Assembly (NCBI GenBank): GCA_017459675.1
Contig: JAFUCM010000001.1
Coordinates: forward strand, 1-38,727
Length of the DNA: 38,727 bases
Reading direction: 5' to 3'
Source: Eubacterium sp.
GTDB lineage: Bacteria; Bacillota; Clostridia; Lachnospirales; Lachnospiraceae
This document shows positions 1 to 38,727 of the stretch, in pieces. A model generated the notes under the pieces. It saw only the letters and a list, made by a program, of their open reading frames with translations, had not been told where the DNA came from and made no database searches. Position 1 is the stretch's first letter; every line of letters starts with the position of its first letter. Position numbers and translations under genes: made by a program.

Positions 1-1313
1 AGCGGAGTTATCAGAATTTTGAGATTGGAACCGAGAAAATGCCGGCGGAAATTATCCGTGCATTTGCAGTCCTGAAAAAAGCTGCCGCGATTGCGAACTG
101 CCGTCTCGGCAAGCTGGACGAGCAGCGTATGGGGCTGATCAGCCAGGTCTGCGACGAGATCCTCGAAGGCAAACTGGAAGGAAATTTCCCGCTGGTGGTC
201 TGGCAGACAGGCAGCGGCACACAGTCCAACATGAATGTCAATGAGGTTGTCGCAAACCGCGGCAATGAGATTGCGGCGGAGTCCGGCATGCAGTTTGATA
301 CGGAGAAGCCGCTGCATCCGAATGATACTGTCAATATGTCCCAGAGCTCCAATGACACCTATCCGACTGCAATTCACATCGCAGCCGTAACAGAGATTGA
401 GCAGCAGCTGTATCCGTCAATTGATCATGCCATCGAAGTCCTGAAAAAGCTGGAAGAGGCACATCAGGGTGTGATCAAGAGCGGCCGTACGCATCTGATG
501 GATGCGACGCCGATTGCATTTTCACAGGAAATCAGCGGATGGCGCGCAATGCTGGAAGAAGGCAGACGCCTGATCGGATCCGCAATCCCGCATCTTTCCC
601 AGCTGGCGCTGGGCGGCACCGCGGTCGGCACCGGCATCAATGCGCCGAAGGAATTTGGTGAGGAAGTGGCGAAAGCTGTCTCTGAGCTGACCGGCAAGCC
701 GTTCGTGACCGAGCCGAACAAATTCCACGCGCTGACGTCCAAGGACGCAGTCACCTTCGCACACGGCGCGCTGAAGGCACTGGCAGCCAACATGATGAAG
801 GTGGCAAATGACGTGCGCTGGCTGGCAAGCGGTCCGCGCTGCGGTCTGGCGGAGATTACCATCCCGGCAAATGAACCGGGCAGCTCAATCATGCCGGGCA
901 AAGTCAATCCGACGCAGTGCGAGGCTATGACCATGGTCGCAGTACAGGTTATGGGAAACGATGCCGCAATCGGATTTGCAGCCTCCCAGGGCAACTTCGA
1001 ATTGAATGTATTCATGCCGGTGATCGCATACAACTTCCTGCAGTCCGTCCGGCTGCTCGCCGATGCAATCCGTTCCTTCACTGATCACTGCCTCGTCGGC
1101 ATTCAGGCAAATGAAGAACAGATGGCAGCCAACCTGCACAATTCTCTGATGCTTGTCACGGCGCTCAATCCGATCATCGGTTACGAGAACGCGGCAAAGA
1201 CCTCCCTGAAGGCATACCGCGAGAACATCTCGCTGAAAGAGGCCTGCGTGTCACTGGGGCTTCTGACAGAGGAGGAGTTTGATCAGGCAGTGCGGCCGGA
1301 GACAATGATCTGA
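1..1313 (+). CDS. fumC: Fumarate hydratase class II, 5'-truncated by the window edge
   Basis: Reversible hydration of fumarate to malate, in the cytoplasm. The reading frame is open from base 3, and the residues before the first ATG ([14 protein letters not shown]) align with the start region of FumC proteins. The true start therefore lies before the window, with roughly 25-30 residues missing. Signature blocks of the fumarase/aspartase superfamily are intact: [33 protein letters not shown] and the class II signature [15 protein letters not shown]. The C-terminal part ([14 protein letters not shown], then VRPE) matches fumarases better than aspartate ammonia-lyases, so I prefer fumC over aspA. 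It probably heads the run of plus-strand genes that follows, but a 184-bp gap with direct repeats separates it from the next gene. Confidence 0.93.
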
Positions 1314-1330
1314 AGCAAGATTTTCGGGCA

Positions 1331-1435
1331 GGGCATACGAAATCAAGAAAACAGGAAGATTCGTCCGCCCCGGAATCCGGAAGAGAAGTACCAGGGGCAT
1401 ACGAAATCAAGAAAATAGGAAGATTCGTCCGCCCC
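1331..1435. repeat. Two 41-bp direct repeats, 64 bp apart
   Basis: Copies at 1331-1371 and 1395-1435 differ at one base (aagaaaAcagg versus aagaaaAtagg). They fill most of the gap between fumC and the GNAT gene. No reading frame or clear hairpin explains them. After the second copy, AGAAGTAAGG appears twice more (near 1443 and 1476), the second time overlapping the ribosome binding site of the next gene. Confidence 0.9.
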
Positions 1436-1497
1436 ACAACCTAGAAGTAAGGTGAAACGTCCCCTTTGACTCAGAGAAGTAAGGAGTACAACAAGAA

Positions 1498-1968
1498 ATG
1501 AACATTAGAAGAGCCATGGAGAAGGATCTTCCCCGCATTGATGAATTACTCAGCCAGGTATTGATGGTGCATCACAATGCGCGGCCGGATCTGTTCAAGG
1601 CGAATTGCAGAAAGTATACCGATGAAGAACTACTGGAGATTATCCGGGATGATCAGCGTCCGATCTTTGCGGCAGCAGATGAGAATGATGTGCTGATGGG
1701 GTATGCGTTCTGTGTGATTCAGCAGCATCTCAATGACAACATCCTGACTGATATCCGGACACTTTATATTGATGATCTGTGTGTAGACGAAAACCTGCGC
1801 GGCAAACACATCGGGAAGGCACTGTATGAATATGTTGTCGCCTGGGCGCGGGAACGGGATTTCTATAATGTTACACTGAATGTCTGGGAAGGCAATGACA
1901 GTGCGAAGAAGTTCTATGAGGCCTGTGGACTGGGAGTACAGAAGACGGGGATGGAGCTGATTCTCTGA
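1498..1968 (+). CDS. GNAT-family N-acetyltransferase
   Basis: A 156-residue protein of the usual size for a single-domain GNAT enzyme, which moves an acetyl group from acetyl-CoA to an amine. The acetyl-CoA-binding motif A is visible as LYIDDLCVDENLRGKHIGKAL (residues about 89-109), with the pyrophosphate loop RGKHIG at 101-106. Motif B follows as NVWEGNDSAKKFYEACGL. The ATG at 1498 is preceded by AAGGAG at 1481-1486, a rather long spacing of 11. The substrate cannot be read from the sequence. The Nudix gene starts 38 bp downstream, so co-transcription is likely. Confidence 0.85.
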   Translation: MNIRRAMEKDLPRIDELLSQVLMVHHNARPDLFKANCRKYTDEELLEIIRDDQRPIFAAADENDVLMGYAFCVIQQHLNDNILTDIRTLYIDDLCVDENLRGKHIGKALYEYVVAWARERDFYNVTLNVWEGNDSAKKFYEACGLGVQKTGMELIL

Positions 1969-2005
1969 TTCGACTCGACAGAATATAGAGAAAACTGGAG
2001 AAAAT

Positions 2006-2482
2006 ATGGTTGGATTAAGCACGCTCTGCTACATTGAGCAGGACGGAAAATATCTTATGCTCCACAGAGTAAAGAAGGAGCATGACATCAATAAAGACAA
2101 ATGGATCGGTGTCGGCGGACACTTTGAGGCGGATGAAAGCCCGGAGGAATGCCTGCTCCGTGAGGTGAAGGAGGAGACCGGCCTGACGCTGACCTCCTGG
2201 CGGTACCGCGGAATTGTGACATTCGTATCAGGCGATGGTGTAACGGAATACATGTCCCTGTTTACAGCTGACGGATTTACCGGCAGCATGATTGAATGTG
2301 ATGAGGGCGAGCTGGTCTGGATTGAGAAAACAAAGATCAATGATCTGGAGCTGTGGGAAGGTGATAAAATCTTCTTCCGGCTGCTGGATGAGGAGCGGCC
2401 GTTTTTCTCATTGAAACTGGTTTATGACGGCAGCGGCAATCTGACAGAGGCGTCGCTGGACGGAAGAGAGCTGGCAATCTGA
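2006..2482 (+). CDS. Nudix hydrolase, probably 8-oxo-dGTP diphosphatase-like
   Basis: A 158-residue protein with a complete Nudix box (GX5EX7REUXEEXGU) at residues 38-60: GHFEADESPEECLLREVKEE followed by TGL. The two Glu of REVKEE would bind the catalytic metal. The N-terminus (TLCYIEQDGKYLMLHRVKK) resembles MutT/NUDT1-type enzymes that hydrolyse oxidised nucleotides, but other nucleoside-diphosphate substrates are possible. GGAGA lies just before the ATG. It sits between the acetyltransferase and glf with gaps of 37 and 21 bp, which suggests one transcription unit. Confidence 0.87.
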   Translation: MVGLSTLCYIEQDGKYLMLHRVKKEHDINKDKWIGVGGHFEADESPEECLLREVKEETGLTLTSWRYRGIVTFVSGDGVTEYMSLFTADGFTGSMIECDEGELVWIEKTKINDLELWEGDKIFFRLLDEERPFFSLKLVYDGSGNLTEASLDGRELAI

Positions 2483-2503
2483 CACAAGCATGAGGAAATC
2501 AAT

Positions 2504-3622
2504 ATGAAATACGACTATCTGGTTGTCGGCGCCGGCCTCTACGGCGCTGTATTCGCGCACGAAGCAAAGAAATCCGGGAAATCGGTTCTGGTGATCGACA
2601 AGCGTCCGAACATCGCCGGAAATGTTTACACGGAGCAGATCGAGGGAATCCATGTGCACAAATACGGCGCGCATATTTTCCACACGAATCTGAAGCATGT
2701 CTGGGAGTACATCAATCAGTTTGCGACATTCAACCGGTTCACCAATTCGCCGGTTGCAAATTACCACGGCGAGCTGTATTCGCTTCCGTTTAACATGTAC
2801 ACCTTTAATAAAATGTGGGGCGTCGTGACGCCGGAAGAGGCGGCTGCGAAGATTGAGGAGCAGCGGCGCGCGGCCGGCATTACGGAGCCGAAGAATCTGG
2901 AAGAGCAGGCGATCAGCCTTGTCGGAACGGATATCTATGAGAAGCTGGTAAAGGGCTACACGGAGAAGCAGTGGGGCAGACCATGCACAGAGCTGCCGGC
3001 ATTTATTATCAAACGTCTGCCGGTACGCCTGACGTTTGACAACAATTATTTTAATGCGCTCTATCAGGGAATTCCGGTCGGCGGATACACGCAGATGGTC
3101 GCGAATATGCTGGATGGCATCGAAGTGGGGCTGAATACCGATTATCTCGCTGACAGAGAAACGCTGAATGATCTGGCGGAGAAGGTGGTCTATACCGGTC
3201 CGGTTGACGCATATTTCGGATTCCGGCTCGGCACACTGGAATACCGTTCTGTGCGGTTCGAAAATGAAGTGCTGGACCAGCCGAATTTTCAGGGAAATGC
3301 AGCGGTCAACTACACGGACCGCGAGACGCCCTGGACACGTATCATCGAGCATAAATGGTTTGAATTCGGAAAGGATGCGGAGGGGAATGATCTGCCGAAA
3401 ACGGTCATCAGCCGCGAGTTCAGTTCCGAATGGAAGCCGGGCGATGAGCCGTATTATCCGGTAAATGATGAGAAAAACGGTGCGCTTTACAGTGCATACA
3501 AAGCGCTGGCGGACAAGGAAGAAAAGGTTATTTTCGGCGGCCGGCTGGGTGAGTACAAATATTACGATATGGATGCCGTGATTGCATCGGCACTCGAAAA
3601 ATGTGAAAAGATATTTGGATGA
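2504..3622 (+). CDS. glf: UDP-galactopyranose mutase
   Basis: Flavoenzyme that interconverts UDP-galactopyranose and UDP-galactofuranose, the donor for galactofuranose in surface polysaccharides. At 372 residues it matches the usual bacterial Glf length. The N-terminal Rossmann FAD motif is VVGAGLYGAVFAHE (residues about 6-19), followed by the Glf-specific IDKRPNIAGNVYTE and KYGAHIFHTN. Conserved active-site regions include FNRFTNSPVA, GYTEKQWGRP, RLPVRLTFDNNYFN, the middle-region GPVDAYFGFRLGTLEYRS and the C-terminal GRLGEYKYYDMD. The start ATG at 2504 has AGGAAA upstream. No glycosyltransferase or polysaccharide cluster surrounds it here. Confidence 0.96.
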   Translation: MKYDYLVVGAGLYGAVFAHEAKKSGKSVLVIDKRPNIAGNVYTEQIEGIHVHKYGAHIFHTNLKHVWEYINQFATFNRFTNSPVANYHGELYSLPFNMYTFNKMWGVVTPEEAAAKIEEQRRAAGITEPKNLEEQAISLVGTDIYEKLVKGYTEKQWGRPCTELPAFIIKRLPVRLTFDNNYFNALYQGIPVGGYTQMVANMLDGIEVGLNTDYLADRETLNDLAEKVVYTGPVDAYFGFRLGTLEYRSVRFENEVLDQPNFQGNAAVNYTDRETPWTRIIEHKWFEFGKDAEGNDLPKTVISREFSSEWKPGDEPYYPVNDEKNGALYSAYKALADKEEKVIFGGRLGEYKYYDMDAVIASALEKCEKIFG

Positions 3623-3665
3623 AAAACTGCTGCAGCAGTGCAGGGTACTTTAGGGATTGAGCAGA

Positions 3666-4412
3666 TTGAGAAAATACAAAGCAGTGTTTTTTGATATGGA
3701 CGGAACCGTTCTGAATACATTGGAGGACCTGACAATTGCATTGAATTATGCGATGGAGCAGACCGGCCACCGGCATGATTATACGATGGAAACCGTCAGG
3801 TGTTTCTTCGGCAGCGGAATCCGCGTTGCGATCCGGCGCGCGCTGGCGCTGGAGAATAATCCGGAGATGCAGGCGGAGGATCTGATCCGGATCGATACGG
3901 AAGCGGATCCGGAAAATGCCGGCAGTTCAGCACGCAGCGACAGAAAGTACAGGGAGCCAGATGAAATTCGCCGGATCCGCACAGTCTACCAGCCGTACTA
4001 TGAGCAGCACTGCAATGATCATACGGTGCCCTATCCGGGAATTATGGAACTCCTTGAGGAACTGCGCCAGAGAGGAATCCGGACTGCAGTCATTTCCAAC
4101 AAGCCGGATGCTGCTGTGCAGATTCTTGCGGATGAGCTGTTTCCGGGCCTGTTTGATTTCGCAGCAGGCGAGAAACCCGGAACGGCACGCAAACCGGCGC
4201 CGGATCTGGTGCTGGAGACTGCAGATGCCATGCAGTTAAAGGCGGAAGAAATTCTGTACGTCGGCGACTCGGAAATTGATTTGCAGACGGCAGCGAATGC
4301 AGGCATGGACTGCGCTGCTGTGACCTGGGGATTTCGGAACAGGGAGATGCTGACAAAACTGCAGCCCGCGTATCTGATTGATGACACCGCCGGGCTGCCG
4401 GGGTTGCTATAA
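3666..4412 (+). CDS. HAD-superfamily phosphatase, phosphoglycolate phosphatase-like
   Basis: Haloacid dehalogenase-type hydrolase with all four motifs: I FFDMDGTVLNT, II VISNKPD, III the Lys of RKPAPD, and IV YVGDSEIDLQTAANAG. Length and order fit the Gph/PGP group (2-phosphoglycolate or related phosphates), but HAD substrates cannot be assigned from sequence. The frame opens with TTG at 3657. I prefer the TTG at 3666, because AGGG at 3652-3655 is 10 bases from it and only 1 base from 3657; no ATG is suitably placed. The cap region carries an unusual hydrophilic stretch (about residues 78-105, rich in D, E, R and S) that typical Gph proteins lack. It starts 43 bp after glf and ends before a terminator. 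Confidence 0.83.
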   Translation: MRKYKAVFFDMDGTVLNTLEDLTIALNYAMEQTGHRHDYTMETVRCFFGSGIRVAIRRALALENNPEMQAEDLIRIDTEADPENAGSSARSDRKYREPDEIRRIRTVYQPYYEQHCNDHTVPYPGIMELLEELRQRGIRTAVISNKPDAAVQILADELFPGLFDFAAGEKPGTARKPAPDLVLETADAMQLKAEEILYVGDSEIDLQTAANAGMDCAAVTWGFRNREMLTKLQPAYLIDDTAGLPGLL

Positions 4413-4428
4413 GAAAATGATGGGAGAG

Positions 4429-4475
4429 GCTGTCGAACCAGGCACATGAATGTGCAGGCTGGCAGCTTCTTTTTT
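4429..4475 (+). terminator. Rho-independent terminator after the HAD phosphatase
   Basis: GCTGTC (4429-4434) pairs with GGCAGC (4461-4466), and an inner hairpin GCACAT/ATGTGC lies between them. A T-rich run (TTCTTTTTT) follows at 4467-4475. It closes the fumC-to-HAD gene run. Confidence 0.6.
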
Positions 4476-4515
4476 GGTGACAGAAACCCCCTTGCGTTTG
4501 CTGCGTATAATCTGC

Positions 4516-4544
4516 TTGCATGTTGTGGACAGATATGTTATATT
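4516..4544 (+). promoter_or_regulatory. Promoter of the PadR operon
   Basis: TTGCAT (4516-4521), 17-bp spacer, TATATT (4539-4544). It lies 83 bp upstream of the PadR start codon and just upstream of the palindromic operator. A second TATAAT at 4506-4511 has no good -35 partner. Confidence 0.55.
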
Positions 4545-4570
4545 TACTACGACAGACATAGTACGACAGG

Positions 4571-4595
4571 CGTTACAATGTCAGACGTTGTAACG
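4571..4595. promoter_or_regulatory. Palindromic operator upstream of padR
   Basis: Perfect 8-bp inverted repeat CGTTACAA / TTGTAACG separated by 9 bp. It is flanked by three direct copies of ACGACAG (near 4550, 4563 and 4594). The position downstream of the promoter and just ahead of a PadR gene fits autorepression, as is common for PadR proteins. The binding partner is inferred, not shown. Confidence 0.6.
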
Positions 4596-4626
4596 ACAGA
4601 CGTAAGTATAGAAGAAGGTGGTGCAT

Positions 4627-4959
4627 ATGAATATCAGCAGTGATGTCATTCGCGGCTATAATGACACGATTATCCTGTATCTTCTGCTGGATGCTCCTTC
4701 CTACGGTTATGAGATTTCCCGCAGGATCCGGGAATTGTCAGAAGAGAAGTACGTGATTAAAGAAACAACGCTCTATTCTGCATTTACCCGGATGGAGAAG
4801 AACGGATATATCGAGTCATTTTACCAGACCGCAGAGAATGGAAAGCGGCGGACGTATTACAGAATTACAGACAGCGGCCGGGCGTATTATCAGGAAAAAT
4901 GTGCCGAGTGGCAGCTGACCAAAGAAGTTGTGGAGCGGTTTATTCTGGACGCCGAGTAG
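4627..4959 (+). CDS. PadR-family transcriptional regulator
   Basis: A 110-residue winged-helix repressor of the short PadR type. The family pattern is clear: ILYLLLDAPSYGYEISRRI, then the recognition region IKETTLYSAFTRMEKNGYIES and the wing GKRRTYYRITDSGRAYY. The ATG at 4627 is chosen because AAGAAGG (4612-4618) sits 8 bases upstream; two in-frame GTG codons at 4618 and 4621 overlap that site. It heads an operon with a DUF1700-like and a DUF4097 protein, an arrangement often seen in Bacillota, where PadR controls membrane or envelope-stress genes. The palindrome at 4571-4595 is the likely operator. The inducing signal is unknown. Confidence 0.9.
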   Translation: MNISSDVIRGYNDTIILYLLLDAPSYGYEISRRIRELSEEKYVIKETTLYSAFTRMEKNGYIESFYQTAENGKRRTYYRITDSGRAYYQEKCAEWQLTKEVVERFILDAE

Positions 4960-5022
4960 ATTTTCCGGAATTTGAAAATTCCGGATCACCGGCAGAAAAG
5001 AATACAGACGGAGGATAAGAAG

Positions 5023-6012
5023 ATGGAAACAATCAAAAATTATCTTGAATCAATGTTTGCGGCGCTTCCGAATACATCGGAGGTGCTGAAGGCCAAATAC
5101 GAACTCGGCCAGATGATGGAAGATAAATATACGGAACTGATCGAAGAAGGCAAGGCGGAAAATGAGGCAGTCGGCATTGTGATTTCAGAGTTCGGCAATC
5201 TGGACGAACTCGCAGAAGCACTGGGAATCGAGGAAATTCTGCGGGCGGGCGAACCGGAATCAGCACCGCTCCTGTCACAGGATGCGGCACGGGAATATAT
5301 TGCGGATGCCAGCCGCACGGGATTTCTGACGGGACTCGGCGTACTGCTCTGCATCTGCAGTCCGGCACCGTCTGCAGCAGTTGCCGAGCTGAACAGTCCG
5401 CTGGCAGAGGCAGTCACCACTGCAATGCTGTTTCTCTTAGTTGCCGCAGGCGTCGGACTTTTCATTTACAGCTCCGTGCGCATGAGCCGGCACAGCGCTG
5501 TGCAGAAGCGGCAGTGCCGCATTGATTACGGGACAGCGGCATGGGTCAACGAACAGCGGGAGAGTTTCCGCAGCACAAGGGCGCTGTTTCTGGCAGCCGG
5601 TGTAATTCTCTGCATCATTTCTGTCGTCCCGGAGTCCGTAATGGGAATTCTGGACCACAGCACCGGCCTGGTCATGGGCTTTTCCGCGGCACTGATTTTC
5701 ATTTTTGTCGGAATCGGTGTCATGATGATTGTAAGTGTTTCGCAGCGCAGCGATGCCTACAATAAACTGCTGAACCTGAATGCATCCGGCACGGTCGGAA
5801 GCACATACCGCGGCAGCGGCGAAGATGACGACGTTTATTATGAAAATAACACGGTGGGTGCTGTCATGTCCGTCTACTGGCCTACAATCACCTGTATTTA
5901 CCTGATCTGGAGCTTCCTCACATTCCGCTGGGGATTCACCTGGATTATCTGGCCGATTGCCGCAATTGTTGAGACACTGATCAAGCGGACATTGGGCACC
6001 AGGAGAGTCTGA
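5023..6012 (+). CDS. DUF1700-like multi-pass membrane protein
   Basis: A 329-residue protein beginning at the ATG at 5023, which has GGAGG at 5010-5014. A longer in-frame opening from 4972 lacks a ribosome binding site. Residues 1-75 form a soluble, helical, acidic domain (EVLKAKYELGQMMEDKYTEL, then GNLDELAEALGI), typical of the DUF1700/HAAS or permease-prefix domain found beside PadR genes. The rest has about five or six hydrophobic segments, for example near residues 105-120, 128-150, 187-207, 216-240, 275-292 and 300-318. The function is not established; the family is linked to PadR-controlled envelope modules. It lies 63 bp after padR and 56 bp before the DUF4097 gene. Confidence 0.8.
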   Translation: METIKNYLESMFAALPNTSEVLKAKYELGQMMEDKYTELIEEGKAENEAVGIVISEFGNLDELAEALGIEEILRAGEPESAPLLSQDAAREYIADASRTGFLTGLGVLLCICSPAPSAAVAELNSPLAEAVTTAMLFLLVAAGVGLFIYSSVRMSRHSAVQKRQCRIDYGTAAWVNEQRESFRSTRALFLAAGVILCIISVVPESVMGILDHSTGLVMGFSAALIFIFVGIGVMMIVSVSQRSDAYNKLLNLNASGTVGSTYRGSGEDDDVYYENNTVGAVMSVYWPTITCIYLIWSFLTFRWGFTWIIWPIAAIVETLIKRTLGTRRV

Positions 6013-6068
6013 ACCTGCCTGACAGGTGAAATGCTGCAGGATATTTACAGAATGAGGAGGCAGAGGGC

Positions 6069-6878
6069 ATGAAGAAGAATATCTATCTGACGGTCATCAC
6101 CCTGATTACCATAGGCTGTATCATCGGCGGAATGCTGTATCACACCGGCGGGCTGCCGGGGCTTCGGCCGGATAAAAGTATCACCCGCAAAACCGAAACC
6201 ATCTTTCAGGAAGACGGAGCGGTCACGGCGGTTTCGCTGGATTCGGAAGTGATGGATGTGCGGTTCCGGACAGGTGAAAAACTGGAAATTGCTTACGGGG
6301 GAAATGAAAAGCTGAAACCGGAGATTTCGCTGCAGGACGGGACACTGACGATTACACAGCGCGGCAAAGTCAGAAGCAGATTCAATCTTTTCGGGTTCGG
6401 GAAAAACGGCGCACGGCTGGATGTAACGATTCCTTCCGGCACGAAACTGGAGAACTTCACGAGTCAGATCGATGCCTGCGACATGGAAATTGCGCAGCTT
6501 GCAATCGCAGATGTAAAGATTCACGGAAATATAGGAGATATTAAAGTGGCCGGCACTGCATTTGACAGGACGGACATTTCACTCAACACAGGAGATCTGG
6601 AAGTCGAAGATGCGTCGCTTGGCACCGGAACAATTGGGATGAATACAGGCGACACCGATGTGAAAAACTGTACATTTGAAGAGCTTCTTGTGACCGGCGA
6701 TGTGGGAGATATAGATGTCGTGCTGGCGGGAGACCGGAGTACATACGCGATTAATCTTTCAACGGATATGGGCGAAGTAGAGATTTTCGACAGAGATGAG
6801 GGAAGAAGCTTTTCGCAGGAGGGGAGCGGTCCGTCACTGACTGTGGAAAACAATGTCGGGGACATTGAAGTGAAATAA
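6069..6878 (+). CDS. DUF4097 beta-strand repeat protein, membrane-tethered
   Basis: A 269-residue protein with one N-terminal hydrophobic segment (about residues 4-23, signal or anchor) and then a repetitive beta-rich domain. Short repeated units such as HGNIGDIKV, SLNTGDLEVED, GMNTGDTDVKN, TGDVGDIDV and NNVGDIEVK give the DUF4097 (putative adhesin-like beta-helix) pattern. A good AGGAGG lies 9-14 bases before the ATG. It is the third gene of the PadR operon and ends just before a strong hairpin. The biochemical role is unknown; an extracytoplasmic location is inferred from the N-terminal anchor. Confidence 0.85.
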   Translation: MKKNIYLTVITLITIGCIIGGMLYHTGGLPGLRPDKSITRKTETIFQEDGAVTAVSLDSEVMDVRFRTGEKLEIAYGGNEKLKPEISLQDGTLTITQRGKVRSRFNLFGFGKNGARLDVTIPSGTKLENFTSQIDACDMEIAQLAIADVKIHGNIGDIKVAGTAFDRTDISLNTGDLEVEDASLGTGTIGMNTGDTDVKNCTFEELLVTGDVGDIDVVLAGDRSTYAINLSTDMGEVEIFDRDEGRSFSQEGSGPSLTVENNVGDIEVK

Positions 6879-6895
6879 CGGAAGAACAGATACTA

Positions 6896-6944
6896 AAAAA
6901 ATACCACCGATGGAACGTACAGTTTACGTCCACGGTGGTATTTT
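6896..6944. terminator. Bidirectional terminator between the DUF4097 gene and the 42-residue gene
   Basis: AAAATACCACCG pairs with CGGTGGTATTTT, with a nested TGGAACGTA/TTACGTCCA extension. A-tract on one side and T-tract on the other let it act in both directions, which fits its place between two convergent genes. Confidence 0.85.
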
Positions 6945-6954
6945 AACATGCAGA

Positions 6955-7083
6955 TTATTCGTCCCGGTCATCCGGCTTGTCAAATCCGGACACAGCGGAA
7001 ACAGCAGAGATGATTGCAATCAGCACTGCGAACAGCGCCATAAATCCAAATACACAAAGTCCAACAATTGCTCCGATCGGCAT
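6955..7083 (-). CDS. Small single-pass membrane protein (42 residues)
   Basis: Short minus-strand gene running from ATG (7083-7081) to TAA (6957-6955). The product starts MPIGAIVGLCVFGFMALFAV, continues with more hydrophobic residues and ends with a charged tail FDKPDDRDE. It is thus one transmembrane helix with a short acidic tail. Support for reality: GGAGG (complement of 7092-7096) exactly 8 bases before the ATG, a consensus-like promoter at 7133-7161, and a shared terminator right after the stop. No function is recognised. It resembles small membrane peptides that modulate larger membrane proteins, but that is only analogy. Confidence 0.72.
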   Translation of the reverse strand: MPIGAIVGLCVFGFMALFAVLIAIISAVSAVSGFDKPDDRDE

Positions 7084-7132
7084 ATTCAGAACCTCCAGAT
7101 TCAAGTGCGAATGTGATCAACAGCTATTTATA

Positions 7133-7161
7133 AATATATATGATTTAGCCGGGTATTTCAA
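7133..7161 (-). promoter_or_regulatory. Promoter of the 42-residue membrane protein
   Basis: On the minus strand: TTGAAA (7161-7156), 17-bp spacer, TATATT (7138-7133). It lies about 50 bp upstream of the start codon. Confidence 0.5.
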
Positions 7162-7194
7162 GTGGCGCAGGCAGCCGTATCACAGGAAAACTGT

Positions 7195-7237
7195 GCAGAA
7201 CCGGGCAAACATTCCGGCAGAACCGGTGCAGAACCGG
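7195..7237. repeat. GCAGAACCGG repeated three times
   Basis: The 10-mer occurs at 7195-7204, 7217-7226 and 7228-7237, a spacing of 22 and then 11 bp. It lies between the promoter at 7133-7161 and the end of the DUF1638 gene. No function is evident. Confidence 0.75.
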
Positions 7238-7259
7238 ACAGAAACTGCCCCAAACGGGA

Positions 7260-8045
7260 TCAAGCGGAAAATCCCGGCGCCGGCACCTTCTTGATCACAT
7301 TTGCATCATAGGACGGAACGGCCATCTCGCCCGGCTCCAGAATCAGGAAATCATTTTCATTCCAGTCACCGGCAATCATTTTCTCCATAAGACTCATGTC
7401 GCCGTCGAGTTCACTGTATTCCCAGCCGAGATATTCTGCAGCCTTCTTAGTGACTTCCGTATAGCGGGGCTTGTCCAGATAAGGCATTTTGATATAGGCA
7501 TTTGCGTGATAATTCTTCAGACCGCCCAGCTCTTCAATCAGGAAATCGATCGTATCCTCGTCGTAGTCCATGTCCGCATAGTATTTCCGCAGGCGGTTCG
7601 TCCGCGCTTCCCCGTACATATCGGAATGATCGATCCAGCCCGCCGTGTACCAGAAGCAGCCCGGCATGTCATTAAAGACTTTGGTGTAACGCTCTTTGGA
7701 TCCCAGAAACAGCGTAATACAGTCGTGCGCCTTCGGGATCACAATGCGGTGTTTGCGCGCAAAGACCCCGGTGATTGCATTGGAGCACAGCCCGTATCCG
7801 AGCAGGATGGCTTCATAATCATCCGGCACACCGCCGCCCGCACCGGTGTCGACGACCGGATTGGTGTAGGGATCTTCGCCGGATTCGATTGCGTCGATTT
7901 CCTTCTGGAGGATCGGCGGGAGCTGTTCCGGGCGGTCGTGATAGCCCTGCCGCATCCAGGTGATGTCAACCACATTGTCGGAAAGTGCACACAGATAGGA
8001 TAACTCTCTGGTCAATACTTTGCAGGCAATTAATTTCAGACGCAT
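7260..8045 (-). CDS. DUF1638 domain-containing protein
   Basis: A 261-residue cytoplasmic protein. Family hallmarks visible are the N-terminal LKLIACKVLTREL, the central LGYGLCSNAITGV and VIPKAHDCITLFLGSKERY, and the C-terminal DFLILEPGEM. DUF1638 proteins occur in anaerobes, often near corrinoid or methyltransferase genes, but their reaction is not established and no such genes lie here. GGAG stands 8 bases before the ATG. It is transcribed away from trpB across a 199-bp divergent region. The ending is close to the GCAGAACCGG repeats, and no clear terminator hairpin was found directly after the stop. Confidence 0.82.
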   Translation of the reverse strand: MRLKLIACKVLTRELSYLCALSDNVVDITWMRQGYHDRPEQLPPILQKEIDAIESGEDPYTNPVVDTGAGGGVPDDYEAILLGYGLCSNAITGVFARKHRIVIPKAHDCITLFLGSKERYTKVFNDMPGCFWYTAGWIDHSDMYGEARTNRLRKYYADMDYDEDTIDFLIEELGGLKNYHANAYIKMPYLDKPRYTEVTKKAAEYLGWEYSELDGDMSLMEKMIAGDWNENDFLILEPGEMAVPSYDANVIKKVPAPGFSA

Positions 8046-8182
8046 TTTTATTCTCCATAAGTATAGATGGAATATAGATTCATCGGGTTTCTGTCTGTTG
8101 TCATTATTGCAGAAATAGATATTGGATACAACCGGTTTTTCTGCGGAAAAGTCAGATTTTTTCGTTCAGAACGTGCCAGTTA

Positions 8183-8191
8183 TGCTATAAT
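8183..8191 (+). promoter_or_regulatory. Extended -10 promoter of trpB
   Basis: TGC-TATAAT at 8183-8191, an extended -10 element. The -35 region (around TTCGTT, 8161-8166) is weak. It lies 53 bp before the chosen start codon. The leader is too short for a T-box or an attenuator. Confidence 0.55.
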
Positions 8192-8244
8192 CAGATGGTA
8201 TCTTTTCGGGCAGCATGGATTTACAACAAAGAGAGGACATCATT

Positions 8245-9501
8245 GTGAATAAATATAGAGACTATGATAATTACCTGAAAGAGTATCCGGACAGCAAAGG
8301 ATATTTTGGAAAATACGGCGGCAACTATCTGGAGGATCCGGAGCTGATTAAGGCGTTCAATGAGTATGCGGAGGCGTACAATACGATCGCACAGTCCGCA
8401 CAGTTCATCGCAGAGCTGCGCCGCATCCGCAGGGATTTCCAGGGAAGGCCGACACCGGTTTACCACTGTCAGAATCTGTCCAATCTGCTCGGAAGGACGC
8501 AGATTTATCTGAAGCGCGAAGACCTGAACCACACCGGTGCACATAAGCTGAACCATTGCATGGGAGAGGGACTTCTCGCAAAATACATGGGCAAGAAGAA
8601 GCTGATCGCCGAGACCGGCGCGGGCCAGCACGGTGTCGCACTCGCGACTGCAGCTGCATACTTCGGCATGGAATGTGATATCTATATGGGTGAAGTCGAT
8701 ATCGCGAAGCAGGCGCCGAACGTCACCCGCATGAAAATGCTCGGGGCAAATGTCGTACCGGTCAGCTTTGGTCTGAAGACGCTGAAAGAAGCAGTCGACG
8801 CAGCATTTATGGCATACGCGAAAGAATACAAGGACGCGGTTTACTGCATCGGCACAGCTGCAGGCCCGCATCCGTTCCCGCTGATGGTGCGCGACTTCCA
8901 GTTCTGCATCGGCGAAGAGGCAAAATCACAGTTCGTCGAGCAGACAGGACATCTGCCGGACCAGGTTGTTGCCTGCGTCGGCGGCGGTTCCAATTCAATC
9001 GGAATGTTTACGCCGTTCCTGGCGGACCCGGTAGAACTGGTCGGCGTTGAGCCGCTCGGACGCGGCCCGAAGCTCGGCGACCACGCGGCATCCATTACCT
9101 ACGGAACAGAGGGCGTCATGCACGGATTTAACAGCATCATGCTGGCAGATGAAAACGGCGATCCGGCACCGGTTTATTCCAACGCGAGCGGTCTGGATTA
9201 TCCGGCTGCAGGACCGGAGCACTGCATGCTGCATGACATGGGCCGCATCAACTACACGACGATCAGCGACGAAGAGGCCATCGAGGCACTGTTCCTGCTG
9301 TCGCGTCACGAAGGAATCATCCCGGCAATCGAGAGTTCCCACGCACTCGCTTATGCGATCAAGATTGCCCGCACCGGCATGACCGGATCTGTTCTGGTGA
9401 ACCTGTCCGGCCGCGGCGACAAGGATCTTGACTTTGTCGTGGAACACTATGGATACGGTGAGGATTTCCTGAAGAAAATGGAGGAGCGCAGGAATGCTTG
9501 A
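8245..9501 (+). CDS. trpB: Tryptophan synthase beta chain
   Basis: PLP enzyme that joins indole and serine to make tryptophan. The 418-residue frame starts at GTG 8245, because AGAGAGGA (8230-8237) is 7 bases upstream; the upstream in-frame ATG at 8215 lacks a binding site. The PLP-binding sequence [15 protein letters not shown] puts the Schiff-base lysine at about residue 101. Other TrpB blocks are [17 protein letters not shown], the phosphate loop [12 protein letters not shown] and [10 protein letters not shown]. The usual HTGAHKINN is here HTGAHKLNH, a mild variation. No trpA or other trp biosynthesis gene is in the window, so it may act alone on free indole, or trpA may lie elsewhere. trpS lies two genes downstream. 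Confidence 0.92.
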
Positions 9502-9682
9502 ACTGCTGTTGTCACAGTATGAATTTCAGTTCGGAACGCCGTTTCCACTGGAGAAGTTTACGGATACGACAGAAATCGATTTGATTAATATTCTGTATAA
9601 CTGTGTGCAGAACAACGATCCGGACTACACAAAGCCGGCGGGAGAAAACCGCTTTCCGTACGCACCGGGACAGAAGGGGTAA
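9494..9682 (+). CDS. Hypothetical 62-residue protein coupled to trpB
   Basis: Its ATG (9494) overlaps the end of trpB (TGA at 9499-9501), and GGAGGAG (9480-9486) inside trpB is 7 bases upstream. That arrangement implies translational coupling and supports a real gene. The product starts [20 protein letters not shown] and has no membrane segment or known motif that I recognise. It is soluble and slightly acidic. The coupling suggests production in step with TrpB, but no function can be assigned. Confidence 0.65.
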
Positions 9683-9754
9683 ATAACGGCTCCCGTATGC
9701 GCCGGGCAAAGGGCAAATTCCGGCTTCCGTGTGAGTCATGACAGAAGGGGTAAA
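9669..9754. repeat. 15-bp direct repeat flanking the end of the 62-residue gene
   Basis: GACAGAAGGGGTAAA occurs at 9669-9683 and 9740-9754, a period of 71. The first copy contains the stop codon of the 62-residue gene. The surrounding CCGTANGC-type sequence is also loosely repeated, suggesting an old local duplication. Confidence 0.7.
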
Positions 9755-9783
9755 ACTGCCTGAGCATCTGAGGTAGACTGACT

Positions 9784-11133
9784 ATGCTGGAAAACAAATC
9801 CGTACCGCGGGCGATCGCGCAGTATGCGATCCCCACGATTCTCAGTCAGATTGTAACGCTGGTTTACAATCTGGCTGACACTTTTTTTGTAGGTCATACA
9901 AATAATCCGTCGCAGGTCGCGGCGCTGGCGCTGAGCTTTCCACTGTTCATGTCGATGACGCTGATCGGCAATCTGTTCGGCATCGGGGCCAACAGTCTGA
10001 TGTCCCGGTCGCTCGGTCACAAGGATCCAAAACGGGCATCCGTGACATCGACCTTTGCATTTTACGGGGCACTTGCGATGACAGTCGTCTGGATGATCGT
10101 GCTATCCATTTTCATGCATCCGATCCTGACTGTGATCGGCGCGAAGACGGCAGAGACATATCAGGCCACCGGCGCCTATATCCGCTGGACGGTTGTGATC
10201 GGCGGGCTTCCGACGGTCGCCTCGCTGATGCTCGGCCACCTGTCCCGCGGTGAGGGAAATACAAAGCGCGCCAGTTTCGGCATGGCATTCGGCGGCCTTC
10301 TGAACATCGTGCTGGATCCGGTCTTCGTACAGGGATTCGGCATGGGCGCGGCCGGCGCAGGAATTGCCACGTGCATTTCCAACGCGGCTGCATTCCTGTA
10401 TTTATTTGTCTGTGTAAAACGGGATCCGGATTCTGTCATCCGCCTGTCACCGCGTGCCTTCAAAGTCATTCCATCGATTGCCAGCCAGGTCATTCTGGTC
10501 GGCATGCCGGCGGCAGCAGTCATCGTGCTGGGCTCCTCGGCAAACATTGTGCTGACACATTTCATGTCGGCATACGGAGATGTGCCGGTGGCTGCATTTG
10601 GCGTCGTCCAGAAAATCGGAACGATCACGATGCAGATCACTATCGGCCTGACGCAGGGCATCATGCCGCTGCTCGGTTACTGCTATGGTGCCGGCGACAT
10701 GAAACATGTCAAAGAGATCAACCGCTGGTCGTTCCTGATCCTGGCAGTCTACGCCGCATCCTGCGTGGCGCTGATCGAACTGTTCCCGGGACAGCTGATC
10801 CACCTGTTTATCCACGAGCCGGAAACCGTCACCATCGGAACGGCCTTCCTGAAGCGGTACATCCTGTGCGCATTCGGCATGTGCTTCGTCATGCTGCTCA
10901 ATTCCATGTTTCAGGCAATGGGAAAGTGGCAGCAGTCACTGCTGCTTTCCTTCATCCGGCAGGGCGTTCTGCTGATCCCGCTGCTGACCATACTGAACCG
11001 TGTCATGGGCATGTACGGCCTCGTGTGGTCCCAGCCGATCGCCGATACCTGTGCGCTGGTACTTGGGTTTGTCATGTACGGACTGACGATCTACGGGCGA
11101 AAAACGGATCGGGTGCGGAAAGGCGGCAGGTGA
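9784..11133 (+). CDS. MATE-family multidrug efflux transporter
   Basis: A 449-residue membrane protein with about 12 transmembrane segments, the standard MATE topology and length. These are Na+- or H+-driven exporters of cationic compounds. The N-terminus (RAIAQYAIPTILSQIVTLVY, then NLADTFFVGH) is typical of the DinF/NorM-like Bacillota branch, and the two halves repeat the ATCISN and GLTQGIMPLLGY type motifs. The start ATG at 9784 has GAGGT at 9770-9774. The substrate is unknown. It follows the trpB pair by 101 bp without a terminator, so it may be co-transcribed. Confidence 0.9.
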   Translation: MLENKSVPRAIAQYAIPTILSQIVTLVYNLADTFFVGHTNNPSQVAALALSFPLFMSMTLIGNLFGIGANSLMSRSLGHKDPKRASVTSTFAFYGALAMTVVWMIVLSIFMHPILTVIGAKTAETYQATGAYIRWTVVIGGLPTVASLMLGHLSRGEGNTKRASFGMAFGGLLNIVLDPVFVQGFGMGAAGAGIATCISNAAAFLYLFVCVKRDPDSVIRLSPRAFKVIPSIASQVILVGMPAAAVIVLGSSANIVLTHFMSAYGDVPVAAFGVVQKIGTITMQITIGLTQGIMPLLGYCYGAGDMKHVKEINRWSFLILAVYAASCVALIELFPGQLIHLFIHEPETVTIGTAFLKRYILCAFGMCFVMLLNSMFQAMGKWQQSLLLSFIRQGVLLIPLLTILNRVMGMYGLVWSQPIADTCALVLGFVMYGLTIYGRKTDRVRKGGR

Positions 11134-11134
11134 A

Positions 11135-11177
11135 GACGCACAAGTGCGTCGCGCAGCTCGCGCGATCAGAGATCGCG
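11135..11177. repeat. Three back-to-back hairpins after the MATE gene
   Basis: GACGCAC-AA-GTGCGTC (11135-11150), GCGC-AGCTC-GCGC (11151-11163) and CGCGATC-AGA-GATCGCG (11161-11177). The second and third share four bases, so they are mutually exclusive in part. No T-run follows, so this is not a classical intrinsic terminator; it may stabilise the mRNA end or belong to a dispersed palindrome family. Confidence 0.75.
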
Positions 11178-11194
11178 ATTTACATCATATTTTA

Positions 11195-11223
11195 TTGAAA
11201 TCCCGCCTCTGCCGTGCTACACT
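11195..11223 (+). promoter_or_regulatory. Promoter of trpS
   Basis: TTGAAA (11195-11200), 17-bp spacer ending in TGC (extended -10), TACACT (11218-11223). It is 52 bp before the start codon. There is no room for a T-box leader, so trpS is probably not tRNA-regulated here. Confidence 0.65.
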
Positions 11224-11275
11224 TGAACACAATGAAAAAAATCTATAACTGCGGTTAAGAACAGGAGCAGCAACT

Positions 11276-12280
11276 ATGTTAGATGGAAACAAAGTCCTTT
11301 TTTCGGGCATGCAGGCAACCGGCAATCTGACACTGGGCAATTACCTCGGCGCACTGAAGAACTGGGTTGAACTTAGTACACAGTACATGTGCTTTTACAG
11401 TGTCGTAGATATGCATTCGATCACAGTCCGCCAGGATCCGGCGGAACTCAGAAAGCGCGCACGCCGTCTGATGGCGATCTACATCGCGGCAGGCATTGAT
11501 CCGGAAAAAGCGTGTCTGTATTATCAGTCCCATGTAACAGGCCACGCCGAACTTGCGTGGATTCTGGACTGCTTCACATACATGGGCGAGTTGAACCGCA
11601 TGACACAGTTCAAGGACAAATCCGCAAAGCATGCGGACAACATCAATGCGGGACTCTTTACCTATCCGGTTCTGATGGCAGCTGATATTCTGCTGTATCA
11701 GGCAGATGTCGTTCCGGTCGGCATTGACCAGAAGCAGCATCTGGAGCTGACCCGTGACCTGGCAATTCGCTTCAATAATATTTACGGCGACGTCTTCACC
11801 GTTCCGGAAGCCTATATTCCGAAGGTCGGCGCGAAGATCATGAGCCTGCAGGATCCGACCAAGAAAATGTCCAAGTCCGATGAAAATCCGAACGCCAGCA
11901 TTTATCTGATGGATGACGCAGACACTGTCGCGCGCAAATGCAAGCGTGCCGTCACGGACTCAGAGGGCATCATCGCGTACCGCGAAGAGCAGCCGGGCGT
12001 CAGCAATCTGCTGGATATCTACAGCGCATGCGTCGGCAAGACACCGGAAGAAGCCGTGAAGGAATTTGAGGGACAGGGCTACGGCGCGTTGAAGACAGCC
12101 GTGGCAGAATCCGTCAACGCGATCCTCACACCGCTGCAGACCCGCGTCGCCGAGATCGAGAAGGACAAAGACTGGCTCGATCAGCGTATCAAAGAAAATG
12201 CCGAGAAGGCAACTTACTATTCGACCAAGACCCTGCGCAAGGTGCAGAAGAAGGTCGGCTTCCCGGTGCGTCCGCGGTAA
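11276..12280 (+). CDS. trpS: Tryptophanyl-tRNA synthetase
   Basis: Class I aminoacyl-tRNA synthetase that charges tRNA-Trp. At 334 residues it has the normal bacterial length. The HIGH-like motif is in MQATGNLTLGNYLGALKNW (residues about 10-28), and the KMSKS motif is KKMSKSDEN (about 199-207). The Rossmann and tryptophan-pocket regions include FYSVVDMHSIT, MAADILLYQADVVPVGIDQK and HLELTRDLA. AGGAGC lies upstream of the ATG at 11276. The C-terminus ends QKKVGFPVRPR, and an almost identical coding stretch recurs immediately after the stop codon in another frame. A strong terminator follows. Confidence 0.96.
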   Translation: MLDGNKVLFSGMQATGNLTLGNYLGALKNWVELSTQYMCFYSVVDMHSITVRQDPAELRKRARRLMAIYIAAGIDPEKACLYYQSHVTGHAELAWILDCFTYMGELNRMTQFKDKSAKHADNINAGLFTYPVLMAADILLYQADVVPVGIDQKQHLELTRDLAIRFNNIYGDVFTVPEAYIPKVGAKIMSLQDPTKKMSKSDENPNASIYLMDDADTVARKCKRAVTDSEGIIAYREEQPGVSNLLDIYSACVGKTPEEAVKEFEGQGYGALKTAVAESVNAILTPLQTRVAEIEKDKDWLDQRIKENAEKATYYSTKTLRKVQKKVGFPVRPR

Positions 12281-12318
12281 GGCAGAAGAAAGTCAAATTC
12301 CCGGTACGGCCGCGATAA
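12245..12318 (+). repeat. Tandem duplication of the trpS tail beyond its stop codon
   Basis: The last 12 codons of trpS (12245-12280, QKKVGFPVRPR-stop) are followed at 12283-12318 by a second block that reads QKKVKFPVRPR-stop. It is 38 bp on and in a different frame. Most of the differences are at synonymous third positions. A shorter third trace (ACAGAAGAAAAT) follows near 12320. Confidence 0.9.
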
Positions 12319-12349
12319 GACAGAAGAAAATAGAAGAATAAACAGAAGA

Positions 12350-12407
12350 GGCATCTTTCGCCCCGGTTTGGCACTGACACGTGCCGGCGGGCGGAAGGTG
12401 CCTTTTT
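12350..12407 (+). terminator. Rho-independent terminator of trpS
   Basis: A 14-bp stem (GGCATCTTTCGCCC 12350-12363 with GGGCGGAAGGTGCC 12389-12402, two G-U pairs) encloses a second hairpin GGCAC/GTGCC. TTTTT follows at 12403-12407. Confidence 0.9.
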
Positions 12408-12446
12408 ACGATGCCTGACTTCTAAAAACCCGGTCTCGATTCATCA

Positions 12447-12475
12447 TTGACAAGGAACAAATATCCTTGTAATAT
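12447..12475 (+). promoter_or_regulatory. Consensus promoter of the Uma2 gene with an operator-like palindrome in the spacer
   Basis: TTGACA (12447-12452), 17-bp spacer, TAATAT (12470-12475). The spacer is bounded by an inverted repeat CAAGGA (12451-12456) and TCCTTG (12464-12469). A dyad between -35 and -10 is where a repressor would block RNA polymerase. It lies 63 bp before the start codon. Confidence 0.75.
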
Positions 12476-12537
12476 AAATTATGTAAATGTACCATAGGAT
12501 AATCCAACGGGTAGGAATTAAAAAAAGGGGGAACCGT

Positions 12538-13890
12538 ATGATGAAGAAAACGAATGAAAGCATAAACATACCCGAAGATGACGATTACACACTTCAGCCG
12601 ATCCTGAAGTCTCCGGAGTTTCCGCGGCAGGGTGAATATACCGTTGAAGATTACCGGGCACTGCCGGACGACGGCAGACGGTTTGAACTGATTGACGGGT
12701 ATCTGATCGAGATAGAAGCGCCTTACTGGGTCCATCAGGAGGTACAGATGCAGTTGGTCATGCAGCTCTTAGAATGCCTGAAACAGTCAGACCATGACTG
12801 CGAAATATTTGTCGCACCGCTGGACGTGCGGATCGACGAGGATGACAGGACAGTTGTTGAGCCGGATATCATTGTGCTCTGTAATTACGACAAGCCAAGG
12901 GATCACGATGTCATGGGCGCGCCGGATTTTGTGATTGAGATTCTGTCAGAATCGAACCGCGCCCACGATCTGATCCGGAAGTACCGCAAATACAAAAACG
13001 CCGGCGTGCGGGAGTACTGGATTGTTGACCCGCGGGACAGGGTTGTGCGTGTGCATTATTTTGAAAAAGATGAACCGGAAGAAGTCTATCCATTTGATGC
13101 AATTGTAGAAATCCGGATTTCGGAGAGAAAATGTAAGATTGACTTTGCGGTGATCAACCGGAAGCTGGAGCAGTATCAGAGCGGACGAAGAAAATACGGG
13201 AAATATCCGCAGCTGACGCCCGACAGATCGATCATCCTGCGTGAATCGCTGGCAGCTTACGGAACCAGCTTGGATGTCGATGATGATTACACGCTGAAAC
13301 CCGTTCCGCGTACAGCAGAATTTCCCCGTCAGGGAACGTATACCATAGAAGATTATATGAATCTGCCGGATGACGGCAGGCGTTTTGAACTGATCGACGG
13401 GTACCTGATCGAGATGAACAGCCCGACAGAACTGCACCAGACGATCCTCGCAGAATTATCTTACCAGATTTACACATGTATCAAACAAAAGAATCGCAAA
13501 CACTGCAAATTGCTCTTTGCCCCCTTTGATGTGCGGCTGGACATGGACAACCGCACGATGGTGCAGCCGGATCTGCTTGTTGTCTGCGGCGAGAAAGCTG
13601 TCAATATGCATGCGGGTGAGGGTGCGCCGGATTTTGTAATCGAGATCCTGTCGGATTCCAACCGCGCCCACGACCTGGTCCGGAAGTATCGCAAATACAA
13701 AAATGCCGGCGTGCGGGAGTACTGGATTGTCGATCCGAAGTTCCGATTGGTGCGTGTGTTCTGCTTTGAAAAGGGCGGTTCGGAGCAGGTATATCCGTTT
13801 GACGGTGAGATCCCGGTCGGCCTTTCCGAAGGATCTTGCAGTGTGGATTTTTCAGCGGTTTATGAGGCGATTCGGAACTATTATGAATAA
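12538..13890 (+). CDS. Two tandem Uma2-family (PD-(D/E)XK) nuclease domains in one protein
   Basis: A 450-residue protein; Uma2 (DUF820) proteins normally have one domain of about 190 residues. Domain 1 (about 15-215) and domain 2 (about 245-448) repeat the same order: DDYTL, FPRQG.YT.EDY, LPDDGRRFELIDGYLIE, PD(I/L)(I/L)V, APDFVIEILS(E/D)SNRAHDL, RKYRKYKNAGVREYWIVDP and YPFD. Each copy keeps the PD, the E of VIEIL and a following K, so both active sites look intact. The start is ATG 12538 or 12541, set by GGGGGAA at 12527-12533; a longer opening at 12487 has no binding site. Uma2 proteins are annotated as putative endonucleases, but their biological role is unsettled. It is monocistronic, with its own promoter and no partner gene. 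Confidence 0.88.
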   Translation: MMKKTNESINIPEDDDYTLQPILKSPEFPRQGEYTVEDYRALPDDGRRFELIDGYLIEIEAPYWVHQEVQMQLVMQLLECLKQSDHDCEIFVAPLDVRIDEDDRTVVEPDIIVLCNYDKPRDHDVMGAPDFVIEILSESNRAHDLIRKYRKYKNAGVREYWIVDPRDRVVRVHYFEKDEPEEVYPFDAIVEIRISERKCKIDFAVINRKLEQYQSGRRKYGKYPQLTPDRSIILRESLAAYGTSLDVDDDYTLKPVPRTAEFPRQGTYTIEDYMNLPDDGRRFELIDGYLIEMNSPTELHQTILAELSYQIYTCIKQKNRKHCKLLFAPFDVRLDMDNRTMVQPDLLVVCGEKAVNMHAGEGAPDFVIEILSDSNRAHDLVRKYRKYKNAGVREYWIVDPKFRLVRVFCFEKGGSEQVYPFDGEIPVGLSEGSCSVDFSAVYEAIRNYYE

Positions 13891-13902
13891 ACAGAGAGTA
13901 TA

Positions 13903-13946
13903 GGCCGGAAATGTATACGGTCTGTTGGCCGGAAATGTATACAGTC
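13903..13946. repeat. Two 20-bp direct repeats after the Uma2 gene
   Basis: GGCCGGAAATGTATACGGTC (13903-13922) and GGCCGGAAATGTATACAGTC (13927-13946), one mismatch, period 24. They lie just after the stop codon. Neither copy is followed by a T-run. The rest of the 13947-14004 gap shows nothing clear. Confidence 0.85.
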
Positions 13947-14004
13947 GGGAAAGCAAGACGAAAACGGTGATAAAATGCGGATGAAATGCCTGTCCGCCGC
14001 TGTG

Positions 14005-14033
14005 TTGTTCAAATATTTCTGATGTGCTATACT
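14005..14033 (+). promoter_or_regulatory. Promoter of the lactonase-family gene
   Basis: TTGTTC (14005-14010), 17-bp spacer ending in TGC, TATACT (14028-14033). The extended -10 matches the TGC-TATAAT form seen at trpB and at 19400-19408. Confidence 0.6.
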
Positions 14034-14066
14034 GAGGATTAACTGAACCAATGAATCGGGTTGCTG

Positions 14067-14138
14067 ACACAAGTCAGGAAGTATTTCACCAGAACAATCC
14101 GAACATAAGTCAGGCAATATTTATACAGAACCATTCGA
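14067..14138. repeat. Diverged 36-bp tandem repeat in the lactonase leader
   Basis: Copies 14067-14102 and 14103-14138 match at 28 of 36 positions, sharing AAGTCAGG, TATTT, CAGAAC and TCGA. They lie between the promoter and the ribosome binding site, so they are part of the 5' untranslated region. Confidence 0.75.
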
Positions 14139-14156
14139 AAGGAAGAGGAAGAAACC

Positions 14157-15209
14157 ATGGCCGGAAAATATGTCGCTTACGCGGGAACCTATACGCTCGG
14201 CAGCAGTGTCGGCATTCATCTCTATGACGTTGATATCAACGAAGGAACACTGACGGAACGCAAGGTCTTTCCGGTAAATAATTCCTCGCATCTGTGTCTG
14301 TCGAAGAACGGAAAATACCTGTATTCCATCGCCGACGAAGGCGTGGCTGTGTTCGCGATCCAGCCGGACGGTGATCTGATCAAGATCAATCAGATCGAGC
14401 TGACCGGTATGCGCGGCTGCCATCTGTCAGTCGATAAAACAGGTAAATATCTGTTTGTGGCGGGTTACCACGACGGCAAGGTGACGCTGATTCACACGCA
14501 CCACGACGGCCGCCTCGGCTCCGAGTGGGACGGCGTCTTCCACCGCGGCCTGGGAACCGTCACGGAGCGCAACTTCCGTCCGCACGTTTCCTGCGTCATG
14601 CCGACACGCGACGGAAAATATGCCTGTGCGGTGGACAACGGAATTGACCAGGTCAAGATCTACCGTGTCACGGAAAAAGGCAAACTGGAATTGGCGGATA
14701 TTCTCCGGTGCCAGCTCGGCTCTGCGCCGCGCATGATGCGGTTCAGTCCGGACGGCCGCTTTGCCTATCTGATCTGCGAGCTGCAGAATGTGGTGCAGGT
14801 TCTGGCCTATCATCCCGAACGGACCGATGATATTTTCGAAGAAATTCAGACCATCAGCACGGTTAAGAAGACCAATGACCGCGAACATGACGCAACCTCT
14901 GCACTGTGCTTTGCAAAGGACGGAAGATATCTCTTTGTCTCAGTCGCCGGCGACAATGTTGCCACGATGTTCAAGGTGAACCCGGAGACAGGACTGCTGA
15001 CAAGAGAATTTACACTGCCGATCAGCGGCAACTATCCGAAGGACATCCGGCCGTTCCCGGGCGGTGAGTTCCTGGCATCAGTCAATCATGAATCCGGATC
15101 GATCACGACATTCCGCATCGATTACGAGAAAAAACTGATCGTCATGAAGGGAAAACCGGTGCGTCTGGATACACCGAACTGCATTGTATTTACAGAAGTA
15201 GAGGGATGA
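14157..15209 (+). CDS. Lactonase-family seven-bladed beta-propeller protein (6-phosphogluconolactonase-like)
   Basis: A 350-residue protein of the Pfam lactonase family (PF10282), the fold of E. coli YbhE/Pgl, which hydrolyses 6-phosphogluconolactone in the pentose phosphate pathway. Repeated blade-type blocks are visible: YVAYAGTYT, HLCLSKNGKYLYSIAD, HLSVDKTGKYLFVAGYHDGKV, RPHVSCVMPTRDGKYACAVDNG, MMRFSPDGRFAYLICEL, ALCFAKDGRYLFVSVAGDNV and NYPKDIRPFPGGEFLASVNHESGSI. The length matches the family. The exact lactone is not certain because the family includes muconate-lactonizing relatives. GAAAGGAAGAGGAAG precedes the ATG. It is a single-gene unit with its own promoter and terminator. Confidence 0.88.
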   Translation: MAGKYVAYAGTYTLGSSVGIHLYDVDINEGTLTERKVFPVNNSSHLCLSKNGKYLYSIADEGVAVFAIQPDGDLIKINQIELTGMRGCHLSVDKTGKYLFVAGYHDGKVTLIHTHHDGRLGSEWDGVFHRGLGTVTERNFRPHVSCVMPTRDGKYACAVDNGIDQVKIYRVTEKGKLELADILRCQLGSAPRMMRFSPDGRFAYLICELQNVVQVLAYHPERTDDIFEEIQTISTVKKTNDREHDATSALCFAKDGRYLFVSVAGDNVATMFKVNPETGLLTREFTLPISGNYPKDIRPFPGGEFLASVNHESGSITTFRIDYEKKLIVMKGKPVRLDTPNCIVFTEVEG

Positions 15210-15225
15210 ACCGCAAGATTCAAAG

Positions 15226-15262
15226 AAATTGGTTGTTTTTTTCATGAAACAACCAATTTTTT
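15226..15262 (+). terminator. Rho-independent terminator after the lactonase gene
   Basis: A perfect 13-bp stem, AAATTGGTTGTTT (15226-15238) with AAACAACCAATTT (15247-15259), ending in TTTTTT (15257-15262). Confidence 0.9.
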
Positions 15263-15283
15263 ATGCGCATTTGTGTAATTTAA

Positions 15284-15773
15284 TGGTATACTGATCATAC
15301 TAGGGTCAAAAGCTGGGTTCACGCTGCAGTTCACCTGCAAATGTGCGCGCAGATGCTGATCCTGATCACATTCATCTATGACACTGCCGGATTTATGGCA
15401 GTATGCATAGCGAACGCTTTGCTGCCGGACAATCCGTACACCACGGCAGACGGCAAATGTATTTAGCCTGACCGCCGCTCAAATGACATCAGGGCATGAC
15501 ATCTTCAGGGAGCGGCTTTCAGTGCGGGTTAATCTACCGTTGGAATCCAGACATTTTACAGTCATTCCGGCTGGTCTGGGTTCCGCGGCCTGACTCGCTG
15601 CGAAAACGAATTTCGACAGAAAATGATTTTTTGCGCAGGCAAGAAGAAATTCGACAGAAAATGTTTTTTACTCAGGCATGAAGACAGAAACCGGCGACGG
15701 AGGGTGCACAGGCGGCCGGACAGACCGCGCAGCGCAGCACAACAATAACCAGTAGTGATAAGGAGGAAACACG
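15284..15773 (+). promoter_or_regulatory. nifJ promoter and long gene-free leader, possibly structured RNA
   Basis: An extended -10 element TGG-TATACT (15284-15292) points to a start near 15299. That would give an untranslated leader of about 475 nt ahead of nifJ. Hairpins seen by eye are CTGCC-GGATTTAT-GGCAG near 15382-15399, TTTGC.TGCCG/CGGCA...GCAAA near 15418-15459, and GCCGCTC/GAGCGGC near 15474-15525 followed by TTT. No known riboswitch, 6S, tmRNA, RNase P or SRP signature was recognised. A 61-codon open frame at 15496-15681 has no ribosome binding site and I do not call it. The last hairpin could end a separate small RNA. Confidence 0.45.
15612..15683. repeat. Two ~35-bp direct repeats upstream of nifJ
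   Basis: TTCGACAGAAAATG then a T-run then CAGGCAAGAAG at 15612-15646, repeated with changes at 15650-15683; the period is 38 bp. They fall about 90-160 bp before the nifJ start codon. Confidence 0.85.
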
Positions 15774-18700
15774 ATGGCAAGAAAAATGAAAACCATGGAT
15801 GGTAACACCGCAGCGGCTCATGCGTCGTATGCATTTACCGAAGTGGCAGCAATCTTCCCGATTACCCCGTCTTCACCGATGGCAGAAGCTACCGATGAGT
15901 GGGCAACCCAGGGCAGAAAGAATCTGTTCGGACAGGAAGTACAGATCACAGAGATGCAGTCCGAGGCAGGCGCAGCAGGTGCTGTTCACGGCGCACTTTC
16001 AGCTGGTGCTCTGACCACAACCTACACCGCTTCTCAGGGTCTCCTTCTGATGATCCCGAACATTTACAAGATCGCAGGTGAGCTGCTTCCGGGCGTTATC
16101 AACGTTTCCGCGCGCTGCGTATCCTCACACGCGCTGAACATCTTTGGTGATCACTCTGACGTATACGCATGTCGTCAGGCCGGTGCTGCAATGCTCTGCG
16201 AATCTTCCGTACAGGAAGTTATGGACCTGACTCCGGTTGCACACCTCGCTGCAATCAAGGGCAAAGTTCCGTTCATCAACTTCTTCGACGGATTCCGTAC
16301 TTCCCACGAGATCCAGAAGATCGAGACATGGGATTATGAAGATCTGAGAGATATGCTGGATATGGATGCACTTGCTGAGTTCAGAAAGAACGCCCTGAAC
16401 CCGAATCACCCGGTTCAGAGAGGTTCCGCACAGAACCCGGACATCTTCTTCCAGACAAGAGAAGCATGTAACCCGTACTACGATGCTATGCCGGCAATCG
16501 TTCAGGATTACATGGACAAAGTCAATGCCAAGATCGGCACAGACTACAAGCTGTTCAACTACTACGGCGCACCGGATGCAGAGCACGTAATCGTTGCTAT
16601 GGGCTCCGTCTGCGAATGTATCGAAGAGACCATCGACTATCTGGCAGCACAGGGTCAGAAGGTCGGCCTGATCAAGGTCCGCCTGTACAGACCGTGGGCA
16701 ACAGAGGCATTCATCGCTGCTATTCCGGATTCCTGTAAGAAACTCTCCGTACTTGACCGTACAAAAGAGCCGGGATCCATCGGCGAGCCGCTGTACCTCG
16801 ATGTTGTCGCAGCTCTGCGCAACACCAAGTTCAAAGATATCGAAGTCTTCACAGGACGTTACGGCCTCGGTTCCAAGGACACCACACCGTCCGAGATCGT
16901 TGCTGTCTATGAGAACAAAGACAAAGAGCGTTTCACCATCGATATCGTCGATGATGTCACAAACCTCTCCCTGCCGGTAGGCGAGCCGCTGGTTACCACA
17001 CCGGAAGGCACAATCAACTGCAAGTTCTGGGGCCTTGGCGCAGACGGTACCGTCGGTGCAAACAAGAACTCCATCAAGATCATCGGTGACAACACCGATA
17101 TGTACGCACAGGCATACTTTGATTACGACTCCAAGAAGTCCGGCGGTGTTACAATGTCTCACCTCCGCTTCGGTAAGAAGCCGATCAAATCCACATACCT
17201 GATTCACAAAGCAAACTTTGTTGCATGCCACAATCCGTCCTACATCACCAAGTACAACATGGTTCAGGAACTGGTTGACGGCGGTACATTCCTGCTGAAC
17301 TGCAAATGGGATATGGCAGGTCTCGAAGAGCATCTTCCGGGACAGGTTAAGGCTTACATCGCAAACCACAATATCCAGTTCTACACCATCGACGGTGTCA
17401 AGATCGGTATTGAAGTAGGCATGGGCCCGACACGTATCAACACAATCCTGCAGTCCGCATTCTTCAAGCTTGCAAACATCATTCCGGAGTCCGAGGCAAT
17501 CGAGCTCATGAAGGCTGCAGCTAAGAAGACATACGGCCGTAAGGGTGACGATGTTGTTCAGAAGAACTGGGCAGCAATTGACGAAGGTGCGAAGCAGGCA
17601 GTCAAGGTTGAGGTTCCGGAGAGCTGGAAGAACGCAGCTGACGAAGGCCTTGAGTGGAAGCATCATGAAGGCGCAAGACAGGATGTCGTTGATTTCGTAA
17701 ACAACATCCAGAACAAGGTCAGCGCACAGGAAGGTAATACCCTGAAAGTCAGCGACGTTGCTCCGTACGTAGACGGCACAACCCCGTCCGGCGCATCCGC
17801 ATTTGAGAAGCGCGGCATCGCAGTCAACGTTCCGGTTTGGGTATCCGAGAATTGTATCCAGTGTAACCGCTGCGCATACGTCTGCCCGCACGCAGTCGTA
17901 CGTCCGGTTGCAATGACAGAAGAAGAAGCAGCAGGCCTTCCGGAAGGCGCAGCAGTTCTTCCGATGACCGGTATGGCAGATTACAAGTTCCGTATCTCCA
18001 TTTCTTCCCTGGATTGTACAGGATGCGGATCCTGCGCAAATGTATGCCCGGGCAAGAAGGGTGAGAAGGCACTCGTTATGAAGCCGCTCGACCAGACACT
18101 GGATCAGCAGCCGGCATTCGATTACACAGTAACACTGCCGGAGAAGGCAGATGTTGTTGAGAAGTTCAAACAGAACACCGTTAAGGGCAGCCAGTTCAAG
18201 AAGCCGCTCCTTGAGTTCTCAGGCGCTTGCGCAGGCTGTGGTGAGACACCGTATGCACGTCTGATCACACAGATCTGTGGTGACAGAATGTACATCGGCA
18301 ACGCAACAGGATGTTCCTCTATCTGGGGCAACTCCTCACCGTCCACACCTTACACCATGAACGACGAGGGCAAGGGTCCGGCATGGTCCAACTCCCTGTT
18401 CGAGGATGCAGCTGAATTCGCATATGGTATGCTTCTGGCTCAGAACGCACTCCGTAAGCAGCTGTCTGACAAGATTACAGCAATCAAGGCTGACGCTCCG
18501 GCTGACGTAGCAGCAGCTTGTGATGAGTATCTCGACACAATGGATGACGGCCCGGCTAACTCCATCGCTACCACCAAGCTCGTTGCACTGCTCGACGGCA
18601 TGGACAGCGAAGATGCTAAGTACGTCGTTGAAAACAAAGACTTCCTCTCCAAGAAATCCCAGTGGGCATTCGGCGGAGACGGATGGGCATACGACATCGG

Positions 18701-19316
18701 CTTCGGCGGCCTCGATCATATCATTGCAAGCGGCAAAGATATCAACGTTATGGTCTTCGATACCGAGGTTTACTCCAACACAGGCGGACAGTCCTCCAAG
18801 TCCACACCGACCGGCGCTGTTGCACAGTTCGCTGCAGGCGGTAAAGAGACCAAGAAGAAAGACCTCGCTTCCATCGCTATGAGCTACGGCTATGTATACG
18901 TTGCTCAGATCGCTATGGGCGCTGACTTCAACCAGGCAGTCAAGGCAATCGCTGAGGCTGAGGCTTACAAGGGACCGTCACTCATCATCGCATACGCTCC
19001 GTGCATCAACCACGGTATCAAGAAGGGTATGGCGAAGGTTATGGATGAGGAAGCTCTCGCAGTTAAGGCTGGTTACTGGCATCTGTTCCGCTTCAACCCG
19101 GACAACGTCAAGGAAGGCAAGCCGGCATTCACACTCGACTCCAAGGAGCCGACAGAGTCCTATCAGGACTTCATCAACGGAGAAGTTCGTTACAACTCCC
19201 TGATGCGTGCTAATCCGGAGAAGGCTGAGCGTCTGTTTGCTAAGTCCGAGCAGGAAGCTAAGGAGCACTATGCTTACCTGAACAAGCTGGTTAAGCTGTA
19301 CGGAGTTGATGAATAA
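15774..19316 (+). CDS. nifJ: Pyruvate:ferredoxin (flavodoxin) oxidoreductase, single chain
   Basis: Oxidises pyruvate to acetyl-CoA and CO2 while reducing ferredoxin; central to anaerobic energy metabolism. At 1180 residues it is the standard homodimeric PFOR length. The N-terminal domain I contains YAFTEVAAIFPITPSSPMAE and the SEAGAAGAVHGA loop. Two 4Fe-4S ferredoxin motifs are CIQCNRCAYVCP (about residue 694) and CTGCGSCANVCP (about 748). The proximal cluster cysteines lie in CAGCGETPY (about 819), ATGCSSIWG and the C-terminal APCINHGI. The TPP-binding segment is GDGWAYDIGFGG to NTGGQSSKSTPTG (about 968-1015). AGGAGG (15761-15766) is 7 bases from the ATG. Codon choice differs from neighbours (many GCA/GCT, few GCG), as expected for a highly expressed gene. 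Confidence 0.97.
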   Translation: MARKMKTMDGNTAAAHASYAFTEVAAIFPITPSSPMAEATDEWATQGRKNLFGQEVQITEMQSEAGAAGAVHGALSAGALTTTYTASQGLLLMIPNIYKIAGELLPGVINVSARCVSSHALNIFGDHSDVYACRQAGAAMLCESSVQEVMDLTPVAHLAAIKGKVPFINFFDGFRTSHEIQKIETWDYEDLRDMLDMDALAEFRKNALNPNHPVQRGSAQNPDIFFQTREACNPYYDAMPAIVQDYMDKVNAKIGTDYKLFNYYGAPDAEHVIVAMGSVCECIEETIDYLAAQGQKVGLIKVRLYRPWATEAFIAAIPDSCKKLSVLDRTKEPGSIGEPLYLDVVAALRNTKFKDIEVFTGRYGLGSKDTTPSEIVAVYENKDKERFTIDIVDDVTNLSLPVGEPLVTTPEGTINCKFWGLGADGTVGANKNSIKIIGDNTDMYAQAYFDYDSKKSGGVTMSHLRFGKKPIKSTYLIHKANFVACHNPSYITKYNMVQELVDGGTFLLNCKWDMAGLEEHLPGQVKAYIANHNIQFYTIDGVKIGIEVGMGPTRINTILQSAFFKLANIIPESEAIELMKAAAKKTYGRKGDDVVQKNWAAIDEGAKQAVKVEVPESWKNAADEGLEWKHHEGARQDVVDFVNNIQNKVSAQEGNTLKVSDVAPYVDGTTPSGASAFEKRGIAVNVPVWVSENCIQCNRCAYVCPHAVVRPVAMTEEEAAGLPEGAAVLPMTGMADYKFRISISSLDCTGCGSCANVCPGKKGEKALVMKPLDQTLDQQPAFDYTVTLPEKADVVEKFKQNTVKGSQFKKPLLEFSGACAGCGETPYARLITQICGDRMYIGNATGCSSIWGNSSPSTPYTMNDEGKGPAWSNSLFEDAAEFAYGMLLAQNALRKQLSDKITAIKADAPADVAAACDEYLDTMDDGPANSIATTKLVALLDGMDSEDAKYVVENKDFLSKKSQWAFGGDGWAYDIGFGGLDHIIASGKDINVMVFDTEVYSNTGGQSSKSTPTGAVAQFAAGGKETKKKDLASIAMSYGYVYVAQIAMGADFNQAVKAIAEAEAYKGPSLIIAYAPCINHGIKKGMAKVMDEEALAVKAGYWHLFRFNPDNVKEGKPAFTLDSKEPTESYQDFINGEVRYNSLMRANPEKAERLFAKSEQEAKEHYAYLNKLVKLYGVDE

Positions 19317-19347
19317 TCCGTGATATCGCGTAAAGTACAATGCAAAT

Positions 19348-19387
19348 AAAGAAATGCACCTCCTGATACAGGAGGTGTATTTCTTTT
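19348..19387 (+). terminator. Rho-independent terminator of nifJ
   Basis: An 18-bp stem with one G-U pair: AAAGAAATGCACCTCCTG (19348-19365), loop ATA, and CAGGAGGTGTATTTCTTT. It ends in TTTCTTTT. Confidence 0.92.
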
Positions 19388-19399
19388 ATACGAAGATTG

Positions 19400-19408
19400 T
19401 GCTATAAT
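19400..19408 (+). promoter_or_regulatory. Extended -10 promoter of the 127-residue gene
   Basis: TGC-TATAAT at 19400-19408, directly after the nifJ terminator. No good -35 box. It is about 57 bp before the start codon. Confidence 0.55.
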
Positions 19409-19464
19409 AAAACGCAGTTGAAATTTATTTCATATATGGTATGTATGTACAGGAGGGTTTTGAT

Positions 19465-19848
19465 ATGAGTAAGATGCCGGAGAAGGGCAGCAAGATCGTT
19501 TACAAGGGTGTTCCGTTTGAGCTGGTCAGTGATCTGAGAAAGTATCACGATGAGATCGGCGGCGGCTGCAGATTCAGAGCAGACGGCGTAATCGAAGGCG
19601 ATACCAGAGATGATACAATCTTCGAGATCGAGTGGACATCCGTTCCTGCATATGATGTGTGCCGCAGAAAAGTTATGGCTCGGATGCGTAACATCGAGTC
19701 TCTGGAGCATGTTAATGAGGAAGAACTGTATGAGCGTTACGGCGGCAGTCAGTTCTATCACAACGATGAGTTCATCTGCAACTGGGATCAGCCGGCAGGC
19801 GTATACCGCACTCAGGTAGTAAAATCCTACGTTCCGTATCTTGACTGA
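19465..19848 (+). CDS. Hypothetical 127-residue soluble protein
   Basis: The start is ATG 19465, because AGGAGGG (19451-19457) is 7 bases upstream; the ATG at 19441 has no binding site. The product is hydrophilic, without signal peptide or membrane segment, and contains KGVPFELVSDLRKYHDEIGGG, EWTSVPAYDVCRRKV and a tyrosine/aspartate-rich end (YRTQVVKSYVPYLD). I do not recognise a family. It is a single gene with its own promoter and a perfect terminator; its GC and codon use, like those of nifJ upstream, suggest a well expressed native gene. Confidence 0.75.
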   Translation: MSKMPEKGSKIVYKGVPFELVSDLRKYHDEIGGGCRFRADGVIEGDTRDDTIFEIEWTSVPAYDVCRRKVMARMRNIESLEHVNEEELYERYGGSQFYHNDEFICNWDQPAGVYRTQVVKSYVPYLD

Positions 19849-19883
19849 TCAATAGATTCACAGTATTTAAGAAGCAACCCTTA

Positions 19884-19923
19884 CAGGCCGGTTTTGAGAA
19901 TGATCAAAACCGGCCTGTTTTTT
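19884..19923 (+). terminator. Rho-independent terminator after the 127-residue gene
   Basis: A perfect 14-bp stem, CAGGCCGGTTTTGA (19884-19897) with TCAAAACCGGCCTG (19904-19917), followed by TTTTTT. Confidence 0.95.
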
Positions 19924-20242
19924 GTGAGGGACATCCAACTTCTGGTGACTGACCAGCAAATCATTTGCGGAAAAAACTGCAAAAAAACGGCGGAAAAAAC
20001 TCTGGCAAATGGAATTGCAATTTTTGAACAAACGTGTTATGGTGACCATATAAGCAAGATCAATTCCCGGTCGTTCTGATCCGGACCTATCATTGCAGCC
20101 ATAAATGTTTCGATTCTGCTCAGAAACACAGGACTGCATCTGAACGTGGTACTCACCACATGATCCCTGCTTACATACAAATTGAAACAGCAGGGAGAAC
20201 TGAATCTTCCTGCGCATTTATCAACGAAGGGAGATTTGCAGA
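19924..20242 (+). promoter_or_regulatory. Gene-free leader of the Rpn-family gene with hairpins
   Basis: About 320 bp without a supported gene. Visible elements are a TTGAAC (20024-20029) with TATAAG (20049-20054) at a long 19-bp spacing, the dyad TATGG-TGA-CCATA near 20038-20050, a hairpin GTGGT-ACTC-ACCAC (20146-20159) and a hairpin CCCTGCT/AGCAGGG (20165-20171 with 20189-20195). The last hairpin ends about 30 bases before the ribosome binding site AAGGGAG (20227-20233). The dyad could be an operator and the hairpins could tune translation, but this is unproven. Confidence 0.4.
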
Positions 20243-21166
20243 ATGATTAACAGAAACTACAAAGACACGGTTTTTCGCATGCTGTTTGGCAGAGAGGAAT
20301 CCAAGGAAAATGCGTTGGAGTTGTACAACGCACTTGCAGAAACATCATATACAGACCTGTCAGAGCTGGAGCTGAATGTGATTGAAAACGCTGTCTACAT
20401 GGGCTACAAAAATGATGTTTCTTTTGTTTTCCGGAATGAAATGCATTTATGGGAAGAGCAGAGTTCCTATAATCCTAATATGCCGGTCAGAGGACTGACA
20501 TATTTTTCAAAATTATATTCGAAATATCTGACGGAGCATCGCATCAATGTTTTTACAACTGCACAGCGGATGCTGCCGACACCGCGATATTTTGTATTTT
20601 ATCTGGGAACAGATGAACAGCCAGAGAAAAAAGTGCTGAGATTGACAGATGCATTTGACAGGCCGGAGCTGGCGGATGTGGAAGTGAAGGCCACGATGTT
20701 AAATATTAATTGTGGCCATAATCGTGAGATACTCGAAAAATGCCGCGCACTCAGAGATTACACGGAGTTGATTCAGACGATACGCGTTCATGAGGAAACA
20801 ATGTACATCGATGATGCGATCGAGGCGGCAGTTGATGAATGTATTGAGCGGGGCATCCTGAAAGAGTTCCTTGTATCTCACAAAGCGGAGGTGAAAGAGA
20901 TGTTTGCACTGGAATATCATGAAGAAATAACGAAGCGGGACTTGAGAGAGCAGGCGATAAAAGAGGGCCTGGAAGAAGGCCGTGCAGAAGGCCGTGCAAA
21001 GGGATTGGAAGAAGGCCATGCAAAAGGATTGGAAGAAGGCCGTGCAGAATTGGCGGCACTATTACAGCAATTAAAGACGGAAGGTCGTACTGAAGAGTTT
21101 GACCGGGTACTTACTGATGAGGCATACCGTAATGAACTTCTTCAAAAGCGATTCGGTGTCAATTGA
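20243..21166 (+). CDS. Rpn-family recombination-promoting nuclease / PD-(D/E)XK transposase-like protein
   Basis: A 307-residue protein with the N-terminal pattern of the PDDEXK transposase-like family (PF12784): NRNYKDTVFRMLFGREESKENALELYNAL, then NDVSFVFRNEMHLWEEQSSYNPNMPVRGLTYF. The E of HLWEEQSS with the D of NDVSF would form the nuclease centre. The C-terminal third is a charged helix with tandem E-G-(L/R)-(E/A)-E-G-like repeats (residues about 242-269), common in this family and probably a coiled coil. Relatives in E. coli (RpnA-E) cut DNA and promote RecA-independent recombination. These genes often occur in many copies per genome; there is no inverted repeat here to mark it as an active transposon. 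Confidence 0.85.
   Translation: MINRNYKDTVFRMLFGREESKENALELYNALAETSYTDLSELELNVIENAVYMGYKNDVSFVFRNEMHLWEEQSSYNPNMPVRGLTYFSKLYSKYLTEHRINVFTTAQRMLPTPRYFVFYLGTDEQPEKKVLRLTDAFDRPELADVEVKATMLNINCGHNREILEKCRALRDYTELIQTIRVHEETMYIDDAIEAAVDECIERGILKEFLVSHKAEVKEMFALEYHEEITKRDLREQAIKEGLEEGRAEGRAKGLEEGHAKGLEEGRAELAALLQQLKTEGRTEEFDRVLTDEAYRNELLQKRFGVN
20965..21050 (+). repeat. In-frame tandem repeats encoding EEGRAKGL-type units
   Basis: Units built on TTGGAAGAAGGCCNTGCAAAAGGA, period 24 bp with a 12-bp partial unit. They encode repeated GLEEGRA/GLEEGHAK. Copy number can vary by slippage, which would lengthen or shorten the C-terminal helix without a frameshift. Confidence 0.8.
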
Positions 21167-21224
21167 CGTATGATTGAAAACAGAAATTATAAATAGTGTC
21201 ACGCATTACAGGAACGATCCCATA

Positions 21225-21294
21225 CAGGTCGGTCACTTCGGTGACCGGCCTGATTTTTGCCCCGTGCAACGTCTGGTGGTCAGCCTGTTTTTTT
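21225..21294 (+). terminator. UUCG-loop terminator after the Rpn gene, with a second 3' arm
   Basis: CAGGTCGGTCAC (21225-21236), TTCG loop, GTGACCGGCCTG (21241-21252), ATTTTT. A second copy of the right arm, GTGGTCAGCCTG (21276-21287), is followed by TTTTTTT, so two alternative 3' arms each carry a T-run. Confidence 0.88.
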
Positions 21295-21313
21295 GGAGCT
21301 CGCAAAATATACG

Positions 21314-21342
21314 TTTACACAAAACAAGAATTATTGTAAAGT
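21314..21342 (+). promoter_or_regulatory. Candidate promoter of the HD-domain gene
   Basis: TTTACA (21314-21319), 17-bp spacer, TAAAGT (21337-21342). TTTACA and TGTAAA (21335-21340) also form an inverted repeat spanning the spacer, which could be an operator. Confidence 0.4.
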
Positions 21343-21379
21343 GATCTTTGATAAATAGTGTGCATAGGGAGACAAAATT

Positions 21380-21955
21380 ATGACCAGAAATGAAGCATTT
21401 GACCTTCTGAAGAAATACAACCAGGATCCGTTCCACATTCAGCATGCGATCACGGTCGAGGCAGTCATGAAGTGGTTTGCCAATGATCAGGGTTTTGTCG
21501 ATGAGGAGGAGCACTGGGGCCTCGTCGGCCTGCTGCACGATATCGATTTTGAACAGTATCCGGATCAGCACTGCATCAAGGCGCCGGAGATGCTTCGTGC
21601 CGGCGGGGTGAGCGAGGACATTATCCACAGTGTGGTCAGTCATGGATACGGGATTACTGTAGATGTGAAACCGGAGCATCAGATGGAGAAGATCCTTTTT
21701 GCCAGTGATGAACTGACCGGCCTGATCTGGGCCGCAGCGCTGATGCGCCCTTCTAAGAGCACGAAGGACATGGAACTGAAGTCTCTTAAGAAGAAATATA
21801 AAAGCAAAGGGTTCGCGGCCGGCTGCAGCAGAGAAGTGATCGCGCAGGGCGCGGAGATGCTTGGCTGGGATTTGAATGATCTTCTGCAGAAGACGCTGTC
21901 GGCGATGCAGGCCTGTGAGGATGAGATCAACACACAGGTTGCTGCAGAAGCCTGA
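21380..21955 (+). CDS. HD-domain hydrolase
   Basis: A 191-residue protein of the HD metal-dependent phosphohydrolase superfamily. The key residues are H22 (FHIQHAI), the HD pair in GLVGLLHDIDFEQY (H53, D54), a further His in HSVVSHGYG, and an Asp in FASDELTG. This is the standard H...HD...D set. Small one-domain HD proteins act on nucleotides or phosphate esters; the substrate is unknown. AGGGAGA stands upstream of the ATG at 21380. It sits between two related UUCG terminators as a one-gene unit. Confidence 0.87.
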   Translation: MTRNEAFDLLKKYNQDPFHIQHAITVEAVMKWFANDQGFVDEEEHWGLVGLLHDIDFEQYPDQHCIKAPEMLRAGGVSEDIIHSVVSHGYGITVDVKPEHQMEKILFASDELTGLIWAAALMRPSKSTKDMELKSLKKKYKSKGFAAGCSREVIAQGAEMLGWDLNDLLQKTLSAMQACEDEINTQVAAEA

Positions 21956-21989
21956 ATGGGAGTTGTATAACGTACTTAACGATCCCACA

Positions 21990-22024
21990 CAGGTCGGCCA
22001 CTTCGGTGGCCGGCCTGATTTTTT
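21990..22024 (+). terminator. UUCG-loop terminator after the HD gene
   Basis: CAGGTCGGCCAC (21990-22001), TTCG, GTGGCCGGCCTG (22006-22017), ATTTTTT. It is related to the terminator at 21225, with one base pair changed on both sides (T-A to C-G). Confidence 0.93.
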
Positions 22025-22094
22025 GCCCCGTGCAACATCCGGTGACCGGCCTGATTTTCCCGGATTCCACAAAGCCTGGTGACCGGCCTGTTTT
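22006..22094 (+). repeat. Three tandem copies of a terminator 3' arm
   Basis: The right arm GTGRCCGGCCTG followed by a T-run recurs at 22006-22017, 22042-22053 and 22079-22090, period 36-37 bp. Only the first has its own left arm and TTCG loop. Confidence 0.85.
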
Positions 22095-22173
22095 GCCACC
22101 TCTCTTCTTCAAATCGCCTCGAAAATCGAACAATAAATCTCAAATTTCTGACACATTATCCTGACATTAATCC

Positions 22174-22201
22174 TTGCAAGTTTCAAATAATCTGTTACAA
22201 T
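22174..22201 (+). promoter_or_regulatory. Candidate promoter of the surface-protein gene
   Basis: TTGCAA (22174-22179), 16-bp spacer ending in TGT, TACAAT (22196-22201). A weaker extended -10 (TGA-TACAAT, 22277-22282) lies downstream. The leader to the start codon is about 190 nt, AT-rich, with no gene. Nothing else clear was seen between 22095 and 22400. Confidence 0.5.
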
Positions 22202-22400
22202 GTTCTCATAATCTGAAGATAAATAATCGGAGCACTGTCTCTGTTGCTTTGACGCTTGATTATATGCAGCGGATGATACAATCATAGATATTTAAAAGGT
22301 AATATTGTCCTTACAGAGCGAATATTATTCTCATAGCGCAATTATGATTTTCATAAGGAAGGAAAGTCCGTAAACCAGTATCCAGTATGAGGTGATTATT

Positions 22401-25400
22401 ATGAAGAACGATCTGAGAGAATTGTTAAAAATGCTCAGACAGCTGAAGCCGTCCGAAAGAGTCCGGACGCGATGCCGGTCAGCGATAGCGATTATAATTG
22501 TTTTCATTACAACGTATACGCTGATCATGCCGGCGGTTGCGCTGGAAAGAAATAATGTATCGGATGTTAAGGGGTTGAATCTTTCGGATCAGAGTGCGAA
22601 GGTTCTGAACTGCCATTTCCCTGTACATCAGCATACGGAGGAATGTTATAAAAAGGTGCCGGAATATGACGACGGCGGCAAGAAAATCGGGACGAAAAAA
22701 GTCCTTAATTGTTGGAAAGCAGACTGGATCGTCCACGAACACGATGAAAACTGCTATGAAAATGGTGTTCTTGTCTGTCAGCTCCCTGAGTATCAGGAAC
22801 ATAAGCACGATGCATCCTGTTATACGATGCAGCGCGTTTTGGCATGCGGAAAAGAGGAGACTCCCGGGCACCAGCACACAGACGCATGCTATCAGACGAC
22901 ACAGAATATTGCTTGTGGAATGGAAGAACACAGGCATTCCGATAAATGCTACAGCGATGTTGTGACAGGTACAGAGAAAAAGCTTGTCTGTGGATACGAT
23001 GAGGGCGAGGAGATCTCGCCGGCGGTTTACAGTGATCCGGTTATTGATGAGGAGACCGGCGAAACCATTGAACCAGCGCATCTTGTGCAGGATGCGGTTG
23101 TGCATCATCACACAGACAGCTGTTACGAGACAGAGACAAAGACCGAGCGTCAGCTGACGTGCGGTCTCACAGAGCATGTCCATTCGGATGCATGCTATCA
23201 GACAGAAAGAAAGCTGATCTGCGGCCAGACCGAAGGGAAGGGCCACACCCATACAGATGCATGTTATAAGGACAAAAAGGTTCTGACATGTACGGAACTG
23301 ACGCCGCACCGGCATACGGTCGACTGTTATGAGAAGGGCCCGAAGGGCGAAAGTCCGGTCGACATGGGCTGGGTCACGATCACGTATGATGAGTATGGAA
23401 ATGAAATTCTGAATGGAGATCCGGATCATCTGATCTGCGGCAAGATCGAGCTGCTGAAGCATCAGCATGATGATGGATGCTTCATGGATACAACAGCAGC
23501 TGACAGCGAAAATACGGAAAATATGGAAGCCGGTGACGCGGGCGTTCCGGAAAATGGAGCAGCCGCCGATGCGGACCTTCTGGAAAATGAAACTGCCGGC
23601 GAAGACAGATATCACGAAAACGAAATCACGTTTGATGAGAACGGCAATCCGATTGAAAATCCGGACGGCGATGCGGAAGGGCAGGACGATGAAACACCGT
23701 CCGGTCTGATCGTGCTGCATCCGGATGGCGAAGAAGAGCAGGCGGATGACAGCGAGATCAGCGAAGATGCAGAAGGTGAAAATGCTGACGCAGAAGCTGG
23801 AAATACTGACGTGGAAGATCCAGATGCAGAAAATACAGATCCGGAAGCTGCGGATGCAGAAGAAACGGACAAAACATCTACAGATGCAGAGGCTATCGAA
23901 GAAGCATCTGAGAATGGCGCTGCGTTTACAAAGACCGTCGAAGTAGAAGGCGCATCCTACAGTCTGATCGTCTCAGGCGAAGAAGCCTGCGGCATTCCGG
24001 AAAATGCTGTATTTAAGGCGACGGCCATTTCCGAGAAGCGTGATGATTACGACGCGTACCGCGAGAAGGCACTGGCAGCAGTCGATAATTATACAACAGA
24101 TGAAGCCAGCCGGGCAGAAGAAATGCCGGGTCTGTTCGATCTGACCATTTATGATGAAGATGGAAATGAGATCCAGCCCGCGGCGCCGCTGTCGATCCGC
24201 GTCGATCTCGGCGATGCAATCGGTGAAGATGCATCCGGCGTCTATGCCGTACATTTCCCCGGAACAAATGCAGACACCGTCATGCAGCCGGCTTCGAACA
24301 ATCCGGTCGGCAAGGCTGCGCAGGTGATCCGCGAGAAGATTACAGGCACTGGCACGGAAGTCATCGAGACGAAGACCGAAGACGATGGCGCGGTACAGTT
24401 CGAGGCTGAGAGTCTGTCTGTATATGCCATTGTGTATACGGTGGACTTTGAGTACTCGGTGAACGGCAAAATGTACCAGTTTTCGCTTCCCGGAGGCGGA
24501 TTTGTCAGCTTTACAGACCTCGTAGAAGTGCTGGGTATAATTGGTGATACATACAGCGAGGAAAATGACGCAGAAATAGAAGAACAGATCACCGATGGCA
24601 TGCTCGACGTTACGGCGAGTGATGCAGCGAAGAAGTTTGTGGCAGATGTGGAATCTGTAGAATTCAGTAGCCCTGAATTGGTGTGGGTTGGAAAGGTAGA
24701 TACAGAGACCACAGTCGGTACGCTGAAAGAAGCGAATGGGCTGGAGTGCGAGTATAGCGCGGAACTGACAGAAGAACAGATTGCAAGAATCAATGATACC
24801 GTAATCGAGTCGGGAGACTGGGCTTTGATTTCCATGCTTCCATTTGCTTCAGAAGAGACGCTAACAGTCACCATGAAGACAGGTGAAGTACTCACGATCA
24901 GAGTAACAGATGCTCAAATTAAAAAGACTGTAATTTCAACTTCCGGTGAGACTTACGAGATCACTGTGACCTATGACGACAGAGCGGAGATCCCGGATGG
25001 GGCAGAACTGAAGGTTAAGGAGATTCTGCCAGAGGATGAGAGATACGATGAGTACTATCAGCAGTCTCTTGAGAAGGTTGGCGTGGTCGATACGGCCACT
25101 GAAGAAGAGCCTGAAACTGTTGCAGATGCTGTGACGGATGCGCTTGATGGACTGAAAGACCTCATCAGCGGTGACAGTACAGATGATGAAGAGGAAGAAG
25201 GTGCAAAGCAGACATCAGATTATGCTCGAATCTTTGATATTCAGATCTGGGCTGATGATCATGAGATTCAGCCGAAGAGTGCTGTTACTGTGAACATCAA
25301 TTTGCTTGACGCTCCGGAAGATGAAAAAGCTGTTCCGTCCGTTGTTCACTTTGCCAAGGCTGGTGCTGAGCTGATGGAACTGGCGGAAAAAGCTGAGAAC

Positions 25401-28400
25401 AGCGAGACGGACGGTATCCAGTTTGTCACGGACGAGTTCTCGGTCTATTCTGTGGTATACACGGTTGATTTCTTCTTTGAGGTTAATGGCAAAGTCTACG
25501 GCTTCAATATGGATGGAGCCGACTCGGTCAGCCTTCGAGCGCTGGTTGAAGCCCTGCATGTCTATGAGGCAAAGCCTGATGGAGAAAAAGAAGCGGAATC
25601 TCCAGCAAAGTCAACGGATGAAGAGGCCGAACCCTATGTAGAATCGGAAGTGAATAATGACGAACTGGACGATTCGACTGAAATTCAGTCGGAACTCCTC
25701 GACCTGTTTATGAGGGAAGTGGAGACGGTTGCATTCAGCAATGAGGAACTCCTTGTTCCTGCAAAAGTGGATGAGAATACAACAGTCGGAAAGATCAAGA
25801 CGGCTTTGAAGCTGTTTCCTACCTACCCGCTGGGCTTGAAACAGTCTGAAGTGCTTGCACTCAATGAAAAGGAGTATTCAGCAGGGGATTGGGCTCTGAT
25901 CAGCATGAAGCCGTTCGATACGCAAGAAACCTTAACTATTACTTTGAAAAATGGTGATAGCTTCAAGATTCTTGTGACAGATGCGCAGGATGCTGTAATG
26001 ATCGGCGATCAGGTTCAGACTATATCTAACCCTGCTGGAACGACTATTGATCTTTTTGATTATTGGATCGTAAGTCAGGATCTTGTAGGAAGAGATGGAT
26101 GGGGCGACCTGAATCAGAGCCAGGGATCTGCGGAAGCAGGAGACGATAAGCCACTTAATGGAACCGGTAATAATAAAGGTATAAACTCTTCAACAACAGA
26201 TACTGAGCATGGTCATGCATTAAAGTTTTCACCTGCATGGTCTGGTACTGTTTATAACGGAAATAAAATAGGTACAACGGGAAATGCCTGGCAAAGTGTT
26301 AACCTGGATATGAGAGATGGCCTTAACAGTTATACAGGCGATGAATATACGTGGCATTGGAACTGCCCGAATCCATTTACAGGAATTGTTCAGAGCAACC
26401 TTTCAAATGGATATCCGATCCTTACAAACAATCAGACGATTGGTACAAACGGAGAATCACTTGCATATTTATTTGATCCTTCCATCAGCCATTCTGGAAA
26501 AGCAAGTTACTCTGACGTTAATCAGTTGCTGTATGTGGACAAGGATGGATATTATACATATGACAGCCGTGATTATGCAGCTTCATTTAATACTGGCGAT
26601 AAGACATTCACATTGACAGAACAGACATCCACAAATTCAGAAATACGTGGATTCTGGCCTTTTGGAACTCAAAATTTCTGGACTGGCATGCATGTCAATA
26701 CACAATTTTCCATGCCAACCGGTGGCCAGGTACTCAATCCATCAGGAGTGCTCAAACCTATGCAGTTTGAATTCTCTGGTGATGATGATGTATGGATTTA
26801 TGTAGACGGTATTTTAATTGGAGACGCTGGTGGTATCCATAACCGTACGGAAGTTGATATCAATTTCCAGACAGGGATTGTTAGCATCTCCGGGTCTGCA
26901 GATAAATATCTTGATGACCTCTTCAGAACAGGACTGCGTGATCAGGGAAAGACAGAAGCAGAAATCGAAGCCTATATTGACGCCAATTTTGACGGACATA
27001 CATTTAAGGCTGGCTCATATCATACTTTTGATTTCTTCTATCTTGAACGTGGTGGTGGGGAATCAAACCTGTACATCCATTACAATCTTGTTTCTACGGC
27101 AGACTTTACGGCACATAAGTCATATTATGGCGCAAATGAGACAGATCTTCTTACGAGAGATCAGTTCCAGTTTGAATTAATTGGACTGGATGGGAAATAT
27201 CGTTCGGTAAGGAATAACGAGACGGGAAACTATGAATTAGTACAGGAAGATACGACCTCTGAAGCAATTATGCCGCATGCAAGCGGAAGCGGTGAAGGGA
27301 CAGTAGCATCCCCGCATTATGAAGATGATGTAACGATTGCGACATCATCCGGCAATGTGAATTCTCAAGTATATATTACAGGAGTATCAGAAGACGGAAA
27401 TGTTAATTTCGGTACAGCGTCTATTTCCGAGATGGATATGCATGACGCCGATGAAGGCAACCCTCCGGTATATAAGTACATTATTCGGGAGATTGTCCCG
27501 GATGATGCCAAGAATGCTGCTGGAGTGACATGGGCAGAAGCGACCGATGAGCAACGAGCTGCAGGTGGATTTGTCAAGGATCAAGTGACCTATGATGGTA
27601 CTGTGTATTATATGACTGGTCGCGTCACATCCTGGACAGAGACCAATGCAAGCGGACAGGAGGTAGTAAGGCACGGTATTTCAAAGACATACTATACGGA
27701 TGATACTTATACTACGGTAAAATCAGACGTAAACTTTGCGAGTTTTGAAAACAGGTTTACTCCTGATTTTGGGAATGTCGATTTCAAGAAGGTCGATGGG
27801 ACAGGAGCAGCATTACAGGGAGCAACATTCGCACTCTATACAGATGAGGCTTGTACGAAACCAGCAAAGGATCTGGATTCAGAAGGAACTCCGGAATGGA
27901 CGGCAACGTCAGATGAAAACGGAACGGTTTCTTTTGAGAACGTAAGAGTTGGCACCTATTACATGAAGGAGACTGTGGCACCAAATGATTATGTGCTTGA
28001 TGAAACCATATACAAGGTTGTCATTGAAGACTCAAAAGATACATCCAAGAAATCAAAGATAACCATTTTAGGGGACGAAACAGAAACGGAAATCACTGAA
28101 ATTGCAAATGCAAAGTCCGGAAAAATAACAGTTCTTAAAAAGTGGCTTAACGCAAGTGGAGCAGAGATAGATGGCGGCAGTAATGCAGCGACAGTTAAGC
28201 TGAAAAGATATAAACAGATAGTAGAGTCAAGTGATGTCGAAACACATACTGTCACGATTAACCTCGATATAAGAGATTATGGCGGCAACTCTTGGACAGA
28301 GACAACTACCAAGTCTTTTCAGGGGGATCATGTAACTGTTGAATGGACAGTAGTAGACGGGGCTGGCGAGGGTGTATTTACTGGGCAAGACAGTAGTTAT

Positions 28401-29366
28401 TGGGACGAAAGTTCACATATTACAGTATTTAGCAAAAGTTTCAGCAATGTTAGTTCTGATATTACGTTAAATGTAACACTTAATGAATATTGGCCAATGC
28501 AGAATGGCAAGTTCAATATCGACTCCTTCTCAGTTGCCCAGGAAGAGCCGGATGAACCAGTAATCAACATTGTTGCAGATGATGATTTCAATCCTGGCCC
28601 GATAACGTTAAATAATTCATCATCCTGGTCTCACACGTGGAACATTGGCGGTTCAGAGTCAAGCCATACCGGATTCGATTATCCGGTAATGGATGATAAC
28701 GGAAAGAATTATCTGTATTATGTCGTCGAACTGGACGCCCAGGGAAATCCCGTAGAGGTTGGCGGATCTCCTCTGGAAGGATATGTTCTTCAGGGTTATT
28801 CCGCAAATAATAATACCGGAATTTCCAATCAAGGTGTAATAACGGTATACAACCGGACAGAAAGCTCAAATACGATCAACGTTGTAATCAAGAAGACGGA
28901 TAATGCTGAAAACAGTACGAACTATCTGGCTGGCGCAGTATTTAAACTGATGTACAGATCAGACGGTAGTAGTACATTCACGAATGTGTCCAATGAAATC
29001 GTTCCTGAGTTGGATTCTGAAAGCAAATTTACTGTACCGACATCGGGTATTACCCTGACCGGGCTTGTTGATGGACAGTATCAACTGCAGGAGATTTCTC
29101 CTCCATCGGGATATGTCATTACGAATTCCACCCCGGTAACCTTTACGGTATCAGGCGGAAGTATTAGCAATACGGATGGGACGATAACTGGTGTAAAGTA
29201 TACAGCAGCCACTGAAACAGGTGACGCAGAGTTCACAATCCCGAACGAACCTGGCGTCGCTCTCCCGAACACTGGCGGCCCCGGCACACGGCTCTTCACG
29301 ATCCTCGGCGGCCTCCTGATCCTTGGAGCGGGAGTACTGCTGTGGAGGAGACGGAGATTGATTTAA
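22401..29366 (+). CDS. Giant cell-wall-anchored surface protein (His/Cys modules, fibro-slime/PA14-like and Cna-B domains, LPNTG)
   Basis: A 2321-residue secreted protein. The ATG at 22401 follows GAGGTGA. Residues 1-50 form a long signal peptide with a membrane core (28-47, ending LIMPAVALE). Residues 70-362 hold ten C...HxHxxxC(Y/F) modules (HQHTEECY, HEHDENCY, HKHDASCY and so on). An acidic low-complexity linker follows (367-508). A module of about 340 residues then occurs twice (about 509-838 and 845-1195), each with YTVDF..(S/E)VNGK(M/V)Y, GDWALISM.PF and VTDAQ. Residues about 1210-1560 resemble a fibro-slime/PA14 lectin-like domain (FEFSGDDDVWIYVDG). Cna-B/SpaA-like domains follow (about 1569-2285; GNVDFKKVDGTGAALQGATF, YYMKETVAPNDYVL). 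The end is LPNTG (2288-2292), a hydrophobic helix and RRRRLI, a sortase substrate. No sortase gene is nearby. A role in adhesion is inferred. Confidence 0.93.
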   Translation: MKNDLRELLKMLRQLKPSERVRTRCRSAIAIIIVFITTYTLIMPAVALERNNVSDVKGLNLSDQSAKVLNCHFPVHQHTEECYKKVPEYDDGGKKIGTKKVLNCWKADWIVHEHDENCYENGVLVCQLPEYQEHKHDASCYTMQRVLACGKEETPGHQHTDACYQTTQNIACGMEEHRHSDKCYSDVVTGTEKKLVCGYDEGEEISPAVYSDPVIDEETGETIEPAHLVQDAVVHHHTDSCYETETKTERQLTCGLTEHVHSDACYQTERKLICGQTEGKGHTHTDACYKDKKVLTCTELTPHRHTVDCYEKGPKGESPVDMGWVTITYDEYGNEILNGDPDHLICGKIELLKHQHDDGCFMDTTAADSENTENMEAGDAGVPENGAAADADLLENETAGEDRYHENEITFDENGNPIENPDGDAEGQDDETPSGLIVLHPDGEEEQADDSEISEDAEGENADAEAGNTDVEDPDAENTDPEAADAEETDKTSTDAEAIEEASENGAAFTKTVEVEGASYSLIVSGEEACGIPENAVFKATAISEKRDDYDAYREKALAAVDNYTTDEASRAEEMPGLFDLTIYDEDGNEIQPAAPLSIRVDLGDAIGEDASGVYAVHFPGTNADTVMQPASNNPVGKAAQVIREKITGTGTEVIETKTEDDGAVQFEAESLSVYAIVYTVDFEYSVNGKMYQFSLPGGGFVSFTDLVEVLGIIGDTYSEENDAEIEEQITDGMLDVTASDAAKKFVADVESVEFSSPELVWVGKVDTETTVGTLKEANGLECEYSAELTEEQIARINDTVIESGDWALISMLPFASEETLTVTMKTGEVLTIRVTDAQIKKTVISTSGETYEITVTYDDRAEIPDGAELKVKEILPEDERYDEYYQQSLEKVGVVDTATEEEPETVADAVTDALDGLKDLISGDSTDDEEEEGAKQTSDYARIFDIQIWADDHEIQPKSAVTVNINLLDAPEDEKAVPSVVHFAKAGAELMELAEKAENSETDGIQFVTDEFSVYSVVYTVDFFFEVNGKVYGFNMDGADSVSLRALVEALHVYEAKPDGEKEAESPAKSTDEEAEPYVESEVNNDELDDSTEIQSELLDLFMREVETVAFSNEELLVPAKVDENTTVGKIKTALKLFPTYPLGLKQSEVLALNEKEYSAGDWALISMKPFDTQETLTITLKNGDSFKILVTDAQDAVMIGDQVQTISNPAGTTIDLFDYWIVSQDLVGRDGWGDLNQSQGSAEAGDDKPLNGTGNNKGINSSTTDTEHGHALKFSPAWSGTVYNGNKIGTTGNAWQSVNLDMRDGLNSYTGDEYTWHWNCPNPFTGIVQSNLSNGYPILTNNQTIGTNGESLAYLFDPSISHSGKASYSDVNQLLYVDKDGYYTYDSRDYAASFNTGDKTFTLTEQTSTNSEIRGFWPFGTQNFWTGMHVNTQFSMPTGGQVLNPSGVLKPMQFEFSGDDDVWIYVDGILIGDAGGIHNRTEVDINFQTGIVSISGSADKYLDDLFRTGLRDQGKTEAEIEAYIDANFDGHTFKAGSYHTFDFFYLERGGGESNLYIHYNLVSTADFTAHKSYYGANETDLLTRDQFQFELIGLDGKYRSVRNNETGNYELVQEDTTSEAIMPHASGSGEGTVASPHYEDDVTIATSSGNVNSQVYITGVSEDGNVNFGTASISEMDMHDADEGNPPVYKYIIREIVPDDAKNAAGVTWAEATDEQRAAGGFVKDQVTYDGTVYYMTGRVTSWTETNASGQEVVRHGISKTYYTDDTYTTVKSDVNFASFENRFTPDFGNVDFKKVDGTGAALQGATFALYTDEACTKPAKDLDSEGTPEWTATSDENGTVSFENVRVGTYYMKETVAPNDYVLDETIYKVVIEDSKDTSKKSKITILGDETETEITEIANAKSGKITVLKKWLNASGAEIDGGSNAATVKLKRYKQIVESSDVETHTVTINLDIRDYGGNSWTETTTKSFQGDHVTVEWTVVDGAGEGVFTGQDSSYWDESSHITVFSKSFSNVSSDITLNVTLNEYWPMQNGKFNIDSFSVAQEEPDEPVINIVADDDFNPGPITLNNSSSWSHTWNIGGSESSHTGFDYPVMDDNGKNYLYYVVELDAQGNPVEVGGSPLEGYVLQGYSANNNTGISNQGVITVYNRTESSNTINVVIKKTDNAENSTNYLAGAVFKLMYRSDGSSTFTNVSNEIVPELDSESKFTVPTSGITLTGLVDGQYQLQEISPPSGYVITNSTPVTFTVSGGSISNTDGTITGVKYTAATETGDAEFTIPNEPGVALPNTGGPGTRLFTILGGLLILGAGVLLWRRRRLI
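22599..23490 (+). repeat. Region encoding ten C...HxHxxxC(Y/F) modules
   Basis: Ten protein repeats of variable spacing, each with a Cys (usually in CG or C(Q/T)), 5-40 residues, then H-x-H-x3-C-(Y/F). Two His and two Cys per module would suit a bound metal ion such as zinc. The DNA copies have diverged, so this is an old expansion rather than recent slippage. Confidence 0.85.
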
Positions 29367-29383
29367 CACAAGGTTAACAGAGA

Positions 29384-29416
29384 AGTCAGTCACTTCGGTG
29401 GCTGGCTTTTCTTTTG
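29384..29416 (+). terminator. UUCG-loop terminator of the surface-protein gene
   Basis: AGTCAGTCAC (29384-29393), TTCG, GTGGCTGGCT (29398-29407), then TTTCTTTT. The stem is 10 bp with two G-U pairs. A small hairpin GGTTAG/CTAACC follows near 29423-29440. Confidence 0.82.
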
Positions 29417-29448
29417 GGGATGGGTTAGCGAGAACTAACCGCATAATA

Positions 29449-29486
29449 TTAAAATGACGCCGCCCGGGACTGTGCCGGACAGCGTC
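29449..29486 (-). terminator. Terminator of the hsd operon
   Basis: On the minus strand: GACGCTGTCCGG, loop CACAGTC, CCGGGCGGCGTC, a 12-bp stem with two G-U pairs, then ATTTTAATATT. It is 8 bases past the hsdR stop. Confidence 0.78.
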
Positions 29487-29494
29487 GGTGCTTA

Positions 29495-32400
29495 CTATGC
29501 AGCCAGCGGCATTGCGTTGGCATTGATATTGTCTACTACTGTCATGATCCGCTGGAAGAGTATAATGTTGTCCTCAAATACCTCTGTGACATCCATGCCT
29601 CCTGAGAATTCGTCATAAGCCATTTCCTGACGGGCAAGGGTGCCATACTGGACAAGCCAATCAATGATATATCGCACGAAAGTGATCTGTTCCTGCGTGT
29701 ATAGGCCGGTATCGAGGAATTCGTTAAATGCCTGTTCAGCAGTGGCTTTGTCCAGACCAGTGAGGCTACGGACAAATTTGCCGAGAGGAATATCCTCATC
29801 ATCAGCGGTATGGATCTCGCGCTTATATTCCTCAGCTGTGCCAACTTCGCTCCAGAAGATACGTTCCAGTGTTTCCCAATCTTCCTCATCAAGAGGGATA
29901 TTGTTTCTCAGTTTATTGAGAGCAGGTTCATCATAGTTCTCATCCACATATCTTCGAGCGCGTTCATAATAGCTTTCAAGATTTGATGGTTGTGTGAATT
30001 TTTCACCCTCACGCTCAAACAGCACCTGATCTGTGACGTTTATTATCTTGTGTCGGATTTCGCGCTTCAGGAAATGCATGAGACCCCGCATTTCTTCACG
30101 GATTTTGTCAATCTCCGGCAAGGTTGCAGTATTCCAGAATGTATCTGATTTTGCCCTTGCCAGCGTTTCCTTTGCAGCGATGACCTCCGGGATTGTGGCT
30201 TTCTGCTCAAGCGTCATGGCTGCGCGTTTTACTGTTCTGACATAGGAATTATACTTGTCTGTATTATTGTCCAGTTTTGCCAGAATGATCTGGAACATCA
30301 CTATGTCAAACCGTCTGGCGTATTCATCTCCATCAGCCGGTGGCATGAGAGCAGCAAGATGTGCTATTATGCGGTCGGCTTCCAGAATGTCCAGATACTG
30401 GAATGCTTCCGGTTTTGAGTATTTCTCTACATACTCCAGATTCTGACGTACCTGGAACTGCTCAACATTGAGCGCCGCAACAGAAGAGGAGAGTTCATCA
30501 ACCAGTGCCTTTCGGAATGGTATCAGTTCTTCGGTCTGATATTCCATTGCCTGCAGGGCCTGAATCGTGTGGACTTTTAGGGAGAAGGCTTTCTCTGCAA
30601 GAGAGCCATCACTGCTGGATTCTTTGCCCTGCGGATTCTCCTTGAAGAACTGGAAGTTGGCCATGTAGTCAAAGATATAGAATTCCTTCTTGTCGTCGCC
30701 GGGGCCAAAGAGATCCTCGCACAGGCGTGTCCCGCGACCAAACATCTGCCAGAACTTGGACACGGAGAAAACCTGTTTATAGAAAACAAGGTTTACGACT
30801 TCCGGCACATCGATGCCAGTATCGAGCATATCCACGGAGATCGCAATCTGCGGCAGCTTTGTAGGATCCTTGAAATCATCAAGCAGGGAATCACAGTGAT
30901 CCACCTGATTATCTATAACACGGGCGAATTTGCCCATATACTGAGGATACAGTTTATTGAATTGCTCTTCAATAAAGAGCGCGTGTTTATGACGCTTTGC
31001 AAATATAATGGTTTTCCCGAGCTTGTCGCCGCCTTCAACTTTTATGCCTTTCTCCATCAGCTCTGACAGAATGCGGCGAGTGGTGTCCTTATTGAAGACA
31101 ATGGTGTCGATGTCCGTGCTCCCGATGAAATCAGGCATCTCTTCGCCTTCTTCGAAAGAATCCTCATATTCCTCTTTCTGTTCATCGGTCAGGTCATCGT
31201 AGTTGATTCCTTCGGTCGGGATCTTATACAGCTTCTCGATGGTGTGATAATCAACCAGCCAGCCTTCGTCGCGTGCCTGATCATATTCGTAGGCATAGGT
31301 CGGCATATCATCTTCAAGATCGAAGAAATCATATGTGTTGTGGCCGACATCTTTCTTCGGCGTAGCGGTCAAGCCTACAAGCAGCGCATCGAAGTACTCA
31401 AAAATAGCCCGGTACTTCTTGAAAATACTGCGATGGGCCTCATCAACGATGATCAGATCAAAATGACCGGGAGTGAAGAGTTTCTGTCCATCATCTGTTT
31501 TCTCGTCATTGATGGCATTCATGATAGTCGGGTATGTGGAGAAGATAGCCCGGTCTGTAGGTTTGTCTTCTCCGCGCTCCAGCAGATTGCAGGTGGACAG
31601 ATTCGGCATGTGCTTTACAAATGCCTTTTTTGCCTGCTTCACGAGTTCGCGACGGTCTGCAAGGAACAGAATATTTGTGATCCATCTATGATCTTGCAGC
31701 ACATCCACGAGGGAAACGGCAGTACGGGTTTTGCCGGTTCCTGTTGCCATGACAAGAAGAGCTTTTCGTTTTTTCTTGGAGAAGTCGCTGCAAACGCTTT
31801 GAATAGCAGCTTTCTGGTAGTCGCGGTCTGTGATTTCTGGATTGATATTGAGCTGCCGAAATTCTTTCTGCAGAGTGCGCCGGTCAATGATTCGCTGGAT
31901 ATCCTTCTTCGAGAAGACGGAGTACACCTTCCGCTCGGTATAGTTCAGATCATCCCATAACCATGTAGTATACCCATTAGTGTAGAAAATGAGAGGACGG
32001 AACCCAGTCATTTGCTGCAGGCAGTTTGCGTACAGGTATGCCTGATGCTGGCCCTCTTTTGCATCCCGGGTTGTGCGTTTGGCTTCGATCACAGCAAGCG
32101 GCTTCAAGTTGTCGGCAAAAAGAACATAGTCGACGGAGCCGGTTCCGGTGGGAGTGTCCGGCATCCCGACAACAGGATATTCTTCAATACAATCCTTGCC
32201 GATTGTCCAGCCCATTGATTTAATATCGAGGTCAATGATGCTTTTTCTTGTCTCGGCTTCGGTTTTTTCGTTGGCAGAATAATGGCGCTTCTGCTCGTTT
32301 TCCCTACGGAGCTTTTCCAGTTCATCGCGGAGTTTCTTCATTTCCTCCGCCATCTGTCCCCGCTCTTTTGATTTAGACTCCAGATCCTTCAGAAGACGAT

Positions 32401-32857
32401 CCAGTTCTTCAGATGAAATGTGCTGATTATTATCCGCAGCGAGGAGGGATTCGTCGAAGGTTCTCTCTTCGTAGTGCTCGCCATAGCAGTAATCAATGAA
32501 AACGATAAAATCAAAGAGATTAGCAAGTGAGAGCACAGCCTCTTTGTATGTGACCTTTGTACTTGTATGCGCGGAGAAATTGCCCAGCTTTATGATGAAT
32601 TTCAGTCGATCCAGAATATCTTCATCGATGGTATCTAAGAAGGACTGATTGTAAACCAGAGCTGAGAAATTATCTTTGTATGGCATACGAAGGTTGCGGT
32701 CAACAGAGTAGAGCCATTTGACTGCAAGTTCAGCACTTTTCCGGACGCCAAGAGCGCACAAGGCAGGGCTCACAGATATGGAGTTTTCTGCCTCTATGCA
32801 GGCATCAGCAAATGCTGCAAATTGGTTTTCATTCTTGAGGAAGTCAAAGTTTGTCAT
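29495..32857 (-). CDS. hsdR: Type I restriction enzyme, R subunit (HsdR)
   Basis: A 1120-residue translocase-nuclease subunit that pulls DNA with ATP and cuts it far from the recognition site. It starts with a DUF4145-like helical region (about 1-145) and a charged coiled-coil (about 150-195). The PD-(D/E)XK nuclease domain follows, with D243 in SVDYVLFAD and E258-x-K260 in VIEAKR. The helicase core has Walker A MATGTGKT (about 371-377), DEAH (about 472-475) and later motifs such as GLTATP, TGIDVPEVV and FGRGTRLCEDL. The C-terminal region (EcoEI_R_C type) binds the methylase. The ATG at 32857 is chosen since GGGAGG is 10 bases upstream, while the ATG at 32866 nearly touches it. It ends the operon, 57 bp after hsdS. 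Confidence 0.95.
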   Translation of the reverse strand: MTNFDFLKNENQFAAFADACIEAENSISVSPALCALGVRKSAELAVKWLYSVDRNLRMPYKDNFSALVYNQSFLDTIDEDILDRLKFIIKLGNFSAHTSTKVTYKEAVLSLANLFDFIVFIDYCYGEHYEERTFDESLLAADNNQHISSEELDRLLKDLESKSKERGQMAEEMKKLRDELEKLRRENEQKRHYSANEKTEAETRKSIIDLDIKSMGWTIGKDCIEEYPVVGMPDTPTGTGSVDYVLFADNLKPLAVIEAKRTTRDAKEGQHQAYLYANCLQQMTGFRPLIFYTNGYTTWLWDDLNYTERKVYSVFSKKDIQRIIDRRTLQKEFRQLNINPEITDRDYQKAAIQSVCSDFSKKKRKALLVMATGTGKTRTAVSLVDVLQDHRWITNILFLADRRELVKQAKKAFVKHMPNLSTCNLLERGEDKPTDRAIFSTYPTIMNAINDEKTDDGQKLFTPGHFDLIIVDEAHRSIFKKYRAIFEYFDALLVGLTATPKKDVGHNTYDFFDLEDDMPTYAYEYDQARDEGWLVDYHTIEKLYKIPTEGINYDDLTDEQKEEYEDSFEEGEEMPDFIGSTDIDTIVFNKDTTRRILSELMEKGIKVEGGDKLGKTIIFAKRHKHALFIEEQFNKLYPQYMGKFARVIDNQVDHCDSLLDDFKDPTKLPQIAISVDMLDTGIDVPEVVNLVFYKQVFSVSKFWQMFGRGTRLCEDLFGPGDDKKEFYIFDYMANFQFFKENPQGKESSSDGSLAEKAFSLKVHTIQALQAMEYQTEELIPFRKALVDELSSSVAALNVEQFQVRQNLEYVEKYSKPEAFQYLDILEADRIIAHLAALMPPADGDEYARRFDIVMFQIILAKLDNNTDKYNSYVRTVKRAAMTLEQKATIPEVIAAKETLARAKSDTFWNTATLPEIDKIREEMRGLMHFLKREIRHKIINVTDQVLFEREGEKFTQPSNLESYYERARRYVDENYDEPALNKLRNNIPLDEEDWETLERIFWSEVGTAEEYKREIHTADDEDIPLGKFVRSLTGLDKATAEQAFNEFLDTGLYTQEQITFVRYIIDWLVQYGTLARQEMAYDEFSGGMDVTEVFEDNIILFQRIMTVVDNINANAMPLAA

Positions 32858-32914
32858 GGTGACCATTCCTCCCGGTAAAGTTTCTTTATAATGGTGGGTA
32901 CGGAGTACCTGGGA

Positions 32915-34084
32915 CTATCCGAAGTATTCCTGCATTAGGGATGCCAGCAGTGTATTCAGTTTATCCAAAATAGATTGAACGACAGCTTTTGATTTGTCGA
33001 CTTGCAAGGCAAAGACTACAAATGCTCTTTGCATAGTTATTGGAGGCACAATCACTGGCATTTCCTTAAACTCGCCCATATTCAATCCCTGTAAAGCGAT
33101 TCCTTTTGTTATGCCCTTCAACCAATTCTTGATTGCATCCTGTGCAAACAGCTCTTGAAGAAAGCGCTGTAGGACTATATTCGAATCAGTGACAAGGGGT
33201 ACGATGTTCCTGCCAACGTTACATCCTTCGAATTCGTCTGTGGTTTGAAAAGTCTCTCCAACAGAGCCACGCACAGTAATTAGTAGCTCATTTCCCTTTA
33301 ATAGTGTTCTCTTATATCGTGCAGAGATTAAGGGATCTGTTTTTTTCAATTCTTCCCTTTTCGGGATATGACCACCAGCGATGTCTATCGGCCTGAAAAC
33401 AGGAATACCATTTTCAAATTCATCGCCTGTTTGAACAATTCCGTATGTTACTGTTCTGCCTGCTTCCAAGGATTCAAGCAATGTGATTTTCTGCCAGCCT
33501 CGATCGTTGACGACTGGATCCCCAAACATCTCGACAAATCGGGCATTGATACTTTCATTCAGGATGTTTAACTCGTTTTGACAGATTCGAGCAGCTTCTG
33601 TAATTGCCTCAAACTGGGACACGGCTTTTTCTTGACATGAAATATCTGGAATACGTATCTCAATGTTTTCAACAATTGCCTTGGAGATTTCTTTGAATGT
33701 TGCGCCCCTCCCAAGTGAATTAAGAAATTCAGTTTTTGACTTAAGAAGCCAATACAAGTATTTATTATTAATGGCGTCAGAGCAGATAAGGTTCTTAAAC
33801 CCCTGATTACAATACATCTCACAACCAGCAATTGCCACTTTGCCGATGGGAGCGCGGGATGATAAGAGTACAGTTCCCGTTGGAAATGAAGACAGCCCGG
33901 TTTTCTTAACTGCCACGTCTGTAATTTTTCTTTCTGTATCATTTATGATGTATGATTCTTTATTAATTTCGGCTGGTGTTATCCATTTGATATCACCATT
34001 CCAAAATTCTGGATTATCGGTCTTTGGGGTACTACCGGACACAACGGTGCAGATGTCACCAAGTTTATATGTTTTCATCAGCAT
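32915..34084 (-). CDS. hsdS: Type I restriction-modification specificity subunit (HsdS)
   Basis: A 389-residue DNA-recognition subunit with two target-recognition domains. TRD1 begins with YKLGDICTVVSGSTPKT and ends near IRIPDISCQEKAV. A conserved helical spacer follows (SQFEAITEAARICQNELNIL). TRD2 runs from WQKITLLES to MPVIVPPITMQRAFVVFALQ, followed by the second helix KAVVQSILDKLNTLLASLMQEYFG. Both halves are complete, so it should give a bipartite recognition sequence. GAGAGG lies 6 bases before the ATG at 34084. The gene is visibly richer in A+T than hsdM and hsdR, as expected if its recognition domains were exchanged. No second hsdS fragment or invertible repeats were seen, so phase-variable switching is not indicated here. 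Confidence 0.93.
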   Translation of the reverse strand: MLMKTYKLGDICTVVSGSTPKTDNPEFWNGDIKWITPAEINKESYIINDTERKITDVAVKKTGLSSFPTGTVLLSSRAPIGKVAIAGCEMYCNQGFKNLICSDAINNKYLYWLLKSKTEFLNSLGRGATFKEISKAIVENIEIRIPDISCQEKAVSQFEAITEAARICQNELNILNESINARFVEMFGDPVVNDRGWQKITLLESLEAGRTVTYGIVQTGDEFENGIPVFRPIDIAGGHIPKREELKKTDPLISARYKRTLLKGNELLITVRGSVGETFQTTDEFEGCNVGRNIVPLVTDSNIVLQRFLQELFAQDAIKNWLKGITKGIALQGLNMGEFKEMPVIVPPITMQRAFVVFALQVDKSKAVVQSILDKLNTLLASLMQEYFG

Positions 34085-34094
34085 CCAACACCTC

Positions 34095-35564
34095 TCATTC
34101 CGATAATAGCTTCTCTATTTCATCAAGCTTTATTAGTAAATCTCTACCTAGTGCTTTTGCATCAGATATAAGCGCATCAGATGCAGGATACTCTATAGGA
34201 ATGTATTCAACCTCTTTGTATTTATTGATGCTCAGATCATAACCGTTATCTCTGATTTCTTGAACAGATACGAAAAAGCTCTTATCTGTTCGCTTACGGT
34301 TAAGCTCACCTTCAAGATTTCTGAAGCGAGCGATGATATCTGGGATATCATTGTGCTTTTCATCTTCAGCACGTTTATCATCGAGGGTATACCCGTCAGC
34401 TTGCATATCATAGAACCAGACTTTGTTTGTCCCGCCGGTGCCGGTTTTGGTGAAAATCAAAACCCCCGTTGACACTCCGGCATAAGGTTTAAACACACCA
34501 CCCGGCATTGAAATGACTGCTTGCAGCATGTTTTTATCAACGATCTCTTTTCGAAGAGATTTATGTGCATTTGAGGAGCCGAACAACACACCATCTGGTA
34601 CAATGCAGGCGCAACGTCCGCCCGCATCCAGCATACGCAGGAAGAGGGCAACGAAAAGAAGCTCCGTTTTTTTTGTTTTTGTGGTACTCAGAAGAGTCGG
34701 AGCCACGGCGTCGTAATCCAATGATCCTGTGAAGGGAGGATTTGCAAGGATCAGACTGTATTTTTCTGTATCCGGATTATCCTTGGAAAGAGAATCCATA
34801 AAGCGAATGTCCGCATTGTCCATCTCATGAAGGATGGTATTCATCGCTGAAATACGCAGCATTGTCTGATTGGTATCATAGCCGGTGAACATGGCGTTCT
34901 GATAATGCTCCCGGGCCTTTTTGTCCAGACGGAGTTTTTCTTTGTTGTGTTCACGGACGTATGTGCCAGCACCGACAAGGAAGCCACCTGTGCCGCAGGC
35001 CGGATCCGCGATGACATCCGTGATCTGAGGTTCCATCAGTTCCACCATCATGCTGATGATGTGGCGAGGGGTCCGGAACTGGCCGTTTCTGCCAGATGTC
35101 TGGAGCTTCGAAATCATATATTCATAGACGTCACCCTTAAGATCGCGGTCATTCAGAGGGAGATTGTTAATAGCCGTTACGACTTTTTCTGTGATCAAAG
35201 CATTCGGAAGTGCAAATTTTGCATCTCGCATATATCGGGCATAAGCGCTCTTCTCATCGGTTTTAAGCTTCTGGATAAAAGGAAACACCTTCTGGCCGAT
35301 GATCTCAAAGATTTCTTCTGCCTTCAGGTTGCAGAACTTACTCCAGCGCATGGCCTGACCTTCCTCCGTCTGAGGGAAGATCCGTTTGCTGGTAATCTGC
35401 AGCATTTCGTCTTTTTTCTCATTGCTGGTTTCAAGGTCATCGAGAGACTTTATGAAGAACAGATATGTCATCTGCTCGATGGCAACGATGGGATCGGAGA
35501 CCCCATACGAAGCCAGGTCATCCCAGATTTTATCGATTTGGTTTTTCAATGTACCCGTAATCAT
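34095..35564 (-). CDS. hsdM: Type I DNA methyltransferase subunit (HsdM)
   Basis: A 489-residue N6-adenine methyltransferase that protects host sites and forms the M2S core. The N-terminal helical domain is MITGTLKNQIDKIWDDLASY onward. The SAM-binding motif DPACGTGGFLVGAG lies at about 187-200, and the catalytic NPPF at about 275-278. The ATG at 35564 is preferred over upstream in-frame GTG/ATG codons because AGGAGG and GAGG are just upstream and HsdM proteins normally start with this helix. The gap to immA is 29 bp and to hsdS 10 bp, so the genes form one operon with the regulators. Confidence 0.95.
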   Translation of the reverse strand: MITGTLKNQIDKIWDDLASYGVSDPIVAIEQMTYLFFIKSLDDLETSNEKKDEMLQITSKRIFPQTEEGQAMRWSKFCNLKAEEIFEIIGQKVFPFIQKLKTDEKSAYARYMRDAKFALPNALITEKVVTAINNLPLNDRDLKGDVYEYMISKLQTSGRNGQFRTPRHIISMMVELMEPQITDVIADPACGTGGFLVGAGTYVREHNKEKLRLDKKAREHYQNAMFTGYDTNQTMLRISAMNTILHEMDNADIRFMDSLSKDNPDTEKYSLILANPPFTGSLDYDAVAPTLLSTTKTKKTELLFVALFLRMLDAGGRCACIVPDGVLFGSSNAHKSLRKEIVDKNMLQAVISMPGGVFKPYAGVSTGVLIFTKTGTGGTNKVWFYDMQADGYTLDDKRAEDEKHNDIPDIIARFRNLEGELNRKRTDKSFFVSVQEIRDNGYDLSINKYKEVEYIPIEYPASDALISDAKALGRDLLIKLDEIEKLLSE

Positions 35565-35593
35565 TACCTCGTCTTTCCTCCTGACGTTAAAGT

Positions 35594-36520
35594 TTATATC
35601 TCGCATTCTTCGAAACAGAATCCCTGTCGAATGCGGAGGACAGGATTCCCGCACTGTTCACAAAATGCCGCGTCGGCGGCGGACTGTCTGTTCCAACAGT
35701 GAACGCCAGGAATATTGCTTAGTTGTTTCTGAAGGGCGGAGCCGCAGTATGGGCAGAACTTCGCATCTTTGTTATGCTTTTTGCCACAGTATGGGCAAAT
35801 ATCCGGTTTTCGCAGAAAAGGAGCCATTGGTGTCCGGAACTTTTGTTGTGCTGGATTCACCTTTGCATAGTGCCCCAGATCTATGTCTTCCCTGTCAGCG
35901 CATACAGTAATCTCTTTTAAATACTCCTCAAATCGATGCAATGTAAAGGTTGCGTTAGCGGGAATGAAAGAGTAGTCCTCTGTCGCTTTACGATAGCGGT
36001 TCAGCGCGGCTTTATCACTGATGCCACATATCTCGGAGATATCATGTTCGCTGTAGATATCCAGCTGCCGCATGATCCATTTGGATGCGAGGACTTCTCC
36101 GGCAAATATATCAGCTTCAAACTCAAGCTGATTATACAGATCTTCCCCCAGATCATCTTTATGCAACTCAGTAACCTTGTATTTTACAAGATGTCCCAAA
36201 TAGATATGACCGATCTCGTGGAGTTTTGTCCACAGAATACGGCCTTCCGGGATATAATCAGCTGCATTGATAATAATGCAGTAAGAATCATTCTTTACGT
36301 CATACATGGACAAACCGTCCTGACTTCTCATCACGTGATGTAGTATATGTTCTTCTGTCTGCCCGGTTTCATAGGCAAGCTGTGAAACATACTTCATACG
36401 CCAGTTCGGTCGCTGATCAATGATATCCTCCGGATTAACAGGGAGCCATTTGATTCCGAATTCGTCAAGGAAGCGATGCGCCATGTAGTAAACTCTCAGT
36501 GCGCTATCGCTTCTATTCAT
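35594..36520 (-). CDS. ImmA/IrrE-family metallopeptidase with C-terminal zinc ribbons
   Basis: A 308-residue protein. The M78/DUF955 protease domain (about 1-220) has the zinc motif HEIGH (101-105), with a downstream Glu in QLEFEADIF as likely third ligand. ImmA of ICEBs1 and IrrE of Deinococcus cut or inactivate XRE-type repressors. The C-terminal part holds one clear zinc ribbon (CPYCGKKHNKDAKFCPYCGS, about 240-262) and a second, less regular one (HCW...CEQCGNP, about 273-293), which typical ImmA proteins lack. The start ATG overlaps the stop of the XRE gene by 8 bases (ATGAATAG), so the two are translationally coupled. This strongly suggests that the XRE protein is its substrate. The protein is directly upstream of hsdM. 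Confidence 0.9.
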   Translation of the reverse strand: MNRSDSALRVYYMAHRFLDEFGIKWLPVNPEDIIDQRPNWRMKYVSQLAYETGQTEEHILHHVMRSQDGLSMYDVKNDSYCIIINAADYIPEGRILWTKLHEIGHIYLGHLVKYKVTELHKDDLGEDLYNQLEFEADIFAGEVLASKWIMRQLDIYSEHDISEICGISDKAALNRYRKATEDYSFIPANATFTLHRFEEYLKEITVCADREDIDLGHYAKVNPAQQKFRTPMAPFLRKPDICPYCGKKHNKDAKFCPYCGSALQKQLSNIPGVHCWNRQSAADAAFCEQCGNPVLRIRQGFCFEECEI

Positions 36521-37013
36521 TAAATGCGTCCGGGTATAAGGACTCCATAACCTTTCTTAATTTTTCCAATTCCTCATCAGAGAGAGTGGCCCCGGCTCTC
36601 AGGATTGCCTTAAGATCAGGATTCTCGACAAATTCCGCAAGTGTCCTGTCATCGGGCGCGGCACGAAATGCAGCCAGCGTCTTTGCCAAAGCCTGCTGGT
36701 CAATACTCTGGCTACTGTCACCAGTTCTTTCTACAGCGCGAACTTCGCCGTCGGCAGAAGTGACACCCTCTGCAGCAAGCTTTGTCATTGCAGATGCCAT
36801 CTGTTCTCTCTTCTGAATATCGAGCATTTTTTCAAGCGGCATATCAAGGACGACCGCAATTTTGGCAAGCATCTCAACCTGCGGTTCTCTTGCGCCGGAT
36901 TCGATATATTCAAGATAGGATTTAGATATACCGGTTGCGGTGCTCAAGGCTTTAATTGCGACCTTTTTTTCCCGCCTGACGTTTTTGATAAATTTCCCTA
37001 ATTGCTGTCCCAT
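36513..37013 (-). CDS. XRE-family transcriptional regulator (ImmR-like)
   Basis: A 166-residue repressor. An N-terminal helix-turn-helix of the Cro/CI type spans about residues 3-62 (LGKFIKNVRREKKVAIKAL, STATGISKSYLEYIESGAREP, EMLAKIAVVLDMPLEKML). A flexible linker (about 70-105) leads to a C-terminal helical region that could dimerise or be the protease target. The ATG at 37013 is chosen over a GTG at 37058, since it fits the usual HTH start (MGQQLGKFI) and has AGAGGG 10 bases upstream. It leads the operon of immA-like, hsdM, hsdS and hsdR. The palindromes at 37055 and 37137 are its likely operators. Confidence 0.9.
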   Translation of the reverse strand: MGQQLGKFIKNVRREKKVAIKALSTATGISKSYLEYIESGAREPQVEMLAKIAVVLDMPLEKMLDIQKREQMASAMTKLAAEGVTSADGEVRAVERTGDSSQSIDQQALAKTLAAFRAAPDDRTLAEFVENPDLKAILRAGATLSDEELEKLRKVMESLYPDAFNE

Positions 37014-37044
37014 TTCAATAAACCCTCTCGGAGTGGGCGATATA

Positions 37045-37073
37045 TTGACAATGCCCACAAATAGTGGTATTAT
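37045..37073 (+). promoter_or_regulatory. Rightward promoter facing the hsd operon promoter
   Basis: TTGACA (37045-37050), exact 17-bp spacer, TATTAT (37068-37073). The spacer contains the palindrome CCACAAATAGTGG, directly against the -10. It also overlaps the untranslated leader of the leftward operon. A terminator hairpin lies about 20 bases downstream. Confidence 0.75.
37055..37067. promoter_or_regulatory. Operator copy 1 (CCACAAATAGTGG)
   Basis: A 13-bp dyad (CCAC/GTGG arms) in the spacer of the rightward promoter. An outer dyad GTGGGC/GCCCAC (37033-37038 with 37053-37058) overlaps it. The same 13-mer is found at 37137-37149. Confidence 0.75.
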
Positions 37074-37093
37074 GTGTTTCGAAGTTTAGAGAG

Positions 37094-37122
37094 ACTCGTG
37101 CCGGGTCGGCGCGAGTTTTCTC
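37094..37122 (+). terminator. Terminator hairpin between the two facing promoters
   Basis: ACTCGTGCCG (37094-37103), loop GGT, CGGCGCGAGT (37107-37116), then TTTCTCTT. The T-rich tail exists only for rightward transcription. In the leftward transcript the same hairpin forms in the leader without a U-tract. Confidence 0.7.
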
Positions 37123-37130
37123 TTGACCAT

Positions 37131-37159
37131 AAGGTACCACAAATAGTGGGGTTTGTCAA
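37131..37159 (-). promoter_or_regulatory. Leftward promoter of the XRE-immA-hsdMSR operon
   Basis: On the minus strand: TTGACA (37159-37154), exact 17-bp spacer, TACCTT (37136-37131). As in the facing promoter, CCACTATTTGTGG fills the -10-proximal end of the spacer. The leader to the XRE start is about 110 nt. Confidence 0.7.
37137..37149. promoter_or_regulatory. Operator copy 2 (CCACAAATAGTGG)
   Basis: Identical to copy 1 but embedded in the opposite-facing promoter. Centre-to-centre distance is 82 bp, close to eight helical turns. The wider context, TACCAC-N5-GTGGG-N2-TTGTCAAT, is also shared when the two sites are read in their respective orientations. Confidence 0.75.
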
Positions 37160-37206
37160 TCGGAAACCCACACAAATCTGAATTTACAGGAGGATGAGTA
37201 TAGCCT

Positions 37207-37386
37207 ATGGAAGTACGCACCAAAAATGGTAACGGGAAAATGCTTTTTGATTGGGATCCGGAGAAAGACCAAATCGAAATCATAAGCAAAGACATGTGTT
37301 ACCTGGTGGAACTGCAAAAACAACCACAGGGTGGATCCTATCGGATTCTCTCGGAGAAACCGAAGGAAAAGACTGTGCACAAATAG
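37207..37386 (+). CDS. Hypothetical 59-residue protein, divergent from the XRE operon
   Basis: A short frame from ATG 37207 to TAG 37386. The product starts MEVRTKNGNGKMLFDWDPEK and is hydrophilic, with no membrane segment. AGGAGG (37188-37193) lies upstream but at an unusually long 13-base spacing; a closer ATG at 37194 gives only 12 codons in another frame. An exact terminator follows 38 bases after the stop, supporting a real gene. I do not recognise the family. In ImmR/ImmA mobile elements the divergent small gene is often an excision factor, but no helix-turn-helix is visible here. Confidence 0.55.
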   Translation: MEVRTKNGNGKMLFDWDPEKDQIEIISKDMCYLVELQKQPQGGSYRILSEKPKEKTVHK

Positions 37387-37423
37387 ATTATAAGAAGTAA
37401 CTCAAATCCTCAGAGCTGCTGGA

Positions 37424-37470
37424 TGGCCAGAAGGATGCTGATTTTTTACGGCATCATTCTGGCCATTTTT
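37424..37470 (+). terminator. Terminator after the 59-residue gene
   Basis: TGGCCAGAAGGATGC (37424-37438) pairs with GCATCATTCTGGCCA (37451-37465) with one mismatch. TTTTT follows. Confidence 0.88.
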
Positions 37471-37531
37471 GCGTTCTAAGGATTCTGCAAAACGGCTCTG
37501 ACGGATTTTTCAAATTCGAAAGGAGACCGCA

Positions 37532-38173
37532 ATGCAGAAAAGAAACAACGAATCCCTGAATTTTGATCACAAAAGCCACTATAACGATGACCGCGACAGT
37601 TACATCGATAAGAACGGAAACTATGTCTACACGCAGTGGGTGAAGGTCGGAAAAACCTATGAGCGCCGCGTCGTCGACATCATTCCCCTGACAGAAGAGA
37701 ACCGGGACATCATCATCCTGCTCGACGGCAGCGATCATGACATGGATCTGCAGGATCGGTACGTAGCAGAAAATACTGATTACGGAATGGAGAACCGGAA
37801 GCAGAGGCAGGCTGACGGAAGCCAGACAGATGGAGATGATGACCAGACTTTCGATTCTGATCCGATGGAAAGTATCGCCGATCCCCGGGCCGATGTTATG
37901 ACGACGCTTTTTCCGGACGATACGCCGGGAAACCCTCTTGTGACGCAGGCAGAGGAGTTTATCGAAACGCAGCTGAAACCGGCGCAGCAAGATATGATCT
38001 ACGGCCATCTTGGCGAAGGGAAGTATCTGGAGGATCTCCGCCGGGAGGAGAACGAGCGTACAGGAAAGGAAGTTAAGAAGGCGGCCTACCACGACCGTTG
38101 GGATCGCATCATCCAAAAGGGCTGCAGGTACTTCGGAGTCGAGAAACCGAAACAGCAGAAAAAGCGGAAATGA
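37532..38173 (+). CDS. Hypothetical protein with a possible sigma-region-4-like C-terminus
   Basis: A 213-residue hydrophilic protein; AAGGAG (37520-37525) is 6 bases before the ATG. The N-terminal part (about 1-75) contains YIDKNGNYVYTQWVKVGKTY, and the middle (about 85-120) is acidic and low in complexity. The C-terminal part (about 135-205) reads QLKPAQQDMIYGHLGEGKYL, then EDLRREENERTGKEV and YHDRWDRIIQKG. This resembles the helix-turn-helix of sigma-70 region 4 in small mobile-element proteins of Bacillota. The likeness is by eye only, and there is no region 2. The gene stands after a terminator and starts a run of small plus-strand genes. Confidence 0.7.
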   Translation: MQKRNNESLNFDHKSHYNDDRDSYIDKNGNYVYTQWVKVGKTYERRVVDIIPLTEENRDIIILLDGSDHDMDLQDRYVAENTDYGMENRKQRQADGSQTDGDDDQTFDSDPMESIADPRADVMTTLFPDDTPGNPLVTQAEEFIETQLKPAQQDMIYGHLGEGKYLEDLRREENERTGKEVKKAAYHDRWDRIIQKGCRYFGVEKPKQQKKRK

Positions 38174-38249
38174 AAAACACGTACTTTTTCGGCTGGTAGT
38201 GGGAGAAGGAATAGTTCTTCCCCGGATTTCAAGACAAGGAGGTATCGCC

Positions 38250-38456
38250 ATGCAGATAAAACATCGAGTACGGATCAATGTCGCTGACCGGAACGGCAAT
38301 CAGCAGAACGTGCTGGAGAGCAGGAAGCTGAGAGTGCCGCAGCGGATTTTGAGGCTCCTGTTCGGGGATTTCTGCGAGGTTCTCGTTCTGACACCGGGCA
38401 AAAGCGTCCAAGGCGTTGAGATCGAGCAGTTGCGAGGTGAAGCCAATGAAAGCTGA
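38250..38456 (+). CDS. Hypothetical 68-residue basic protein
   Basis: The start is ATG 38250, with AGGAGG (38237-38242) 7 bases upstream; an open frame extending back to 38010 overlaps the previous gene and is not used. The product begins MQIKHRVRINVADRNGNQQN and is rich in Arg and Leu. It includes a segment RLLFGDFCEVLVLTPG that could form a small beta-sheet. No family is recognised. The compact spacing and good ribosome binding site fit a mobile-element gene run. Confidence 0.68.
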   Translation: MQIKHRVRINVADRNGNQQNVLESRKLRVPQRILRLLFGDFCEVLVLTPGKSVQGVEIEQLRGEANES

Positions 38457-38553
38457 TACCCACAACTGGCCCCGCGATGGATAGTAGACAGATCCGTAGA
38501 CACACCAACGAAAACAAAGAACACAGAGGCGCGGCCTCAGAAAGGACAGATTT

Positions 38554-38727
38554 ATGGAATTCAAATATGTAATGACTCCCGCAGGGAAGGGATCGAAGAA
38601 CGATGTCGAAGCAGCCACAAAAGCGTGCAGGTATTTCCGGATGGATGATGTGCCGGTCAGCCCGGTTCTCGCGTTCAGCTTTCTGGACGATGAAGACTGG
38701 CTGAAAAGATATCTCTCCAAAGCACTC
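38554..38727 (+). CDS. Hypothetical protein, 3' end beyond the window
   Basis: The frame opens at ATG 38554 with AAAGGA (38541-38546) 7 bases upstream and stays open for 58 codons to the window edge. The visible part starts MEFKYVMTPAGKGSKNDVEA and contains CRYFRMDDVPVSPVLAFSFL. No family is recognised from this fragment. Confidence 0.6.
   Translation, partial: MEFKYVMTPAGKGSKNDVEAATKACRYFRMDDVPVSPVLAFSFLDDEDWLKRYLSKAL

Follow-up and report, generated by a model that had tools for sequence, protein, structure and literature searches.

Gene content of the locus

The window, the whole stretch of 38,727 nucleotides of Eubacterium sp. DNA that was analysed, carries a leftward group of five genes that faces four rightward open reading frames (ORFs). 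The leftward gene nearest to the rightward ORFs (36513-37013, - strand) encodes a putative XRE repressor of 166 aa (HTH_3, 4.6e-10), for which the best PADLOC match is HTH_VI (7e-16) and the second is capH (2.7e-8). A profile search against solved structures gave 14 matches for XRE, including SinR and an entry named immunity repressor protein, that cover little beyond the helix-turn-helix (HTH) part. The xre gene is overlapped by a gene for a 308-aa ImmA/IrrE-like M78 peptidase (35594-36520, - strand) with a HEIGH motif and C-terminal zinc ribbons, which matches PADLOC capP (9.8e-9), has phrog_19315 as its best PHROG (3.6e-27) and gave no match in the solved-structure profile search. An HTH gene that adjoins an M78 protease gene is the arrangement of the ImmR/ImmA or CapH/CapP pairs. 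The genes that follow on the - strand are hsdM (34095-35570; PADLOC MTase_I, 1.5e-173; start taken at 35570 in an ORF that is open to 35654), hsdS (32915-34084; identified by a family match and PADLOC) and hsdR (29495-32866; PADLOC REase_I, 1.6e-163), all open and collinear, as in a type I restriction-modification (R-M) system. The first-pass annotation had described an operon of XRE with hsdMSR; that gene set is present, but xre and hsdM are separated by the M78 protease gene, which had gone unmentioned. Positions 1-29366, beyond hsdR, look chromosomal, with metabolic genes and a surface protein; the latter, encoded at 22392-29366 (+ strand) next to the end of hsdR, is a 2324-aa LPXTG-anchored protein with SpaA domains.

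On the rightward side, the first ORF (37207-37386, + strand, 59 aa) has no family match above the cut-off, and the second (37532-38173, + strand, 213 aa) has no Pfam or PHROG match and occupies, as judged by eye, the position of the sigma-like genes of two relatives, L032 and L034. The third ORF (38250-38456, + strand) encodes a small phage protein (phrog_7234, 2.6e-21) that shares 47% identity with an early L034 gene over 62 aa, and the fourth (38554-38727, + strand) is an early ORF of which only the start precedes the contig end, with weak relatives (29-33% over 47 aa) near the DUF2800 genes of loci L056, L059 and L065. The end of the contig at 38727 therefore leaves four visible rightward ORFs, of which two match phage genes, one of them weakly. 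Pfam analysis of 28 window proteins revealed no integrase. The DUF2800 protein and SNF2 helicase of L032 found no match in the window's genome, in one search whose controls matched nowhere and another that had no positive control, which may mean that the element is a remnant or that the assembly is incomplete.

Facing promoters and their candidate operators

Two promoter-like sequences face each other upstream of xre: P2 (37045-37073, + strand; TTGACA-N17-TATTAT, with TG before the -10) and P1 of the xre-hsd genes (37159-37131, - strand; TTGACA-N17-TACCTT). The spacer of each contains an exact copy of the 13-mer CCACAAATAGTGG, candidate operator O2 at 37055-37067 in P2 and O1 at 37137-37149 in P1, neither of which is assigned a strand; each 13-mer abuts its -10, and the two are 82 bp apart. 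The first-pass annotation had given these promoters and the identical 13-mer against each -10, and its coordinates and distance proved exact on re-reading. It had also called the sites an identical palindrome; the copies are identical, but the palindrome is imperfect, with arms CCAC and GTGG, and on the + strand both copies read in the same direction, in contrast to the inverted promoters. Both promoters have their hexamers at the positions given, but the -10 of P1 (TACCTT) agrees with TATAAT at only three of six positions and P1 is absent from the promoter-scan listing. In both promoters the GTGG arm of the operator directly adjoins the -10 and supplies a TG 5' of it, which we take to be an extended -10 element of P1 and P2. 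A degenerate third candidate operator, O3 (37024-37036, not assigned a strand), reads CCACTCCGAGAGG on the - strand, lies 31 bp from O2 and covers the likely ribosome-binding site of XRE.

The hexamers or the loosely matched 13-mer considered separately show no excess over chance: three promoter-like matches were found over 4.2 kb against a mean of 5.2 in shuffles, and seven 13-mer matches with up to three mismatches against a mean of 7.86. The exact 13-mer, however, occurs twice in a 3.3-kb stretch, as in none of 200 shuffles. The pattern CCACNANTNGTGG has three sites in the 2.98-Mb genome, two of them at this locus, and a reversed control pattern has four. The combination of promoter and operator was assessed by 5000 rounds of dinucleotide shuffling applied to the 250 bp upstream of XRE, scoring any promoter with an operator of up to two arm mismatches against its -10, for the window and relatives L032 to L035. 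The window has two operator-bearing promoters, whereas not one of its 5000 shuffles had even one; at least one appeared in one shuffle each for L032 and L034 and in none for L033 and L035 (5000 each), and both promoters together appeared in none. The combination of promoter and operator in the window therefore exceeds chance. Across 85,303 bases of six loci, all eight exact CCAC-N5-GTGG sites lie within 250 bp upstream of XRE. A CCACAATTGGTGG pair at G815:C134 was considered as an operator and dismissed, as it lies in a repetitive stretch.

Conservation in related loci

Full-length relatives of XRE were found in L032 (69% identity), L087 (68%), L033 (58%), L034 (55%) and L035 (55%), and with the window these make up the six loci counted here, among which two are close kin (86% XRE identity). 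A further locus, L090 of genome G1170, was excluded from these counts; it has a 29% XRE stretch and no match to the protease or hsd queries. A scan of genome contigs gave one relative (L032); the viral scans with XRE gave the same three records, plus two short HTH matches in one scan; and a viral protease-profile search recovered those same three records together with 23 loci that are more distant. The L034 record was the sole result of a fixed-pattern scan of viral contigs, and a search with the L033 protease returned only its own record. Among 396 other genomes of the family sample, 191 had XRE matches. Those listed, of which the best was 1.3e-8 (39% over 72 residues), mostly span the N-terminal part only. 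No match passed 1e-20 in 60 other close relatives or 1e-15 in 397 other genomes of the phylum; the family of G815 (189 genomes) gave no passing match outside G815 itself and G958; and a class sample of 391 gave, besides the window's own, one match (G1170, 1e-18). Plasmids gave 13 records matching over about 37% of XRE, and phage records gave no XRE match.

In all six loci XRE is the P1-proximal gene and is followed by the protease gene. The hsdM gene follows the protease in all five loci with DNA reaching that far, the window included; the L032 contig carries only the first 74 residues of hsdM, and L034 ends earlier. The HEIGH motif is invariant in the five aligned proteases, and the XRE stretch SKSY-x2-YIESGAREPQ is invariant in all six loci, as expected if the loci share an operator.

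P1 with its operator is present in 6/6 loci (with an 18-bp spacer in L032) and P2 with its operator in five (L032, L034, L035, L087 and the window), so the shared operator in facing promoters noted in the first-pass annotation is a feature kept in relatives. O1 and O2 both have no arm mismatches in the window, L034 and L035; L087 has one in O1 and none in O2, and L032 has one in O1 and two in O2. The window, L034 and L035 each have an O3-type site with 7/8 arm matches at a distance of 31-32 bp from O2; the arm matches fall to 5/8 in L032 and 4/8 in L087. The first-pass annotation had asked whether both sites and their spacing are kept: the sites are kept in these five loci, but the O1-O2 spacing varies, at 82 bp in the window, 89 in L087, 93 in L032, 78 in L034 and 79 in L035. 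These five spacings share no common helical phase (p 0.29-0.45 for helical repeats of 10.2-11.0), and the proposal that a repressor loops the DNA between O1 and O2 over about eight turns is therefore unsupported.

Phage-type genes face the XRE operon in the same five loci. They are clearly early phage genes in L034, L035 and L087/L088, and in the window two of four ORFs match before the contig end. The opposing strand of L034 encodes a sigma-70 region 4 protein, DUF2800, a ssDNA-binding protein, VapE, an SNF2 helicase, both terminase subunits and a gene named PolA-type by eye; L035 and L088 carry relatives of the DUF2800, ssDNA-binding and PolA-type genes (the last named by eye in L035), and the opposing side of L032 carries sigma-like and small genes. 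L033 is the exception. It keeps the repressor, protease and hsdMSR, with an O1 of no mismatches, but lacks P2 and O2; a second site, CCACATATAGTAG, lies 35 bp before XRE and within no P2-like promoter. Its whole 54,685-base record, searched in three pieces by tblastn with ten phage-side queries, four of them window ORFs, gave no match.

Several further features of the wider set were recorded. In the L033 record, genes that resemble a defence island by eye lie behind hsdR (L082:4296-10102), the first of them without a Pfam match, and a second exact operator-like site, CCACTCATAGTGG, also lies behind hsdR (L077, G816:C1:42555-42567). In L087, a tyrosine recombinase gene (8829-9821, - strand; Phage_integrase, 9.2e-34) is embedded among the hsd genes and flanked by hsdS-type genes, of which the one on its far side, at 8119-8802, was assigned by eye; the enzyme is either a phage integrase or an hsdS-shuffling enzyme. 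L056 (10380-13716, - strand) is a phage-type locus with another XRE-M78 pair, near which an hsdM match and an hsdS-like gene (by eye) lie on the other strand. Twelve IMG/VR loci (L044-L055), with proteases 27-33% identical, show by eye the order XRE, protease, recombinase, with a small gene between in three; all nine of the twelve recombinases that were given to Pfam are integrases or recombinases. Many of these loci have, by eye, a Rha- or Cro-like gene opposite.

A hairpin between the promoters

The predicted P2 RNA contains a strong hairpin (37094-37116) followed by TTTTCTCTT, and the end of this element (37094-37124, + strand; z -4.22 for the fold of 37078-37124) coincides with the predicted start of P1. 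L032 and L087 retain the stem, which was chosen by eye, and in each it is followed by TTTTTATTT, so that stem and T-run are present in three of the five loci that carry P2. Stem changes across L032 and L087 comprise one compensatory pair (G-C to A-T) and one change from A-T to G-T. In L034 the hairpin lacks a T-run, and L035 shows no more than a weak fold. A pattern scan for terminators did not list the hairpin in the window or L032, and the single Rfam match, far below the gathering score, was dismissed. The hairpin is a probable intrinsic terminator for the P2 RNA that would shield P1. The first-pass annotation had expected the two polymerases to collide once repression is released; this expectation is weakened, as P2 RNA would mostly be halted before P1 and collision need not be the default.

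A probable immunity switch with restriction on the lysogenic transcript

The region is probably the immunity (lysis/lysogeny) switch of a prophage or prophage-derived element, with restriction on the lysogenic transcript. Two of the four rightward ORFs resemble early phage genes, and P2 is therefore best read as a phage early promoter. P1 would produce a single leftward lysogenic transcript encoding the XRE repressor, the M78 protease and HsdM-S-R. XRE bound at O2 would keep P2 and the early genes off, and XRE bound at O1 would limit its own operon, including the restriction genes; given that both operators lie between the -35 and the -10, binding should exclude polymerase, and the weaker O3 may assist. 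XRE is the putative binder of the lytic promoter, at sites that are conserved. By analogy with ImmA and CapP, the protease would remove XRE on a DNA signal and P2 would fire. Most P2 RNAs would end at the hairpin and T-run after about 40-45 nt, and P1 would be shielded until readthrough to the early genes. Restriction in a lysogen would be expected at a set level and not to be sharply switched on. The absence of both P2 and phage-side matches from L033 is what a phage switch predicts, as seen in a single contrast locus.

Two claims of the first-pass annotation are modified by this interpretation. Control of the hsd operon by XRE suits the placement of the operator, and XRE would act on its own operon, but the opposing transcript most plausibly represents a phage early operon. 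The proposed sharp switch for restriction most likely decides between lysis and lysogeny instead, and restriction rides on the lysogenic transcript.

A tentative alternative, compatible with an immunity switch, is that the locus is a defence controller resembling CapH/CapP, in which the protease cuts XRE on DNA damage or infection and restriction rises, with P2 a remnant or minor damper. XRE and the protease match PADLOC capH and capP, although the best match of XRE is HTH_VI; hsdMSR is the sole cargo seen behind P1 in the window; and L033 has all of repressor, protease and hsdMSR but no P2 and no detected phage-side genes. P2 and its operator are nevertheless kept in all five loci that face phage-type genes, and a rise of restriction together with the lytic genes would hardly serve a phage unless its own DNA were already modified.

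It is unlikely that P2 chiefly yields a short, terminated RNA that acts as an antisense regulator through complementarity to roughly the first 43 nt of the P1 leader. The predicted P1 and P2 starts overlap by 43, 50 and 54 nt in the window, L087 and L032 respectively, the three loci with the conserved stem, its compensatory pair and the T-run, and this favours such an RNA; the folds of L034 and L035, the position of the paired part far upstream of the XRE start and the lack of any RNA family match above the gathering score argue against it. A related scheme, to which little credence is given, combines the terminator with the immunity switch: placed exactly between the facing promoters, it would stop lytic RNA before the lysogenic promoter, so that antitermination would be needed for lytic onset, and the RNA released by termination would, as an antisense of the repressor-restriction mRNA leader, tune the amounts of restriction enzyme and repressor in the lysogen. 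A sharp restriction switch made by a repressor looped on O1 and O2 together with polymerase collision is very improbable, for although the operators are identical at 82 bp and the predicted starts overlap, the spacing ranges over 78-93 bp without a common phase, the promoters are separated by a terminator-like hairpin in three of five loci and the opposing genes resemble phage genes.

Comparison with known systems

The overall kind of element is already known: prophage LM41phi5 of Clostridium clostridioforme is described as carrying a complete type I R-M system and an IrrE-type protease in its lysogeny module, with convergent promoters predicted between orf13 and orf14, for which the authors suggest 186-like interference (PMC11318856). 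Its protease is listed with PHROG 19315, in a row assigned to phi5 by table order (PMC11318856). The window, compared with LM41phi5 by description only, therefore resembles it in having type I R-M beside an IrrE-type protease, in the PHROG common to both proteases and in its convergent promoter pair. The available part of the LM41phi5 description contains no operators, shared sites or terminator, and it places two short integrases within the hsd cluster, whereas none was found in that of the window (PMC11318856). The recombinase among the hsd genes of L087 recalls these two integrases.

Coliphages 186 and P2 have opposed lytic and lysogenic transcripts, as the window would, and in 186 pR is described as interfering with pL (PMC7708051). 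Facing promoters with predicted overlapping transcripts are present in five of the six loci, and the gene of the putative repressor is first on the lysogenic transcript in all six. We know of no protease partner, R-M cargo or inter-promoter hairpin in the switches of 186 and P2. Three features of the window are unseen in the available descriptions of LM41phi5 and of coliphages 186 and P2: the operator common to both spacers, its conservation at variable spacing and the hairpin between the promoters. A non-exhaustive literature search, covering sources in part, found no description of shared operators in the facing promoters of an R-M-bearing prophage.

CapH/CapP is reported to regulate immune operons such as CBASS and Bub (PMC13373217). 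The window likewise has an HTH repressor and a protease, with PADLOC matches to capH and capP, heading a defence operon, hsdM following in 5/5 loci that reach it, but its pair stands at the head of a type I R-M system and is part of a phage-type switch that has a second promoter, unlike the systems in the available account (PMC13373217). ImmR/ImmA of ICEBs1 and TnSmu1 is similarly a repressor and metalloprotease pair that controls a mobile element, although the available account describes no R-M cargo for either (PMC10233336), and the promoters of ICEBs1 are elsewhere called divergent (PMC11318856). RptR, as described, is a small repressor of a type I R-M locus that binds TAGCTA (PMC12255303), and the window has a small putative repressor at such a locus; TAGCTA does not occur at 37014-37206, which argues against control of the RptR type.

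A striking promoter pair beside hsd genes thus need not mean a restriction switch. The locus offers a conserved operator whose binding is testable, and, if the immunity switch reading is true, a type I restriction system would be tied to the lysogeny decision of a prophage through one repressor and one protease.
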